Shown here in pieces: positions 1-64,000 of a stretch of DNA of 64,000 nucleotides. Position 1 is the first letter of the stretch. Each line of letters starts with the position of its first letter. The notes beneath the pieces are model-generated. The model was not told the DNA's origin. It saw only the letters and a program-made list of their open reading frames with translations, and did no database searches. The position numbers and the translations under genes were made by a program. Source of the stretch: Natribaculum luteum (GTDB taxonomy: Archaea > Halobacteriota > Halobacteria > Halobacteriales > Natrialbaceae); NCBI RefSeq assembly GCF_023008545.1, contig NZ_CP095398.1, positions 310,001 through 374,000 of the forward strand, read 5' to 3'.

Positions 1-269
1 CGACGCCTGGTCACGGAGAGTGGTACTCGAGTCGACTGCCTGTGGATCCAAAATCACGGGTTTTCGCCGGGTGAAGTCGCTGAATACTGGTGTCTCGATA
101 GTCACTCTCCGGTGAATCGCTCACAGATTGGTGGCGCAACGTGTGGGTAAGAGACAGGACTTCAGTCGTGGGTGTTCTCCTCAAACCGCTGTTATGCGTG
201 CTTTCGGCCAGTCTATCCAAATATTCGCGTTTCCTGTGAGGGCTAACCGACCCTCAGACGACTCGACGG
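1..269. other. left edge, no recognisable gene
   Basis: Both strands were read. Only short open frames with arginine/serine-rich composition occur, unlike the acidic composition of real genes here. No motif, RNA gene or repeat was seen. Confidence 0.4.
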
Positions 270-527
270 CTACTGCGCGAACTGGAGGAGGAAGAACCAG
301 GCAGCGGCGGCCTGCTCGTCGTGTGGGACGTCCTGGCCGTCGAGGAGATCGTTCATCTCCGCGACGTGTTCTCCGATCGTCTGCATTGCGGTCATCTTGT
401 CTTCGTGTTTCTCCACGGACTGCTTGATCGCGCCACCTGCAACGGTTCCGATCCGTTCGAGATCCGCTTCGAAGTCATTTTGTGCGGACTGGTTGTCGGT
501 CTCGCTCGCGTAGTGGTTTGCGGACAT
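270..527 (-). CDS. small acidic protein with C-terminal AAAAWF motif (paralogue of 27244-27510)
   Basis: An 85-aa acidic protein of unknown function, cytosolic by composition. It ends in an alanine/tryptophan/phenylalanine-rich helix (VPHDEQAAAAWFFLLQFAQ). The small protein at 27244-27510 ends with the same pattern (GVP, several residues, AAAWF, then an I/L-L pair), so I treat the two as a family. An in-frame ATG at 554 would add nine residues; I chose the ATG at 527 because the acidic body begins there. A TATA-like ATACAAAA lies near 588-597. A bound or secreted adaptor is possible, but no function can be assigned. Confidence 0.6.
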   Translation of the reverse strand: MSANHYASETDNQSAQNDFEADLERIGTVAGGAIKQSVEKHEDKMTAMQTIGEHVAEMNDLLDGQDVPHDEQAAAAWFFLLQFAQ

Positions 528-725
528 CGCAGTTGACCCAAGAGACGGACGCATGGGAGGAGTGACGTGAGGCCCTGCACAACCCGTGGTTTTTGTATTG
601 ATCTCGAGGTCACTTCGTTAGCGAATCCGTTCGGAATGAACACAAGGAACAGAGATAGACATCCACCCGCGACTGATGTCGTGTGATCTCCCTCGTCTTT
701 CTGTCAGGAAATGCCGGCGACGTCG

Positions 726-1196
726 TCAATGGAACGCCGGATCCGTTGGCGGCTCCTCGACCTTCTCATCGTCCGAGAAGAGCGCGCTCGAGGACCGCTC
801 TGCGCTCTCGGCCCCATCACCGTCTTCGTCTGCGGTACCAGTCTCCCCTTCGTCGGTATCCTGGTTCGCCTCCTCCATCACTTCCACTATATATTCCAGT
901 TCGCTCCACAGCGCAACCGCAACCTCGGCAACGGTCACCTCCTCGTGCTCGTGCGTCAATTTGCGAAGCTGTGAGCCAAGGTCGTCGTGGAGTTGCTGGG
1001 CGACCTCGCTGTCCACCCGTCGCTGGGCGATTATCTCCGTGACGGTCTCGGTGATCCGTTCACCCTGCTCGTCGATACGGACAGCAACGTCGGTTCCTTC
1101 GTCGCTCGGCGTGTTCGGAGACGGGCTGTTCCCCTCGTCGGTATCGTTCTGCCAGTTCTCGTCGCCCTTGGTCGGAGTCTCGGAGTCGGTCGACAT
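726..1196 (-). CDS. acidic alpha-helical protein of unknown function
   Basis: A 156-aa protein with three parts: an acidic low-complexity N-terminus (about residues 1-35), a helical middle (about 36-110) that may form a coiled coil and carries many Glu, Arg and Gln (for example AQQLHDDLGSQLRKLTHEHE), and an acidic C-terminal tail. Codon use and composition are typical of haloarchaeal coding sequence, and the overlapping plus-strand frames are serine/arginine-rich shadows. I do not recognise a family. Position upstream of, and opposite to, the HEAT/MoxR/vWA genes suggests an accessory part of that locus, by inference only. Confidence 0.6.
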   Translation of the reverse strand: MSTDSETPTKGDENWQNDTDEGNSPSPNTPSDEGTDVAVRIDEQGERITETVTEIIAQRRVDSEVAQQLHDDLGSQLRKLTHEHEEVTVAEVAVALWSELEYIVEVMEEANQDTDEGETGTADEDGDGAESAERSSSALFSDDEKVEEPPTDPAFH

Positions 1197-1285
1197 CGCG
1201 GTTCAAACTGTGTACTCAGTTCGGTCGGGTGTGACGGCCATCGTAATCGACACGTAAGCTTCAAGTTCCAGGAGTATCGTCAGCC

Positions 1286-1584
1286 TCAACTCGGATCGGC
1301 TGCCCGGAGATCGAGCAGATAATAAAAGGCACGTTGCCGATCCCCCGCCACGTAAGAGTAGACGGGGACACTCCCGTCGATCGAAATATGCCCGCGGAAC
1401 TCCGCGTGAAGAAGGACCGCTATCCCGACTGCGGGACCGGCAAGTGCCCCACACACCACCGCGGCGGGTGTTCGGGCGTTATCGCCTCCGACTCCGAGGA
1501 CCGCTGGGAGTGCACCAAGTGTGGTGACGGCATCAGTAGGGACACGAAATACACGAACTGCAGACGGCGATTGACCGGCTCCAT
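1286..1584 (-). pseudogene. possible frameshifted two-helix membrane protein
   Basis: A minus-strand frame starting with ATG at 1584 opens with a basic, then hydrophobic, stretch (MEPVNRRLQFVYFVSLL). Near 1530 the hydrophobic reading continues only in another frame, with two more hydrophobic segments (TTLGALPAVLGVGG and AAVVCGALAGPAVGIAVLL), to a stop at 1286. Read together they give a roughly 98-residue two-helix membrane protein with one frameshift. The C-terminal frame has halophile-like composition; the unshifted frame does not. It could be chance, because the region lies close to the start of the HEAT-repeat gene on the other strand. Confidence 0.25.
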
Positions 1585-1608
1585 ATCGGTCGTCCACAAC
1601 CCTGTCGG

Positions 1609-4600
1609 GTGGTTTCGCTCGTGATCGACGACGACCCGACGACGGACCACCAGCCATCGATCGATCTTCGGACACTCGAACAGCTGCGTCTCGATCTCCA
1701 GGCTGGCCGGCGTGACCCCGAAGACGTCCTCGATCGGCTCTCGTCTCACGTTGGTTCGGGAGAACGGTACGTCGGACCACGAGCGGTCAGCGTCCTCCTC
1801 GAAGCGGCGCACCGGCGGCCGGCCCTGGCCGACGATGTCGTCGACGCGATCGACGGGTTCCCGTTTAGCATGGTCCACTCTCTGTACGCACATTCGGCGT
1901 TCCAGATCGCGCGGCTGCCCGTGGGGACGACGCTCCAGTTTGTCGACCAGCTCCCACCGCATCTTAAACTGACGGACAGTGGGACGTGGGCGACGATGGC
2001 GATCGGTCGAAAAACCCCCGCGATGTTTCTGTCCCGGTTCGGTTCGAACGTCTTCCCCGTCGACGAGCATCTTGGACTGGTGAATCGACTTCTACACGCT
2101 GAGCCGGCGGTCGTCAGACGTGCGATTACCGATCGGCTGTTCGCGATCGATCAGTCGGGAGGGACGGCTACCCCGCCTCGAACGGCCGATCTATCGACCG
2201 GCGAAGAAGACGACGAGAGTGGGCTCAGCGAACTGCTCAGCGAGGGCCGAGAGCCGAGCCCCGTCCACGAGGCGGCGAGCGACCTCGGCCAGATTGGCCT
2301 CTCGAACCCGGATGCGATTCCCTCGTTCGAGCCGCACGAACTGTTCGATCCGACCGACGTTGAGTCGATGTCCGCGGAGGCGATCGACGCGGTTGCCGAC
2401 TACTTCGGCGTCCGGCTGGCCGGCCGGGACGGACGCCTGGATCCGGTCGGCCTGCCCGCAGGAGAACGAGATGCGACCCGCGATGCCGCGTCGACAGTTC
2501 TCGAGGCGTACCTGACGCTCCAATCGCGAGAGGGGTGCAACTGGCGGTCGCCGCTCGCACGATCACTTGTCTGGGGAATTCACCGGATCGCGCACGCCCG
2601 GCCGAACGTCTTTGCCGACCGTCTCGACGCCCTCGTCGTTCCCGGGATCGCCGACCAGTTCTGGCCGGTCAAACGCGTTCTCGGTACGATCGCGTGCTGT
2701 TGGCGGCACTGTCCGGAATCGCGGCTCGAGGGGTACGTACTCCCGCTGTCCCAGCTCTCTGCCGACCGTCACGAGCGCCGGCGCCTCGCGCTGGTCGCCC
2801 TGGCGAGTGGCGGTGCGGCAGTCGTGGATTGGTTCGGCGTGGAAGCTCTCATCGAGCGACTCGACGACGAGGACGAGGACGTTCGCGAGACCGCGGTTCG
2901 CTGCCTGATCGATCTGGGCTGTTGTCATCCAGGCTGCAGGCCGGCTATCGTTGCGGCACTTTCGGACGCGTTCGCAGCGGCCGATCCCGAGTTTGCAGCG
3001 GTCGTCGCCGACTGGCTCGCGACTGCTGCCCGGTTCTGGCCGCGCCAGGCACCTCGTGCTGTCTCTACGCTCCGACAGGCGCTCAGTGAGCGTTTGGACC
3101 GAGGCGAACCCGCTGTCGACGCCCTGTGTTCGCTCGTCGACAGCTACCCGGATCTCGCACCGGAGATCGGAGACGACATTGTTGGTGCGCTCGGTGCCGA
3201 CCGAGTCGACGACCAGGAAGTCTATCGGTGGATCGCAAGTACAGCACGGCAGCAGCCGGCGGTGGTTCTGGATCGAGCCGATGAGATGATCGATGCAGCG
3301 ATCGACAGCGCGTCGAACGGCGCGTCCGAGGCCGCCTGGGCGGTATTCTGGATCGCCGTTGCCGACCCTGATTCGGTCGAGGGCCGCGTCGACGAACTCG
3401 AATCGATCCTCGCCGATCCGGGGACTGATTCGGTCAGATCGATCCCTCTCGCGGGCGCGATCGCAGCGGTGGATCCGACTTCCGCCCGGGCGTCGGACGC
3501 GCTCGATCTGCTCACGCGGCTGCTTTCACGGTCACCCGAGGACGCCTGCACCGTCCTCGCCGAACTCGCCCCGGCGACCGATCGGGCTGCCGCCCCGGTC
3601 GTCGAGTACGCGATCGCGGCGAGCCGCGCACGGAGCCATTCCGATCCGCTGGAAGAGCGGCACCGGGAGCCCGATACTGCTCCCGACGAGACTGTTCCGG
3701 ACCTCGGTCCGGCGGTCGCCGACGCCGCTGTCGCGGCTGGGACCGCTCACCCAGCGTACGCACTTCCGCTGGCACTGGCTCTGGAGGACTGGCTCCGGCA
3801 CCCCGACACTGCCGACCGCGTCCGCGCCACCCGGATCGCCAGCGGACTCGTCACCGAGTGGCCCCACGCCGGTCCGATACTCGAGTCGGCACTGATCGGC
3901 CTTCTCGATCACGCCGACCCGGAACTCGTACTGGCGGCGATCCCCGGCCTCGCTGCAACCGACACGCCGTCGACACGCGAGGCGCTCCGGGAACTCACCG
4001 GTCATCCGCACCAATCGATACGGGCGGCAGCGTCGTCCGCGCTGGCCGATCCGACGGATTCTCACTGGATGCCGGAGGGAGCCCCCGTCGACCCGTCCCC
4101 TGCCGTCATCGACACGGCTGCCGCCGGGTTAGCGACCGATCCGTCCGCGGCGATCGATCGCGTCCAGACGAGCGCCGAGGCTGCCCCGGCGCTTCGGTCG
4201 CGAGCGATCTGCCACCTGCTCCTGTGTCTGGCTGCCAGTGAGCGGTCTGCGGAGGCCGACCGGACCATCGCCGCCGTCAGGTCGCTTACGGCGCACGCTG
4301 ACGACGACACGAGGACCGAGTCGCCGGCCGATAGGTCCCATCAGCTCGATCGCCTGATCGGGGCCCTCCTCGACCATCAGGCCCCGCTGGTCAGGGCACA
4401 GGCGGCGAGTCTCGCGGAGGCGGTCGGGTCCGATCTCGGTGGTGCGTCGATGGCGGTGAGGTCGGGGCTGGTCGACGGGCTCTCCGATCCCGCCCCGTTC
4501 GTCCGGGCCCGATCCGCGGACGCCGTGGGAGCGGTTGCCGCCACTCTCTCAGTCTCCGAATCGGCTGCTACCGACGCGCTCGTCAAGAGCGCCGACGGCC

Positions 4601-6219
4601 TCGAGGGACCGGCTGCCATGCGAGCGGCGGCGGAACTGACGACCGTAGACCCCTCTTCCGCCGAGCGGATCGTCGATGCACTTCCACCGCTCGCGTCGAC
4701 AGATCCAATCGGGCGGTGGTACGCCGCGCGTACCATGGAAAGGGCTGCACTCGCCAGCGATGACGCCGGGGCGATGATCGCTGCCCCGCCCCTCAAGTTC
4801 GTTACCTCTCCGCCGGAGGAGGGTTTTCCGATTGCCGTGCTTCGGGCGATCGAGGCGCTTCCTGGTTCTGCGATCGTCGACGTCGAGGGCGGCCCGGAGA
4901 TCCTCGTCTCGATCGTAAACGGCACGGTCCCCCCAGCGGACATCACCGTGCAGTCGGACCGGTATCGCGCAGGGGCTGCTGACCGCCTCTTCGCCGCCGC
5001 CCGTGCGGATCCGACCGCTGTCGGGCGTGCTATCGGTGACCTCGATACAGTGGCCGATAGTGCGCACGATTCCGACACGACGCGGGCGCTCGTCTTCGCC
5101 ACCGAAGCGGTCGCCCGGGAGCGTCCCGGTGCGATTACCGACTTCGCTGACGATCTGATCGACCTCGCGACGGGGACCGACCTCTACGAGCCGGGGAAGC
5201 AGGCAATCGCCCGCACGATCGCGTGGATCGGTCACGACGAGTTTTCCGAGTTCGTCTCGTCTTACAAGGAGGGCGATCCGATCGCACCGCTCGATCCCGT
5301 GCCGACGGCGGCGTATCTGTGTTCGACCGACTGCGAGACGCGCCGCGAGGTCGCCGACCTCGCCGCCGACGTCCTGCCGGACGACCTCCTCGTCTCGGTC
5401 GTCGATCGGTTGCTGGCGAGTTCGACCGCCGGTAACGAACGCCAGCGAGCGATCGCTCTCGATGCCCTCGTCCGGGTGGGAGCAGGACTCTCGGCGGGCG
5501 CCAACCGCGACCGGGTGGGAAGCGCGATCCTCGACGCACTCGACGGCGGATGGGACCTCCGGAGTACGGCCGTCTCTCTGCTCCCTACCGCCGGCCATCA
5601 TGATCTCCTGTCGTCGGCGATGGCAGCGTCAGCCGCCATCGGATGTCTCAGTGACGAACGTCCCACGGTTCGGGCCAGGGCGGCGGACGCCCTCGCCGAA
5701 CTCGTCGAAACGGACGCCGTCGACGCTATGGAGGTGACCTCCGAGGTCGTCGATCGCTCTCGGCGCGGCGATCGCTCCGCGAGATGCGGTGTCGCACTGG
5801 CGCTCGGAAAGATCGCCCAGATCGACGTGAGCGTCCAGTCGGTCGCCGTCGATCAGTTCTGTGATCTCGTCGCAGCCGACGACGACCTTCCGCGCCGTCG
5901 GGCGATGGAGGCGCTCGCGGACGTGGCGGAAGTCGGCAGAGGTCGGATTCGGGGTCGAGCTCGAGCAGTCTTCCGCGACGGTCTCGACGACCCAGACCCG
6001 GAGACCACCACGGCGGCAATCCGCGGACTCGGCCACGTCGGCGACCGCTCGGATCTCCAGCGGCTGACCCGACTCTCGAAGCCACCCTCTGGCGCAGGTC
6101 GGGACGCTCTCGACGCGGCCACGGCGCGGCTCCGTGCCAGGATCGGGCGCGAACGCGCCGTGCTTCTCTCGAACGCGCTGTCGCTCGCGTCCACTGATCC
6201 GGTCGACGGCGACGGGTAA
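1609..6219 (+). CDS. large HEAT-repeat protein (1536 aa)
   Basis: A 1536-aa protein made almost entirely of paired amphipathic helices rich in Ala, Asp, Val and Arg, the pattern of HEAT/ARM solenoids (for example VRETAVRCLIDLGCC and VRARAADALAELVETDAVDA). The clearest repeats are in the last 250 residues. No catalytic motif, signal peptide or membrane segment is visible. GTG at 1609 is the first start in frame; GTG at 1621 is an alternative. It is followed by the MoxR and vWA genes on the same strand, so it may act as the scaffold or substrate receptor for that ATPase. It lacks the regular tryptophan-marked repeat of the two giant HEAT proteins and so forms a separate subfamily. Confidence 0.85.
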   Translation: MVSLVIDDDPTTDHQPSIDLRTLEQLRLDLQAGRRDPEDVLDRLSSHVGSGERYVGPRAVSVLLEAAHRRPALADDVVDAIDGFPFSMVHSLYAHSAFQIARLPVGTTLQFVDQLPPHLKLTDSGTWATMAIGRKTPAMFLSRFGSNVFPVDEHLGLVNRLLHAEPAVVRRAITDRLFAIDQSGGTATPPRTADLSTGEEDDESGLSELLSEGREPSPVHEAASDLGQIGLSNPDAIPSFEPHELFDPTDVESMSAEAIDAVADYFGVRLAGRDGRLDPVGLPAGERDATRDAASTVLEAYLTLQSREGCNWRSPLARSLVWGIHRIAHARPNVFADRLDALVVPGIADQFWPVKRVLGTIACCWRHCPESRLEGYVLPLSQLSADRHERRRLALVALASGGAAVVDWFGVEALIERLDDEDEDVRETAVRCLIDLGCCHPGCRPAIVAALSDAFAAADPEFAAVVADWLATAARFWPRQAPRAVSTLRQALSERLDRGEPAVDALCSLVDSYPDLAPEIGDDIVGALGADRVDDQEVYRWIASTARQQPAVVLDRADEMIDAAIDSASNGASEAAWAVFWIAVADPDSVEGRVDELESILADPGTDSVRSIPLAGAIAAVDPTSARASDALDLLTRLLSRSPEDACTVLAELAPATDRAAAPVVEYAIAASRARSHSDPLEERHREPDTAPDETVPDLGPAVADAAVAAGTAHPAYALPLALALEDWLRHPDTADRVRATRIASGLVTEWPHAGPILESALIGLLDHADPELVLAAIPGLAATDTPSTREALRELTGHPHQSIRAAASSALADPTDSHWMPEGAPVDPSPAVIDTAAAGLATDPSAAIDRVQTSAEAAPALRSRAICHLLLCLAASERSAEADRTIAAVRSLTAHADDDTRTESPADRSHQLDRLIGALLDHQAPLVRAQAASLAEAVGSDLGGASMAVRSGLVDGLSDPAPFVRARSADAVGAVAATLSVSESAATDALVKSADGLEGPAAMRAAAELTTVDPSSAERIVDALPPLASTDPIGRWYAARTMERAALASDDAGAMIAAPPLKFVTSPPEEGFPIAVLRAIEALPGSAIVDVEGGPEILVSIVNGTVPPADITVQSDRYRAGAADRLFAAARADPTAVGRAIGDLDTVADSAHDSDTTRALVFATEAVARERPGAITDFADDLIDLATGTDLYEPGKQAIARTIAWIGHDEFSEFVSSYKEGDPIAPLDPVPTAAYLCSTDCETRREVADLAADVLPDDLLVSVVDRLLASSTAGNERQRAIALDALVRVGAGLSAGANRDRVGSAILDALDGGWDLRSTAVSLLPTAGHHDLLSSAMAASAAIGCLSDERPTVRARAADALAELVETDAVDAMEVTSEVVDRSRRGDRSARCGVALALGKIAQIDVSVQSVAVDQFCDLVAADDDLPRRRAMEALADVAEVGRGRIRGRARAVFRDGLDDPDPETTTAAIRGLGHVGDRSDLQRLTRLSKPPSGAGRDALDAATARLRARIGRERAVLLSNALSLASTDPVDGDG

Positions 6220-6727
6220 TCGTGCGTTCGCAGCAGCGTCTCCGACCGGTACAGTCGGGACGGTGTTCGGAGCGATCGCACGGAACCATCCGGTCGATTC
6301 CGTGGGGGCGTCGCACCCGACCACAGCGTGCGTAGCGAACTGCCACTCCTCGATGGATGTGAAGAATGCGTCCGAACTGGAGCTGTGAACGTCCGTGACT
6401 GGTTCGTCACGCAGGTACTGACTTGTCGGGTCGGGTGAAGTGTGTAGCGTGGTCGGTGGCCGAGCGCCGGTCGGTTCGCGAAGCCACGGGTAGTCTCCAG
6501 GAACCGACGAGATCGCTCCGCGCGGCGTCTGTCGTTGCCGCGCGCTGCCTATCGTTTAAAAGGTGACGTGTGGGGCCGTTCCGACGACTCCGTATCGTCC
6601 TCCCACCCACTCGTGACGAGTGTGATCCAAGTGAATTCTGCCGAAATCCGTTCGACGTCGGTAGCGAGTCCGCTGCCAGGCACCGTCGAGACGATTACCG
6701 CGGGCGTCGTCGACGGGTGATCGGATC
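6220..6727 (+). promoter_or_regulatory. 508-bp spacer with probable promoter of moxR-vWA
   Basis: The spacer separates the HEAT gene from the MoxR gene. A TATA-box-like GTTTAAAAGG lies at about 6552-6561, which would place transcription start near 6580 and leave a leader of about 145 nt. A 50-codon frame from GTG 6567 to a TGA at 6718-6720 ends seven bases before the MoxR start. It could be a small leader ORF, but its Ser/Thr-rich composition is unconvincing. Nothing else was recognised. Confidence 0.4.
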
Positions 6728-7867
6728 GTGACACGGGACCACGAGCTGCTCGCCGCTGCCGTTAGCGAGTACATCGGCGACCAGAACGGGAGCGTGAGCG
6801 ATGCGACGATCGTCGACGACATTACCCGGAGCCTCCAGAACGTGGACCGCGAGACCGTCGCGCAGTGCGTCTCGCTGCTCCGCACTTCGGACGGCGGTGT
6901 CGCCGACACGGAGATGGCTGGTGGTTCGACGATCGACGCTGGAGCAGCCGGCGACAGTGCGCGTAACGTGATGACCGTCGGCGATGCGACCGGCGAAACC
7001 CTCGGGGCACTGCCCGTCCTGGAGGACGTGGGCCACGATCAGGTCCCCGAAGTCCTCGAGGATGCCTACCACGAACGGGAGACGATGGCTGGCAAGACCG
7101 ACGTTGAGATCGTCACACGAGCCCTGGCCGAAGGGATGAACGTACTGCTGAAGGGCCCGCCGGGCGTCGGCAAGAGCTTCCTCGCGAAGTACGTCTGTTC
7201 GCGGACGAACCGCCCGCTGTACCGGATCACCCTCTCGGAGACGACCTACCGCGAGGATCTGCTGGGTCATCTCCAGCTCGTCTCGGCCCCCAGCGGCGAG
7301 AGCGTCACCTCCTGGGTCGACGGACCGCTCACCCGCGCAGCGCGGGTCGGCGGCGTGTTGCTGCTGGACGAGATCAACGCGGCCGACGCCAACACTGCTG
7401 CGGCGCTGAACGCAGTCATGGAGCAGCGGTCCTCGCGGTCGCTGACCGTCGCACAGACCGGTGAGACGATCGAGCCGCACCACGAGTTTCGGGTGATCGC
7501 GACCGCGAACCCTGGGTACCAAGGAACCTACGAACTCAACGACGCATTCGAGGGGCGATTCAAGCACGTCTCGCTCGACTACCTCGAGCCCGCCGTCGAA
7601 GTGACCCTCGTTCTCGAACGCGGCGGTCTCGACCGGTCCTATGAGGACGCGGTCCGCTGTCTCGTGGAGTTTGCCAACCGTCTCCGGACCGCCTACGAGG
7701 ACGGTGAGTTGTCGACGCCGATCACGACCCGGGAGCTGGTGCGGGTCGCGGCGTTCATGCGCGACGACTTCATGCGGCTGGAGGAGGCGACCAGGAACGA
7801 ACTCCTCCCGCGGGTCGACAGTCACGACGAAGCCCTGGTCGACACGCTCATCACCCGGTGTCTGTAG
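6728..7867 (+). CDS. MoxR-family AAA+ ATPase
   Basis: A 379-aa cytosolic AAA+ ATPase of the MoxR group (CbbQ/NirQ/GvpN-like). It shows Walker A GPPGVGKS at 143-150, Walker B LLLDEIN at 211-217, sensor-1 ATAN at 258-261 and an NDAFEGRF arginine-finger segment at 271-278. The first 100 or so residues are an extra N-terminal region (helical, then a linker) not found in minimal MoxR proteins. MoxR ATPases typically work with a vWA partner to remodel or metallate target complexes, and the next gene, three bases after the stop, is such a partner. The GTG start at 6728 gives the acidic N-terminus expected; no good ribosome site is visible. Confidence 0.93.
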   Translation: MTRDHELLAAAVSEYIGDQNGSVSDATIVDDITRSLQNVDRETVAQCVSLLRTSDGGVADTEMAGGSTIDAGAAGDSARNVMTVGDATGETLGALPVLEDVGHDQVPEVLEDAYHERETMAGKTDVEIVTRALAEGMNVLLKGPPGVGKSFLAKYVCSRTNRPLYRITLSETTYREDLLGHLQLVSAPSGESVTSWVDGPLTRAARVGGVLLLDEINAADANTAAALNAVMEQRSSRSLTVAQTGETIEPHHEFRVIATANPGYQGTYELNDAFEGRFKHVSLDYLEPAVEVTLVLERGGLDRSYEDAVRCLVEFANRLRTAYEDGELSTPITTRELVRVAAFMRDDFMRLEEATRNELLPRVDSHDEALVDTLITRCL

Positions 7868-7869
7868 CG

Positions 7870-9687
7870 ATGGAACTGACGCCAGAAACCTCCGATACAG
7901 AGCTCGTCGCCCTCTCCGGTGAGGGGGAAGCGATCGAAGAGACCCGCCGCCGCCTCGAACGGCTGGTGAACGTCCTCGCGAAGCCACGGATTCACGTCGC
8001 GATCGACGAGGACGGCGCCTTCGCGAGGCCGGCTCCTGAGGGACACACTGCAGAGTACGAGATTCACGTCCCCAAGCACCCCCTCGGCGAGCCAGCGACG
8101 GGTGAGCAACGGAGTATCTCTGCTCGGGCGCGGATCGCGATCCTTTTTCACGAGCTCGGACACGTCAAGTATTCTGATTTTAGCCGCTTCAAGGAACGAC
8201 AAGCACGACTCTCCGGCCCGTTCCGTGAGCTGTTCCGGACGATCTGCAACTCCGCCGAAGACGTCGCGATCGAACGGCAGATGGCCAGCGAGTTCTCGAT
8301 CGGAGCCGACTTCGCCGTCACGAACGACGCCTTCCGCCGACTCCAGGACGACATGCACCGCCGGTACGTCGAGCTGTTTTTCGATGCCGACGACGAGCCG
8401 CTCACTTACACCGTCTTCGAGGCGCTCACGGTCCTCGTTCAGGATTCGGGGTTCGGTCGACTGGATCGGCAGCCGGCGATCCTCGATACGTCCGTCGACG
8501 CGCGCTGCGTCCACGGCGAGGGACGTGCCGCCCTCCTGGAGGTGCTGCCAGAGGTCCGCTCCATGGTCGAAGACGTCGGATCGATACCCTGTGGAACTCG
8601 CCGCGTCGACCGGGTCTTCGAGTGCTTCGAGCGAATCCGACCGGTGCTTGAGGACCTGCCGCTGGTTCAGTTGAAACGCGTCCAGACACGCGAGCCGCGC
8701 TCTTTCGAGTCTGAGACGCGAGATCTCGGTCCTGCGAAGCGGGCCGATGACCTGGCCGATCCCGACGCGGGCGCCACCGTTAGCGTCACTACTGCCGTTC
8801 GGGAGACACCCACCCGCGATCAGTCCTCGTTAGCCGCTATCGACACGCTCGTCGACCGTCTCGGGACGAGTGACGACGATCGGCAGCCACCGATCGAACG
8901 CGAGGCGCGTGCGCTCTTGAGGACCGTTCGATGCGACGAAACACCCGTCGAGGCCGTCGACGTCTGCGAGCCAGATCCAGGGGGACAGCCACCCCAGCGA
9001 TGGTTCAGTGCGCGCGAGGCGGCTCGAGCTCTCGAATCCGATCTCCGGGCGCAGCTTCGCCGTCTCCGACGCGTCTCGCCCGACCCTGGCCATCGGATCG
9101 GGGACATCGATCCGCACCGGCTCGTCGCGGCGTCACAAGGCCGATCGCACGTGTTCAGGCGTCGTGCCGACGGCGATGACCGGGATTATTCCTGTCTCAT
9201 CGTGCTCGACCGATCGCGATCGATGTTCGGCGACTCGATCGATGCCGCTGAAGACGCGACGGCCCAGCTCGTCGTCGCGCTCTCCTCGGTCGGCGTCGAC
9301 GTGAGCGTCCTGTCGTTGCTCTCCGAACGGCCGCGGCTCGAACTCCCCCTTGGCGCACAGCCTCGACAGTACGCCCAGTCAATCTTCTCCGGCCGGGCTC
9401 AGGGCGGAACGCCGCTGAGTGAGGCGATCGCGATCGGTCGGGACCGACTGTCCCAGGGAAGTGGGTCGGTGCCGCTGATGATCGTACTGACAGATGGGGT
9501 GCCTAACAACGGCGAGGCATATCAGCGAGAGCTCGACCGCTGTACGTTTCCGGTCTTTGGGATTTACGTCACCGACACGATCAAGGAACACGCCGCCTGG
9601 TTCGACCGGATCCTCTATGCCGAGCCATCGTCGGTCGACAGAACGCTGCGGGACCTCGCCCGACGATTGTTCCGGAAGCCTTCCTGA
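7870..9687 (+). CDS. vWA-domain protein with HELGH metallopeptidase-like N-terminal domain
   Basis: A 605-aa partner of the MoxR ATPase. The N-terminal half has a zinc-metallopeptidase signature HELGH at about 94-98, followed by a conserved AEDVAIERQ segment that could give the third metal ligand. This matches the known layout of putative metallopeptidase (DUF2201-like) plus vWA proteins. The C-terminal vWA domain (about 440-600) keeps the MIDAS: DRSRS in the first loop, an AQGGTPLSEA loop and TDGVPNN. I chose ATG 7870, just after the MoxR stop TAG; a GTG at 7858 would overlap that gene. It probably binds the ATPase and presents or processes targets. Whether the HELGH domain is an active protease is not known. 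Confidence 0.9.
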   Translation: MELTPETSDTELVALSGEGEAIEETRRRLERLVNVLAKPRIHVAIDEDGAFARPAPEGHTAEYEIHVPKHPLGEPATGEQRSISARARIAILFHELGHVKYSDFSRFKERQARLSGPFRELFRTICNSAEDVAIERQMASEFSIGADFAVTNDAFRRLQDDMHRRYVELFFDADDEPLTYTVFEALTVLVQDSGFGRLDRQPAILDTSVDARCVHGEGRAALLEVLPEVRSMVEDVGSIPCGTRRVDRVFECFERIRPVLEDLPLVQLKRVQTREPRSFESETRDLGPAKRADDLADPDAGATVSVTTAVRETPTRDQSSLAAIDTLVDRLGTSDDDRQPPIEREARALLRTVRCDETPVEAVDVCEPDPGGQPPQRWFSAREAARALESDLRAQLRRLRRVSPDPGHRIGDIDPHRLVAASQGRSHVFRRRADGDDRDYSCLIVLDRSRSMFGDSIDAAEDATAQLVVALSSVGVDVSVLSLLSERPRLELPLGAQPRQYAQSIFSGRAQGGTPLSEAIAIGRDRLSQGSGSVPLMIVLTDGVPNNGEAYQRELDRCTFPVFGIYVTDTIKEHAAWFDRILYAEPSSVDRTLRDLARRLFRKPS

Positions 9688-9817
9688 ACGAGTGACAGCC
9701 TCTCATCGAATCGACGTCGAGGCGACCGCTGTCGGTATCGTTTGGTGGTCTCTGAGAAGGACGAGGCGGTCGACGGAGCCAGTGCTGTCGTTCGGAAACG
9801 TCGACCTACGGGTCCGA

Positions 9818-10204
9818 CTAGTCGTCCTCACGCCAGTTGTGCTCGCACTCGGCACAGGTGAGGAGCTGGGTCCCGCTCTCGTCGGCGCTCCGGAGCTGTG
9901 CGAGCAAGAAGTACGCCTCGTCGTGACCACATTCGGGGCACGTCGCACTCGTCTTCGGCCCGCGGAAGAACCGATCGGTCACGATCGAGAGCTCTCGGCG
10001 GGTCTGCTCGGTCGTTGTACTGAACGTGACTCCGTCCATCTCGCTCGAGGCGTTGCAAGCCTGGCACGTCCACTCGTCACCCGGGACCAAGAGTCCGCCA
10101 CAGTCACAGAAGAACGCCGTGAGTCGCCCGGGACGACCGCGAGCGTCGACGGCGACCGAGTCAGTCGTCCTGTTGCCCTCCATGGTGTCGGTGTTCGACG
10201 ACAT
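9818..10204 (-). CDS. transcription elongation factor TFS paralogue (TFIIS/RpoM-like)
   Basis: A 128-aa two-zinc-ribbon protein. The N-terminal ribbon uses C33/C35 and C47/C50. The C-terminal ribbon uses C89/C92 and C117/C120, with the RSADE segment at 105-109 that in TFS/TFIIS carries the acidic pair entering the RNA-polymerase active site for transcript cleavage. It is slightly longer than usual TFS proteins, with a 25-residue extension. I chose ATG 10204; ATG 10213 is possible. It lies just downstream of the UBL/E2/E1 operon on the same strand but appears to have its own promoter. It may be a housekeeping paralogue or a dedicated factor that links the conjugation system to RNA polymerase. 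Confidence 0.85.
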   Translation of the reverse strand: MSSNTDTMEGNRTTDSVAVDARGRPGRLTAFFCDCGGLLVPGDEWTCQACNASSEMDGVTFSTTTEQTRRELSIVTDRFFRGPKTSATCPECGHDEAYFLLAQLRSADESGTQLLTCAECEHNWREDD

Positions 10205-10262
10205 GTACCTCATTTCGGGATCGCCGTCGGCTGGACGCTGACGTCGTCGGTCGATCGATCTC

Positions 10263-10276
10263 GGGTTTTTAACTCC
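10263..10276 (-). promoter_or_regulatory. TATA-box of the TFS-paralogue gene
   Basis: On the minus strand the sequence reads GGAGTTAAAAACCC, a good archaeal TATA box about 60 bases upstream of the TFS start. It suggests that this gene can be transcribed separately from the upstream E1/JAB gene, 134 bp away. Confidence 0.45.
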
Positions 10277-10338
10277 GATCACGCACAGACGCCGGCCACG
10301 CCACGAGAAAGCAGAAGCGACGGGCAGTCGCCGAGTGT

Positions 10339-12135
10339 TCACCGACGAAGAAGCCGACGGAGTGCGAGCACACCTACGCACCCGAGCGCGAGCGGCCAGC
10401 CGTAGGCCCGGAGCATTGCGACGGTCCAGTCGGCAGTCGTAGGACGGTCGCGCTCGGCCGAACGACCGACCCGACCCTCGCCACGAGTACCGTTCGCGTC
10501 GTCGCCGGCGTCGGAGTTCCAGGACGCAGTGGCAGACTCCATGCTGTGCCAGCCACCCGTGACCGGAGACGACTGTTCAACGTGGCGGTCGCCGTCGTCG
10601 CCGGCGATGGACTCGACCCCGTCTCCGGCGTCCTCGCGGACCGAATCGCCCACGATTTCCGTCGGTTCGACAGGCTCGTCGGCCTCGAAGCCTCGGAGTT
10701 CCTCGACGTCCACGTCGAGGCCTATCGATTCTACCTCGGCAATGATCTCCTCGTCGAGTCTCTGGACACCTTCGCCGAGACAGCCGTCGGCACCGCAGGT
10801 GATGCAGTCGTCGGAGGGGTGGGTGCCGACCGAGACCAGTTCGTTGGAGACACCGTCGAGGCGGACGTAATCCGCGGGCTCCTCGTACCCGGTGACGAGC
10901 TTGGTCATCATCCGGACCGCGGTGGTGGCCGCGAGGGCGTTCAGCGGCGTAATCGCAGGTTCAGGGGCGGTGACGTCCTCGTCGAGGTATCCCCGTTCGA
11001 CGTCGGCCTGGATCTCCGCTTCGTCCATCGACTCGAGTCGCAAGCGATCGGGATCGGTCCGCCCGAGACAGTCGAGACAGCCGGTTACGCCGGGTGCCAC
11101 CAGCTGGATGAGCCCCCGTTCCTCGGTGATCTCGCCCTCGTCGCCGGTCTTGATCGCCACGCCGGCGTCGACGTAGTAGCGCAGGTGGCGGACCGCCAAC
11201 TCGCTGCAGTAGAGGCGGGCGGTCAGCCGGTCGACGGCACCGATCAGGACGTCACACTCGGCGAGCGTGTCTTCGGGGACGTCCTGCACGCGTGCTTCGT
11301 AGGCATCGACGGTCGCCTTCGGGTTCGCTCGGACGGCGTGTTCGCCGACGACGTCGACCTTCGCTCGTCCGACGTCATCTTCCGTCGCGCCGTAGATCCG
11401 CGGGAGATTCGACCGCTCGACGTGGTCGGGGTCGACGAACAGGAAGTCCTCGACGCCGATGCGGGCCAGTTGCGTCGCGACGATGGAGCCGAGGCCGCCG
11501 AGGCCGACGACGCCGACGGTCGTTCCGGCGAGTCGTCGCTGGCCATCCGCGGTCAGTGCCCGGATCGACCGATCGTACCGCTGGTCGTCGACGGACACCG
11601 CCGTCGCCGGGCTGGGGGTCTCCAGGGGCGCGTCGAGCGCCCAGTCGCCGACGACCTCGACCGGGAGCCTGCTCCGCCGCTCGGACTCGGGGTCGACGTA
11701 GACGGCGGTGTCTATCCCCTCGTGCCCGACGACTCCAAAGCACAGCGGCGTCTCCGGGTACAGCGGTCCCAACCAGTCGCGGTACGACTCCATGATGTCG
11801 TCGTCGAGGCCGCTGAACGTCGGGTGGTCGCTGAACGGGTGACTGTGCAGCATGATCGGAACCAGTCCCGATTCCAGCGCCGACCCCATCCGCTCGCGTT
11901 CGACCGACAGTTTCGGCCGAACGGCAGTCGCCTCCTGGACCTCGCACTCTGCGCCCGAGACGGGGTCGATCGTCGTCGCCAGCAGACGGCCGTTCGAGGG
12001 CTCGCAGTAGACGTACGCGAACCGCTCGATACCGTCCTCCTGGAGGAGCCACTCCTGGAGCTCCTGGACCTGTGTGGCCGTGAGAACGAGCGTGTACTCG
12101 TCGGTCACTGTCTCGCGGTGACGTTGTTCCGTCAT
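10339..12135 (-). CDS. JAB/JAMM isopeptidase-E1 activating enzyme fusion, membrane-anchored
   Basis: A 598-aa fusion. Residues 12-150 form a JAB/MPN domain with E37 and a JAMM motif H97-S-H99-P, S108, D111 (one residue longer than the usual spacing), expected to cleave UBL precursors or conjugates. Residues about 185-440 are a ThiF/MoeB/E1 domain with the nucleotide loop GLGGLGS (211-217), the NLPR/D-x-G-x-AK segment that activates the C-terminal carboxylate, and zinc-type pairs C353/C356 and C444/C447. An acidic linker (460-570) leads to a C-terminal hydrophobic helix and RRLLRR, suggesting a tail anchor. It starts one base after the E2 stop, so it is co-translated with the E2 and UBL genes. 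Canonical haloarchaeal UbaA lacks this JAB fusion and tail. Confidence 0.9.
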   Translation of the reverse strand: MTEQRHRETVTDEYTLVLTATQVQELQEWLLQEDGIERFAYVYCEPSNGRLLATTIDPVSGAECEVQEATAVRPKLSVERERMGSALESGLVPIMLHSHPFSDHPTFSGLDDDIMESYRDWLGPLYPETPLCFGVVGHEGIDTAVYVDPESERRSRLPVEVVGDWALDAPLETPSPATAVSVDDQRYDRSIRALTADGQRRLAGTTVGVVGLGGLGSIVATQLARIGVEDFLFVDPDHVERSNLPRIYGATEDDVGRAKVDVVGEHAVRANPKATVDAYEARVQDVPEDTLAECDVLIGAVDRLTARLYCSELAVRHLRYYVDAGVAIKTGDEGEITEERGLIQLVAPGVTGCLDCLGRTDPDRLRLESMDEAEIQADVERGYLDEDVTAPEPAITPLNALAATTAVRMMTKLVTGYEEPADYVRLDGVSNELVSVGTHPSDDCITCGADGCLGEGVQRLDEEIIAEVESIGLDVDVEELRGFEADEPVEPTEIVGDSVREDAGDGVESIAGDDGDRHVEQSSPVTGGWHSMESATASWNSDAGDDANGTRGEGRVGRSAERDRPTTADWTVAMLRAYGWPLALGCVGVLALRRLLRR

Positions 12136-12136
12136 C

Positions 12137-12553
12137 TCAGGCCTCCATCAGTGGATTGTCGGAGTGGGGATCCTCGAGGGACACTTCCAGGATGCGAAAC
12201 ATCGTCACCAGGTCGTGCTCCTGCGGATCCCAGTCTGTGATCGTGTGGATACAGTACTTGATGTAGCCGGGTGGCGCCGAAGATCGGGCGTACAGCACAT
12301 GTGGGCTCGATCCCTCGTATCGGACGTCACCGCTGATGTAGACGGTCGGCTGGGTCCGGGGATACGAGTCGTCCAGGTCGAACATCACGTCGGCGTGCCG
12401 GGTTCCGTGTTCGTTCTCCCAGCCCTCCGGCAGGGTCAGGCGCTCGATGGTAACGACGCCCTTGGTGAGGTCGTAGTCCATCCTGGCGCTCTGTCGGCGT
12501 CCGATCTCCTGCTTGAGTTCCTCGATCTCGACGATCACCTCGGCGACGTTCAT
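12137..12553 (-). CDS. E2-like ubiquitin-conjugating protein (with candidate catalytic Cys)
   Basis: A 138-aa protein that follows the UBC-fold plan. An N-terminal helix (1-22) is followed by beta strands ending in DDSYPRTQPTVYI (61-73, matching the YP-x-x-P-x-v element of E2s), a candidate active cysteine C101 in YIKYCIH, then W108-D-P and a C-terminal helix FRILEVSLEDPHSDNPL. The W-x-P, S-L-x-x-P, D-N/D-P-L order is that of eukaryotic E2s. The start overlaps the UBL stop as ATGA and the E1/JAB gene follows after one base, so it should accept UBL from that E1. E2 proteins are not part of the known haloarchaeal SAMP system. Cysteine function is inferred from position only. Confidence 0.85.
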   Translation of the reverse strand: MNVAEVIVEIEELKQEIGRRQSARMDYDLTKGVVTIERLTLPEGWENEHGTRHADVMFDLDDSYPRTQPTVYISGDVRYEGSSPHVLYARSSAPPGYIKYCIHTITDWDPQEHDLVTMFRILEVSLEDPHSDNPLMEA

Positions 12554-12921
12554 CGGCGTCCAAACACCTCCGATTCGGCCAACGGTTGGACGTGAAGTTC
12601 TGTTTCCGGGGGGACTCGATCGGTGACGACATCATCGTCGTTGAGCGCATCGATCCCCTCCCCGTCTTCGTCTCGGAAGGTCAGTACCGCCGCGTCGCTG
12701 ATGTCGTGGTCGCGCTTGAGCGCGCTGGCAGCCGTCCCCTCCGGAACGAGGATTTCCTCGCCTTCCAGCCGGTAGGATACCAGTTCCGTGGTGTCTCGGT
12801 TCTCGTCCGCGGAGGCGTTTCGGCCGTCAGTGCCGGAGCTTCCGGAGGGCCTCGCGTCGGACTCTTCGGGCCGCTGTGCGTTCCCGATCGCTCTCGAGTT
12901 CGTGGTCGTGTCGTCGGTCAT
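12550..12921 (-). CDS. ubiquitin-like beta-grasp modifier with disordered N-terminus (UBL-1)
   Basis: A 123-aa protein: an acidic, Ser/Thr-rich, probably disordered segment (1-50), then a beta-grasp domain of about 72 residues aligned to the other UBL of this operon (RLEG-E/Q-EI, AVLTF/YR, LND-DVV-D-V, QPLA-E/D-S-VFG). It ends VFGRR. A glycine two residues from the end could become the C-terminus after removal of RR, as JAMM or other proteases do for modifier precursors. ATG 12921 is chosen; ATG 12948 is also possible. Its stop overlaps the E2 start (ATGA), which marks UBL-1 and the active-type E2 as one translational unit. Confidence 0.85.
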   Translation of the reverse strand: MTDDTTTNSRAIGNAQRPEESDARPSGSSGTDGRNASADENRDTTELVSYRLEGEEILVPEGTAASALKRDHDISDAAVLTFRDEDGEGIDALNDDDVVTDRVPPETELHVQPLAESEVFGRR

Positions 12922-12964
12922 GATCGTAGTATCTCGAACTCCCGGCACGCAGGCCGGGTGGTCG

Positions 12965-13399
12965 TTACCTGTTCTCTGCGTCGCTCGTCGCGTCTGCCCC
13001 TCCGCAGGCGCGGAGCCGACGCTCTAGCGCCTCTACCACGGTCGTCAGGTCGTCCGTCTCCGGATCCCACTCCGCCTCCGTGGCGAAGACGTCGACCAGC
13101 GCCCAGCGACCGCCCCCGTCGAACCGTTCCGGGGCCATCACCGGCGGGCGGTTTCCGCGGAACTGCATCGCCTCGGTGACGTAGATCTGGGGGCGGTACT
13201 GGGGGTATTCCTCGGGCAGGTCCAGCAGGATGGCGCCGCGACGGCTGCCGTCGTGGGTTTCCCAGCCCGGCGGGAACTCCAGCCCGTCGATCCGGATCAC
13301 GCCACGGTTCTTCAAATCGTGGCTGACCCGGACCTGCCCGCGCTCGGCCAGCGTCTCTCGAAGTTCCTGGAGTTCACTCACCGTCCGCTCGACGTTCAT
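12965..13399 (-). CDS. E2-like protein lacking the catalytic cysteine (UEV-like)
   Basis: A 144-aa paralogue of the neighbouring E2. Both start MNV, both carry the aligned EEYPQYRPQIYV element (63-74) and a W-D-P-E/Q-x-x-D-L segment (W111). At the position of the other E2's C101 there is valine/aspartate (GRWALVDVF), and the only cysteine is C132 near the C-terminus, after the E2 core. This resembles ubiquitin E2 variants such as Mms2, which pair with an active E2. It overlaps the stop of UBL-2 by ATGA, repeating the UBL-E2 arrangement downstream. It may form a heterodimer with the active E2, bind UBL non-covalently, or be a decayed copy; conserved length argues against decay. Confidence 0.85.
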   Translation of the reverse strand: MNVERTVSELQELRETLAERGQVRVSHDLKNRGVIRIDGLEFPPGWETHDGSRRGAILLDLPEEYPQYRPQIYVTEAMQFRGNRPPVMAPERFDGGGRWALVDVFATEAEWDPETDDLTTVVEALERRLRACGGADATSDAENR

Positions 13400-13626
13400 T
13401 TCGTGCCGAACACCCCGGAGTCGGCCAGGGGCTGTGCCTGAATCTCCTGGCCGTCGTCGACGTGGTCGGCAACCACGTCGCCGTCGTTGAGTGATTCGAT
13501 GCCGTCGTCGGTGCGGTAGGTGAGGACTGCGTCCTCATCGACGTTCGCTTCGGCCTTGAGTTCGGCCGCGGTCATGTTGCTCTCGATCGGAATCTCTTGT
13601 CCTTCGAGTCGAACGGTCTGTCCCAT
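13396..13626 (-). CDS. ubiquitin-like beta-grasp modifier (UBL-2)
   Basis: A 76-aa single-domain beta-grasp protein, the size of ubiquitin. It begins MGQTVRLEGQEIPIESN and has AVLTYRTDDG, SLNDGDVVADHV and a C-terminal LADSGVFGTK. It aligns through its whole length with the domain of UBL-1. The final VFG-TK would give a C-terminal glycine after removal of two residues. The ATG at 13626 starts exactly at the domain edge; upstream codons in frame have a different, Arg/Ser-rich composition. It is the first gene of the UBL-E2v-UBL-E2-E1/JAB operon, with an ATGA overlap to the E2v gene. Confidence 0.85.
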   Translation of the reverse strand: MGQTVRLEGQEIPIESNMTAAELKAEANVDEDAVLTYRTDDGIESLNDGDVVADHVDDGQEIQAQPLADSGVFGTK

Positions 13627-14068
13627 GTGTAGCGTGTGTGATCTCTCGTGTCTCGTGGTCGGTTGCGTGCCGATGCACCGCCGTTGGTCGTCGCGTACGA
13701 GCGGTCGCCGCCGCCCGGTAGGCGGCGTCGCCACTCGCTCAGTATGTCTTCCTGCCCCTTCGAAATTGCTCGACTCGAAGGCTGAGTCGCAGATACTGCT
13801 CGATGCGCGTCTGTATTGCCTGCTAAGGACGACGATCGACGGGGCCGGACGTGTTGGCTCTTCTCTCGGGTGAGTCGACCGGTCGGTACGACTCGCGACT
13901 GACTGTTTCACCGAGACCGAGTCTGGTCGACCTATCGCGACCACGGTCTCCCCATAATGGCCAGCGTCGATTGCAGTCTGATGAACGCTTAAGGGATTCC
14001 TCTCCGTGGTCCGAATCGTCTTCGGTGGGATAGTCGAGCATGACAGCCGCCGGGGGGGATATTTGAAC
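13627..14068. promoter_or_regulatory. divergent control region between UBL operon and giant HEAT gene
   Basis: About 440 bp drive two divergent units. On the plus strand, CGCTTAAGGG at about 13986-13995 is a TATA-like element that would give a short leader before GTG 14069, and GGGGGGGA at about 14052-14059 is a strong ribosome site. On the minus strand, AT-poor sequence contains a GC-rich hairpin (GCCGCCGCCCGGTAGGCGGCG, near 13708-13729) that would sit in the 5' leader of the UBL operon. The minus-strand TATA box is not clear. Confidence 0.4.
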
Positions 14069-17000
14069 GTGAGCTTCGATCCACAACGGGTCGCAACCGT
14101 TCTACGAACGGGGACCGATCGAGAGAAGCACGAGGCACTGCGAACGATCGCGACACAGCCGACTCAACGAGCGCTACCGGTGAACGAAATCGTCACTGTG
14201 CTACAACAGGAGGCGGTGACCGGCAAGACGGAAATCCTCGCCGATTTCAAAGCGATCACGTCCGCAGATCTTCGTGCGGTTGCGCTCGACGCTCTCTCCG
14301 AGATCGCACTGCATCGTCCGGATGCCCTGATCAGAAGCGGTGCGCTCCCCCGCCTCGCAGAAATCCAGAAGCAACTCTCAGCCGAGGAGAAATTCCAAGC
14401 GCTGTCGGTTTTGGGGGCAGTCAGCGATGAGGTACCGCGGGCGACACTCCACCGAGTCTACCTGCCGACGATTAGGCAATACGTGCCTGGGCGGACCGAT
14501 CGAGTTGGACTTCTCGCAACGGAGATTCTCGCTGGCGCCTACGCGTGTTATCCCAACGACAAGCGGGTCGGCCACCTACTCCGCCAGGCACGTTACCACG
14601 ATGACGGCGCAGTTCGGATAGTGACGGTCACCGCACTCGGAATGCCGCTGGCAGAGGATCACGTCGGATCACAACCACTGGCGCCGTTTCTGGAGATTGA
14701 TGAGTCCGACGAGGACGTCCTACAGTCGTCGGCCAGTGGGTACGACCCGCCAGAGGTAGGAAGCTTCGACCACGAAGACGCATCGGCGACGTCCACCTCG
14801 AAGGATGGGGAACTCGACGCCGGCCTGATGCAATCGAGCCAGCGTCGAACGGCCGATCGACGTCCTGCGTCCGATTCTGGCTCGCTGGACCATCGAGAGC
14901 GTAACGATTCCTCCGCTGGTGCTCATCATACGCTGCCGCAGGTCGATCCCATACAGGGCGACGAGGGTACACTCCAACTCCGACAGGCGCAGGCGATTGC
15001 TGCAGCTAAGGCGCTCGACGGGGACGATACCGCCTTTCGGATCGGAAAGGAGATCTTAGAGACGCTCCTCTCCAGCGATCGTGTCGTCGTACGCGCCTTG
15101 ATTCCAGTCGCGATCGGGACTGCGTTACCGAACGTCGAGAGTGACCGTGCCACGGACGCTCAGCTCTTGTTGCTCGGCCATCTAGTCGACGACGGCCCAA
15201 CGATCAGATACGAGACGCTCCGAGCCGTCGAATCGTACCTGACTGACGCGACCGAGCGGACCGACCTCCAGCGGGCGCTGCTGACCGGTGACGGGACTGA
15301 TCCGGAGCGACATCTCGGTGTCCTCGTCCGACACGTGATCGAGACGTTCGATGGTTCCGATCGTCGGTCTTACGACCTCGCACTCGGGGTGTACGGTACC
15401 TACGGGGATCGACTGCACAAAGAGAGGGATTCGGCCGAAGAGGCCCTCCAAGAACGGATCGCTGAAACTGCTGTGAGTGAACACGAGGACCACCAACTCC
15501 GGGGCAAGGCGCAGTATCTCCAGCAACATCTGTTCGACGACACATCCTTCGATGCCGAGCGCTCGGATCCTGATCCCCTGTTTCAGCAGTCCGATCCGAC
15601 CGACCAATCGGAATCTGCCTCTTCGGAGAACGGATCAGCTCCCGTCTCGGAAACTGCCCACGCCGGATCGCCCGAGGCGATCCGCTCTGGGTACGAGAGC
15701 GCGACCTCGGTCGACGAGTCCCGTGCACAGGTCGAGGCGGTTGAGGAGTGTTTCGAGGCAGCCGACAACCAGCTCGATCGTGAAGAGGTGCTGGCGCTGT
15801 GGGAGGTCGTTTCGGATGCGACCCATCACGAGTCGCCGGCGGTTCGACGGGCCGTCCCGGGAGCAATCCGGGCGGCGATCGTTAATCATCCTGGTATCGG
15901 CTGGGACACCGCGTCCTATCACATTGACGTAACGATCGACGACGACGCTTCGAGCGTCCGCGCGCAGGCGATGAAGACAATCGCGACATTGCTTCGTGCG
16001 GGCGTGGTGGAGTGGAGCGACCTTGGAATCTATGGCCAGGTCACAGAGGCTCTCCGCGATGACCAGTTGACGGGGGTTGCTCCTGATGCGACGCCAAGTC
16101 GAGCGGACCTCCTTTTCGTCGAGCAAACGCACCACGTGTTGCGCGCGGCGCTATATGAGAGCGACTTGCGATGGTCCGACGTGGTACCTCTTCTGCATCA
16201 GACGTTCCGAAGCAGGATCGACCTTGTTCGTCGGGCAGCGCTTACAGTCGTCCAGAAAGGGCTGCAAGCCGGCGTCGCAGACTGGGACGCAGTCGGGCGT
16301 TTCCTTCGGGAAGCTGCCAGTGACTCGCGGGTTCTCGCGACGGCAGCGATGGAGACAGTTCGAACCGGATTGGTTACCGGCTCCCTCACGTGGACACAGA
16401 TCGAACCCACCGTTCAGGCGACGTTCCAATCCAGCGACACCGATGTCTGTCGTCGCGCGCTCGTGGTCGTTGGCCACGGGCTCCAAGCGGATGCGATCAG
16501 TTGGTCGGCAGCCGAGCCGTTCCTCACGAGCGCACTGGAGAACGAGGAGCAAGAGCTCGCCTTGGAGGCGACTAGAGCGCTTCAGGCGGCCTTTAGACAC
16601 GACAGCGTACGCTGGGAAGATGTCCACGACATTATCTGGCACGGGTTTTGGATCCAGGACGAGGATGTCGCCGAGTCGATTCTCCTGGTCGTCTCCGCCG
16701 CGGTCGAAGCTAGCGTAGCGACATGGGAGGACGTAGCCCCCTTGCTCAATGAGGCGATCGATCGCGCTCCGCCGGTGCTTACGCTCACGACGCTGGATAC
16801 GGTCGAGGCCGGCCTTGGCACCTCGTTTCAGTGGATCGAGGTTGAGCCGGCACTTCGACGTGCTAGGGCCAGCGGGTCTATACGCGTCGTCAGGCGGGTT
16901 CATTCTGTTGCCGCTACTGCACTGGCCGCCGATATCGACGATGCTGCCGTCGTTGCGTTCCTCCGTGAAGGCGTCGAATCCGACGGGGTACCTGGCTCGC

Positions 17001-20000
17001 CCAGTGCAATGGCCGCGATCGCCGACGTCCTCGAGGAGCGCCAGCTCGACTGGGGACTAATCGAACCAGTGCTGTCGGCTGCGATGGACCATTCGGACGA
17101 GCAGACTCGAGAAGGGGCGATCGAAGCTGCGTGTCAGGGATTTACAACTGATGCGATCAGCCGGCAATGGGTGGAGACGACGCTGACGGCCGGGCTCAAC
17201 GACGCCTCGACAGCGGTCGCGCGACGGACTGTCGACGTCCACTGGCTTCTGCTCAACAGTGATCGGTTCCAGTGGGACGATGCCGTAGACCACCTCTCGA
17301 CGGCGCTGGAGCATCCTGACGAGGAAGTCACCACGGCCGCACTGGAGTTGCTCCGGGAGGGGGTCCAGCGGGAACTCTTAGAGTGGGAACAGGTTCAGAA
17401 CCTCGCCTGTTTAGGGTTGAAACGTCCTCCGAACGTAGCCATCGAAGCGATTCGGCTGTTCGGGGTCGCCATCAACCAACAGGAGTCGATCGATATCGGC
17501 TCGTTCCTCGATACCGCTCTCGAGGTCGACGACAACGCGGTCACACACGAGCTGTGTCAGGCACTTACCCTGGGAACGATGACAGGAACGCTGGCCTGGT
17601 CGACTGTCGAACCAGTGCTGCGAGAGGCGATCGCAGTAGACGATCCCCAGATTCACGATCAGGTAGCGCGAGCATCGTTGGTCGGCGTTGGCGAAGAGGG
17701 ATACGACTGGGCGTCGGTAGAGACTGTCGTTCGTACGCTCGTCGAAACCGGAACCGCTCAGACTCAAGTCACCGTCCTTCAGTATCTCGCTGGTCTCGTC
17801 AACCAGGCCACGGTGACCTGGGCTGACCTGAGTGCGACCCTGTGGTGGGTCCTAGAAGAGTGTGACGACGAGGTCGTCACCAACGGCGTCTTCGTGGTCG
17901 GCATACTGCTCAGTCGTGGGCCGCCATACCCAGACGGTTGCGAGGAGTACCTCCGCGAGGCCGTCAATGTTGCCGATGTCGGCGATGCTGTCGTGGAGGT
18001 ACTCCAGACTGAACTCGGTAACCAGACGATTCCACTCTCGATTGCCTGTTCTGTCCTTCGGGTCGTCGTCGCGGACGGCGCTCCGTCAGCGGTTGTCGAC
18101 GGGCTGAAAGCTATCAGAACCGCAGTCGGTGACTACGAGCTGGATTGGCCGGAGATCGAGCGGTTGCTCTGGGACGTTCTCCGTACGGAGCGAGCCGAAC
18201 TGGTGACGGAGGCTGTCGGGATTGTTGTGTCCGGATTGGGTCATGAGCAGCTCGAGTGGGAGCAGGTGGGGGAATTCCTGGAGGCAACCTTCGAATCCGG
18301 CGTCAACGAGGCCGATACGATCGTTCTCAGGGCAATTGAGGCAGGGATCGACACGGAATCGATCCGCTGGGAACGGGTCCACGAGATACTCCGGGATGCG
18401 CTTGGCCATCCCGACGCGAGCGCGCTCGCAGTCACGTTGATAAGGGAAGCGATGCAGACCTATGACCTAGAGTGGTCGAGCGTTGGGACGACGATCAAAG
18501 ACGCACTCGAGGTCCACGATCTAGGCGGGGCGGTCGTCGTCACCCGTATCGGACTCGTCGAGGGAAACTTCACCTGGGACGAGGTCGCTCCAATCATTCG
18601 ACAGGGACTCGTACACGACGACGCCGGGATCGCAAGGGCCGCTGTGGAAGCACTTGGACATGGGCTGGCAGCGCAAGCGATCCCGTGGTCTGCGGGGCAG
18701 CGGCTCCTGATCGAGACCATCGAGACCGGCGAGGCGTCCGTCGCCGCGAAAGCGACGGCCGCCGCCGCGTACGGCGTCAAAGAGCGTGACCTGGCGTGGG
18801 ATGACGTCGAAAGCTGTATCGAGGCCGCACTGGAACGCCCCGAGGACGACGTTGGTAACTCGGTGACCAGCGCAACGAAGCTTCTCACCCTGAAGTACGA
18901 TCCCGAGTGGCACGCTGTCGCCCCGATCGTTCGGGAGTGTCTGCGGCAGCGATCGGCCGATATTGCCCTCGGAGCTGTCGAGACGGTCGGTGCTGGTCTT
19001 CAGGTGGGCACCTTTGAGTGGTATGAAGTTCGACCCCTGCTCCGGGAGGCATTGAACCACGACGAATGCCGCGTCACGAAGGAGGTCACACGAGCTGTCA
19101 TAGTCAGCCTCCGAGATGGACCCCTCGAATGGGACGATGTCGAGCCGATTCTATGGGCGGGTCTCGGCCACCAACACGAACAGACCGCAGTCCGGATGGT
19201 GTACGCTGCCAGCATAGCGATTCGCCACGGGGCGGTCGATTGGGAGAACCTCGAGTCCTTCATAGAGGCGAACGTGGCTCCAGATCAGCCGTCTTCCGTT
19301 CGGAAACGGGCGATCGAGACGATCGCTGTCGGGCTAAGGACGGAGACCTTCCGCTGGGACGAGGTTGTTCCCGTTCTCCGGACAGTTCGGGATGCCGAGA
19401 ACGCGGCGGTCGCCGAAAAAGGCGTCAACGCAGTTCGAAGGACAATCTCGACAGACATGGCGGCCTGGACACAAGTTCGATCATTTCTCGCCGAGACGAT
19501 CAGCAGTACGCCGGGGCGGCCGGCTCACGAAGCCGTCCAGACGATCGGTGCCGCGGTCGAAAGCGGAGCAGTCGAGTGGGATGCGATTGCGGGCCTGCTC
19601 CGGAGCGCCCGAACCCACCCTGATTCTGAAGTTGAACTCGAGACTGTAAAAGTTGTTAACACAGGACTCAGCGAAGGAACGCTGGCGTGGTACGACGTCG
19701 AACCCTTCGTATCTGACGCGCTGAACTCCGAGTACGATCCGGTAGCAATGACCGCTGCCGAAAGCCTCAGATATGCGATCGTCAGCGGCTGGCCCAACAG
19801 GGACGATGCACGGGCATTCCTCGAACGAACGGCTCAAGACGATCGTGCACCCGTTGCTACCGCCGCGATGGGAGTCCTCGAGATTGGTCTTCCTGCAGGT
19901 TACTTTGACGCTACGATCGCGACGACAGTGATCGCGTCGACGGTCGAAGACGGTGCGGAGCCCGCCACGATCGTGGGTCTATCTGCACTCGAACAGGGGC

Positions 20001-21187
20001 TCGACGAGCAACAGATCGGCTGGACGAATGCGCTTTCGCTTCTCCGATCGGCGATCGACCGCCGGTCACCTGCCGTGACGAAGCGGGCATTCGAGACTAT
20101 CGCGCTGGGCGTTCTCGAATCCAAAATCGAGTTTGGCACCGTGCATTCGATTCTCAGAGATGCGATCGACGATAATAACGACGAAGCTGTGAAACATGGC
20201 CTTAGACTTCTCCGGGAGGCGCTCTCGACGGGACTGCTCGAGTGGCAGGATGCGGAGGCGATCGTCGACGATGCCGTGGACTGCGATTCCGCTCCGGTGC
20301 TCGAGGAACTCCTCCGGCTTGCTGATGGGGTCATCCGAAGCGACGAGGTCCAGACACCATGGACCGATCTCGAACCGCTCATCATGACGGTGCTTGCGGC
20401 GTGTCCTGATCCGCCGGACGCAGCGGCCTTCGGAATCGTCTCAGGGCTTCGCAAGACGGCCTATTCCCCAGTGGACGCGGTTGCCATTGTCGAGACTCTC
20501 TTGGAGACGTTCGAGGCTGGTGTGCGAGACGCGTTGATTCGCGAGGCGTTGAGCGACAGAGCTGTCATCAGAGACGATACCGAAGCCAGGGCACTCTACG
20601 ACCAGTTGCTCGGCGACGATGATCTCGGCGTGCAGGTCGCCGTACTTGACGCGGCAGAGCAGCGGTTCGCCCCCTCTGATCAACGCTACGCCCACCTGCT
20701 GGTCAAGGTAGCGAGCGATCGTGAACTCGCAACTGGGGCTCGGGTCGTCGCGTTCAGTCGCCTCGTCGACGTTCCCACAACGGTCCTCCCCAACGCCGAC
20801 CTCGTTACCGCGATCGAGCAAGGGGTTAATACAGCGGATCGTGACCTTCGGCAGGCTGCACTCGGGGTTGCTGCCGTCACGTATACCGACATTGACCGGC
20901 CACTTCAGCGGACATTGCTCGAGACGGTACTCAATCGGTTTCTCGACCCCGATGCGGAGTTGGCTGTCCAGATCGAAACCGGGCAGACGATCGTCGACCT
21001 GGCCACTGCGGACCGCGATCGGATCGTTCGGATCCTCCGTCACCGGCGGAACGCACGACGCCGCATCGAGGCGTTCCTGGGTGCTGTTCCAGAACTCGAT
21101 CCCTCGATTAAGGTGCCAATGGTCGGATTGTTGACCCGCCTGGCGGCTGCTTCTGGCACATCTCCGGCAGTCCCCGACGGATATTGA
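14069..21187 (+). CDS. giant tryptophan-marked HEAT-repeat protein (2372 aa)
   Basis: A 2372-aa solenoid protein. After an N-terminal helical region and an acidic Ser/Asp-rich linker (about 230-310), most of the protein is a tandem array of more than 30 repeats of about 36-38 residues. The pattern is G-x-L-x-W-D/E-x-V-x-P-x-L-R-x-A-L, then an acidic turn and a second helix (examples GTLAWSTVEPVLREAI, GPLEWDDVEPILWAGL, GNFTWDEVAPIIRQGL). It is paralogous to 30392-36469 in the N-terminal region, the linker segment and the last residues (K-VP-M-V-G-LLTRL). No enzyme motif or membrane segment was seen. GTG 14069 is chosen for the purine-rich site before it. A large binding platform for the system is likely. 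Confidence 0.88.
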   Translation: MSFDPQRVATVLRTGTDREKHEALRTIATQPTQRALPVNEIVTVLQQEAVTGKTEILADFKAITSADLRAVALDALSEIALHRPDALIRSGALPRLAEIQKQLSAEEKFQALSVLGAVSDEVPRATLHRVYLPTIRQYVPGRTDRVGLLATEILAGAYACYPNDKRVGHLLRQARYHDDGAVRIVTVTALGMPLAEDHVGSQPLAPFLEIDESDEDVLQSSASGYDPPEVGSFDHEDASATSTSKDGELDAGLMQSSQRRTADRRPASDSGSLDHRERNDSSAGAHHTLPQVDPIQGDEGTLQLRQAQAIAAAKALDGDDTAFRIGKEILETLLSSDRVVVRALIPVAIGTALPNVESDRATDAQLLLLGHLVDDGPTIRYETLRAVESYLTDATERTDLQRALLTGDGTDPERHLGVLVRHVIETFDGSDRRSYDLALGVYGTYGDRLHKERDSAEEALQERIAETAVSEHEDHQLRGKAQYLQQHLFDDTSFDAERSDPDPLFQQSDPTDQSESASSENGSAPVSETAHAGSPEAIRSGYESATSVDESRAQVEAVEECFEAADNQLDREEVLALWEVVSDATHHESPAVRRAVPGAIRAAIVNHPGIGWDTASYHIDVTIDDDASSVRAQAMKTIATLLRAGVVEWSDLGIYGQVTEALRDDQLTGVAPDATPSRADLLFVEQTHHVLRAALYESDLRWSDVVPLLHQTFRSRIDLVRRAALTVVQKGLQAGVADWDAVGRFLREAASDSRVLATAAMETVRTGLVTGSLTWTQIEPTVQATFQSSDTDVCRRALVVVGHGLQADAISWSAAEPFLTSALENEEQELALEATRALQAAFRHDSVRWEDVHDIIWHGFWIQDEDVAESILLVVSAAVEASVATWEDVAPLLNEAIDRAPPVLTLTTLDTVEAGLGTSFQWIEVEPALRRARASGSIRVVRRVHSVAATALAADIDDAAVVAFLREGVESDGVPGSPSAMAAIADVLEERQLDWGLIEPVLSAAMDHSDEQTREGAIEAACQGFTTDAISRQWVETTLTAGLNDASTAVARRTVDVHWLLLNSDRFQWDDAVDHLSTALEHPDEEVTTAALELLREGVQRELLEWEQVQNLACLGLKRPPNVAIEAIRLFGVAINQQESIDIGSFLDTALEVDDNAVTHELCQALTLGTMTGTLAWSTVEPVLREAIAVDDPQIHDQVARASLVGVGEEGYDWASVETVVRTLVETGTAQTQVTVLQYLAGLVNQATVTWADLSATLWWVLEECDDEVVTNGVFVVGILLSRGPPYPDGCEEYLREAVNVADVGDAVVEVLQTELGNQTIPLSIACSVLRVVVADGAPSAVVDGLKAIRTAVGDYELDWPEIERLLWDVLRTERAELVTEAVGIVVSGLGHEQLEWEQVGEFLEATFESGVNEADTIVLRAIEAGIDTESIRWERVHEILRDALGHPDASALAVTLIREAMQTYDLEWSSVGTTIKDALEVHDLGGAVVVTRIGLVEGNFTWDEVAPIIRQGLVHDDAGIARAAVEALGHGLAAQAIPWSAGQRLLIETIETGEASVAAKATAAAAYGVKERDLAWDDVESCIEAALERPEDDVGNSVTSATKLLTLKYDPEWHAVAPIVRECLRQRSADIALGAVETVGAGLQVGTFEWYEVRPLLREALNHDECRVTKEVTRAVIVSLRDGPLEWDDVEPILWAGLGHQHEQTAVRMVYAASIAIRHGAVDWENLESFIEANVAPDQPSSVRKRAIETIAVGLRTETFRWDEVVPVLRTVRDAENAAVAEKGVNAVRRTISTDMAAWTQVRSFLAETISSTPGRPAHEAVQTIGAAVESGAVEWDAIAGLLRSARTHPDSEVELETVKVVNTGLSEGTLAWYDVEPFVSDALNSEYDPVAMTAAESLRYAIVSGWPNRDDARAFLERTAQDDRAPVATAAMGVLEIGLPAGYFDATIATTVIASTVEDGAEPATIVGLSALEQGLDEQQIGWTNALSLLRSAIDRRSPAVTKRAFETIALGVLESKIEFGTVHSILRDAIDDNNDEAVKHGLRLLREALSTGLLEWQDAEAIVDDAVDCDSAPVLEELLRLADGVIRSDEVQTPWTDLEPLIMTVLAACPDPPDAAAFGIVSGLRKTAYSPVDAVAIVETLLETFEAGVRDALIREALSDRAVIRDDTEARALYDQLLGDDDLGVQVAVLDAAEQRFAPSDQRYAHLLVKVASDRELATGARVVAFSRLVDVPTTVLPNADLVTAIEQGVNTADRDLRQAALGVAAVTYTDIDRPLQRTLLETVLNRFLDPDAELAVQIETGQTIVDLATADRDRIVRILRHRRNARRRIEAFLGAVPELDPSIKVPMVGLLTRLAAASGTSPAVPDGY

Positions 21188-21438
21188 TCCCTTCCTGTAT
21201 CAACGGGAATAGACCTCCAGTTCGTATCTCCCTCATAAAAACCAAACGTCGGAGGTATCGACGACGCTAGTACTGATTCGCGTCGGCCCCAGCCTCCAGC
21301 CGATGAAAGCGACACGACGCGTCGTCAGGCCGGTCAGTCCGGTATGTGCGAATGGGGCTCCGTACATCGACTCGAGCCAGATCAAATCGGACGCCGCACC
21401 ATCAAGCCCGACGTTCGAACCTGGAGAAAGACAAGAGG

Positions 21439-22044
21439 ATGCCTAGCTTCGAGAGTCATGTGCGGTACGCCACGGCAGCGTACCTCGGACTCGCGCTCGC
21501 GGCCGTCCTGGGAACGGCACTGGGTGCGCCGGCGGCCATCCTGACAGGTGTCGTCGTTGGCTATCCAGCAACGATCGCTGGCGCTGGGTTTCCCGACGTT
21601 GACCATCCTAGCAGCAAGCCGTATCTGTTCGCGAAGATCTGGCTTCCGAGAACGTTTGCTGCCGTGACTGGGACCGTACTCGTTGCAGAACGTACACTTG
21701 TGATCGAGCTGATCGAGCTGCTCCCAGTTCCAGGAAGGGCGGCGTTTATCGCGGGCGCTGTCTGCACAGTCGCGGTCGCTGCGGTATATCGGTTGACCAC
21801 GCGGATGATTCCCGTGCTTCGCCCCTCTCACAGAACGGTAACCCACAGCATCACCGTCGGCCTCGGCCTCGCTGCCGTCCTCGGTACGGTCGTCACGACC
21901 GTCGGACGGGCACTCGAGTCGGGAGGCGCGTTCGAAATCGGGCTCGTCGTCGGCACGTGTTTCGTGGTTGGAGTCGCTTCTCACCTCCTCGTCGACGATG
22001 AACTTCCCCTCATCCAGGTCGACAACCTGACCGATGAAGAGTGA
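21439..22044 (+). CDS. YdjM-type membrane-bound metal-dependent hydrolase
   Basis: A 201-aa integral membrane protein with about five or six hydrophobic segments. It has the metal-binding pattern of the YdjM/LexA-regulated inner-membrane hydrolase family: PDVDHPSS at 52-59, PSHRTVTHS near 132-140 and ASHLLVDD near the C-terminus. Family members are thought to be membrane metal-dependent hydrolases, often phospholipase-like, with no firm substrate. The start ATG 21439 follows AAGAGG; upstream in-frame codons are basic and unlike a coding start. It sits between the giant HEAT gene and the winged-helix-like gene, so it could be part of the cassette or a passenger. Confidence 0.8.
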   Translation: MPSFESHVRYATAAYLGLALAAVLGTALGAPAAILTGVVVGYPATIAGAGFPDVDHPSSKPYLFAKIWLPRTFAAVTGTVLVAERTLVIELIELLPVPGRAAFIAGAVCTVAVAAVYRLTTRMIPVLRPSHRTVTHSITVGLGLAAVLGTVVTTVGRALESGGAFEIGLVVGTCFVVGVASHLLVDDELPLIQVDNLTDEE

Positions 22045-22125
22045 CAAGAAGAGTTCGTATAAAACGCACGTCGATAGGGGAGTCAGAGACAGCATCCTGT
22101 CCAGAGGATTCGAACGGTCACAGTG

Positions 22126-23034
22126 ATGACCCCAGCCCAGCACACGGAGGAGGCGGGAACGTCCGATCAGGGAGCGGCCTGGAACCCTCGGCAGCGGGTC
22201 GATCCGGCATTCCGCAATACAGTGTGGAACGACATCCTCGGGTCGTCACGGAAACGTGATGTCTTCCTCGCGGTACGGGATCTGGCCTCGGAGCGGTGCT
22301 GTCTAGAGAAAACCGAAATCGCCACGAGGGCTCTTTCATACCCTCATTTCAGCGATCGCGACAAGCTCCGCGGAGGGGATCTCGGGGATAACGGCGACCT
22401 CGAGCCCCTGCGTGACGTCGGGGCCGTCTTGCCGATCCCGAAGATCGCCCGCCCGAGCGTGGATTACGTCGTCCCGTTCCGGGACCTCTGTCAGTACCTC
22501 GTCGACCCATACCACGCACCGACCGCGGAATCCGTTCAACTCGCAATCGAATACTACCGTCGGAACCAGGAACGGGACCACACCAAATCCCGGAGGAAGT
22601 CCGGTACAGTCCGGGACCTCCCGATCGATCCGTTCGCGATCGAACTCTACACCGCCGTCCGACTCGCCCTGCGGCTGGATATCGACGTCGACCGCGTGAC
22701 ATTCACGACGTTCCGGCCGAGCGTGACCGATCACGAGCACGCTCGTGGGTTTGTCATCGAGGGCCAACTCGAGGCCGATTCCGAGGGAGGGTCAGACGAC
22801 GACACCGATCTGATGTCGGAGCTTGAGACTCTGTGTGCGGAGTACGTCGAATACGCCGCCCACGGGAAGGATATCTTCCGGATCGGGGTTTACGCCCGTC
22901 CCGACGACGAGACGGACACCCGAACCGACGCACGTCGGCGGGCAATTCGGGACTTTAGTTCGTTCGAAACGTTCAATCGAGAGCAGCGCAAGTTCCGATT
23001 CAGGTGGTCGCTCGATCCGGTCATCATGCTCTAG
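22126..23034 (+). CDS. winged-helix-like protein, paralogue of 26005-27129
   Basis: A 302-aa protein. The N-terminal 100 residues have a helix-turn-helix-like layout (VFLAVRDLASERCCLEKTEI..., then a strand-like PIPKIA segment). The middle holds QLAIEYYRRNQE, which aligns with QLAIEYIGWEYRP in the protein at 26005-27129. Both have a short LPI/LPL segment followed by a helix next. The C-terminal part is mixed alpha/beta and not recognised. I infer a DNA-binding or partner-binding regulator pair. The stop TAG (23032-23034) directly abuts the stop of the convergent gene, with no spacer. GTG 22123 is an alternative start. Confidence 0.65.
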   Translation: MTPAQHTEEAGTSDQGAAWNPRQRVDPAFRNTVWNDILGSSRKRDVFLAVRDLASERCCLEKTEIATRALSYPHFSDRDKLRGGDLGDNGDLEPLRDVGAVLPIPKIARPSVDYVVPFRDLCQYLVDPYHAPTAESVQLAIEYYRRNQERDHTKSRRKSGTVRDLPIDPFAIELYTAVRLALRLDIDVDRVTFTTFRPSVTDHEHARGFVIEGQLEADSEGGSDDDTDLMSELETLCAEYVEYAAHGKDIFRIGVYARPDDETDTRTDARRRAIRDFSSFETFNREQRKFRFRWSLDPVIML

Positions 23035-24900
23035 TCAACTGTCCCGCACCCGACCTGGCTCTTCTGTCACCTCCGAGAACTCAGCCGTGAGCAGTCTCGC
23101 GACGTAGGTCGAGAGCGGTGCGTTCAGTGGCTTGACCAGTTCCTGATTCCGACACCCGTCGGTACCGCAACTGCCGCGCTGGACGGCACACAGGGGACAC
23201 TGCACCGGTGTAAAGTCGAACTCGTCGATGGAGGTGTGGGGGATTTCTGCCTCCTCGACGGCCCAGAGGAGTCTGCCGGTCGTGTATTCTTTAGTGACTT
23301 CCACCGGATCAAACACGCCGGGATCTGAAAGAATGCTGTCGATACGATCTCGCTGCAACAGATTGAATTCGTTCTCGTTGTCGGACCGATCGGGATCGCC
23401 CCTTCCGTCCACGGCGGCTTTGAGTGCGGCCCGGGTATCGAACGCCGTTCCGAGTTGTTCGACCAGGTGTGTACGGTACTCGTCGCGCCGCTTGAGCACC
23501 TCATTGATAAGGACGTCACCGACGAAGTATCGTTCCCAGAGTTCGCGGTAGGTCTCGACACCTGGCGGCAGGGTGTACCGATCCTGATCCAGTTCCCACC
23601 CGATCATGTTGTAATTATACTGGTAACGGGTACGACTGTTCGCTCGGTCTCCGAGGGGACGATAGAGAACGCTTGCGAACGCACCGTGTTTCTCGAATGC
23701 CTCGACAAGCAGCTTCGGGAGTGGTTCGTAGTCGAGGTCGGAGAAGTGCTGCTCCGGCACTGCAGCCTGTGCGCGCTGGGGCACCTCTAGCAGCGGCGTC
23801 TGTTGATCCCGCATTGTCGACCCTACCTCAGTTTCGAATACGCCTTCGACGAGTTGGCGGCGAAGTTCGTCACCCGTCTTGGCGGTCACAGGCTCCTCAG
23901 CAGCTATTCGTTCGAGTTCCCGTACGGTCTGCACGAACAGGTCACTCAGCCACGTTCGAGCGGGTGCCACCTGCAGGTCAACCCGTGACTCATAGCGTCG
24001 CAAGTAGTGATCGTAGGCCTCGTCATCAACCGTAACGATCGCTTGCAGGTCGTCGAGTGACTTTGGCTCAACGTCGACGGTATCTGGATCGAACAGTTCG
24101 CTCGCCTCGAGCGATCCCAGTGGTTCGATCGGATAAGGGACGTCCAAGACGGCCTTTGCTACCTCCTCGGCGATCAACAACCCGCTTCGAGTGTAGGTCG
24201 AGAGCGTTCGTTCGCCGATCTCGTTCGCGGTCGACCAGTCTGTCTTCGCGATTTCAGTCAGAGCATGATAGTAGAGCGGATTGACGTACTCCGTCGAGGC
24301 ACGGTCCTGTCCACCTTGGACGACAGTCCTGGCGTCAGTCACGGTCGACTCGCCGCGCGCGAGTGCTCGTTGTTCTTCGATCTCTCGATTGAGTTTGTCT
24401 GTGATGTCCGTTGTGTCGTCCTCGTCGACGACTGCCTCGTAGTTCTCCTTGACAGACCGGTAGTATTCGTCGTCGTTACCGATCGTCGAGATGATGTGGA
24501 ACCGGTCGACAGCCTCGATAAACGGTCCCGTGACGCGGTCGATCTCGTCGGCGACCTGTAAGGCCGCGAGCATTGCCCGGAGGTATGCGTCGTTGCTGTC
24601 GCGATCGGGGTGGAGGAGTGCCAGTAGGTAGTCTGCCGCTGCGTGTCGGAGGTGGGCCGCAGTATTGAGTAGCGCCTCGTTCCATTCTCCGTGCATGAAC
24701 TCCTCGCGGGAAACCAGCGCGTACATCACCGTCATATCCGCCAGATCGTTCGGGGGGACGTTGAGCAACAACGTGTTGCTCGCGTAGTGTGCCGCGGCGC
24801 GCGCGTCGGTTTCGCTGATGGCGAGATTTTGGTGTGCGGTCCGCCACAGGGGGTGTTGGTGGATCGGTAGTGACTCGGCGCCGCTACGCTCGTCACTCAT
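23035..24900 (-). CDS. unknown 621-aa protein with C-terminal four-cysteine zinc site
   Basis: A 621-aa acidic, largely helical protein of no recognised family. Near the C-terminus it has a CPLC...C...C cluster (CPLCAVQRGSCGTDGC, about 560-580), the spacing of a small zinc ribbon or treble clef. In a conjugation locus this could be a binding module, though it has only four cysteines and no histidines, so it is not a RING. The start ATG 24900 overlaps the upstream stop by eight bases (ATGAGTGA), so it is co-translated with the duplicated-domain gene. Together with 24893-26008 and 26005-27129 it forms a three-gene operon. It may be the target-recognition member, by position only. Confidence 0.7.
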   Translation of the reverse strand: MSDERSGAESLPIHQHPLWRTAHQNLAISETDARAAAHYASNTLLLNVPPNDLADMTVMYALVSREEFMHGEWNEALLNTAAHLRHAAADYLLALLHPDRDSNDAYLRAMLAALQVADEIDRVTGPFIEAVDRFHIISTIGNDDEYYRSVKENYEAVVDEDDTTDITDKLNREIEEQRALARGESTVTDARTVVQGGQDRASTEYVNPLYYHALTEIAKTDWSTANEIGERTLSTYTRSGLLIAEEVAKAVLDVPYPIEPLGSLEASELFDPDTVDVEPKSLDDLQAIVTVDDEAYDHYLRRYESRVDLQVAPARTWLSDLFVQTVRELERIAAEEPVTAKTGDELRRQLVEGVFETEVGSTMRDQQTPLLEVPQRAQAAVPEQHFSDLDYEPLPKLLVEAFEKHGAFASVLYRPLGDRANSRTRYQYNYNMIGWELDQDRYTLPPGVETYRELWERYFVGDVLINEVLKRRDEYRTHLVEQLGTAFDTRAALKAAVDGRGDPDRSDNENEFNLLQRDRIDSILSDPGVFDPVEVTKEYTTGRLLWAVEEAEIPHTSIDEFDFTPVQCPLCAVQRGSCGTDGCRNQELVKPLNAPLSTYVARLLTAEFSEVTEEPGRVRDS

Positions 24901-26008
24901 CCTCGTTCTCGAGCGATCGGACGGCAGCATGGAGGTCGCGCTCCGTGACACTGCTCTCTTGGACCAGCTGTCGGAGGTCTGCCGCCAGCGATCGAAGGGG
25001 TTCTTCTAGCTCCTCGACGGAGCGATCGCCGGTCACTACCGTTACCGCCGTTTGCAGCTCTCCGGTAGTGAGTCCGACACTACGGGCGATCCGTCCAATC
25101 TCCTCGGCGAACGCTTCGATCCCATCGGATTGCCCCGACGTGTCCGCTTCGTCTGCGACATGGTCGGCGGCGCCGAAGTTGATATTTGCCGCCCCAAGAC
25201 GGGGATCAGGTCTTGCTTCGGAATCGACCGACTGGTCTGGCTCTCCCGGCTCCGAGGGATCCTCGCTGCCGGTATCGTCGGTTGCGTCCCCCATAGCAGC
25301 GTTCGTCGGGCGGTACCGTGGTTCGTTACTTGGCGATCGGAGTGCTATCGGCCCCGCTAGATCGCCCTCGAGTGCGGCCTCGAGTGCCGCACGCAGGTCA
25401 GACCTGATCTCCGATATCTCGTCGTCGACGTCGAAGGCGTCGAGGTCGAGGCGCTCGATCGCGTGCGTGATCTGCTGGCGAACGGTCTCCGGGTCCGCTG
25501 AACCCACGGTCAGGGCCTGGCTCGATTGCAACCGTGCGGTGACCGCCTTGGCAGTCGACGGGTCGAGACCGGCCTCGCGAAGCCGGCGCTGCCAGACTTC
25601 CTCGACCAACTCTCGCTCGCTTCGAGTGCTATCATCGGTATCGTAATCGATGGACTCGTTCGTCGGCTGTAACGTTCGTTTGGCACCGGGCGTTCGAAGT
25701 GCAACCGGTCCGTCGAGTCGACCATCGACAGCGGCCTCGAGTGCCTCGAGGAGGTCCGCCTTGACGGCCTCTTGCTCCGCCTCTGGCACGTCGAAGGCGT
25801 CGAGATCGAGGCGCTCGATCGCGTGCGTGATCTGCTGGAGAACGGTCTCTGGATCCGTCGCCCCCACGGTCAGGGCCTGGCTCGATTGCAACCGTGCAGT
25901 GACTGCCTTGGCCGTCGTCTCGTCGAGACCGGCCTCGCGAAGCCGGCGCTGCCAGACTTCCTCGACCAGTTCTTGCTCTTGTTCGCTGTCGTCGACAGGC
26001 ATCGTCAT
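24893..26008 (-). CDS. 371-aa protein with two copies of a helical domain
   Basis: A 371-aa protein carrying a helical domain twice: residues about 12-74 and 132-194, period 120 residues. Each has VEEVWQRRLREAGLD, AKAVTARLQSSQALTVG and ITHAIERLDLDAFDV. The tail (about 200-371) is acidic, with a final helical segment rich in Glu and Leu. The copies are nearly identical at DNA level, so the duplication is recent or maintained by gene conversion. The domain is not recognised; its charge pattern suits protein binding. It overlaps the upstream wHTH gene as ATGA and the downstream 621-aa gene by eight bases. It contains no enzyme motif. Confidence 0.75.
   Translation of the reverse strand: MTMPVDDSEQEQELVEEVWQRRLREAGLDETTAKAVTARLQSSQALTVGATDPETVLQQITHAIERLDLDAFDVPEAEQEAVKADLLEALEAAVDGRLDGPVALRTPGAKRTLQPTNESIDYDTDDSTRSERELVEEVWQRRLREAGLDPSTAKAVTARLQSSQALTVGSADPETVRQQITHAIERLDLDAFDVDDEISEIRSDLRAALEAALEGDLAGPIALRSPSNEPRYRPTNAAMGDATDDTGSEDPSEPGEPDQSVDSEARPDPRLGAANINFGAADHVADEADTSGQSDGIEAFAEEIGRIARSVGLTTGELQTAVTVVTGDRSVEELEEPLRSLAADLRQLVQESSVTERDLHAAVRSLENEDE
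25429..25976. repeat. intragenic direct duplication, period 360 bp
   Basis: Two copies (25429-25616 and 25789-25976) start exactly 360 bp apart and match closely over about 188 bp, including runs such as CTCGATCGCGTGCGTGATCT in both. Differences are mostly synonymous. The repeat preserves the reading frame of the host gene. Confidence 0.9.
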
Positions 26009-27129
26009 TCACCTCTGTGCAGATCCGCCGTCGACTCGTCCTCGGAGTACTGAATCGACCCCTCGTCGGGGGTGATCCGATCTCTCACGAGCGTTCCGAA
26101 GGTAATCGCGTCCCCGTCGCCGAACTCGACTTCCTGTGCGAACCGCGAACTGCCTCCTGTCGACGGGTGGCCGACGAATGCCGACTTCCGGCTATCGATG
26201 GCGTTCTCGCCGATCCGCTGGACGACGAGTTCCGGATCCGGCGCCTCGACCGCTTCCGTATCGATCCCCGGCGGATCCACGTCGTCGGCCTTCTGTCGCG
26301 GGTACAGCTCCATCGGTGCTGCGACCCACGAGTCAGAGAACCGTCGGAGCGTCTGATCGATCGGCACCTTCTCCCGATCCCCCCACTCGACGTCCGACAC
26401 CCGACCGACAACCGCTCGGGTGTGCCAGTAGTCGCCGATCGGCTCCTCTTCGGGCACCTCGATGCCGAGGTTTGTGAGTTGGTCGTAGGCTGCATCCGAG
26501 AGCGTCTCTGGACTGCCGATCTCGAGTTCGATTTTTGGAGGATCGTCGATCCCGTTTACGAGCTTGCCATCCCGGGCTATCCGACCTGGATCGACTCTCT
26601 CTGTCGCCGAGAGGAGAAATGCGTACAGCGTCCCCTTCAACGGCAGCAGCGATCGACCGTCATTCGGATCGAGGACCACGTCGTCCGGCGACACCGGCCG
26701 ATACTCCCAGCCGATGTACTCGATCGCCAGCTGCGTGGCCGGTGACAGCGGTGCGACTTCAGCGCCTTTCTGGTACTCTTGTGCAGACAGCCAATCTTCC
26801 GTCAGGGGCCGCCGCTGGATCACGGAATTCTGGTCTCTGTCCCACCGCGGCAGCAGGGCGACGATTCCGAGTTCTTCGAACACCTTTAGGTGCCCGATCA
26901 ACGTCTGTGTCGTTACTTCACGCTCGAGTTCGTCGGACACATCGGCCGCGAGTGCTTTGTTCGTCATCGCGAGGCCGTCGGTCTCTGCCATCGCGTCGAG
27001 AATCTCACACCGCTTCTCGAAGGGGAATACGCGATCGCAGAGTTCTTGCCAGTAACGAACGCTGTTATCGCTCCACTCGAAGTCCACGATCGGGATCTCG
27101 CGGCTGTCGGGCGTTCGAGATTCAGTCAT
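26005..27129 (-). CDS. winged-helix regulator-like protein, first gene of a three-gene operon
   Basis: A 374-aa protein. The N-terminal region (about 30-110) reads as a winged helix: a helix ending KRCEILDAMAETDG, TNKALAADVSDELEREVTTQ as the helix-turn-helix, then IGHLKVFEELGIVALL as the recognition helix and wing, followed by PATQLAIEY. It aligns weakly with the 22126-23034 protein. The rest is an unknown alpha/beta domain. I chose ATG 27129 because GGGGGGAGGGC directly precedes it; upstream codons to 27186 are not coding-like. A TATA-like GTATTTAATAC lies near 27200-27210. A DNA-binding regulator of the locus is the simplest reading. Confidence 0.7.
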   Translation of the reverse strand: MTESRTPDSREIPIVDFEWSDNSVRYWQELCDRVFPFEKRCEILDAMAETDGLAMTNKALAADVSDELEREVTTQTLIGHLKVFEELGIVALLPRWDRDQNSVIQRRPLTEDWLSAQEYQKGAEVAPLSPATQLAIEYIGWEYRPVSPDDVVLDPNDGRSLLPLKGTLYAFLLSATERVDPGRIARDGKLVNGIDDPPKIELEIGSPETLSDAAYDQLTNLGIEVPEEEPIGDYWHTRAVVGRVSDVEWGDREKVPIDQTLRRFSDSWVAAPMELYPRQKADDVDPPGIDTEAVEAPDPELVVQRIGENAIDSRKSAFVGHPSTGGSSRFAQEVEFGDGDAITFGTLVRDRITPDEGSIQYSEDESTADLHRGE

Positions 27130-27243
27130 GCCCTCCCCCCGTACAGGCGAGTGGCCGGTCGCCTTTGTCTCCCATATTGTAAACAATCTCTAGCCGAACT
27201 GTATTAAATACGTGGGTGTGTAGGTCGCACATAGTCGTTGTGA

Positions 27244-27510
27244 TCACTGAAGCGTATTCCCCGTCTGGCCGTTCAGAAAGAGGATCGTGAACCAGGCTGC
27301 TGCGACCGCCGTCTCCGGTGGGACCCCGTCGGCTTCGTACTGTCGGAGCAGTCGTCTGGCCTCTTCGAACGCAGTCGTGTCGAACTGTTCGCGATCACGT
27401 CCGACGGACATGGCCGTTTTCATACAGTCTACGACGCGTTTGAGGTCTCTGTCGAAACTTCCGGTCGTCGGTCGGTGCGCCAGATCTACCTCCGCATAGG
27501 TGTCGATCAT
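27244..27510 (-). CDS. small protein with C-terminal AAAWF motif (paralogue of 270-527)
   Basis: An 88-aa acidic-to-neutral helical protein ending GVPPETAVAAAWFTILFLNGQ plus six residues. The same GVP...A-AAAWF...L ending occurs in the 270-527 protein, though the rest differs, so the motif is the conserved element. The start ATG 27510 follows GAGGTGACC by about 14 bases; TTAAAAAAG on the minus strand at about 27568-27577 is a TATA-like box. It lies between the regulator operon and the phosphodiesterase gene. The two copies sit at the outer ends of the cassette (0.3 kb and 27 kb), so they may be components used by both halves. No function is assigned. Confidence 0.6.
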   Translation of the reverse strand: MIDTYAEVDLAHRPTTGSFDRDLKRVVDCMKTAMSVGRDREQFDTTAFEEARRLLRQYEADGVPPETAVAAAWFTILFLNGQTGNTLQ

Positions 27511-27596
27511 TCCCGTTCGAGGGTCACCTCACGTCGACAAGATCGGTTGTGGTCTACCTACAGTCGACGTAACTTTTTTAACTCTCGAACTAGCGG

Positions 27597-28268
27597 TTAC
27601 TTTCCTTTCCTGAGACGCTTGGCTGTCAGGTGCGGGAGATCGGCGTCTCGAGCGCCCTGCTGTGCGCGGTTGACGTCGTAGTCGACACGTCGGAGGTCGA
27701 CTTCGTCGGTGTCAGTATCGAGCACGCCGTAGGCTGCCTGACGGTCGCGGTCTCGAGGTTGGCCGACGCTGCCGGGGTTGACGATCAGCCGACCGTCGAT
27801 CCGTGCTTTGTGCTGAATGTGCGTGTGCCCGAGCACGATTCCACGGTGGTGCTCGAGGTAGGGACGCATCTGCGGGACATCCTTCGGACGGACGTAGTCG
27901 CCGAGGAGGTCCGGGTCGGGATGACTGTGCGCCAGCCGATACCTCCCGTCAGCGATTTCGGTCCGCTTTGGAAGGTTCTCGAGCCACTCGATCTGCTCGT
28001 CCGAGAGTCGGTCGTTCGCCAGATCCAGCCCTGCCTTCACCATCGGGTTGCCGGCGTACCGGCGGGAGTTCCGTACTGCTCGGTCGTGATTGCCCTGAAC
28101 GACGATCGACGCTTCCTCGCGGATCCGTTCGAGACACGCTGCCGGCCATGCGTTGTATCCGACGACGTCACCGGCACAGACCAGTTCGTCGACCGCTGGC
28201 AGATCGTCGAGTACCGCTTCGAGTGCTGGCAGGTTCGCGTGGACGTCCGAGATCAGTCCGATCTTCAT
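27597..28268 (-). CDS. YfcE/MJ0936-type metallophosphoesterase
   Basis: A 223-aa cytosolic calcineurin-like phosphoesterase. The metal motifs are complete: ISDVHAN near the N-terminus, CAGDVVGY, QGNHDRAV, and SHPDPD and GHTHIQHKA toward the C-terminus. The family includes small phosphodiesterases active on model and cyclic nucleotide substrates; the cellular substrate is unknown. ATG 28268 puts the first motif five residues in, as in relatives. It is on the same strand as the HEAT gene upstream of it (329 bp away) and could be a housekeeping gene caught inside the cassette. Confidence 0.88.
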   Translation of the reverse strand: MKIGLISDVHANLPALEAVLDDLPAVDELVCAGDVVGYNAWPAACLERIREEASIVVQGNHDRAVRNSRRYAGNPMVKAGLDLANDRLSDEQIEWLENLPKRTEIADGRYRLAHSHPDPDLLGDYVRPKDVPQMRPYLEHHRGIVLGHTHIQHKARIDGRLIVNPGSVGQPRDRDRQAAYGVLDTDTDEVDLRRVDYDVNRAQQGARDADLPHLTAKRLRKGK

Positions 28269-28597
28269 GTATATGGGGTCGAATCGCTCGCTGGTAACTT
28301 GCTCGTCGGAGCGGGGGAAACCGTTACGTTTTTGTCCATAGTTTGACTGCTCGCTCGGCCACCAGCTCGAGCCGCGCCTATCGGCGGAAACCAACGGCTC
28401 GTCGAGCGGGTTTGCTAGACGACCGATCGGGATCGTCCAGGCGAAAAGCGGACCAGTCGAAGCAGGGAGTGGTCGACACGACAGCTCTAGCCAACCGACT
28501 CGCCAGGGAACTGTCTGTCGTCTTTCTTACCGACTCCCGTCGCGAGTTACGTTCGATCGACGCTCCGACGCCCGTACGGCTGTCCAGACCGGGGCCG
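28269..28597. other. 329-bp spacer
   Basis: No gene recognised. The minus-strand ACAAAAACGTAAC near 28325-28337 is a possible promoter of the phosphoesterase gene, about 60 bases before its start. Confidence 0.3.
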
Positions 28598-30205
28598 TCA
28601 GTTCGCGGACAACGTCACGCCGACCCGCGAAAGGGAATCGTCGTCTGCCTCCTCGAGTTCGTCCCCGACCGATCGGATCCGATCGAGCGTCGTCTCCTCT
28701 GTTCGCTCGAGCACCTGGAGCACACCCAGAGCGCCTGCGAGGAGTCGCCGCCGCGGCGTCGGCTGCTCGCCGTCGGTTACGAAAGCAGCGACTGCGTCGA
28801 GGACTGTCTCGTCGGTCACGATCGCCTCCCGGACTGCGTAGCCGGTCGTCCAGTACGTCAGCAGAGCTGGAGTGGGCGAAGACCTGTCGTCGTCGGATGT
28901 CGAGGGGTCGGGAGCGTCTACACCGAGGAGGTCCGGCTCACTGTCCTCGATGATCTCACGCATTTGGACGAGCGGCAGCTCCGGCCCCAGGTCGGCGACC
29001 TGTGGCCACGACGCGTCTGTCGGGATCGCACCCGCAGCGTCGGTGGGGGCGGCGAGCAACGCGTCCCGAAGTCCGTTCTGGAGCGGCACTAGCGAGGCCA
29101 GTAGGTCCGTCGGGTCGGCCGCTGTGAGCGTTTCGTACGCGATCGACGTGGCCGACTCGGCCAGTGCAGCCGACTCGGTCGCCGTGGCACGTGCACCGAT
29201 GACCCGAACGCTGCGGGCCCGGAGCTGCGGTTTCGTTTTCGGGTCCGTCTCCCGTGCGATCGCCTCTACGCGCTCGATCGGCAATCGATCGAGTTCACGC
29301 GGAATCGCGTCTGCAATCGCGTCGGCGACCCGGAACGCCGCTTCGATGATCCTCTCCTCGTCGTGATCGAGAGCCGAGGGGAGGACGTGCACAGCCGGCC
29401 GAAGAGCGTCGTTCTCCGTCTCGTCGGCGAGTTCGACCAGCGCCACGCTCGCCAGTTGCGCCACGAGCGGTTCCTCGTCGTCCAGTCGCGTCGTCAGTTC
29501 CAGGGTGTAGTCGGAGACGACCTCTGGCTCCGACCCGGCCAGCGAGCGCAACAGTTCCGCGACCATCGTACGGCCCTTGGCGTGTGGGCCGGTGAGGAAC
29601 GGTCCCAGATCGATCGGCTCTAGCCGCGGTGGTATCAGGTCCATGTGCTCTTCAGGCGCGTGGGCGAGTGTCAACGACGCGGGGGCGATCGCGTCGATCT
29701 GGCGCTCGAAGCCATCGAGATACGTTACGCTCAATGCCACGTGGTCAGCCATCGCCTCGACCTCGTCTGCCCCGGGAATGTACTCGCCGAAGGTCGTCAC
29801 CGGCGCCAGGAGCGTCGCGCCGCCGGTCCTGAGTCGGGGATCGGCAACCTGGAGCATCGACTCCCCGAGGTGCGAGAGGTCGGCGACGAGTTCGTGGTCA
29901 TCGCCGTCACCACTCGTTAAGACGCGGGTCGCACGTTCGGCGTTTCGCTTGGGGCGGACGTCGTCGGCATCGATACCAGTCTTGATGACCGAAGCCAGAT
30001 CTGGCTTGAGACGCTCGAGTGGAAGTGACGACTCGTCGACGTCTTCGTCGTCGAGGAGGGTGATAGCGCGCCCCTGTGTCCGGGGGTCGGAGTCGGTCAG
30101 GGCCCCAGAGATCACCTGCAATTCGTCGTCAGTGAACTGCCCGTCGCCGCGCTCGGAGAGCCGGTCGTCGATCGTTCGTAGTTCGCGGCGGACTGCTCTA
30201 GACAT
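28598..30205 (-). CDS. HEAT-like helical-repeat protein (535 aa)
   Basis: A 535-aa protein composed of amphipathic helical pairs rich in Ala, Asp and Val, with HEAT-like units such as VAQLASVALVELADETEND and IIEAAFRVADAIADAI. No catalytic motif, signal or membrane segment is visible. It is divergent from the giant HEAT gene at 30392. A TATA box centred near 30231 puts transcription start at about 30205, so the mRNA is probably leaderless and starts at this ATG. It is smaller than the other three HEAT proteins of the window and may act as an adaptor between them. Confidence 0.8.
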   Translation of the reverse strand: MSRAVRRELRTIDDRLSERGDGQFTDDELQVISGALTDSDPRTQGRAITLLDDEDVDESSLPLERLKPDLASVIKTGIDADDVRPKRNAERATRVLTSGDGDDHELVADLSHLGESMLQVADPRLRTGGATLLAPVTTFGEYIPGADEVEAMADHVALSVTYLDGFERQIDAIAPASLTLAHAPEEHMDLIPPRLEPIDLGPFLTGPHAKGRTMVAELLRSLAGSEPEVVSDYTLELTTRLDDEEPLVAQLASVALVELADETENDALRPAVHVLPSALDHDEERIIEAAFRVADAIADAIPRELDRLPIERVEAIARETDPKTKPQLRARSVRVIGARATATESAALAESATSIAYETLTAADPTDLLASLVPLQNGLRDALLAAPTDAAGAIPTDASWPQVADLGPELPLVQMREIIEDSEPDLLGVDAPDPSTSDDDRSSPTPALLTYWTTGYAVREAIVTDETVLDAVAAFVTDGEQPTPRRRLLAGALGVLQVLERTEETTLDRIRSVGDELEEADDDSLSRVGVTLSAN

Positions 30206-30224
30206 ACATCAGCGGTAATGTCGC

Positions 30225-30237
30225 CTCGTATAAAATC
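30225..30237 (-). promoter_or_regulatory. TATA box giving a leaderless HEAT-535 transcript
   Basis: Minus-strand GATTTTATACGA is centred about 27 bases upstream of ATG 30205, the distance expected for a leaderless archaeal transcript. Its plus-strand reading (TCGTATAAAATC) is also TATA-like. Confidence 0.55.
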
Positions 30238-30391
30238 GGACGTAGCGGGACCCCCGACGTCGACACACTGCCGATACCGTAGTCCCGCTTCGAACGATCG
30301 GATTGCCCCGTCCAGTATACTTAACAGTCCTATCCCACAACTCCGAACGACGATCGAGGCGGCCAGCGGCCGCCTGCGGGGGTTGGGACGC

Positions 30392-33300
30392 ATGCAAGAT
30401 CCAGATAGCAGGCTATCACATCGATCGGACGCAGAGATCGTTGCGGCACTGAACGCCGTCACGGACGATCCAGTTCAGGGAATCGATCGCCTCCGATTCG
30501 TCCTCGACGCACTCACGGACGCTAGCAAAGTCGGGCAAAAGTATCGGATCGCGGCGGGGATCACGGGAACCGGACCCAACGACGTCCGGGACGCGGCCAT
30601 CGAGGCACTGGAAGCTATCGCCGAGCGCTCACCGACCGAACTCGCGACCGAGGATCGGATCGCTCGGATAGCGAACCTCGCCCAGTCGGTCGACACTACA
30701 GGCAGTATCCGCCTGATCGACCTGCTCGGCGATCTCGCGCCACACGTCGATGCTGGGCCCGTCGACGACCACTACGAACCGCTGATTCGCAGGTCGCTCG
30801 ACGGTCCGCCCACGTCCGTCACCGGACACGCTCTCGAACTGCTGGGCGAAAGACTGTGTGCGAACCCGCAGTCCGACGCGCTGGTTCGACTGCTCTCGCG
30901 AGCGCTCAACCACGAGTCCCCGGCAGTTCGTGCCGTCGCCATCGGCGCAGCCGGGACTGCGCTCGCGGCTGACCGCCCGCGAACGGAACTCGCCGTCGCG
31001 TTCCGCAACGGCGACCTTTCCCTGGGTTCGGGTTCGGCTGTCGATCTCGGTATCGAACCCGACGAAGCGATCTTCGAGGTGAACGTCGACGGGGCGGCCG
31101 CGAGGATGCTGCTCGGCGAAGCGCCGGCCCCGATCGACGAAAGCGACCTGTGTGCAGACGGGGGCCCGTACGACCCGTCTGCAGCCGCACTCGAACCGCA
31201 GTCCGGAGAGGCGGCGCTCGAGCCCCGATCGGAGTCGTCGACCGAATCCGAAGACTGCTCTCCGACGAGTGTGGGGGCAGGGTCGATCGGCGCTGAGCCA
31301 CTCGACGTAGACGATGGGGTACCTCGATTGCTCCAGGCCAGTGCTGTCGCCGCCTGTCGCGCGCTCGATGGTCCGGAAGAGGTTGCCGAAGCCGCCACGG
31401 AGCAGCTTTCGGCGCTGGTGACTGCCGATGCCCCCGACCGTCGCAAAGCGGCTGCGCACGCGATCGGACACACCCTCGCGTCAGCCGAAACCGATCGCTC
31501 GAGGGATACCGCCCTATTCGCGCTGGGGCACTTGATCACTGATACGCGCGAACAGGTCCGCCGGTCGACGCTGCGGGCCGTCGAGCGGTATCTCGACGGG
31601 GCGGCGGACGCGACCGATCTCCAGCGGTCGGTCATCGAAAGTGGAACTACGGATCCTCGAGCCCACCTCGACGAACTGCTCGCGGTCGCCGTCTCCGAGT
31701 ACGTGCTCTCGGACCGTCGGACACACGCACTCGCCCTGGATATCTGGGACGAATACGGCGACGAACTCGATAGTGGCAGCCTGCGGCCAAACTTTCGCCT
31801 GGTCGACGACGGCGACGATAGCAACCACGTCGCGTCCCAGAGCGGCCGGAACGCGTCGAGTGATTCCAGCGATCGATCTGAATCCGAGCGATCCCCCTCG
31901 GTCGACGGCGGGGGCTGTCGGCGCCCCGATCTCGACGACGGTTCGGAGCGACCCCCTGCCGACTCGCGGAGCCCCGACGAGCGCAAGCAGTGGTTCGACG
32001 ATCGTGTGACCGAGCTGACGACGGCAGCGGATCCGGTGGCGGCGATCGAAGAGTACTTCCACCAGGCAGATACGCCACAGCACCGCATCGCTGCCACGCG
32101 GGCGATCGCCGAACGCTATCAGTCGGCTTCCGACGAAATCGACCGGGACGATCGACGGCGGCTAGACGCGCTCATCGACGAGGCGATCGAGGACGACGCT
32201 GCGACCGTCAGGAAGGCCGCGATCCAGGCCACCTGGGATGCTTTTGAGTCAGCCGTCGCGTACCCCTGGCGCGATGTCGCCGATCGACTCCGATCGGCGA
32301 TCGACGACCCGGATCTCCGTGTCCAGATCGCGGCTTTCGGAGCTCTCGACGACGCGCTCTGCGACGAAGCCATCTCACCCGGACAGCTCAACGAGGTCCA
32401 CGACCTCGATCGGCTGCTGGACGGGACGCCGAACGAGACGCTCGCGGCCCGCGCCGGTCGGCCGATTCGACTCAACCTCGAGTTGAAACTGCTGGGACGG
32501 GCCGTAGCCACCGACGAAGCGGCGTGGGCTGGCGCCGGTCCGCTGCTCACCAGCGCGCTGTCCAGTCAGAATCCGGCAGCCTGTCACGGGGCGCTGGTCG
32601 GCATCGGCTACTGCCTCGACGCCGGGGTAGTCCAGTGGGAGGGCGTCGCATCGCGGATCGAACGGGCGGTCGCCAAACGACCACCGAAGATAGCCGAGCA
32701 GGCAGTCACGACCGCGACGACTGCGGTCCAGGCAGGCGTCGCCGACTGGGACGACGTCGAGAGTATCTACCGAACTGCAGTCACCAAATCCGAAGACGAG
32801 CCGTCCGAAGCGGCTGCACTCGCTGCTGTCTTCCTCGTCGGACGCGGCGTCGTCGATTGGCGTCAGGGACCGCTCGCTCACGTCGTCGAACGCGGTCTCC
32901 AGGTCGGTAACCAGGAGGTTCGAGTCACCATCACGGGCTCGCTCGCGCGGGCGGTCGACGACGATCTCGTCCCCTGGCGCGACGCCCTCGACTGTTTCGG
33001 GCCGCTGTTCGGTTCCGATTCGACGGTGACCCTCTCCGACGAGTTCGGTGGTGACGAGGTTCCGGTCACGTCGCTGTTCGTCCACACGCTGCTCGACCGG
33101 GGTGCCGTCGACGCCGATCAGATCGGATCACTTGTCGAGTACCTACCGGCAAACCTTACCGACCGGGAGCGACAGCTAGTACTGCCGGTCGTATCCAAAC
33201 AGGTTACTGACGGACAAATCGGCCTTCCGGTCGTCGAACAGTTTCTGACGGACTGCTTTAGGGTCGGGTCGGTCGAAACCGCCGAGGCAGTCGTTGGGTT

Positions 33301-36300
33301 CCTCACTGGCGTCCTCAAGAACGGAACCGTCGATACGACGGTGGTCGCGACGATCCTCGACCGGGGTGTCAGGGGCGCTCCCGACGATACCTGGGTGGCG
33401 GTCCTGACCTTGATCGCAGTCGAGGTCGAACGCGAGCGGTTCCGTTTGGAGCCCTTCGAGGACCTGATCCGGAACGGACTGTTCCACGAATCGGTCCTCG
33501 TGGCGCACAAGGCCGTCGGGGCATTACTCCACGCGACGATCTCCCAGACGGCGGCTCGCGATCGATTGGTCGACCTGCTCGAACACGTGGTTCGACATCC
33601 AGCCGACGACGTGGTCAGCGCCGGGTACACGGTGTTACAGGTTGGGTTGATGATGGGCGGATTCGTGTTCGAGGACGTCGAACACCTGCTGTGGTACGGG
33701 CTCGAGCAGGCAGGCGGCGTCGCCGGGAAGATGGTGATCCACGCCATTGGCAGTGGACTGTACTGGAGCGGGAGCGACGACGTCAGGTTCCCCGACGATC
33801 TGTCGGCCCGGTTTGGAGATCAGGCGACCGACTCGACCGTGTCGTGGGTGGAGTGCCGGAGCATCCTGATCGGCGCGCTCGAAAGCGACCGCGTGCCGGT
33901 GCGACGCGAAGCGGTCAAAGCCATCGGGGCCGCGCTCGTCTCCGATCACGTCGAATGGCCGGCAGTCGAGGACGATTTTGCGACCGCCGTCGACGACCCG
34001 TCCTCGAGTGTAGCCAACGACGCCCTGTCAATCGTCGTCGGACTCCCGTCGCAAGACGTCGTCGAGTGGGCCGAAGTTGCGCCGCTTCTCGAACGGGGAG
34101 CGGATCGAGCAGACGATCGGCCGGTCCACGTGGCGATCACCGGCATTGCGAAGGGCGTGTCTGTCGGAGACCTTCCGTTTACCACCTGGCGGTCGGTCTT
34201 GGAAGCGACGTTCGACCGACAACCCGACACGGTCGCGAAGGCGATTGCTGGCGTTCGGGACGGAATCGTCAACGGCCACGTCGACCTCGACCGGGGTCGG
34301 CAATTTTTCCACGACGCGATCCGTTCGGACGCTGCAACCGTCGACCAGACGGTCATCGAGACTGTTGGAACGATCGTCGTCACGTGTTCCCCGGACTGGG
34401 CGGCGGTCGCTCCCCTACTGAGGCACGGACTCGAGACTGGCGGAGACGCCGCCGTCGAAGCCATCTCCGTCACCAAAGCCGGACTCTACAAAGGAGTCTT
34501 CGAGTGGCGAGACGTGGCATCGTTCGTTCGTGACGGCCTCGACGGTGACGTAGACGTCGCGGAAGCGATGGTCGAGGCACTCGTGATCGCCAGTTCGAAC
34601 GGCACGGCCGACTGGGCAGACATCGTGGCGGCCCTCGACTACGCCGCAGACCATCCCCACTCCCGGGTTCGCAGACAGGCCATGGACGCGCTCGGCTCTG
34701 TCGTCGCCGACTATGGATCCGAGGTCCACTGGCTGGACGTCGAAAGCGTCATCCAGCGATGTCTAGACTCGTCGGCGACCGCGGCACCCTCCGCGGCGGC
34801 CGTCCGCTGCTGCGAAAAGGTCGTCAAATCCGCCGGAATCGCCTGGTCGGCAGTAACGTCCGTTCTCGGTCCCGCACTGTCCCACCCGGAGGTCGACGTC
34901 CGGGTCGCTGCGGTCCACACGACGGGGCTACTCGTCGACTGCATCGACTGGGCCGACGCGAACGTGGTCTTCCGCGAAGCGCTCACCGACCGCGAATCCG
35001 ACGTCGTCGAGGCGGTGTACTACGTCGTTGCCCACGGATTCGAGGCGGGGCACGTAGACTGGGACCAGGCGAGCCCCCTGATCGAAGTCGGACTCGGTCG
35101 AGACGACGACGTTGGGCCCGAATACGCCGTCTTCGCTATCGGTTCCGGACTGTACCACGGCGTCGTCGACTGGGTGACGGCAGCGCCACTCCTCCGTGAC
35201 GCAGTAGCGGCGGGTGGCTCGAGCACCAGGTCCGAGGTCGTCAATGCGATCGGGACACTGCTTCGGGCCGACCGGATGCAGTGGTCTGACGTCGAGAGTC
35301 TGCTCCGGGCAGTGGTCGAGACTGGGGTGGAGCGATCGGAGGGTGCGCCAGAGGTAGTCGAGGTGATGGATGTCGTCGAGACGGCCCTCGTCGACCGCAC
35401 GATCGGCTGGCCGACTGGGCGTCCGCTCGTCGAACGAGCGATCGATACGGACCACCCAGACGTACGTCACGCCGCAGTTCGAGTGACGACCGTCTGTCTG
35501 GAGGAGGGAATCGTCGGCTGGGACGACGTCGACTCGACAGTCAATCCCGCCGTCGAATCGAAATCTCCTGCAGTACGGGACCAGGTACTGTTGGCGGCGA
35601 TTACGGCTGCCATGGTGGAGGAGAGTGCCAGTTACGGGGCAGTCCGTCCAGTCCTCGAATCGCTTACCAGTGGTCACGAGAGCGAGATCGGCGACGAGAT
35701 ACTGAGGTGCGTCACGAACGTCTCGGCATCGTCGCTGTCGTCGTCCGACCTTACGGACCTCGCCTGTGATCTCCTCTCGATTCTCCCACCCGAGCATGGC
35801 ACGACCCTGCTCGAGTTCACCGTCGGAGACGAGCCACGACCAATCGACGACGAAGACGTATCGACACTGCTACGGCGGGCGCTCCGGAACGGGGCGGCAT
35901 CCGTGCAGTCGACCGCTGTCCGACTGGCGGCTGATCGGTTCGGGGCCGACGACGAGCGGACGGTCGACCTGGCAACACAGATGTGTTCGCGAGGGACTCC
36001 CTCGTCGGAGGTTTTGGCGGCTGTCGTCGATGTGCTCGAGTCTATTCCCCCAGAGACTCGCCCGGTTGACGCGCTGGGGACGCTCCTCTGTGACTGTATC
36101 GCCGGCGAGTCTGCAGATGTCCGTCGACGTGGATTCGAACTCGCCGCTGAACAGTTCGACGCGTTGTCGCCAGCGGATCGCCGCGCGCTCGTCGATCACG
36201 CCCTCGACGAACTCATCGAGCGATCCAGCAGTCCGCGCGTCCGTGCCGGTGCTGCGGCCGTGGTGGGAGCTGCATTCGGATCCACATCTCGACCGACAGT

Positions 36301-36469
36301 CCATTCGGCTGCGGTTGCCCGGCAGGGAGCTGCGGCCGGACTGGAGGACATCCTCCGTGACGCCCCGGTCATGTCTCCAGAAACGAAGGTTCCACTGGTC
36401 GACCTCCTGACGAGACTCGAATCGCCGAGTCCGGTAAGCCGGAACCTGGTCGATGAGACACTGCGCTGA
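30392..36469 (+). CDS. giant tryptophan-marked HEAT-repeat protein (2025 aa), paralogue of 14069-21187
   Basis: A 2025-aa solenoid protein with the same plan as the 2372-aa one: helical N-terminus, acidic Ser/Asp linker segments, then about 20 or more repeats of about 36-38 residues with G-x-V-x-W-x-x-V-x-P-L-L-x-x-A-L (for example GVFEWRDVASFVRDGL, GHVDWDQASPLIEVGL, DRMQWSDVESLLRAVV). The segments LLQASAVAACRALDG and TLRAVERYLDGA...DLQRS correspond to LRQAQAIAAAKALDG and TLRAVESYLTDA...DLQRA in the other giant. The end, ETKVPLVDLLTRLES, matches IKVPMVGLLTRLAA. ATG 30392 is chosen; in-frame codons back to 30218 are basic. A TATA-like AGTATACTTAAC lies near 30314. No enzyme motif was found. 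Confidence 0.85.
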   Translation: MQDPDSRLSHRSDAEIVAALNAVTDDPVQGIDRLRFVLDALTDASKVGQKYRIAAGITGTGPNDVRDAAIEALEAIAERSPTELATEDRIARIANLAQSVDTTGSIRLIDLLGDLAPHVDAGPVDDHYEPLIRRSLDGPPTSVTGHALELLGERLCANPQSDALVRLLSRALNHESPAVRAVAIGAAGTALAADRPRTELAVAFRNGDLSLGSGSAVDLGIEPDEAIFEVNVDGAAARMLLGEAPAPIDESDLCADGGPYDPSAAALEPQSGEAALEPRSESSTESEDCSPTSVGAGSIGAEPLDVDDGVPRLLQASAVAACRALDGPEEVAEAATEQLSALVTADAPDRRKAAAHAIGHTLASAETDRSRDTALFALGHLITDTREQVRRSTLRAVERYLDGAADATDLQRSVIESGTTDPRAHLDELLAVAVSEYVLSDRRTHALALDIWDEYGDELDSGSLRPNFRLVDDGDDSNHVASQSGRNASSDSSDRSESERSPSVDGGGCRRPDLDDGSERPPADSRSPDERKQWFDDRVTELTTAADPVAAIEEYFHQADTPQHRIAATRAIAERYQSASDEIDRDDRRRLDALIDEAIEDDAATVRKAAIQATWDAFESAVAYPWRDVADRLRSAIDDPDLRVQIAAFGALDDALCDEAISPGQLNEVHDLDRLLDGTPNETLAARAGRPIRLNLELKLLGRAVATDEAAWAGAGPLLTSALSSQNPAACHGALVGIGYCLDAGVVQWEGVASRIERAVAKRPPKIAEQAVTTATTAVQAGVADWDDVESIYRTAVTKSEDEPSEAAALAAVFLVGRGVVDWRQGPLAHVVERGLQVGNQEVRVTITGSLARAVDDDLVPWRDALDCFGPLFGSDSTVTLSDEFGGDEVPVTSLFVHTLLDRGAVDADQIGSLVEYLPANLTDRERQLVLPVVSKQVTDGQIGLPVVEQFLTDCFRVGSVETAEAVVGFLTGVLKNGTVDTTVVATILDRGVRGAPDDTWVAVLTLIAVEVERERFRLEPFEDLIRNGLFHESVLVAHKAVGALLHATISQTAARDRLVDLLEHVVRHPADDVVSAGYTVLQVGLMMGGFVFEDVEHLLWYGLEQAGGVAGKMVIHAIGSGLYWSGSDDVRFPDDLSARFGDQATDSTVSWVECRSILIGALESDRVPVRREAVKAIGAALVSDHVEWPAVEDDFATAVDDPSSSVANDALSIVVGLPSQDVVEWAEVAPLLERGADRADDRPVHVAITGIAKGVSVGDLPFTTWRSVLEATFDRQPDTVAKAIAGVRDGIVNGHVDLDRGRQFFHDAIRSDAATVDQTVIETVGTIVVTCSPDWAAVAPLLRHGLETGGDAAVEAISVTKAGLYKGVFEWRDVASFVRDGLDGDVDVAEAMVEALVIASSNGTADWADIVAALDYAADHPHSRVRRQAMDALGSVVADYGSEVHWLDVESVIQRCLDSSATAAPSAAAVRCCEKVVKSAGIAWSAVTSVLGPALSHPEVDVRVAAVHTTGLLVDCIDWADANVVFREALTDRESDVVEAVYYVVAHGFEAGHVDWDQASPLIEVGLGRDDDVGPEYAVFAIGSGLYHGVVDWVTAAPLLRDAVAAGGSSTRSEVVNAIGTLLRADRMQWSDVESLLRAVVETGVERSEGAPEVVEVMDVVETALVDRTIGWPTGRPLVERAIDTDHPDVRHAAVRVTTVCLEEGIVGWDDVDSTVNPAVESKSPAVRDQVLLAAITAAMVEESASYGAVRPVLESLTSGHESEIGDEILRCVTNVSASSLSSSDLTDLACDLLSILPPEHGTTLLEFTVGDEPRPIDDEDVSTLLRRALRNGAASVQSTAVRLAADRFGADDERTVDLATQMCSRGTPSSEVLAAVVDVLESIPPETRPVDALGTLLCDCIAGESADVRRRGFELAAEQFDALSPADRRALVDHALDELIERSSSPRVRAGAAAVVGAAFGSTSRPTVHSAAVARQGAAAGLEDILRDAPVMSPETKVPLVDLLTRLESPSPVSRNLVDETLR

Positions 36470-36678
36470 TGCTGCCAAAGTGTAGCTGTGATTTTACAGA
36501 CAGATCAGGCTGGTAATCGCCCCTGAATATGATGTTGTAGCAACCTCGTGTACAAATCATGAGTAGAGAGCAGATCGACGACAATCTGAAGAGCATGGCT
36601 AAGAGACGGCAGAAGTTCCGTGAAGAGATAGGTCTAGACGAAGATTGTAACGAGGAGACCCCTTCCGGAACCCCGAAA

Positions 36679-38255
36679 GTAGTTGGATAGCGATTTGCCG
36701 TCAGACCGATTTCGTAGCAGTCTCATGAATGGTCTCTCAATGGTGAATCAAGTGTGTCGCTGGGGGTTAGCGGATCGCTGGAATCGATAGATTCCACGAT
36801 CCGCACCGAGAACAGTACGCATCTCCGCCAGCAACTCGTCGTCAAAGAGCTTGAGAACCGACTTCTTCGTCGTCAGATCACTGCAAAACAACAGCAGATC
36901 GAACAACTTGAGGCTCGCCTCAAGCGGTACGAAAACCCAAACACACCTCCCAGTAAGCAGGGTGGCGTGGCTGGATCACCTGGCAACGATGACAGCGACG
37001 AGGAAGAGAACGAAGACCAAGGGGACGACGCTGGCGGCGACGCTGACGCCGCCAGCGGCTCCTCTCCAGGACGTGACGAAGGTCACGAAGGAACAACTCG
37101 ACCGCCTCCGGAACCAGAGGAGACTATTCGAGTCGATCAGGGATATTGCCCAGACTGTGAGCAAATCCTCTCTAACCCGGACAGCTACATCTCACGGACG
37201 ATTATCGACATACCTCTCCCTATTCCAACCACTGTCGTCGAGTACGAACTCGGCAAACACCGCTGTTCCTGTGGAAACGAAGTCGTTGCTGAACATCCAG
37301 ACTGCCCGGAAACCGGGCGGTTTGGGCCAAATATCATGGCCCAAACCGCCCTCGGTAGGTTCCATCAGCGACTTCCAAACCGTAAACAGGCGGAGCTGTT
37401 TGACTGGGAACTCGATACACCCATCTCTCATCGGACGATCTACAACCTGACCAAGCGGGTCGCAGACCGGCTGCGACCCGCGTATGACGATGTCAAAGCC
37501 CGTATTCAGGAAAGTGACGTCGTCTACTGCGATGAAACGGGATTTCCTGTTGACGGAGAGCAACACTGGGCGTGGACGTTCGTTACTGACGAAGAAGTGC
37601 TGTTCTGGGTTGATGAGAGTCGTGGAAGTCAGGTGTTAGAGGACGTCCTCGGCGAGGACTTCGCCGAGGACTCAACGCTCAGCTGTGACGGTTGGTCAGC
37701 GTATCCGAGCTATCACACGAAGCTCCAGCGGTGCTGGGCACATCTGTTGCGGGAGGCGGAGTACGTTGCTGAACGGTACGAGGAAGCAGAGAGGTTGTCT
37801 GAGGAGTTACACGCTCTCCATGACGATTTAACGGCGTTCGACGAGGAGGATCCGTCCGCCTCCGCCCGCGAGCAAAAGCGGGCGGAGGCGTCGTTACATC
37901 TGGAAGGCCTGATCAGGGAAGACTACGAGGCACAGGAGGTCAAGAAGCTGATCGAGAAGATCAGGAACGGGTTAGGGCACTGGCTGACGTTCGTTACAGA
38001 GCCAGACGTCGATTCGACGAATAATCGCGCAGAGCGCGCTCTGCGCGAGCAAGTTGTGCTGCGGAAGATGTTCCGGACCCTCCGCTCAGCCGAAGGGGTC
38101 CAGATTCACGAGACGATTACGACCATGTTAGCCACGTGGAAACGACGAGGACTTGATCCGCCTGAACAGCTCCAGTCCATCCTCGGTGGGCAAGAACTCA
38201 GATTAGGATGAGAGGCATCACTGGCCGGTGAATCCTGGTCACGCTATCCAACTAC
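36679..38255 (+). mobile_element. IS66-family insertion sequence, copy A (1577 bp)
   Basis: Ends carry the inverted repeat GTAGTTGGATAGCG (36679-36692 and, reversed, 38242-38255). It is flanked by the 8-bp direct repeat CCCCGAAA (36671-36678 and 38256-38263); 8 bp is the usual IS66 target duplication. It holds a single transposase gene, as in the ISBst12-like group that lacks the tnpA and tnpB helper genes. An identical-length copy in the opposite orientation is at 59397-60973. Confidence 0.95.
36754..38211 (+). CDS. tnpC: IS66-family transposase (TnpC), copy A
   Basis: A 485-aa IS66 transposase: an N-terminal leucine-rich coiled coil (about 20-65), an acidic linker, a zinc-binding region (CPDCEQIL and HRCSCGNEVVAEHPDCPE), then a DDE-type catalytic core with VVYCDETGFPVDGEQHWAW, a middle CDGWSAYPSYHTKLQRCWAHLLREAE segment (shown here in two parts: CDGWSAYPSY and QRCWAHLLREAE) and the final TNNRAERALREQV with the catalytic Glu. 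The start is GTG 36754. Translation is identical to copy B, so both are probably active or recently so. Confidence 0.95.
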   Translation: MSLGVSGSLESIDSTIRTENSTHLRQQLVVKELENRLLRRQITAKQQQIEQLEARLKRYENPNTPPSKQGGVAGSPGNDDSDEEENEDQGDDAGGDADAASGSSPGRDEGHEGTTRPPPEPEETIRVDQGYCPDCEQILSNPDSYISRTIIDIPLPIPTTVVEYELGKHRCSCGNEVVAEHPDCPETGRFGPNIMAQTALGRFHQRLPNRKQAELFDWELDTPISHRTIYNLTKRVADRLRPAYDDVKARIQESDVVYCDETGFPVDGEQHWAWTFVTDEEVLFWVDESRGSQVLEDVLGEDFAEDSTLSCDGWSAYPSYHTKLQRCWAHLLREAEYVAERYEEAERLSEELHALHDDLTAFDEEDPSASAREQKRAEASLHLEGLIREDYEAQEVKKLIEKIRNGLGHWLTFVTEPDVDSTNNRAERALREQVVLRKMFRTLRSAEGVQIHETITTMLATWKRRGLDPPEQLQSILGGQELRLG

Positions 38256-38415
38256 CCCCGAAAGACCCGGAAGAGACGAAAGAGAAGGGGATACACTCGA
38301 GAAAAAATAGGATCCGCATGAGAATAAACTGATAACCGATACTACTACTGGTAGTGATGGGAGGACGACCAGATCAATGGCCCAGTCGGTCTGAGCGGCT
38401 GAGTCGTCGCATCCA

Positions 38416-40056
38416 CTACGCAGCTCGATCGTCGCCCATGCGGAGTGCCCGGAGCCGCTCCCGGATCGAAGGATGTGCGTCGGTCAACGCGTAGCCGCCG
38501 TGGAATAGCCGGAGTTTGCCGGTGAGCACCGCCTCTGCGGAAGAGAGCCGGTCGGTCGAGGCGAAGTTAGTCACTGTCGAGGAGACGACGACGCGGTCGC
38601 TTCGATCCGTGACGTCTCCTTCGAGGTCGCGCATTCGGCAGAGTGCACTCGCGATCTGTTCGCCACCGACCCGCTCCGCGGCGTAGGCGTCGGCGTCGAA
38701 CTCGCGCTGGTGGAAGTCGACCAGTTCGAAGAGGACGTTCTGTCCGACCAGCAGCACCGACCCGACGATCCGGAGCCAGTACGACGTCATCGCGTCGCCA
38801 CGTTCGAGGTGGGCCTGTTCGTGGGCGACGATCGCGACCTGTTGCTCGGGCGAGGTCTCCGCCACCAGTCGCTCCGTGAGGACGATTGCCTCCGTGGACC
38901 GAGTGTAGAGTGCAAACGAGCCGATGCGGTCCGTGTCGTCGTACACCCAAACCGGATATTCGGGGTCGAAAGAAGATGCCGGCAGGCAATAGGGCTCGTG
39001 CGACGCGACCACGTCGGAGACGAACCGATCAAAGAGGTACAACTGGTGGACGCTACCGACGAGAAGGTACAGCGACAGTGCTGTCGCGACGATCGAAGTG
39101 TACGTGAGTCCAGCGTTGGTTCCACCGCCGATCGGCGTCCAGACGACGAGCAGGGCCGCTACCATGAGGAAACTCAAGAGAACGTTCCCCGCGACAGCGA
39201 GGTACGTACCGACGTGACTGTGGTCTCGTTCCGGGTTCCGAACGAAGTCGTAGTACCCGAGATCGAGCCACTCCGAGTCGAGAGACCGGTAAATCGCCAG
39301 TCCGTACGTTCCGAGAAGACCTGCCAACAGGAGATCGACGGCCCACACGAGCGGGATCGGATCGGGGACGAAGAGTACGGCGGCGGCAATACTCACGATT
39401 GGGGCGACGAGGAGGGAAGTGACGATCATCGCGCGTCGACCGAGGGATGGAAGCTGCACCCCGACCGAGAGCCGACGTCTGGCGACGACGGGGAGGTCGA
39501 CGAAGTCCGTGATCGACCACAGCGCGATCAGACAGAGGACGACGGTCCAGCCCGCAATTAGCCGGATCGTCGTCGAGAGGTCGAGGACGACGGCTGCGGC
39601 CGCGGAGGCGACGACGAGACCGAGCACGAGCGCCTGACACCAACTCGCCGTGTACCGGACGTAGTGGGTGGCCCGGTCGCGATCGGACACGAGCGGATCC
39701 GGTGCGCGGTCGATCGCCGTCCCCAACTGATAGAGGGTCGTCCCCATCGAGACGGCTATCGACCCCATTGCAAGCAGAACGAACGGTGTACCGAACACCA
39801 CGAGCGCTCGCCAACTCGTCGAGTTAGCGAGAACGGTGCGCAGCTCGATCGTCGAGACGTACCGACCGTACGCCAGCAGAGCCAACAGCCCCACCAGGAC
39901 GAACGGTGGAAAGAGGTAGGTGAGAGCGTGCGACCCTCGTGGAGCAGCGAGGGACTGGCGAATACGGAATCCGCCGCGCTCCGGTGCGGGTTCCATCGTC
40001 CACCGGTACCGCAACCAGAAGTCTCCAGACGTCCAGTAGGCGGTATCATCGTCCAC
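38416..40056 (-). CDS. M48-family membrane metalloprotease (C-terminal half of a split fusion)
   Basis: A 546-aa polytopic membrane protein with several hydrophobic segments and an M48 (HtpX/Ste24-like) zinc-protease domain: VAHEQAHLERGD with HEQAH at 412-416 and the third-ligand segment EFDADAYAAE. It probably cleaves membrane proteins, with the active site on the cytoplasmic side. The start GTG 40056 lies inside a 53-bp tandem repeat. Its first residues (DTAYWTSGDFWLRYRWTM) repeat the end of the reading frame of the upstream ORF. Removing one repeat joins the two into a single frame, so this was the C-terminal part of a larger protein. It may still be translated from the new GTG. Confidence 0.8.
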   Translation of the reverse strand: MDDDTAYWTSGDFWLRYRWTMEPAPERGGFRIRQSLAAPRGSHALTYLFPPFVLVGLLALLAYGRYVSTIELRTVLANSTSWRALVVFGTPFVLLAMGSIAVSMGTTLYQLGTAIDRAPDPLVSDRDRATHYVRYTASWCQALVLGLVVASAAAAVVLDLSTTIRLIAGWTVVLCLIALWSITDFVDLPVVARRRLSVGVQLPSLGRRAMIVTSLLVAPIVSIAAAVLFVPDPIPLVWAVDLLLAGLLGTYGLAIYRSLDSEWLDLGYYDFVRNPERDHSHVGTYLAVAGNVLLSFLMVAALLVVWTPIGGGTNAGLTYTSIVATALSLYLLVGSVHQLYLFDRFVSDVVASHEPYCLPASSFDPEYPVWVYDDTDRIGSFALYTRSTEAIVLTERLVAETSPEQQVAIVAHEQAHLERGDAMTSYWLRIVGSVLLVGQNVLFELVDFHQREFDADAYAAERVGGEQIASALCRMRDLEGDVTDRSDRVVVSSTVTNFASTDRLSSAEAVLTGKLRLFHGGYALTDAHPSIRERLRALRMGDDRAA

Positions 40057-42089
40057 CGGTACCGCAACCAGAAGTCTCCAGACGTCCAGTAGGCGGTATT
40101 ATCCTCCCGCGTGAGATCGAACCCGTCATCAATTCCAGCCAGTCTGGAGGCTGCTGCACGGGGTACGAGTTCGTATATAGACGTACTCTCTTCGACGATC
40201 GCAGCCGGGCCCCGACGTGGTCCGTGATCCGATGTCCGAGTCGGTGCCGTGGTGTCACTGTCCGGAGTCTCCTGGAGTCGATCGAGTCGGTCCGATATCG
40301 ACAGGCGTGTGACCTCGAGGACGTCCGTTCCGGTGATCCCGACGAGGACGCTGCGGACGGCAGTACGAAACCCCGTGACCGGCCGTCGCAACCAATCGAC
40401 GATTCCCCGCGGTTGATCAGTGCCAGTTCGCACAGTCGGGACCACACCCAGTGGCATCGCGGACAGCCGTTGCAGGGATACATATCCGGTCGATTCGGCG
40501 TGGCCCTGGAGCTCGTCGAGCGCCCCTGCAAGGCTGTCGGTCGTCGTTCCGGAGTCGACGGCGTACCGATCGGCCCGGGCGTCGAGTCGGCTCTGTCCAG
40601 CGATCGAGAGAAACGCCGTCTTCCCGCCGAAGGGCAGCCCTATGGCGTGGGCCGCCACCGACAGTCCGAGACGACGCTCCCGCAGGCGGTAGGCAGCGTG
40701 TGCAACGGCGGCCTGGAGTTCGGCGGTAGCGAGCCGATCGTGAGCCGCTGTCGTCACGACGACTGCGCGCCGATGCCACAGCAGCGGCGCCACCGCTCGG
40801 ACGCACGGAGCAGAATCGTCGACGACCAGCACCGGGAGGTCGACATCGACGTCGTGCTCGCCGTCGATCCGTGTTCCGCGGAACAGCAGCCATCGAGCCG
40901 CGATGCCGTCGATCGCAGCCGTCACCACCGTCACAGTACAGCCCAGAAAGAGGGGCAACAGTCCGACCGCGAAGAACGCCGCGAGCAGCCCCCGCCCCAG
41001 ACCGGGAAGCCAGGCGTCAACGACGGCACCGAGCGCCCGCACTCCCGCAACAGCCGACATTTCGGCGCCAAACAGCTCCGGCACGATCCACCCGATCGTG
41101 TCCACGACCGGGTCGGGCAATCGATGCGCGGCTCCGAGCGTGGCCACTGCGAGCGCCGCCACGACGCCACCCAGTCCAATCAGTACGGGGCCCGAGACAG
41201 CGAACATCCCGAGGACGACTGTCCGGATCCACGTGCTAGAAATTCGACCGCCCCGGGCGTCCACCAACCGGTCGAGACGTTTCCGAAGCCCGTTGAGCAG
41301 GGAGAAGTGACCAGCTACGAGACCGAGCGTCGCAATCCCGAGCAACGCCGTCACCAGGAGTGCGATCGCCGAATCGAGTCCAGCCACGTCACCACTGATC
41401 TCGAATGTGGTACTGTCGGGGTGGAAATTGACGGCCTCGAGGCTGTAGAGCAGTTCGGCACTGGCGCCGAGCAGTGCGTATACGAGAATCACGACCCACA
41501 GCGTCGTCGCGATCCAGACAGACAACTCCAGCCAGTAGAGTGCCACGAGCGCGCTCTCACCGACGGAGGTGTCGGGTACGGCGTCACGCAACAGCAGTTC
41601 TACAGCGATGCACGAACCGAACAGTGCTAGACCGAGTCCGAACAACGGTTCGCTGAGCGGGAGAAGGGCTGCAAAGCTCCGGAGCGCAGTGGCAGCGGTT
41701 ACGGCCGCGATCATGCCCGTGACCGGGCGGAGCCGAACGATCTCCGTCTTTCGAGCACCAGAAATCGGATCACGGATCGTCGGGCCGATCAACGCCGCGA
41801 GGAGGAACAACGAGTACAGCCAGATTTGCCCGCCGAAAAGGACCGAGATCGGAATCGAGAGTGCGAGCAGTGCCACGGGAACCCACATCCAGTCGGGGAC
41901 TGACCGAACGACAGTTACCCGTTGATCGGTCGCATTCGTCTCCGATTCGACGGAGATCCGTTCGGTGTAAAAGCCCAGAATCCGGCTCCGTATCCACTCG
42001 TCACCGGATCGTTCTCCTGCTGCGTCGAGCGCCGACCGGAGCGATTCGCTGTCGCCGTTGCATACCCAGACCCGCTCGATCGTGTCCAT
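39756..42089 (-). pseudogene. N-terminal half of split M48 fusion, with a degenerate M48-like domain
   Basis: From ATG 42089 the frame runs through an N-terminal region also seen in the other M48 proteins here, many transmembrane segments, and an M48-like domain in which the zinc motif is replaced by VAHAAYRLRER (no HEXXH). After the TREDNTAYWTSGDF segment it enters the second copy of a 53-bp direct repeat out of frame and ends in about 95 non-native residues (Arg/Ser-rich). With one repeat deleted, the open frame from 42089 to 38416 is 1206 residues without a stop. It is therefore a frameshifted fusion of an inactive and an active M48 unit; ATG 42161 is an alternative start. Confidence 0.7.
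39995..40100. repeat. 53-bp tandem direct repeat (two copies)
   Basis: ATCGTCCACCGGTACCGCAA... begins at 39995 and again at 40048 and is identical apart from about one base near the end. A 53-bp unit is not a multiple of three, so it shifts the frame of the M48 fusion gene it lies in. Confidence 0.95.
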
Positions 42090-42340
42090 CTGAGAGGCAA
42101 CCTCCCGCCCCGAGTTCCTCCAGAATCTTTGAAACGGGACGATACGGATGTCTGCACCCATCCCCGCTCAGAACAAAAACGTTGAGGTTCCGGATCCCTC
42201 CACGGAGACGGATACTGATCCCGGAACTAGCCGGAATCAAGAACTAAGATCCTGTTGCCGGAATCGTTACTGGTGCCGGAGAGAAGGGACATGCAATTCG
42301 TCAATTCACTGCCGATGAACAGTACACTGGAGGGATAATC

Positions 42341-44080
42341 GTGGGCGTCGAACTCTTCCGTGCGACGTACGACTGTGACGCGCCGCCGCGGGTCGTCGAG
42401 TCGAAACTCGTGCGACGAGGTGGGTTCGAGCCAATCGAACGAGACGGCACCAGACACTGGATCGTCGACCACGAGTGGGGCCTCTATCGGAATCGAGCGT
42501 CGTACGATCCCAGAGCCGGCGAGATTACGATCACCCGGACCGTCCATATCGGGCTCCGTCTGACCCTGATTGCACTGATCGGTCTCCTGGTCGCTGGAAT
42601 CGCTCTCGACCGGCGGCTCGTCGTGAACGGAACTTTCATACTGGCCGCGATCCTGACGCTGGTCCTGCACGACGACTCGGTTCCGCCGACACTAGAGCCC
42701 GCAACGCTTCGGTCGTACCGGCTCGCGCCCGATTACTTCGCCAGCTTCGGCACCGTGATCGCAGCGGCGATTGCATCGCCGGATGTCGGAAGGGGATTCA
42801 CTGCTGGCCTGTGTCTCGTCATCGGAGGACTTCTCGCGTTCCACTACGCACAGGGAGCGACGTTCCCGCTCTCTCGCCCGGTCGATCCGGCTGACACGCC
42901 CACGCAACTCCAGATCGCACTCCTGGGTTTCGCACTCCCGATCGTCGTCGTGCTGTTGCTCGCAGTCTTCGCTGCTACCTGGGCTGCGTTGCCTGGCATC
43001 GTCGCGCTTCCCGTTTCGATTGTGTTCTGTGGGCTCGGGACCGTGTACTTCGGGACTGCGTGTGCGTTTCAGGTTTCCCGACTAGAGCGAAGTCCGTTCC
43101 CTGAGTTTCCGACGAACGCGATCAGGGTCGCCCTCGTGCTGGCGTATCTAGGGCTGAACCTGGTGCTCGTCCGGGTGCTGCTCTGGGGCGGCAATCTCGT
43201 GGGGATTGCACTTGCGGACGTCGTCTTCGTTCGCCGATATGCACCTGGCGGCGCATCGCTCGAGCTCGTCGGGATCATTCGAGAACAGGTCGGGGTTTCG
43301 GTCGGGATCGCCGGAACAGTCATCGATCCTGCCACCGCGGCTGTCGTTGGTCTTCCGTTCTTGCCGGTGTTCGTCGTCTTCGGATGCTGGTGTGTCTTTT
43401 TGCTCGTCCGTCTCCGGACCGGGATTCGACTGACGATTGCGAGTGAAGCTATCGACTGGACCGCTCCAGACGGCGAGACGGTCCCCGTTCGAGTCATCGA
43501 CGACGAACGACCCCACGCGAGCGTTCACGGTCGGTTGTTCGGGATGCGCCCGCTGATCGTCGTCTCCTCAGCGGTGATGAAGCTGAACGAATCCGAACGC
43601 GACGCCGTGCTCTCGCACGAACTCTATCACGTCCGCAACCACGACCCCGTCGTGAACGCCGTCGCTACCCTCACGTCGCTGTTCCTGTTCGGCGGGCGGA
43701 ACGCCTTCCTCGTCTTCTACGACTATCCACGGATCGAACGTGAGGCCGATCGCTTCGCGGCGGACGTGACGAGCGTCCAGGACGTCTCCGACGCGCTCGA
43801 GCGATTCCGGCGGCAACGAGCGCGATCCAAAGTGGCCGGAAGTCGTCGATCGGGTGGCCTCGGGCCGTACCTGACGACGCCGGATACCGCTGCAGATCTC
43901 GTCCCGAACCAGTGGATCGAGCGGCTGACGGTTGGAACGCGACTGCGGACCTGGCTCGACGACACAGCGCACGATCTCGGTGCGATCTACCGACTGTTCT
44001 ACGGAGACGTCCTTCTCTCCAACGCGCACGGATCGGTCGAAGAGCGGATCGCTCGCCTCGAAAACGGCGACGGTACGTAG
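42341..44080 (+). CDS. M48-family membrane metalloprotease (579 aa)
   Basis: A 579-aa integral membrane protein with about eight or nine hydrophobic segments between residues 65 and 370. A C-terminal M48 protease domain follows, with VLSHELYHVRNHD (HELYH, 426-430) and YPRIEREADRFAADV as the third zinc ligand segment. The N-terminal 65 residues (MGVELFRATYDC...) form a soluble region, related in layout to that of the other M48 loci here. GTG 42341 is chosen because GGAGGG lies about nine bases upstream. It is divergent from the split M48 gene. M48 membrane proteases usually act in quality control of membrane proteins. Confidence 0.88.
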   Translation: MGVELFRATYDCDAPPRVVESKLVRRGGFEPIERDGTRHWIVDHEWGLYRNRASYDPRAGEITITRTVHIGLRLTLIALIGLLVAGIALDRRLVVNGTFILAAILTLVLHDDSVPPTLEPATLRSYRLAPDYFASFGTVIAAAIASPDVGRGFTAGLCLVIGGLLAFHYAQGATFPLSRPVDPADTPTQLQIALLGFALPIVVVLLLAVFAATWAALPGIVALPVSIVFCGLGTVYFGTACAFQVSRLERSPFPEFPTNAIRVALVLAYLGLNLVLVRVLLWGGNLVGIALADVVFVRRYAPGGASLELVGIIREQVGVSVGIAGTVIDPATAAVVGLPFLPVFVVFGCWCVFLLVRLRTGIRLTIASEAIDWTAPDGETVPVRVIDDERPHASVHGRLFGMRPLIVVSSAVMKLNESERDAVLSHELYHVRNHDPVVNAVATLTSLFLFGGRNAFLVFYDYPRIEREADRFAADVTSVQDVSDALERFRRQRARSKVAGSRRSGGLGPYLTTPDTAADLVPNQWIERLTVGTRLRTWLDDTAHDLGAIYRLFYGDVLLSNAHGSVEERIARLENGDGT

Positions 44081-44162
44081 CTGCCGTGAAGTGTCGTGGC
44101 CTCCGTAGACAATACGACCCGCGGTGCGTCTCGAGACGAAAAACGCTGGACTACGCGTGTTG

Positions 44163-45302
44163 TCAGTTCACCAGGTGGAATAACCCCTCGTCGGTCGGGA
44201 CGAGTAGACTTTCTGGGAGGGCCGTGAGTGCGACACCCGATGCACCGAGGGACCGCTCCCAGGAAACGTCGCCCGATCGGGCATCGACCGCATAAACCGT
44301 GTCGTCCTCGGCTGAAACGTACACCGTATTTCCGGTGACGATTGGCGAACACTCGACGCGCTCGCCCGGATCGAAGCGCCAGCGTTCCTCACCGGTCGCG
44401 GCGTCCAGCGCGACGAGGTCCTGCGTCCCGATGAAGATCGTCTCTGCCGTGACCGCTGGCGACGATCCGTACCCTGCGTCGTCGACGGCAGTCCACCGTC
44501 GTTCTCCTGTCGAGGCGTCGATCGCGTAGATCTTCCCGCGACCGAGATAGACCGTGCCGTCGACGATCGCTGGGGCAGTGTAGTGGAGGGTTCCGACGTC
44601 CGTCGTCCACCGGACGTCGCCCGTCACGACGTCCACGGCGTAGACGTGGCGATCGTAGCCGGCGACGTACACGGTACCGTCGTCGAAAGCTGGCGTACAG
44701 AAGACGGGGCGACCGACCTCGACGCGCCAGCGTTCCTCGGCGGTAGTCGTATCGAGCGCCCGAATCGTGCCGTCGAGAACTGGCAGGACGACGATGCCCT
44801 CCGCGATCAGCGGGGAAGCGTAGACTGGCCCCCCGAAGCTGACGCGCCAGCGGACGTCGCCAGAACCTGCGTCGATCGCGAGTGCGGTGCCGGCCATGCT
44901 AGCGGCGTAGACGACGCCGTCGCGGACTGCCGGCGACGAGACGACGTGTCGATCCGTCGAGACCGACCACACGACCTCGCCGGTGACGCCGTCGAGCGCA
45001 TAGATCGACCCGTCCCACGAACCGGCGTAGACAGTGCCGTCGACGACCGCTGGCATCGACTGAATCGTCTCTCCCGTTCGGAACCGCCACGCTCGTTCGG
45101 GCCGCTCGGTGAGACCCCGACCGCGGGTGCCCGCACCCGTTCGTCGGCGATCGCCCGCATACGTGCGGCTAGTGCCGTCTAGAGACGCGCTCAGTCCGTC
45201 GCTTCTGGTGGTCGTTGGTTCCTGCGGACCACCGCGGAGACAGCCAGCGATCCCGCCGATCACGCACGTCGTCAGCGCCGTCAGTGCGGTCCGTCGATTC
45301 AT
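44163..45302 (-). CDS. Tat-exported PQQ-like beta-propeller lipoprotein
   Basis: A 379-aa exported protein. The N-terminus MNRRTALTALTTCVIGGIAGC has a twin-arginine signal and a lipobox with C21. The body has at least seven PQQ/BamB-like repeats of about 40 residues, each ending D-x-x-T/S-G-E/D-x-x-W, as in DGVTGEVVWSV, DTTTAEERWRV and DARSGDVSWER. Such propellers are protein-binding scaffolds or PQQ-enzyme relatives. The catalytic residues of PQQ dehydrogenases are not evident, so a binding role is likely. Its start overlaps the M48 stop by ATGA (45299-45302), so the two are co-translated, suggesting that it is an external partner of that protease. Confidence 0.9.
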   Translation of the reverse strand: MNRRTALTALTTCVIGGIAGCLRGGPQEPTTTRSDGLSASLDGTSRTYAGDRRRTGAGTRGRGLTERPERAWRFRTGETIQSMPAVVDGTVYAGSWDGSIYALDGVTGEVVWSVSTDRHVVSSPAVRDGVVYAASMAGTALAIDAGSGDVRWRVSFGGPVYASPLIAEGIVVLPVLDGTIRALDTTTAEERWRVEVGRPVFCTPAFDDGTVYVAGYDRHVYAVDVVTGDVRWTTDVGTLHYTAPAIVDGTVYLGRGKIYAIDASTGERRWTAVDDAGYGSSPAVTAETIFIGTQDLVALDAATGEERWRFDPGERVECSPIVTGNTVYVSAEDDTVYAVDARSGDVSWERSLGASGVALTALPESLLVPTDEGLFHLVN

Positions 45303-47602
45303 CGTTCCTCGGCCGGCACCAGGAGTCCACGGTCGGCCTCGACCAGTTTCCCGTGATCGAGGAGGCGATCGACGATCACCCCAGCCCAGTCGGGATCGGC
45401 CCCATTGGACGCCAGGTAGGATTCGACCTGGTATCTCGGTATCGGTACTGTGACGGTCGTTTCTACCGGGAGATAGATATTTTTCGTCGACGCTCGATCC
45501 ACGTAGTCTACGGCCTGCTCTGGAAGGGTGACGAGGGCGTTCCGACGGGACGGGTGAGCGTGCGCCTGATCGTATAGAACCCCTCCAAAGAGGACGTGAT
45601 ACGGGGCGAACACGAGACTACAGACGTAACTTCCGACTGACCTGGGGTCGAACTCGAGGTCCGGTGAGCGTTCGAACGCCGACGTCGGGAGACCCAGTTG
45701 CGGGCCCACGGGGCCAGACGGTACTGACGCCTGCTTCCACACCGCAAGGTATCCCCGCTTGAACGCCTCGGCCGACACCTCCTCTGTCGCGTAGAGGTCC
45801 GCCTCGAGTTCGCTCCGATGAAGGTCGTACACCGAGAGGAGAACGTTGCGGCCGGCAAAGAGGACGCTCACGACGCTGGCGAGCACTCCGACCACGCCGT
45901 CGAGGCTGTCTATATGGTAGGCTTCGTGTGCGATAATCGCGTTCAGTTGCTCGTCGTCCTCGACCGCGTCGAGGACGGACCGGTTCAGGATAATCGCCGA
46001 CGGTCCGAGGAGAGTATACTGTGCTGCTGGTCCGGTCCCGTCCTCGAAGACGGGGAGAATCGTTCCATCGGGGACCGGACGATCCGTCGGATCGAGATAC
46101 TCCGGTGCGTCGTAGATGCGGAGGCGGCGATCGACCGTCCGGACGACCCTGTGCGACCATGCCAGTCCGAGCAGCGTCACGGGGAGATACGTGATTGCGT
46201 TGAGGACGACGACGACGCCGGGAGCCACGGCAGTTCCCGACACGACGCCGATCCATCGCTGGTACAGGAGCGTCCCCTCCCAGCCGGTCCGGACAGTCCG
46301 TGGCGATGGGTCGTGGATCGCGGCGTTGCCGAACGCGAGCGAGATGCCGGTTACGAAGGTCCAGGCGATCGCCACGAACAGGGCGAAAAACAGCCCGTAC
46401 GCACCGATCGTCGCGACAGTGGCGGCAGCTCCCGTGCCCGGCCGGTCGGACGGTCGAATCACGTGTCTGCGAAGCCAGCGGAGTCCGATCCCGCCGGCGA
46501 AGGCACCTCCACTCGCGCCAACGAGTACGCCGATCCCGACTGGGTCCACGCCCAGTGACACGTGGTTCAGCCACGGAAACGGCGTCGTCACGAAGACGAT
46601 GCTCACAGCTCCGACGAACAAGATGGTGAGGAAATTCACGAACAGAAATCCGAGGACGACGATCCCCCGACCCAGCACCGAACGGTTCGAACTCGGGGGA
46701 AGCACTCCCAGCAGTCGGGCGGCCCGATGGGCAAACAGGCAGTAGACTCCGGTCAGGGCGATTGGAACCAGCGCGTATCCGATCCAGAACCAGATCGCAC
46801 TCGTTCGGTACAGCCGACCCGGTAGCAGACCAGAGACGCTCGCGATCGTAGCGATCACGAGCACCGGTGTACTCGCGACCGCGAATACGATCAGGAAGGG
46901 CGATCCGCCGCCGAAGGCAGGTTCGCCAGCGTCGAATCCGTTGTTACTGTCCATCGACGGGAACGCACCCGCAGCGTAGTGGTAAACGACGTAGACGAAG
47001 AGGGCGACGAACGCGCCGACGGCCATGTAGTTCAACAGTGCCCCCAACAGCGCCCCGATCGTGAGCGTTCCCAGGCCGGTGAAGTAGAAGTACGGAAAAC
47101 AGTACGTCACGAACCTTCGGCGGAGCCCCCGTTCGGCGATCGGCTGTCTGGGCCCTCGATAGAACAGGCCCACCAGCCAGAGGAGTCCTGAAGCGGCGAT
47201 CAGACTTGCGAGACTTCCATACGGCGATGCCTCGCCGAGTGACGGAACCAGGTATCCCGGAATCGAAACGATCCAGTCCGGACCGTATTGAAGGAGTGCC
47301 GCGAGCGCAAGTCCGAGGATTCCTGCGACGAGAAACGCCGTTTCCAGTCGGTTCCCACGATCGGTGAATCCCTGATCGAAGTGTACCGTATTCGTGTTAC
47401 CGTCGACCGAGAGTTCCCACTGGTAGATCCCTGCCCAGCCGATCCCTCGCCACGCATACGTGGCTGTCCCCTGCTGGGCCGGGGAACCGAGTGACTGCTG
47501 GAGGTCACGATACAGCCGGGAAAACGGGATCGAAATCTCCCACTCCCGGTGCTGGAGCGTCGAATCCGTGAAACTCACTACGTCGACGACGCTGATCCCC
47601 AT
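45299..47602 (-). CDS. M48-family membrane metalloprotease (767 aa)
   Basis: A 767-aa membrane protein with about 100 soluble N-terminal residues, roughly a dozen hydrophobic segments, and an M48 protease motif IIAHEAYHIDSLD (HEAYH, 559-563), followed by YDLHRSELEADLYATE as the third-ligand segment. The C-terminal 100 residues are soluble and end in a basic/acidic helical region. It is the longest M48 protein of the window. It overlaps the downstream PQQ lipoprotein by ATGA and forms a two-gene operon with it. M48 proteases are usually shorter (about 300 aa), so extra membrane and soluble domains are present. Confidence 0.88.
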   Translation of the reverse strand: MGISVVDVVSFTDSTLQHREWEISIPFSRLYRDLQQSLGSPAQQGTATYAWRGIGWAGIYQWELSVDGNTNTVHFDQGFTDRGNRLETAFLVAGILGLALAALLQYGPDWIVSIPGYLVPSLGEASPYGSLASLIAASGLLWLVGLFYRGPRQPIAERGLRRRFVTYCFPYFYFTGLGTLTIGALLGALLNYMAVGAFVALFVYVVYHYAAGAFPSMDSNNGFDAGEPAFGGGSPFLIVFAVASTPVLVIATIASVSGLLPGRLYRTSAIWFWIGYALVPIALTGVYCLFAHRAARLLGVLPPSSNRSVLGRGIVVLGFLFVNFLTILFVGAVSIVFVTTPFPWLNHVSLGVDPVGIGVLVGASGGAFAGGIGLRWLRRHVIRPSDRPGTGAAATVATIGAYGLFFALFVAIAWTFVTGISLAFGNAAIHDPSPRTVRTGWEGTLLYQRWIGVVSGTAVAPGVVVVLNAITYLPVTLLGLAWSHRVVRTVDRRLRIYDAPEYLDPTDRPVPDGTILPVFEDGTGPAAQYTLLGPSAIILNRSVLDAVEDDEQLNAIIAHEAYHIDSLDGVVGVLASVVSVLFAGRNVLLSVYDLHRSELEADLYATEEVSAEAFKRGYLAVWKQASVPSGPVGPQLGLPTSAFERSPDLEFDPRSVGSYVCSLVFAPYHVLFGGVLYDQAHAHPSRRNALVTLPEQAVDYVDRASTKNIYLPVETTVTVPIPRYQVESYLASNGADPDWAGVIVDRLLDHGKLVEADRGLLVPAEER

Positions 47603-47786
47603 ACCCGCCGGTCTCGGCCGGGCATCAAGAGCTTTGTTCTATGCCGATTCCGTTTGTTCACCGGTCGTGATATCTCCAGGGAGACGTGATCTTCGTCGGT
47701 CAATCTCGATTGCACGCCGAGGGAGTCGTTTGTCGAATCGCTGTGCAGGGGAACGTTTATCGCGCTACTTTCCGTCAGCGGTGAAT

Positions 47787-48287
47787 ATGGCCCCGACATC
47801 AGCAAGTGGATCAGGCGAAATGGAGTGGATCTACGTCGCCCCGGCCAACGTCCAAGAAGAAGAACCACAGATTTCGGTTCCCGATACGATAGTCGAGGCG
47901 GGAATCGTCACACCGGGCGAAACCGCCGTTTGGTCCTACGAAGAGATTACCGGCGTGCCGATCCTCTCGAACCGCAGGCTGGAAATGGACGTCTACAAGC
48001 GAATCGGAGAGATGACAGTACAGAAACACCAGAACCTCATCAGGTTCCCAGCGCCGATGCAGGTCAATCCACAACTCGTTCGAGACCAGATCCTTCAGGA
48101 AGAGCACGTCCACGACGACGCAATCGTCGAAGCTGGCGAACGATACCACTTCGTCTATCGAGCCGACGGGATGGCCAGCGGCGAGACTCGTTCCTGTTAC
48201 CTCTTTACAGACGAGCAAGTCGTCAAGCATCTACCGGACCCGACCGACTGGAGTGACAACTTCAGCGATGTCCCGCAGTTCTTCTGA
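47787..48287 (+). CDS. unknown 166-aa protein
   Basis: A 166-aa acidic protein of mixed alpha/beta appearance, with no membrane segment or known motif (segments EEITGVPILSNRRLEMDVYK and DPTDWSDNFSDVPQFF). The ATG at 47787 is preferred over GTG 47781; CGTTTATCG lies about 31 bases upstream, consistent with a leaderless transcript. The long upstream in-frame extension to 47460 is Ser/Arg-rich and probably not coding. It is divergent from the M48-PQQ operon. No function is assigned. Confidence 0.65.
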   Translation: MAPTSASGSGEMEWIYVAPANVQEEEPQISVPDTIVEAGIVTPGETAVWSYEEITGVPILSNRRLEMDVYKRIGEMTVQKHQNLIRFPAPMQVNPQLVRDQILQEEHVHDDAIVEAGERYHFVYRADGMASGETRSCYLFTDEQVVKHLPDPTDWSDNFSDVPQFF

Positions 48288-48419
48288 TCTCGTCTTCTCT
48301 CAGCTGAGGGGTCAACACCCCATTGATATCCTTTTCGGCACGCTAGTGTGAATTAGCATCGACGTGCCCATTTCCCGACTCGCCCGTCCACCGCCGATCG
48401 TAGGCTGGGTCACCAGCCG

Positions 48420-48938
48420 ATGTCCATCATGAACGACGACACACCAGACCCAGATCGGCTGGCGCGGGTGGTCACGACCATTGTGAACCAACCGGCCTGG
48501 GAACTGACCCCCTGTTCCGACTCCGTCGCATCGGCACTCGATCACGCGACCACGGATGCCTCAACTCGAGCCGAGCTATTCTTCGATCACGAGGGGACCG
48601 ACGCCCGACTCGAAGTTCTCCTGCCGTCTACCATCCCCGGATCGCTCTGTGACCTCCTCGTTCGCCACTCCCTCGATCCCGGACTGACCTCCGATGGGGG
48701 CGACTTCGTCGATGGATTACAGCGCGCTCGAGCGGCGATCGTGACCCGCAATACACACGAGTACGTCCAGCCCGTAGAGGATCCATCTATCCTCCTTCGG
48801 GCGACCGTCCCCGCACCGTGTACTGACCGCGCCCTTGAAAATCTCTTCGCGAGTCTTCAGCAGACGGTAGGACAGGTAGCAGATCTACACGGTCGAATTC
48901 GGCGGCCGATCGAACGGACGATATCACAGGGTGGCTGA
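48420..48938 (+). CDS. unknown 172-aa protein
   Basis: A 172-aa acidic protein with helical and strand segments and four scattered cysteines; no known motif is visible. The frame opens at ATG 48420, with ATG 48429 (MNDDTPDPDRL) an equally good start. Composition is typical of a real haloarchaeal gene, in contrast to the other frames. It lies 132 bp after the preceding gene on the same strand, so they may be co-transcribed. Confidence 0.6.
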   Translation: MSIMNDDTPDPDRLARVVTTIVNQPAWELTPCSDSVASALDHATTDASTRAELFFDHEGTDARLEVLLPSTIPGSLCDLLVRHSLDPGLTSDGGDFVDGLQRARAAIVTRNTHEYVQPVEDPSILLRATVPAPCTDRALENLFASLQQTVGQVADLHGRIRRPIERTISQGG

Positions 48939-48998
48939 GATTCGAAAAGACAGCCCACTTCGCCGATCGGCTCAGCGCAGATCGGCCAGCGAAGACGT

Positions 48999-49313
48999 TC
49001 AAAGTAACTGCTGTCTGCGTTTCGCATCTTCAGCCAGTTCCTGTATGTGCGAACAGTTGGCCTCGATGTACTGCTCGATGTCCGCCACACTAGCCTCGAA
49101 ATCATCGACCGCTCCCAATCGACCCACATCGAAGGTCTCGCAGTAGCATGCATAATCTGGAATGTCCGGCTCCGGACGGTCATCATCCGAATCCCCCTCA
49201 GTTCCACGCTGTTGATTCCTCGAGCCAGACGTTGCGCCACCCTTGCCGCTCCACTGGAGAACCGGACCCGAATCGAAATCAGCATCGTCGGCCTGATCAG
49301 ACGTACCGAACAT
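48999..49313 (-). CDS. small acidic protein of unknown function
   Basis: A 104-aa protein with an acidic, Gly/Ser/Asp-rich N-terminal half and a helical C-terminal half (VDDFEASVADIEQYIEANC). It has three cysteines, in ACYC and ANC, which might bind a metal or form a disulphide. It ends in a basic/acidic helix with RRQQLL. It is convergent with the preceding gene. The start ATG 49313 lies next to a sharp drop in G+C. No family is recognised. Confidence 0.55.
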   Translation of the reverse strand: MFGTSDQADDADFDSGPVLQWSGKGGATSGSRNQQRGTEGDSDDDRPEPDIPDYACYCETFDVGRLGAVDDFEASVADIEQYIEANCSHIQELAEDAKRRQQLL

Positions 49314-50129
49314 CCCACCAGAACCAAATATACGAACATAATTACACGATATTCAACTCCTAATTTTCTAAAATACGGCCAAATTAGAGCACAATTCGAT
49401 ACATACCTATAGACGAGCGTGACACCATTACTTCCGAGAGGGAAAAGGATTATATACTATCAGATGTCGCTGTACTGTCCACCAAGGATTAGTACTTCAC
49501 AGAATTGCGAGGCGGATGCCGCGGAGCCGTCCGAAAATCGGAGATTTCGTGATTACGAGAATCGAAGATTCTTGAACGACGTGACCCCCAGGCGGTTGAT
49601 ATCCGCGAATGAATCGTACATCGTCCTGGCCGCCCTCGCCAATAGCCACGGCAGATCAGCTGACCCATGCAGTATGCGCAACTCTAGAACCGTGGTTTCG
49701 GTATTTCTGAGATAGTATCTACATTGATAAGTTTGCTGTTTTATATTCTAAAATAGATGTTCAACAGCAGCCCTATTTACATTTAGTTCATATAAAAATT
49801 AAATAGTTTGTCGGTGGAATTCTGGTTTCAGTAAAGTACCAGAATCGGCGAGAAGCAACCGCGTTGTAAGACGTGACGGTCTTGCGTGCCGTTCCCAGGA
49901 TGTCGGAGACGTCGTATCTTCCGGCTAGGTTCTACGGATCTTTCCATTGGAGCAACCACAGTCGCCAAAAATACTATGAATTATTTTAGAGTTGGCCAAG
50001 TCGTAGCCAGTACCACAGGTCGGCTACCCGAAGCACGTTTCGGAGGGCGCAACGGGATTGCCTGGTGGTATAGCAGCTGACTGAAGACCACATCCGTGAA
50101 CTGTCTCGGGAATACCCCTCCGTAGCCGG
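49314..50129. other. AT-rich gene-poor segment
   Basis: About 800 bp are much richer in A+T than the flanks, for example ATAAAAATTAAATAG near 49794-49808 and TTATATTCTAAAATAG near 49741. No open frame with halophile composition is present. It abuts an IS200 TnpA fossil, so it is probably an old insertion or excision site. Confidence 0.5.
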
Positions 50130-50621
50130 TCAAATAATATAAAATATTTTAATTGTGTTTGAAATTGGTAAGAATCGAAACGAAGTCAGATACCGGACTT
50201 CCTCAACTGGCTCGACGTCCGGTTTCGCTTCACGAGATCGAAAGAATTTCGAGGGATTCCTCGACCCCAGCGGGGGTGAAGCCCAATACTCGGCTTCGTG
50301 TTCTGTCGCCTTGCTATACCGTTCAACCACCACCCCCGACACCGCTCCCGTCGTCCCTACGTAGTATCCTATTTTCCAAAATTCAGACGTACTCGTCCCG
50401 GATCTCCTGGAATCGGTCCATAAGGGAGCCCCCGAATACGACGTAAACTGCCGAGCGATATCGGCAGAACTGTATTTTGAGCCGGCCTGGACGGACAGGT
50501 GTACGTGGTCGTCTGGAATCGCCAACGATATCGTGTCAGGTGAGGCTGTCAGCACCGCTTCACTCCTACGAGAAGTCACGAGAACCCGCCAGCCAGATTG
50601 CCGACTGGGAGGGGCTCCCAT
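50130..50621 (-). pseudogene. IS200/IS605-type TnpA transposase remnant
   Basis: A 163-codon frame carries the hallmarks of IS200 HUH/Y1 transposases: IPDDHVHLSVQAG (His-hydrophobic-His), SSADIARQFTSYSGAPLW, then EFWKIGYYVGTTGAVS with the catalytic Tyr region and VVERY. The N-terminal third of a TnpA is missing or scrambled and the C-terminal extension is abnormal, so it is a decayed copy. The element's ends and a TnpB partner were not seen. Confidence 0.7.
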
Positions 50622-50672
50622 GGTAGGGTAAACCTATAGATACATCTACGAACGTCGTATGCCCGTGATACG

Positions 50673-52136
50673 ATGACAGATGGCAAGGCGAGGACCGCAC
50701 GGGAAGAATGGGGGACTCGGTTCGGCTTTCTAATGGCGATGGTCGGAGCGATGGTCGGAGCAGGAAACATTTGGCGAATGCCGTTCACGACAGGGCAGAA
50801 TGGCGGTGGTGCCTTTCTACTCGCCTACATCCTGTTGTTATTCGTGATCGCTGTTCCCGGCCTGATGGCTGAGACGGTGGTTGGCCGCTACACCCAACGC
50901 GGAGTAATCGGGTCGTTCAAACAGATTGCGGGGGATAGTCGGTTCCGTGGACTATCATTAATCGTCGTGCTGGTCAACATCGCGCTGATGTCGTACTACG
51001 CGCCGATTATCGGTCAGGCGCTGTACTACGGCATCCACTCGCTACTGCTCACCTTCTTCCAGCCCGGGTTCGAGGCGACCGCGTTCTGGGAGTCGTTCGC
51101 CGGCTCACCGCTGTTGATGATCGGGATGCACACGATCACGGTGGCGGCAGTCGGTGGCGTCCTCCTGTTCGGCATCCAGCGAGGAATCGAGCGCGTCGTG
51201 AAATGGATGATCCCGTTCATGGCGATCGCGCTCATCGCCATTGCGATTCGCGGCGTCACGCTCGATGGCGGTATGCAAGGTCTTGCTTTCGCGTTCACCC
51301 CTGATTGGGAGTATCTCGTCCGAGGCGAGACGTGGATCGCTGCACTCGGACAGGCACTGTTCTCGACCGGCCTCGGCTGGGGAATCGCGCTTACCTATGG
51401 GAGCTACCTTCGCAAGTACGACGACGTGCCGCTGGGCTCCGGCGTGTTTACTGCTATCGGAAACACGAGCATCGGCCTGCTGGCGATCTTCGCCGTGTTC
51501 CCAGTCGTCTTCGCGTTCGGCCTCGAGCCGACAGCCGGAGCCAACCTGATGTTCATCTCGCTCGTACAGGTGTTCCCCGAGCTTATCGGCGGGGAACTCT
51601 GGGCGATCGTATTCTTCCTCGGATTCTTCTTCGCCACGTTCACTTCCGGACTCGGCATCACGGAAGTTGGCGTGACGACGATTTCCGAGGAGACCCGACT
51701 GGACCGGACTGGGTCCGTCGCGGCAGTCTCGCTGGCTATCTGGCTCCTGGGTCTCCCCAGCGCCTACTCTTCCACCTTCCTTGGTCAGATGGATTTCGTG
51801 TTCGGGAGCTGGGGCCTTCCGCTGGCGACGCTATCCATTATCGGCCTCGTCGGCTGGAAGTTCGGCCCCGAACGAATTCGTGTACTCGACCTCAACCGTA
51901 ACTCGGACATATTCGTTAGGTCGTGGTGGAACGGCATCATCAAGTACGCGATTCCGGCCGTGATGCTGTTCATCATGGGCTACGGCGCGGTGACGAGCGT
52001 CGGAACCGAAAACGAACCGCTCATGATCGGTGGCATCGCGCTGATGATGGCACTGCTGATCGTCAGTTCGGTAGCGATGAAACTCATTGATGGACGCACC
52101 GAGCCGAAACCAAAAATGGCGAACAGAGGTGACTGA
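50673..52136 (+). CDS. NSS-family sodium-coupled transporter
   Basis: A 487-aa polytopic membrane protein of the neurotransmitter:sodium symporter family with about 11-12 transmembrane helices. The helix-1 signature AMVGAGNIWRMPFTTGQNGGGAFLLAY (in parts: GAGNIWRMPF and NGGGAFLLAY) marks the Na+ and substrate sites. Archaeal and bacterial NSS proteins import amino acids or related amines with Na+. A small MetS-like subunit follows directly. Proline-catabolism genes lie close by, so proline or another amino acid is a possible substrate, by inference. TATA-like ACCTATAGAT is at about 50630-50640. Confidence 0.92.
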   Translation: MTDGKARTAREEWGTRFGFLMAMVGAMVGAGNIWRMPFTTGQNGGGAFLLAYILLLFVIAVPGLMAETVVGRYTQRGVIGSFKQIAGDSRFRGLSLIVVLVNIALMSYYAPIIGQALYYGIHSLLLTFFQPGFEATAFWESFAGSPLLMIGMHTITVAAVGGVLLFGIQRGIERVVKWMIPFMAIALIAIAIRGVTLDGGMQGLAFAFTPDWEYLVRGETWIAALGQALFSTGLGWGIALTYGSYLRKYDDVPLGSGVFTAIGNTSIGLLAIFAVFPVVFAFGLEPTAGANLMFISLVQVFPELIGGELWAIVFFLGFFFATFTSGLGITEVGVTTISEETRLDRTGSVAAVSLAIWLLGLPSAYSSTFLGQMDFVFGSWGLPLATLSIIGLVGWKFGPERIRVLDLNRNSDIFVRSWWNGIIKYAIPAVMLFIMGYGAVTSVGTENEPLMIGGIALMMALLIVSSVAMKLIDGRTEPKPKMANRGD

Positions 52137-52137
52137 G

Positions 52138-52455
52138 ATGGCACTCGAACCAATAACCTGGACGGTAATGTTTGCAGTAACTGCCTTGTTGTGGGGCGTT
52201 ACCAGCGTCGCGCTGTATCGGTCGCTCCACGACGAGGATCGAAAACTCGAACTGCTCGAGCGACAGGACCGAATCGACAGTTACTCGCCGCGAGGGTTGG
52301 CAGAGTTACGGACGTGGATCGAATCTCACCCTAACGACCCGCTCGTCGACGAGGGGAAGCGTCGATACAACGACTGCGTGGATGCGCTCCGTGACATCGA
52401 CGAGACGTTCTACGACTGGAGCGACGAAGAGATCGAATCACTCGAGAAGCTATGA
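52138..52455 (+). CDS. MetS-like small subunit of the NSS transporter
   Basis: A 105-aa protein: one transmembrane helix at the N-terminus (about 6-27, WTVMFAVTALLWGVTSVAL), then a cytoplasmic charged helix. It begins one base after the transporter stop (TGA at 52134-52136), with GAGGTG before it. In Corynebacterium, MetS is a small one-helix subunit needed by the NSS protein MetP. This one is longer than the roughly 60 aa of MetS, with an extra acidic C-terminal tail. Confidence 0.75.
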   Translation: MALEPITWTVMFAVTALLWGVTSVALYRSLHDEDRKLELLERQDRIDSYSPRGLAELRTWIESHPNDPLVDEGKRRYNDCVDALRDIDETFYDWSDEEIESLEKL

Positions 52456-53474
52456 ATACCGGGACAGACATTCAGATCAACACTATCGACACGCCCACTG
52501 GTTGAGAACCGTCTTCTCGGGAACGACCTCGACCATCCTCAATTCGAGGACAGAAGCGGCGTCAACCAATGAGACGGATTCTCCGAAACTACCGAGGTTC
52601 TTTTGTTCGATGCGCGCGCATTCGGCTGCAGCCACAGTGACGTGTGGTATAGCTCGAGTTCCGCCAAAGCAGCGGACCTCAGCCCCGTTTCTTCTTCAGA
52701 GACCACGACGACTATCTGGACATGTGCGGTCACGAGCCGACCGACGTCACGATCGTGTTGGTCACACTCGAAGGACCGAATCCAACCTCTCCGCACCGCG
52801 CGAAACGCCCGCCGTCGTCGTCACCGGTAGGCTCCACAGTAGAAGACAGGAACGCCGAGAGCGGCGTGGTTCAGAGCGGTCGCCGTTTGGCATGACGAAA
52901 AGACGATCACCGTTGAAACGGACGACAACCATCGCAGACTGGACGTAGATGTCGTGTATGTGGCGTGTTCTTCGCGATGATCAATGCAGACGCCGTTGGA
53001 CTGCCCGTGGATCCACTGCACAACTGCGTTCGTCAACCTCGGTCTCCGTATTCCAGCGGCAGTGAACGACGCTCTTGCTATCACCAACCCGATTACGGAG
53101 TGAGTCGGGTGCAGAGGTGGCCGGAACGCCCAGATCACCGGCCAGCACATCTTCGTGACCCGACCGAACAACTCGAGTAGCAGCTTCAGCGTTGCCATCC
53201 GGTAACCTCCTCCTCTATTCTATCGATACCGACCGTGTCGAACTCCCCTTCGAATCACTACTCGCCGAGCGTTGTGAATCGCCACTTGATCGCTCCGTTC
53301 ACCAACCCTAACAGTTCGTTTCTGACGAACGGGTTACCTCGCTGCTCGAGGTATTTCAGGCATATAGAATCAGTTTGAGACGACAGGAGCGTAGCCGGGC
53401 CGTTTCTGAAATAAAATCTCGACGATTCTACGGTCCATCTATTTCATCGCGAATGCCAACGATACTGTTATTTT
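52456..53474. other. 1-kb spacer without a recognisable intact gene
   Basis: Both strands carry only short frames broken by stops. Pieces such as HEPTDVTIVLVTLEG and AFVNLGLRIPAAVNDALAI in different frames look as if they once coded, so decayed genes are possible. No family could be named. Confidence 0.4.
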
Positions 53475-53591
53475 CTAGTCGGCACCAGCTCGCTCGTGCC
53501 ACTCACAGTCGAGACACCAGTCGAGACCGCTCTCGCTAGTCGTTGCTCCCCCGCAAACTGGACACATCGTCTGTGACTGGGTCTGTCGCAT
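53475..53591 (-). CDS. zinc-ribbon microprotein (38 aa)
   Basis: A 38-aa frame starts with ATG 53591, eight bases after the stop of the aldehyde dehydrogenase gene, and ends at TAG 53475-53477. It contains CPVCGGAT and WCLDCEW, the two CxxC pairs of a one-knuckle zinc ribbon, as in the small zinc-finger proteins frequent in haloarchaea. It is probably co-transcribed with the dehydrogenase gene. Role unknown. Confidence 0.6.
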   Translation of the reverse strand: MRQTQSQTMCPVCGGATTSESGLDWCLDCEWHERAGAD

Positions 53592-53599
53592 GAGACAAC

Positions 53600-55138
53600 T
53601 CAGTCGTCGCCCTGGGTCTTGATGTCCGCCGACAGGCCCTGCGCCATTTCGATATCCGTGCCGTTGTTCATGGTCCAGGCAGTGCGCTCGGTGACGGCTT
53701 CGATGGCCTCGCGAGCGCTTGGATAGCCGTTACCGGACTTCTTCACGCCGCCGAACGGCAGTTGGACCTCCGCACCGATGCACGGAAGGTTGGCGTAGGC
53801 GAGTCCGATTTCAGCCTCGTCTCGGAACTGGTTGATCTGGCGGTAGTCTTCAGAGATGATCGCGCCCGAGAGGCCATAGGGCGTATTGTTATGAATCTCC
53901 ATCGCGCGGTCCACGTCGCCGGAGTACTCGATAAGTGCAACGTGCGGGCCGAAGACTTCTTCTTGGAGACAGCGCAGATCCTCGTCGTACTCGATTTCGT
54001 AGACAAACGGCCCGACCCAGTAACCGTCTTCGTGATCTTCAGGGATCTCCTCAGAGTCCAGTTGCTCACGGTCTACTAGTACGTTCGCGCCCTCCTCACG
54101 CGCGAGTTCGTTGTATTTGCCAAACTTCTCGACCTGCTCCTCGTTGACCATCGGCCCCATGAAGGTATCCTCGCCGAGTGGGTCGTCGACAGAGATGTTC
54201 TCGGCGAGGTCTACGAACCGCTCCTTGAACTCGTCGTAGACGTCCTCGTGGACGATGAGACGTTCACTGGAGACACACCGTTGACCAGTCGTCTTGAACG
54301 AGGACATGACGGCCGAGTGAACGGCGATGTCGAGATCCGCGTTCTCGGTCACGACGATACCGTTCTTGCCACCCATCTCACAGGCCGCGAGCTTGCCTGG
54401 TTCGCCGCCAACCTTGCCGGCGATCTCGTGGCCGACTTCGCTACTGCCGGTGAACAGGACGGTGTCAACGCGGTCGTCCTCAACGATGGCGTTCCCTGCG
54501 TCGCCAAAGCCCTGCACCATGTTGAAGACACCGTCCGGTACGCCGGCATCTTCGAGCATTTCGGCGATGATCTGGCCGCACCACGGAGTCTGTTCAGCGG
54601 GTTTCCAGACGACCGTATTGCCTTCGACCAGTGCGAGCGCCATATGCCAGAACGGGATGGCGACCGGGAAGTTCCACGGCGTGATGCAGCCGATGACGCC
54701 CCGCGGCTTGCGGCGCATGTAGGCGTCTTTACTCGGTATCTCTGAGGGGACTACGTCGCCGTGTGGATGGCGGGCGTTGCCTGCAGCCCACTCGACCATG
54801 TGCGCGGCCTCGACCACGTCGGCTTTGCCTTCCGAAATCTCTTTGCCACACTCTTTGCTCACGATTTCCCCGAGTTCGTCCGTCCGCTCTTTGAGTTCGT
54901 GGTAGATGTCCCACAGGTACTCCGCTCGGTCGATGTACGAGAGTGCTGCCCATTCATCCTCGGCTGCTTTCGCCGCCGCGAGTGCTTCGTCGACGTCTTC
55001 CTCCGTCCCGCGGTGGAACTCGGCGAGGACGTCCTGATTTGACGGGTTGACGCTTTCGAACGTCTCCTCGTCGTGTCCTTCTGTCCACTCGCCACCGATG
55101 TAGTGATCGTATACTTGCTTGCTGGTCACCTGACTCAT
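53600..55138 (-). CDS. aldehyde dehydrogenase, probably 1-pyrroline-5-carboxylate dehydrogenase
   Basis: A 512-aa NAD(P)-dependent aldehyde dehydrogenase with the usual family landmarks: CITPWNFPVAIPFW (Asn of the active site), WKPAEQTPW, FTGSSEVG, the general-base Glu in ACEMGGKN and the catalytic C288 in TTGQRCVSSERL, then EEVFGPHVAL near the C-terminus. It would oxidise glutamate semialdehyde/P5C to glutamate, given the nearby proline dehydrogenase and divergent HTH-10 regulator; another aldehyde cannot be excluded. ATG 55138 (MSQVTSK) is chosen; 15 upstream codons in frame look non-coding. Confidence 0.88.
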   Translation of the reverse strand: MSQVTSKQVYDHYIGGEWTEGHDEETFESVNPSNQDVLAEFHRGTEEDVDEALAAAKAAEDEWAALSYIDRAEYLWDIYHELKERTDELGEIVSKECGKEISEGKADVVEAAHMVEWAAGNARHPHGDVVPSEIPSKDAYMRRKPRGVIGCITPWNFPVAIPFWHMALALVEGNTVVWKPAEQTPWCGQIIAEMLEDAGVPDGVFNMVQGFGDAGNAIVEDDRVDTVLFTGSSEVGHEIAGKVGGEPGKLAACEMGGKNGIVVTENADLDIAVHSAVMSSFKTTGQRCVSSERLIVHEDVYDEFKERFVDLAENISVDDPLGEDTFMGPMVNEEQVEKFGKYNELAREEGANVLVDREQLDSEEIPEDHEDGYWVGPFVYEIEYDEDLRCLQEEVFGPHVALIEYSGDVDRAMEIHNNTPYGLSGAIISEDYRQINQFRDEAEIGLAYANLPCIGAEVQLPFGGVKKSGNGYPSAREAIEAVTERTAWTMNNGTDIEMAQGLSADIKTQGDD

Positions 55139-55315
55139 AGAATACGCTCTTCCGGGAACGGTGGAATAACAATCCCCGACCATGGTGGGGCCGTACGGAG
55201 TTTCGACGTCAACTCATCATATTGGTCTATTTTTTGGTGACTTCAGGTATCATGTGGTACAGAACTTTTATTATATACCCCCGCCCTCTATTTTACAAAA
55301 CCGTTTAAACGTAGC
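55139..55315. promoter_or_regulatory. divergent promoter region of dehydrogenase and regulator
   Basis: The 177-bp spacer is AT-rich (TTTTATTATATACC near 55266-55279 and CCGTTTAAACG near 55302-55312). Both lie upstream of the regulator ATG at 55316. It probably contains TATA elements for both directions and the binding site of the regulator. Confidence 0.5.
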
Positions 55316-56041
55316 ATGACTGATCAAGATAGAAATTTCACCGGTAAATCCCAACTCACGTTAGAGATCTGGCACCCCGACTGCTGGACACTACAAGTGA
55401 CAGAGGAGTCATCTGCTGGATTGCTCGCACATACGGTATTCAACACGACCAATGAACGGGTGAAAGGCCACTTCACGGTGTATGGTGACACCACAGCCGA
55501 CATCGACGATTTCATCGCCGCAACCGAGCGGTCGTCGCTTACCCATTCCGTCGCCGAGATGCAACGCCGTCACGGCCTCGGAGATCGAAACCCGCCCGGC
55601 AACACCTCGCGGGAACTGTTCGTTGAGTACGATCCGGACAACAGTATGAGCGACGCCCTCATCTCTCAGGACTTTATTCAGGCGGCACCCGTTCGCGTAT
55701 TCGACGGGCGAGAGCTCTGGTCACTATTTATCGACGATAACCGCGATGGCATCCAACGGCGACTCAACACCATCCGAGAGATGACCGACGCCGAAATCAC
55801 AGTGACGAAGATTACTTGCGCCGACACCACTGTCAACAGGGTGGCGAGTCGAAGTGACGAACTATCCGGCCGTCAACGTGAAGTATTCGAGTTAGCCCGC
55901 AAGCGAAACTACTATTCGTGGCCGCGGGAGGTCACAACACGTGAACTCGCGGACGAACTCGACATTTCGAAGACGACGCTCCTCGAACACTTGCGTAAGG
56001 CCGAAGCGAAGTTACTGAACTCTGAGGGGCCTCTCTTGTGA
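55316..56041 (+). CDS. HTH-10 (bacterio-opsin-activator type) transcription regulator
   Basis: A 241-aa protein. The N-terminal 175 residues form an alpha/beta sensor-like region with no recognised ligand motif. The C-terminal part is an HTH-10 domain: LSGRQREVFELARKRNYY, then the helix-turn-helix TRELADELDISKTTLLEHLR. These regulators activate neighbouring catabolic or energy genes in haloarchaea. Divergent from the aldehyde dehydrogenase and convergent with proline dehydrogenase, it probably controls proline use. Confidence 0.87.
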   Translation: MTDQDRNFTGKSQLTLEIWHPDCWTLQVTEESSAGLLAHTVFNTTNERVKGHFTVYGDTTADIDDFIAATERSSLTHSVAEMQRRHGLGDRNPPGNTSRELFVEYDPDNSMSDALISQDFIQAAPVRVFDGRELWSLFIDDNRDGIQRRLNTIREMTDAEITVTKITCADTTVNRVASRSDELSGRQREVFELARKRNYYSWPREVTTRELADELDISKTTLLEHLRKAEAKLLNSEGPLL

Positions 56042-56127
56042 GCCGTATCGAGGGTGGATAGAACCTGCTGTCTCGCCACTCGTCGAACGACTCCAGGACA
56101 TTCGCTTGAATCACTGTATCTCAGCGT

Positions 56128-56961
56128 CTAGCTGACAATGGCTCGCAGAGCGAAAAGAAGGTTCTCTTTTCGCTCTCTGACTCGCCTGTAGAAGTAGGAC
56201 ATCCACTTGTCACCGTAGGGGGCGTACTGGTAGACCTCGTACGTCTCGGCTAGTTCGAACTGGGCGTCGTCACGAACACCCATCAGCATCTGGATTTCGA
56301 AGTCGGTGCCGTGTTCATCGTGAAGGTGTTTGGCAAGCCGGATCATCTCGGGGTCGTGACTACCGACTGCAATTCCACCGTCAAATTCCTCGAACATGAA
56401 CGTGAGACACTTCCGATACGCCTCGTTCACGTCGGACTTCTCTTTGTAGGCGATTTCGGCTGGCTCGTCGTAGGCCCCCTTCACGAGTCGAATCTTTCCG
56501 GGAACGTCTGCTAGTCGTGCGAGATCGTCGGGGGTGCGTTTCAAGTTCGCCTGCACGCAAAGACCGACCCCACCATCGAACTCCAGAGCTAATTCTTCGT
56601 ACGCATCGAGTGTCACGTCGGTCGTCGTGTGGTCTTCCATGTCGACCCATACGAACACGTCCTTGGCGACGCTGTGTTCGACTATCCGTCGTAGATTCTC
56701 TCGAAAAGCTGTCTCACCCACGTCGATGCCGATCTGTGATGGCTTGACCGACACGCAGGCATCGACGTCAGATTCGTCGATCATGGAGACGAGGTCGAGA
56801 TACGCCTCGGCGTCCTCGTCGGCGGGGTCGCGGTCGTGGTAATGCTCTCCGAGCAGGTTCAGAATCACGTTGACACCCCGCTCGTTGAGGCGCTGGACGT
56901 GAGAGAGGGAGGCACTAGCGGATTCACCAGCGACGAAGTTACTGACAATTGGTGGAAGCAT
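56128..56961 (-). CDS. proline dehydrogenase
   Basis: A 277-aa FAD-dependent proline dehydrogenase (PRODH/PutA barrel). Characteristic segments are VFVWVDMEDH, GVGLCVQANLKRT, KIRLVKGAYDEPAEI with the basic and acidic active-site residues, and YAPYGDKWMSYFYRRVRERKEN at the C-terminus (shown in parts: YGDKWMSYF and RRVRERKEN), where paired Arg bind the proline carboxylate. It oxidises proline to pyrroline-5-carboxylate and passes electrons to the respiratory chain. Length fits the short archaeal type. Together with the dehydrogenase at 53600-55138 it forms the two-step proline-to-glutamate route. Confidence 0.9.
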   Translation of the reverse strand: MLPPIVSNFVAGESASASLSHVQRLNERGVNVILNLLGEHYHDRDPADEDAEAYLDLVSMIDESDVDACVSVKPSQIGIDVGETAFRENLRRIVEHSVAKDVFVWVDMEDHTTTDVTLDAYEELALEFDGGVGLCVQANLKRTPDDLARLADVPGKIRLVKGAYDEPAEIAYKEKSDVNEAYRKCLTFMFEEFDGGIAVGSHDPEMIRLAKHLHDEHGTDFEIQMLMGVRDDAQFELAETYEVYQYAPYGDKWMSYFYRRVRERKENLLFALRAIVS

Positions 56962-57378
56962 CTTTCGTGAGCGTTTCGATTAGACCGACCTCAATAGATA
57001 CCCAACCATACGATTCGACAGCGTTGTTGGTGAAAATATAGGGGTGTTTAGATTGTCGAACCGAAAATCGCAGCCTGAGGACTCGGCCGCGACGGTGACC
57101 TGCGAGTGAGGTGAATTTGTGTCAACGGTATGTAGACATGGGGCGAGTGAGCGAAGCCGATTCGGAGTTTCATCGTCGGCCAAGCGCCGTCAGAGAAGAG
57201 TCGCAGGGCTAGAATGTGCGATTTCAGAAAGTTATTGAGATCGAGTCTTCTCAAATTAGGACTCGTTAGGCGTATCACGCCGCAAACGCAGCCTATCGTG
57301 GAGTTAATCGATGATCTGAACAGCGCTCCCGTTCTGGATCACAGCGTCAACCGACAGCGACAGCCGTCGTCGACCGTA
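56962..57378. other. 417-bp spacer
   Basis: A minus-strand frame (57048-57278) with LNNFLKSHILALRLFSDG might be a gene scrap, but no start, motif or family is convincing. AT-rich patches around 57025-57045 could hold a promoter of proline dehydrogenase. Confidence 0.35.
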
Positions 57379-58530
57379 TCATGCGACGTTGTGTTCCTCG
57401 ATGGTCCTGCCGGTCTCGAAGCGCTCACTCGAGAGCGACGAGATATCGGCGAGAGAGGTCGCCCCGTCGAAGGCCAGTTCGGTCACCAGCTGTCCGGTCG
57501 CAGGTGCGTGCTGGAATCCGTGCCCCGAGAATCCGATCGCGTTAATGAATCCGGGGAGTGTTTCCTCGATGATCGGATGATGGTCGGGCGTGACTGCGTA
57601 CAGACCGGCCCAGCCGCGTTTAACCTTCGTGTCGGGACCAAATGCGGATGTGACGTCGCTGGCGCGTTCCAGTACGGTCGCAGTCCAGTCGAGGTCTGTC
57701 GACGTCGAATAGGCATTTGGATTCTGGTCGGGATCCTCGACGTCGTCGAACTGACCACCGACGATCGCTGCTCCCTCTCGCTCGGGTCTAAAGTAGACTC
57801 CGGTATCCAGGTCGATCGTCAGTGGGTCGGTCTCCGGTAGTCGGGACTCTGGATCGGCGACGAGTATCTGCCGCCGTTTGGGAACGACGGGAAGGTCTGC
57901 GTCGGCGAGTTTGGCGATTTTCCCCGCCCAGGCACCGGCAGCGTTGACGACGAAGTCCGCGGATACACGCTCGTTGTCAGCCTCTACACCGACGACGGCA
58001 CCATCTCGCTTGTAGATATCTGTCACGGGGGTACTCGTCCGAACGTCCACACCGATCTCCTGGGCCTTTTGGGCGAATCCCTGTAGTGCGAGGTGTGGGT
58101 CGGCGAACCCGTCGTTTTCGTGGTATGTCCCTGCAACGAACTCGTCGGCGTTTAGCTCGGCGTGGTAGTCTGTAAGGTTCGCTGAGTCGATCAATCTGCT
58201 GGAAACGCCCAGTTCATTTTGCATTTCGACGTTCTCTTCGAACAACTGTGCTGTCTTCGCCGATCGTGCGAGAAAGAGGTAGCCACTCCGGCGGTACTCG
58301 ATGTCCACGTCGAACTCCTCCTCGAACCTGGTCCAGACGTCGATACTCTCTCTGGACAGTTCGACGTTGACCGGCGTCGAGAACTGGGCGCGGATTCCGC
58401 CCGCTGAACGATCCGTGCTCCCGTTGCCGATGTTCTTTTTTTCGAAGACCGTCACGTTGGCGCCGCGGCGTCTAAGGTAATAGGCACTCGCCAGTCCAAC
58501 AATACCGCCACCAATGACTATGACGTCCAT
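57379..58530 (-). CDS. FAD-dependent amine/amino-acid oxidoreductase (DAO family)
   Basis: A 383-aa FAD-binding oxidoreductase of the D-amino-acid/sarcosine/glycine oxidase group. The Rossmann motif VIVIGGGIVGLASAYYLRRRG is at the very start (residues 3 on; part shown: GGGIVGLASAYYL), with FEKKNIGNGST and SAGGIRAQF, a middle NAAGAWAGKIA, and a C-terminal IGFSGHGFQHAPATGQLV that closes on FAD. It would oxidise an N-methyl or amino-acid substrate. With etfBA nearby, electrons could go to ETF rather than oxygen. ATG 58530 places the Rossmann motif correctly. Confidence 0.87.
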   Translation of the reverse strand: MDVIVIGGGIVGLASAYYLRRRGANVTVFEKKNIGNGSTDRSAGGIRAQFSTPVNVELSRESIDVWTRFEEEFDVDIEYRRSGYLFLARSAKTAQLFEENVEMQNELGVSSRLIDSANLTDYHAELNADEFVAGTYHENDGFADPHLALQGFAQKAQEIGVDVRTSTPVTDIYKRDGAVVGVEADNERVSADFVVNAAGAWAGKIAKLADADLPVVPKRRQILVADPESRLPETDPLTIDLDTGVYFRPEREGAAIVGGQFDDVEDPDQNPNAYSTSTDLDWTATVLERASDVTSAFGPDTKVKRGWAGLYAVTPDHHPIIEETLPGFINAIGFSGHGFQHAPATGQLVTELAFDGATSLADISSLSSERFETGRTIEEHNVA

Positions 58531-58756
58531 ACTGCATTTGAGATAGCAACCCATATGATGTTTTCCCCTATAGTCACTAAAATTGGATGATCTGCGGGGT
58601 CCGTCGTAGCGGTGAGTATGTACGCTATGCTCGTTCCCGTAATCTCTCCACTGACGATGAGGACGTCTCTTCGGTCCTGGGTGGCAAGGATGAAGCTTTA
58701 TTCGGAGTACAGAGGTCACGTCGCTTCAAGAACGCTCAGTCGTACCGACTCAGCAC

Positions 58757-58972
58757 CTACCCGACGTAGTTCTTGTTATCGTGAACGCGTGGCGCAATGC
58801 CGCGCTGAGTCAGAACGCTGTCGGCGCCACCTCGAGTGATAGCGTCGATAGTCGACTCGATGTCTTTGAGGCCTTCGACTGCACCCATTGTAACGCCGTG
58901 ATCCATCGGGACGATGAGGTATCGCCCGTGTGTGCCGATTCGTTCAAGACGTGCTGCTCTTCCCGAACACAT
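58757..58972 (-). pseudogene. N-terminal fragment of ADTH synthase/class I aldolase
   Basis: The frame starts MCSGRAARLERIGTHGRY and runs LIVPMDHGVTMGAVEGL, IDAITRGGADSVLTQRG, APRVHDNKN and then stops. This is the start of the archaeal 2-amino-3,7-dideoxy-threo-hept-6-ulosonate synthase family (about 260 aa, alternative shikimate-pathway first step); only about 71 residues remain and no C-terminal part was found nearby. It is a truncated relic. Confidence 0.72.
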
Positions 58973-59288
58973 GGTGTGAAAACACATCACATGGAGTGAT
59001 GATGAGTATTGTGATCTTCCTATGCCGGTTGCAGCAACTACTGGCGCTTTACCTGATTCGACGGTGGCGTGCATGTCGCCGTGATTACTGTCGCTGTCGA
59101 CGCTCTCGATAGCAGGCGCCCATAGAAAGTCGAGTGCCACCGTTCGGTCGTCCCTCGGAGCCGTTCAAACGGACATCATGTCTCAGGTGAAACGCTACGG
59201 GACAGAGGAGATCGAGCACAAAGCAGACAGTCTCGACCTGGTGGCCGATTCGTGATGGAGTCTCCTCCCGGAACCAACAGGTATCCGA
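58973..59288. other. 316-bp spacer between gene fragments
   Basis: No intact gene. A 25-codon plus-strand frame begins MSQVKRYGTEEIEHKADSL at 59177; it is too short to name. The segment lies between the aldolase relic and the 3' scrap of etfA, so it is probably degraded. Confidence 0.35.
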
Positions 59289-59396
59289 TTACTCGATTGC
59301 TTCGATGAGCGCAGGCACGACATCGAAGAGGTCGTCTACGATACCGTAGTCAGCGATGTCGAAAATTGGTGCGTTCGGGTCGGTATTAATTGCGAT
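59289..59396 (-). pseudogene. etfA: 3' end of etfA, cut off by IS66 copy B
   Basis: Continuing the etfA frame after the target duplication gives [18 protein letters not shown], the typical ETF-alpha FAD-domain ending, then to a stop TAA at 59289-59291. These last 33 or so residues of the protein are separated from the body by the 1577-bp IS. Confidence 0.92.
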
Positions 59397-60973
59397 GTAG
59401 TTGGATAGCGTGACCAGGATTCACCGGCCAGTGATGCCTCTCATCCTAATCTGAGTTCTTGCCCACCGAGGATGGACTGGAGCTGTTCAGGCGGATCAAG
59501 TCCTCGTCGTTTCCACGTGGCTAACATGGTCGTAATCGTCTCGTGAATCTGGACCCCTTCGGCTGAGCGGAGGGTCCGGAACATCTTCCGCAGCACAACT
59601 TGCTCGCGCAGAGCGCGCTCTGCGCGATTATTCGTCGAATCGACGTCTGGCTCTGTAACGAACGTCAGCCAGTGCCCTAACCCGTTCCTGATCTTCTCGA
59701 TCAGCTTCTTGACCTCCTGTGCCTCGTAGTCTTCCCTGATCAGGCCTTCCAGATGTAACGACGCCTCCGCCCGCTTTTGCTCGCGGGCGGAGGCGGACGG
59801 ATCCTCCTCGTCGAACGCCGTTAAATCGTCATGGAGAGCGTGTAACTCCTCAGACAACCTCTCTGCTTCCTCGTACCGTTCAGCAACGTACTCCGCCTCC
59901 CGCAACAGATGTGCCCAGCACCGCTGGAGCTTCGTGTGATAGCTCGGATACGCTGACCAACCGTCACAGCTGAGCGTTGAGTCCTCGGCGAAGTCCTCGC
60001 CGAGGACGTCCTCTAACACCTGACTTCCACGACTCTCATCAACCCAGAACAGCACTTCTTCGTCAGTAACGAACGTCCACGCCCAGTGTTGCTCTCCGTC
60101 AACAGGAAATCCCGTTTCATCGCAGTAGACGACGTCACTTTCCTGAATACGGGCTTTGACATCGTCATACGCGGGTCGCAGCCGGTCTGCGACCCGCTTG
60201 GTCAGGTTGTAGATCGTCCGATGAGAGATGGGTGTATCGAGTTCCCAGTCAAACAGCTCCGCCTGTTTACGGTTTGGAAGTCGCTGATGGAACCTACCGA
60301 GGGCGGTTTGGGCCATGATATTTGGCCCAAACCGCCCGGTTTCCGGGCAGTCTGGATGTTCAGCAACGACTTCGTTTCCACAGGAACAGCGGTGTTTGCC
60401 GAGTTCGTACTCGACGACAGTGGTTGGAATAGGGAGAGGTATGTCGATAATCGTCCGTGAGATGTAGCTGTCCGGGTTAGAGAGGATTTGCTCACAGTCT
60501 GGGCAATATCCCTGATCGACTCGAATAGTCTCCTCTGGTTCCGGAGGCGGTCGAGTTGTTCCTTCGTGACCTTCGTCACGTCCTGGAGAGGAGCCGCTGG
60601 CGGCGTCAGCGTCGCCGCCAGCGTCGTCCCCTTGGTCTTCGTTCTCTTCCTCGTCGCTGTCATCGTTGCCAGGTGATCCAGCCACGCCACCCTGCTTACT
60701 GGGAGGTGTGTTTGGGTTTTCGTACCGCTTGAGGCGAGCCTCAAGTTGTTCGATCTGCTGTTGTTTTGCAGTGATCTGACGACGAAGAAGTCGGTTCTCA
60801 AGCTCTTTGACGACGAGTTGCTGGCGGAGATGCGTACTGTTCTCGGTGCGGATCGTGGAATCTATCGATTCCAGCGATCCGCTAACCCCCAGCGACACAC
60901 TTGATTCACCATTGAGAGACCATTCATGAGACTGCTACGAAATCGGTCTGACGGCAAATCGCTATCCAACTAC
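59397..60973 (-). mobile_element. IS66-family insertion sequence, copy B (1577 bp), in etfA
   Basis: It has the same ends (GTAGTTGGATAGCG) and the same length as copy A, in inverse orientation. It is flanked by the 8-bp direct repeat ATTGCGAT (59389-59396 and 60974-60981). The target lies in the etfA codons for Ile-Ala-Ile. Matching target repeats at both copies mean that each was an independent insertion and that no inversion between them has occurred since. Confidence 0.95.
59441..60898 (-). CDS. tnpC: IS66-family transposase (TnpC), copy B
   Basis: A 485-aa transposase with a translation identical to copy A. It has the N-terminal coiled coil, acidic linker, cysteine-rich zinc region and DDE core (YCDETGFPVD, CDGWSAYP, TNNRAERAL). 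Identity to copy A indicates a recent move. Confidence 0.95.
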   Translation of the reverse strand: MSLGVSGSLESIDSTIRTENSTHLRQQLVVKELENRLLRRQITAKQQQIEQLEARLKRYENPNTPPSKQGGVAGSPGNDDSDEEENEDQGDDAGGDADAASGSSPGRDEGHEGTTRPPPEPEETIRVDQGYCPDCEQILSNPDSYISRTIIDIPLPIPTTVVEYELGKHRCSCGNEVVAEHPDCPETGRFGPNIMAQTALGRFHQRLPNRKQAELFDWELDTPISHRTIYNLTKRVADRLRPAYDDVKARIQESDVVYCDETGFPVDGEQHWAWTFVTDEEVLFWVDESRGSQVLEDVLGEDFAEDSTLSCDGWSAYPSYHTKLQRCWAHLLREAEYVAERYEEAERLSEELHALHDDLTAFDEEDPSASAREQKRAEASLHLEGLIREDYEAQEVKKLIEKIRNGLGHWLTFVTEPDVDSTNNRAERALREQVVLRKMFRTLRSAEGVQIHETITTMLATWKRRGLDPPEQLQSILGGQELRLG

Positions 60974-61827
60974 ATTGCGATAATCGTATCTGAGCTTTTC
61001 ATGCCAGCGACGTGCTGGACCGCACCCGAGATGCCGATCGCGAGGTAGATGTCCGGTGAGACCTGCTTTCCAGACTGGCCGACCTGACGACTCTGTGGAA
61101 GCCATCCGTTGTCGACGATCGGGCGCGATGAGGCAAGCGTCGCGTCCGCAACGTCGACGAGACGCTCGATAAGTTCGAGGTTCTCCTCTTCGTCGATACC
61201 ACGGCCGATAGAGACGATGAACTCGGCGTCCGTGATATCGACGTCGTCGTCGGTCGCCTCTTCGAACCCGGCGACGTCGACGCCGATCGCGTCCGAATCC
61301 AGGGCGGTATCGACTGTCACCATCTCCGGATCGCCGTCGCCGGTCGCCGGTTCCCACTCGGTCGGCCGAATCGTTACCGCAGCGCGCTCATCGACCACCT
61401 CGAGCGTTGTCTCGACCTTCGAACCGTACATCTCCCGCGTCACTTCGAGCGAACCGTCGTAGTCGACGTCGATAGCGTCAGTCACGAGCGGCAACGAGAG
61501 GTCGTTTGCGACAGCCGGTGCGTAATCCAATCCGTTGGCTGTGTGTGGCATCAGTACGAACTGCGGGTCGACGTTCGTCTGGAGCTGACGAACGACCTGA
61601 CAGTATACGCCATGGTTGAACTCGTCCGAGTGCGCCATGGTGTAGACCGTGTCGACGCCCTCACAGCTGAGTTCCGCGGCGCGGTCGTCGGCCCCGGCAC
61701 CGATGACAGCTACGTGAAGGTCGCCACCGGTTTCGCTCACCAGTTCTCGACCGACCGTGACCAGTTCGTTGCTCACGTCACGGAGCTCACCCTGTCGATG
61801 CTCTGCGACAGCTAAAACGTCGCTCAT
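60970..61827 (-). pseudogene. etfA: electron transfer flavoprotein alpha subunit, truncated by IS66
   Basis: An ETF alpha subunit of 285 codons, missing the last 33. The N-terminal domain and most of the FAD-binding C-terminal domain are present (GRGIDEEENLELIERL, SRQVGQSGKQVSPDIYLAIG and SGAVQHVAGMKSSDTIIA), but the frame ends Ile-Ile-Ala-Met-stop inside the IS end. Without the C-terminal strand/helix and INTD...IFDIADY segment, FAD binding is expected to fail. ATG 61827 overlaps the etfB stop by ATGA. The restored length is 317 aa, normal for EtfA. Confidence 0.93.
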
Positions 61828-62618
61828 CCCTCGATCACCCCCTTGTTGTGAAGCAGACCTACCAGATTCTCGGCAGTCTCGTCGGGGTCTCCTTCCAGGA
61901 TTTCGGCGTCACTTTCTGACTCGGGCTCGTACATTGACGTGACCGTGATCGAACTTTCGAGAGCAGACTCGGCGACACCGAGATCGTCCAACCCCAGCAC
62001 GTCGAGTGGCTTTTTCTGTGCCTGTCGGATTCCACGGAGACTTGCATACCGCGGCTCGTTGATCCCGGTCTGAATCGTGAGCACTGCGGGGATTTCGACG
62101 GCCGCAACTTCCTCGATACCGCCTTCCAGCTCACGATGGACCGAGGCGACGCCCTCTTCGCGGTCGAACTCGAGACTGTTCACGACAGCAGCCCACTCGT
62201 ATTCGATCTCGTCAGCGAGCGTAACACCGGTTGCCGCCAGTGAATCGTCGCCGGCCTGGACCCCAGAGAGGACCAGATCCGGGTTTTCCCGTTCGACGAC
62301 CCCAGCCAAGATTTCCGCTTTCGTCCCTGCATCCAGTAGTCCCTCGTCTGCGAGCCGGTCGTCCCAGACCCGAACGGCGCGGTCGACTTCCTTCGCGAGC
62401 GCCGTCCGAATCGTCTCCTCGGCGCGCTCAGGACCGATAGTTACGCAAACTACTTCGACATCGTCGTAGGCCTCGGAGATCTGGACTGCTGCCTCGATCG
62501 CGTAATCGTCCCACTCGTTCAGTTCGTACTGAAGGTCCTGTTCTGCAATATCGAGCCCGTCGATGCTGAACTCGTCGACCGGGACAGAGACTTCACTGAC
62601 CGTAACAAGAATTTTCAT
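61824..62618 (-). CDS. etfB: electron transfer flavoprotein beta subunit
   Basis: A 264-aa ETF beta subunit, intact. It has the N-terminal ILVTVSEVSVPVDEF, the NEWDDYAIEAAVQI segment, LVLSGVQAGDDSLAATGV and the C-terminal RYASLRGIRQAQKKPLDVL characteristic of the family. With EtfA it should pass electrons from FAD dehydrogenases to the quinone pool, but its partner is truncated. TATA-like TTATTTAAAAATT lies at about 62644-62656, just upstream of the ATG at 62618 on this strand. Confidence 0.92.
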   Translation of the reverse strand: MKILVTVSEVSVPVDEFSIDGLDIAEQDLQYELNEWDDYAIEAAVQISEAYDDVEVVCVTIGPERAEETIRTALAKEVDRAVRVWDDRLADEGLLDAGTKAEILAGVVERENPDLVLSGVQAGDDSLAATGVTLADEIEYEWAAVVNSLEFDREEGVASVHRELEGGIEEVAAVEIPAVLTIQTGINEPRYASLRGIRQAQKKPLDVLGLDDLGVAESALESSITVTSMYEPESESDAEILEGDPDETAENLVGLLHNKGVIEG

Positions 62619-62679
62619 CTTCCGTTTCTCACTCGGATACCATGTTATTTAAAAATTCTGGCCTCGTGGAACTGTCTAG

Positions 62680-63925
62680 TTTCTTGACTTCGCACGTTAG
62701 ACGAACATGCCTTCGATCTGGTGCATTAGCTCGTCGGTACTTCGATTTGGGCTGTTAAGCGCCCAGGACAAGAGGTTTTCAACGCTTTCGCGGAAGGATC
62801 GTTTGATGTCGTTACGCAGCGAGGTTGCTCGTTCGAGGATCGTTCCAAGGGCGCTGTGTGCAGCACCGAGCTTGAGGAGGCTGTAGGCCAGCATCAGCAG
62901 GTGCCAGTGGCGACTGGCACCTGCGGCATGCCGAAGCTCGCAGTCTCCAAAACCAAGATCCTGCTTGGTGTCCCTGAAGAACGTCTCCACGCGCCATCGC
63001 ATCGCGTACAACGCGATGAGATGGCTCGCTGGCGCATCGATTTTGTTCGAGACGATGTACTTCACGCTCAGTTCGTCATCCTCGTTGCTGGATTCTTTCT
63101 TCGTAATCAGGAGCTTCACCTCACCAAGACGGCTCACTTCGCGTTTTTGCGTCCAGATGTGGTAGGTTTCGCCGTCGATCGTACGTGGAACGGTGTCGAT
63201 GCGCTCGGCCAGCGCATCGACTCGGATTCGTTCACCACCGTACAAGACGCGTGCGTCGCTTTTGACGGCTGAAACCCACTCTTTGCCGTAGGTTTCGAGA
63301 TGAGTGACGAACTCCTGGGAACAGTAGCTCATGTCGAAGAGATAGGTGTCCGCCGGGACACCTATCTCAATGAGTTCATCGACGAGTTCGATAGCCAACT
63401 CAATCCGTCGCTGTGCGTCTTTTTCGTAGAGACGAAATCCGAGTGGATAGGTGGTTTTCTCGTCGGCGTAGAGTGCATACACCAGATTCTGGCCCCAGAT
63501 ATAGCCGCGAATCGTGTGGTCGTAGAATTTTCCGACGTTCGGGATTTTCTCGCCGGTTTTGTGCGTGAAGGTGTCGTCAATGATGACGACACCGTCACTG
63601 CTCCACTTCGTGTCGTTCGTCTGTTGGAGAAGCGCGAGACGTTCTCTGTTGAGCTGGTCTTCGTCCCAGTTGTACTCGGTGAGGAACTTGTTCAGGGCAC
63701 GCTCACTTTTGGCCGGAAGAATGTGGTTCGAGATGCCTTGGACGGTCTTGTTGCTGGCCGCAACAAGACCTGTAATGTAGGTCTTGGCGTGGTGTTTCTG
63801 CCTTGTCGAGAAACACTCTAACTGGTCGATTGGCTCAGTGCATGACAGGAACGACGTAACAGGGAGCATCAGCGTTCAATGCTGGTTCTACGCGTTCTAC
63901 CAGCATAAGGTGCGAAGTCAAGTAG
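62680..63925 (-). mobile_element. IS701/IS4-like insertion sequence
   Basis: Imperfect inverted repeats TTTCTTGACTTCGCAC (62680-62695) and, reversed, CTACTTGACTTCGCAC (63910-63925) bound one transposase gene. The flanks (CTAG on the left, TTTAG on the right) do not form a clean direct repeat, so the right side may be rearranged. The right end lies in another transposase gene. Confidence 0.75.
62697..63869 (-). CDS. DDE transposase, IS701/IS4 superfamily
   Basis: A 390-aa transposase. Catalytic residues lie in VVIIDDTFTHKTG (first Asp), DTYLFDMSYCSQEF (second Asp) and YAMRWRVETFFRDTKQDLG (Glu). The N-terminal part (FSTRQKHHAKTYITGL, AKSERALNKFLTEYNWD) resembles the halophile IS701 group. No internal stop or shift, so it appears intact. 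Family assignment at the level of IS701 versus IS4 is my judgement from motifs only. Confidence 0.88.
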   Translation of the reverse strand: MLPVTSFLSCTEPIDQLECFSTRQKHHAKTYITGLVAASNKTVQGISNHILPAKSERALNKFLTEYNWDEDQLNRERLALLQQTNDTKWSSDGVVIIDDTFTHKTGEKIPNVGKFYDHTIRGYIWGQNLVYALYADEKTTYPLGFRLYEKDAQRRIELAIELVDELIEIGVPADTYLFDMSYCSQEFVTHLETYGKEWVSAVKSDARVLYGGERIRVDALAERIDTVPRTIDGETYHIWTQKREVSRLGEVKLLITKKESSNEDDELSVKYIVSNKIDAPASHLIALYAMRWRVETFFRDTKQDLGFGDCELRHAAGASRHWHLLMLAYSLLKLGAAHSALGTILERATSLRNDIKRSFRESVENLLSWALNSPNRSTDELMHQIEGMFV

Positions 63926-64000
63926 TTTAGCACCTCTGCTGGTGTCTGTACGTTGAGTGACTGATGTGGTCGTTGCGTGTTGTAGTAGCGTACGAACTGT
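63926..64000 (-). pseudogene. C-terminus of an integrase-type transposase, incomplete at window edge
   Basis: Reading in from position 64000 gives QFVRYYNTQRPHQSLNVQTP and then AEVLN, the end of an rve-type (IS481/IS3-like) transposase. The frame then runs into the end of the IS701-like element and does not stop until 63835-63837, so the native 3' end is replaced. The gene extends beyond the window. Confidence 0.7.

What the first reader, a model, noticed from the sequence alone, without database searches (positions are those of the whole stretch)
10339..13626. Complete UBL-E2-E1/JAB conjugation operon in a haloarchaeon
Five overlapping or near-abutting genes encode two UBLs, two E2-fold proteins and a JAB-E1 fusion. 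Known haloarchaeal modification (SAMPs, UbaA, HvJAMM) has no E2; within Archaea E2s are known mainly from Caldiarchaeum-type and Asgard lineages. The gene order (UBL-E2v, UBL-E2, E1/JAB) and co-translation overlaps are seen in the sequence; the activity is inferred. Structure prediction of the five proteins and pull-down of conjugates would be decisive.
Basis: partly seen in the sequence, partly recalled or inferred. Interest (0 to 1): 0.93.

Follow-up and report, generated by a model that had tools for sequence, protein, structure and literature searches.

The report
Ubiquitin-like conjugation operon in a haloarchaeon
A salt-loving archaeon carries on a large secondary contig a compact five-gene set that looks able to attach small ubiquitin-like tags to proteins and remove them; it is an archaeal cousin of the bacterial 'Bub' systems, but its transfer enzyme has the cysteine used in eukaryotes where the bacterial enzymes have serine, and it has an inactive-looking partner enzyme alongside.

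Summary
In detail: five minus-strand genes (UBL1, E2v, UBL2, E2, JAB-E1) at 10339-13626, with ATGA overlaps at both UBL/E2 junctions. E2 is predicted to fold as a UBC domain (best match Citrobacter BubB, then eukaryotic E2s) and UBL1 as ubiquitin. JAB-E1 is closest to Citrobacter BubCD. The organism is Natribaculum or a close relative; about 2% of sampled Halobacteria carry this clade (100/100 in the E1 tree). It is a new variant of the known multiubiquitin/Bub operon class. Differences: (1) the active E2 has a cysteine (C101) where bacterial and other haloarchaeal Bub-type E2s have serine; (2) a cysteine-less E2 (E2v) sits beside it; (3) UBLs end in -FG plus 0-7 residues, implying trimming; (4) a hydrophobic E1 tail or a membrane protein accompanies most operons. 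E1 lacks a crossover-loop cysteine. A linked gene (22123-23034) is nearly restricted to genomes with these modules; in two genomes it sits with a UBL lacking the C-terminal glycine and a Cys-less E2v, with no JAB-E1 found, so UBL1-E2v is probably a separable non-catalytic module. Activity and function are untested.

The parts
13396..13626 (-). UBL1, 76 aa, beta-grasp ubiquitin-like protein, C-terminus ...SGVFG|TK; belongs to the separable UBL1-E2v module
   Evidence: AF2 pLDDT 84, order b-b-a-b-b-a-b; matches ubiquitin, VIA Z 9-10, rmsd ~1.6 A; conserved -FG
12965..13399 (-). E2v, 144 aa, E2 paralogue without the catalytic Cys (D at that position here; D or S in orthologues)
   Evidence: Homologous to E2; six-member E2v clade 99/99; weak Prok-E2_E and UEV Pfam hits
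12550..12921 (-). UBL2, 123 aa, acidic N-terminal extension plus UBL domain, C-terminus ...SEVFG|RR
   Evidence: Aligned with UBL1 and relatives
12137..12553 (-). E2, 138 aa, UBC fold; predicted active-site Cys101 in the motif YIKYCIHTITDWDP
   Evidence: AF2 pLDDT 82, pTM 0.81; Foldseek and VIA best hit Citrobacter BubB 9eae_C, Z 12.4, then E2s Z ~11; profile-profile with bacterial Bub E2s prob 96.7, E 3.8e-10
12251..12253 (-). codon of E2 Cys101
   Evidence: Cys in all 12 haloarchaeal active E2s of the clade; Ser in this column in nearly all bacterial and other haloarchaeal Bub-type E2s compared
10339..12135 (-). JAB-E1 fusion, 598 aa, with a long linker and a hydrophobic C-terminal tail
   Evidence: Best PDB hit Citrobacter BubCD 9ea4, E 6.6e-23 over residues 16-408; ThiF E 8.7e-42
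11656..12090 (-). JAB/JAMM domain (about aa 16-160): E37, H97, H99, S108, D111
   Evidence: H97, H99 and D111 invariant, E37 and S108 nearly so, in 12 haloarchaeal proteins
10834..11577 (-). E1/ThiF adenylation domain (aa 187-434) with GxGGxG, D235, N243, R246, K259, D302; Cys pairs C353/C356 and C444/C447 (the second just after this span) follow the zinc-site pattern
   Evidence: Pfam; invariant residues
10342..10413 (-). hydrophobic C-terminal tail of JAB-E1 (possible membrane anchor)
   Evidence: Hydropathy: strong in the Salinigranum orthologue (2.79), moderate here (1.48 over 19 aa, 1.83 over 15); separate hydrophobic proteins follow E1 in several operons of the sister branch
22123..23034 (+). 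w22, 303 aa, no Pfam match; candidate partner or regulator of the tandem-type operon
   Evidence: In 5 of 391 Halobacteria, including all 3 sampled tandem-operon genomes (hypergeometric P ~1e-6), and in Halolamina; the other two have UBL-E2v next to it

Best explanation
The locus encodes a ubiquitin-like conjugation and deconjugation pathway, an archaeal Cys-E2 branch of the multiubiquitin/Bub operon class. Proposed steps: (1) the JAB domain trims UBL precursors after -VFG (inferred from the -FG consensus with 0-7 extra residues); (2) the E1 domain adenylates the new C-terminal Gly (adenylation residues are conserved: shown; activity inferred); (3) as E1 lacks a crossover-loop Cys, the UBL passes from the adenylate directly to E2 Cys101 as a thioester (inferred); (4) E2 transfers the UBL to a target amine, possibly near the membrane because E1 has a hydrophobic tail (inferred); (5) JAB removes the tag (inferred). 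UBL1-E2v is most likely a non-catalytic, UEV-like adaptor module that binds E2~UBL or UBL-tagged targets and couples them to the linked gene w22 and perhaps to the nearby HEAT-repeat, MoxR and vWA proteins (inferred).
For: JAB-E1 aligns with BubCD over both domains; E2 model resembles BubB and E2s; UBL1 model resembles ubiquitin; catalytic JAMM and E1 residues invariant; C101 conserved in 12/12 active E2s and aligned to the Ser of Bub E2s; -FG end in 15/15 haloarchaeal UBLs and in two bacterial multiubiquitin proteins; gene order conserved in tandem and simple forms; purifying selection; UBL-E2v with w22 but no JAB-E1 in G204 and G215.
Against: No activity, target or expression data. Sequence comparison of the UBLs with bacterial multiubiquitin is weak (hhalign prob 4.7%). 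The halo-only E2 profile does not reach BubB in the PDB at E <= 1. Only four tandem-type lineages were found, and UBL2 of Halolamina is frameshifted. E2v of two orthologues has Ser at the active-site column, so a catalytic E2v is not strictly excluded. The window's hydrophobic tail is short.
Confidence: 0.62

Rival explanations
1. Antiviral defence system: a haloarchaeal counterpart of Bub/Bil that tags viral or host proteins on infection. The enzymology is as in the best explanation; this concerns the purpose and is compatible with it.
For: Patchy distribution (9 of 391 Halobacteria); found on plasmids and on a secondary contig here; homologous HTH proteins divergent in 5 related loci, as bacterial Bub operons are regulator-controlled and were called putative immune pathways (PMC13373217).
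Against: [quoted passage not shown] apart from E1 itself no neighbouring gene gave a convincing defence-family match; Methanocella-like loci sit beside a SUI1-like gene in three genomes, which looks housekeeping.
Confidence: 0.4
2. E2v works as an Mms2-like cofactor: the E2-E2v heterodimer builds UBL chains or sets linkage.
For: Cys-less E2 next to a Cys E2 in the tandem clade, and a second E2/E2v pair in G176 on another branch; fold matches include Mms2/Ubc13 and Tsg101 UEV domains.
Against: E2v with a UBL exists without JAB-E1 or an active E2 in the 19 kb fetched around it in G204 and G215; UBL1 has two Lys, one of them in the predicted trimmed tail, and UBL2 one, so chain sites are few; no complex was modelled.
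Confidence: 0.25
3. Sulfur-carrier pathway: UBLs and E1 serve thiocarboxylate chemistry rather than protein conjugation.
For: E1 lacks a crossover-loop Cys and has CxxC pairs, as MoeB/ThiF-type enzymes do.
Against: A conserved Cys E2 and a fused JAB are not expected in that chemistry; best structural relatives are BubCD and BubB; the genome has its own UbaA-like E1 on the main contig.
Confidence: 0.07
4. Serine (oxyester) Bub-like chemistry as presumed for the bacterial enzymes, with C101 incidental.
For: Same operon class and E1 type.
Against: The Ser column of bacterial E2s is Cys in all 12 haloarchaeal active E2s of this clade.
Confidence: 0.05

Closest known systems
Bub (bacterial ubiquitination-like) operons: multiubiquitin UBL, E2 (BubB), JAB-E1 (BubCD)
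   Same: Gene content and order UBL-E2-JAB/E1; JAB-E1 fusion; E1 without crossover-loop Cys; E2 fold; C-terminal Gly, -FG in some
   Different: E2 has Cys instead of Ser at the active-site column; extra UBL-E2v module; hydrophobic E1 tail or separate membrane protein; other regulators
Prok-E2_E (PF14462) / E2-UBC family proteins
   Same: Weak matches of most clade members; NCBI calls the Salinigranum orthologue E2/UBC
   Different: Window E2 and E2v fall below the Pfam cut-off (17-18 vs 25 bits)
SAMP/UbaA/HvJAMM system of haloarchaea
   Same: Ubiquitin-like modifier, E1 and JAMM protease; UbaA-like E1 and a JAB protein are present separately in this genome
   Different: No E2 known in that system; here E1 and JAB are fused and an E2 is encoded
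Caldiarchaeum subterraneum ubiquitin operon
   Same: Archaeal UBL/E1/E2 pathway (PMC5654768)
   Different: No RING E3 found here; E1 is a JAB fusion of Bub type
Eukaryotic UEV proteins (Mms2, Tsg101/Vps23)
   Same: Cys-less UBC fold; halo-only E2 profile best matches Vps23 UEV (E 8e-4)
   Different: Homology at the level of the UBC superfamily only

Membership tests
Bub / multiubiquitin operon class | JAB-E1 fusion related to BubCD | tested here: met
   E 6.6e-23 to 9ea4 over both domains
Bub / multiubiquitin operon class | UBC-fold E2 related to BubB, adjacent to E1 | tested here: met
   Fold search best hit BubB; profile-profile with bacterial relatives prob 96.7
Bub / multiubiquitin operon class | Multiubiquitin-type UBL (PF14452) | tested here: inconclusive
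   4 of 19 aligned UBLs match PF14452, UBL1 not among them; hhalign weak; ubiquitin fold predicted; -FG end shared with L064 and L065
Bub / multiubiquitin operon class | Ser at the E2 active-site column (seen in the bacterial members compared here; not known to be defining) | tested here: not met
   Cys in all 12 haloarchaeal active E2s of the clade; hence filed as a variant, not as a plain member
Bub / multiubiquitin operon class | Conjugation activity | not testable with these tools
   Needs biochemistry
Canonical E1-E2 thioester cascade (eukaryotes, Caldiarchaeum) | E2 active-site Cys followed by a W-x-P motif | tested here: met
   YIKYCIHTITDWDP; C101 conserved
Canonical E1-E2 thioester cascade (eukaryotes, Caldiarchaeum) | E1 catalytic Cys in the crossover loop | tested here: not met
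   No Cys between Y383 and N399 in any of the 16 proteins
JAMM/JAB proteases | E...HxH...SxxD motif | tested here: met
   E37, H97, H99, S108, D111
UEV-type E2 variants | UBC homologue lacking the catalytic Cys | tested here: met
   E2v clade; E2v itself was not modelled
UEV-type E2 variants | Binds an active E2 or UBL | not tested
   No complex prediction available

The most novel reading that the evidence does not exclude
A prokaryotic pathway in which a JAB-E1 hands an adenylated UBL straight to a Cys E2 at the membrane, while a second UBL and a Cys-less E2 form a non-catalytic reader/adaptor that links the tagging to HEAT-repeat and chaperone or AAA-vWA machinery; the UBL-E2v adaptor also works alone in other haloarchaea.
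Probability: 0.28. Interest if true: 0.87.

Novelty: new variant of a known kind. Interest (0 to 1): 0.72.

Why it matters
If the E2 is active, haloarchaea hold a self-contained, plasmid-encodable ubiquitin-like cascade with a eukaryotic-type Cys E2 and a UEV-like partner, in organisms that can be grown and engineered. It would give a Cys/Ser pair of otherwise similar pathways for testing how thioester chemistry arose or was lost in ubiquitin evolution, and a free-standing UBL-E2v module that may show what a non-catalytic E2 does on its own.

Tried and rejected
Pfam, NCBIfam and PADLOC on the UBLs gave nothing useful; NCBIfam on 19 E2s gave none. phmmer of the single E2 against the PDB gave only chance hits. 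The primary Bub and Bil papers are not held, so statements on Bub serine chemistry rest on recollection. The MoxR, vWA and TFS-like genes were considered as parts: MoxR-vWA recurs only near the Halolamina operon, TFS in none of the relatives. Relation of the Methanocella-like Cys E1s to the haloarchaeal ones is unresolved (35/42). The first dN/dS for JAB-E1 was invalid because of a 3-aa indel and was redone. Structure prediction was limited to two jobs, so E2v, UBL2 and JAB-E1 were not modelled.
Full report
What is there. Five ORFs lie on the - strand at 10339-13626: UBL1, E2v, UBL2, E2 and JAB-E1. UBL1/E2v and UBL2/E2 share ATGA overlaps; E2 and JAB-E1 are one base apart. The window lies on contig C2 (861,699 bases) of a 4.6 Mb, three-contig genome. 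A Natribaculum longum plasmid of 760 kb carries the operon at about 99% protein identity, so the window is from Natribaculum or a close relative. The largest contig has a separate UbaA-like E1 and a JAB protein about 2 kb from it, so the SAMP-type system is additional.

Domain identity. The 598-aa protein has ThiF at E 8.7e-42 and its best PDB hit is Citrobacter BubCD, over residues 16-408, that is JAB plus E1. In 12 haloarchaeal relatives H97, H99 and D111 of the JAMM motif are invariant and E37 and S108 nearly so; the adenylation residues are invariant. No Cys occurs in the crossover loop in any of 16 proteins compared. E2 (AF2 pLDDT 82, pTM 0.81, four-sequence alignment) matches Citrobacter BubB best (VIA Z 12.4, rmsd 2.7, 117 aligned) and many E2s at Z about 11; Foldseek E-values are weak (best 5e-3). 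UBL1 matches ubiquitin at Z 9-10 over about 65 residues. E2v was not modelled; its identity rests on homology to E2 (28-34% identity).

Distribution. The JAB-E1 search finds nine genomes of 391 Halobacteria with this clade, the window's included. Four loci (window, Halolamina pelagica, G365, G040) have the tandem form UBL-E2v-UBL-E2-JAB/E1; others have UBL-E2-JAB/E1, and G176 has UBL-E2-E2v-JAB/E1. Plasmids of Salinigranum marinum and Natrinema carry the simple form. In the E1 tree the 12 haloarchaeal members form a clade at 100/100, the tandem ones at 99/96 within it. Three genomes of another family in the same phylum, which look like Methanocella (inference; a JAB-E1 fusion was reported for methanogen RC1 in PMC2948915), have a UBL-E2 ORF with a Cys E2 and JAB-E1. 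Their placement next to the haloarchaeal clade is not supported (35/42).

Relation to Bub. Bacterial relatives on plasmids are annotated multiubiquitin, E2/UBC and ThiF. Profile-profile comparison links the haloarchaeal and bacterial E2s (prob 96.7, E 3.8e-10). In one alignment C101 falls in the column of a conserved Ser of bacterial E2s and of other haloarchaeal E2s; for the Bradyrhizobium E2 the aligner put a gap there. From memory, not checked here, the Bub mechanism paper (Ye et al. 2026, cited in PMC13373217, not held) reports serine-based intermediates. UBL C-termini carry FG in all 15 haloarchaeal proteins aligned, with 0-7 residues beyond, and FG also in two bacterial ones; UBL sequence similarity to multiubiquitin is otherwise inconclusive.

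E2v and the linked gene. Six E2v proteins form a clade (99/99). E2v lacks the Cys throughout; two orthologues have Ser there and two Asp. Gene w22 at 22123-23034 is in 5 of 391 genomes, including all three sampled tandem ones (P about 1e-6). In the other two, G204 and G215, w22 lies divergent to a UBL ending -VFR and an E2v, without JAB-E1 within the 19 kb fetched, and one search listed one weaker E1 match in each genome; the cluster also has HEAT, vWA, GrpE and Hsp70 proteins. So the UBL1-E2v half is separable and there probably cannot conjugate. That G204 and G215 lack any other suitable E1 was judged from the single JAB-E1 search.

Membrane link. Salinigranum E1 ends in a clear hydrophobic segment (2.79); the tandem E1s end in shorter, weaker ones (1.2-1.7 over 19 residues), and separate hydrophobic proteins follow E1 in G335, G364, G295, G143 and Natrinema. 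Membrane attachment is inferred.

Regulation and role. Homologous HTH proteins are divergent to five related operons. Bacterial Bub operons are often associated with DNA-damage-responsive regulators and have not been shown to protect against phage (PMC13373217). Defence is therefore plausible, not shown. The nearby HEAT giants, MoxR and vWA genes in the window recall conflict systems reported with UBL associations (PMC7159879), but only MoxR-vWA recurs, near one relative.

Verdict. New variant of a known kind: a Cys-E2 archaeal branch of the Bub class with an added Cys-less E2/UBL module. Sequence and fold claims are shown or predicted; chemistry and function are inferred.

Noticed in passing
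L138 and L139 (G204, G215): UBL (ends -VFR) and Cys-less E2v beside w22, with HEAT, vWA, GrpE and Hsp70 proteins and no JAB-E1 nearby.
   Followed up: partly
L104-L109: Haloarchaeal ORFs of about 337-382 aa with an acidic helical-looking start and a Ser-type E2 end, next to JAB-E1.
   Followed up: partly
L051-L060: More divergent haloarchaeal E1 proteins of 550-620 aa with small upstream UBL- and E2-like genes; a further group in the E1 tree.
   Followed up: partly
L122-L124: Methanocella-like UBL-E2 ORF with Cys E2, JAB-E1, DUF5788, a CxxC protein and a SUI1-like gene; L124 has a second E2-like ORF with Cys.
   Followed up: partly
window 1609-6219, 14006-21187, 30218-36469: Three giant HEAT-repeat proteins (1536, 2393, 2083 aa) around the operon, with MoxR (6728-7867) and vWA (7858-9687); a second MoxR-vWA pair lies upstream at G000:C2 about 299,600-302,460.
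   Followed up: no
window 9818-10222: TFS-like zinc-ribbon protein downstream of JAB-E1 on the same strand; not conserved with the operon.
   Followed up: partly
window 23035-27186: Three minus-strand genes (w23, w24, w26) with weak homologues near the Halolamina and G040 operons.
   Followed up: partly
L003:9157-9535: UBL2 of Halolamina pelagica is split by a frameshift (draft error or pseudogene).
   Followed up: no
L062:572-9207: The Salinigranum simple-type operon lies beside genes for 7-deazaguanine synthesis and tRNA-guanine transglycosylases.
   Followed up: no
window 36754-44080: M48/M56-type peptidase genes (38416-40056, 42341-44080) near an IS66 transposase (36754-38211).
   Followed up: no
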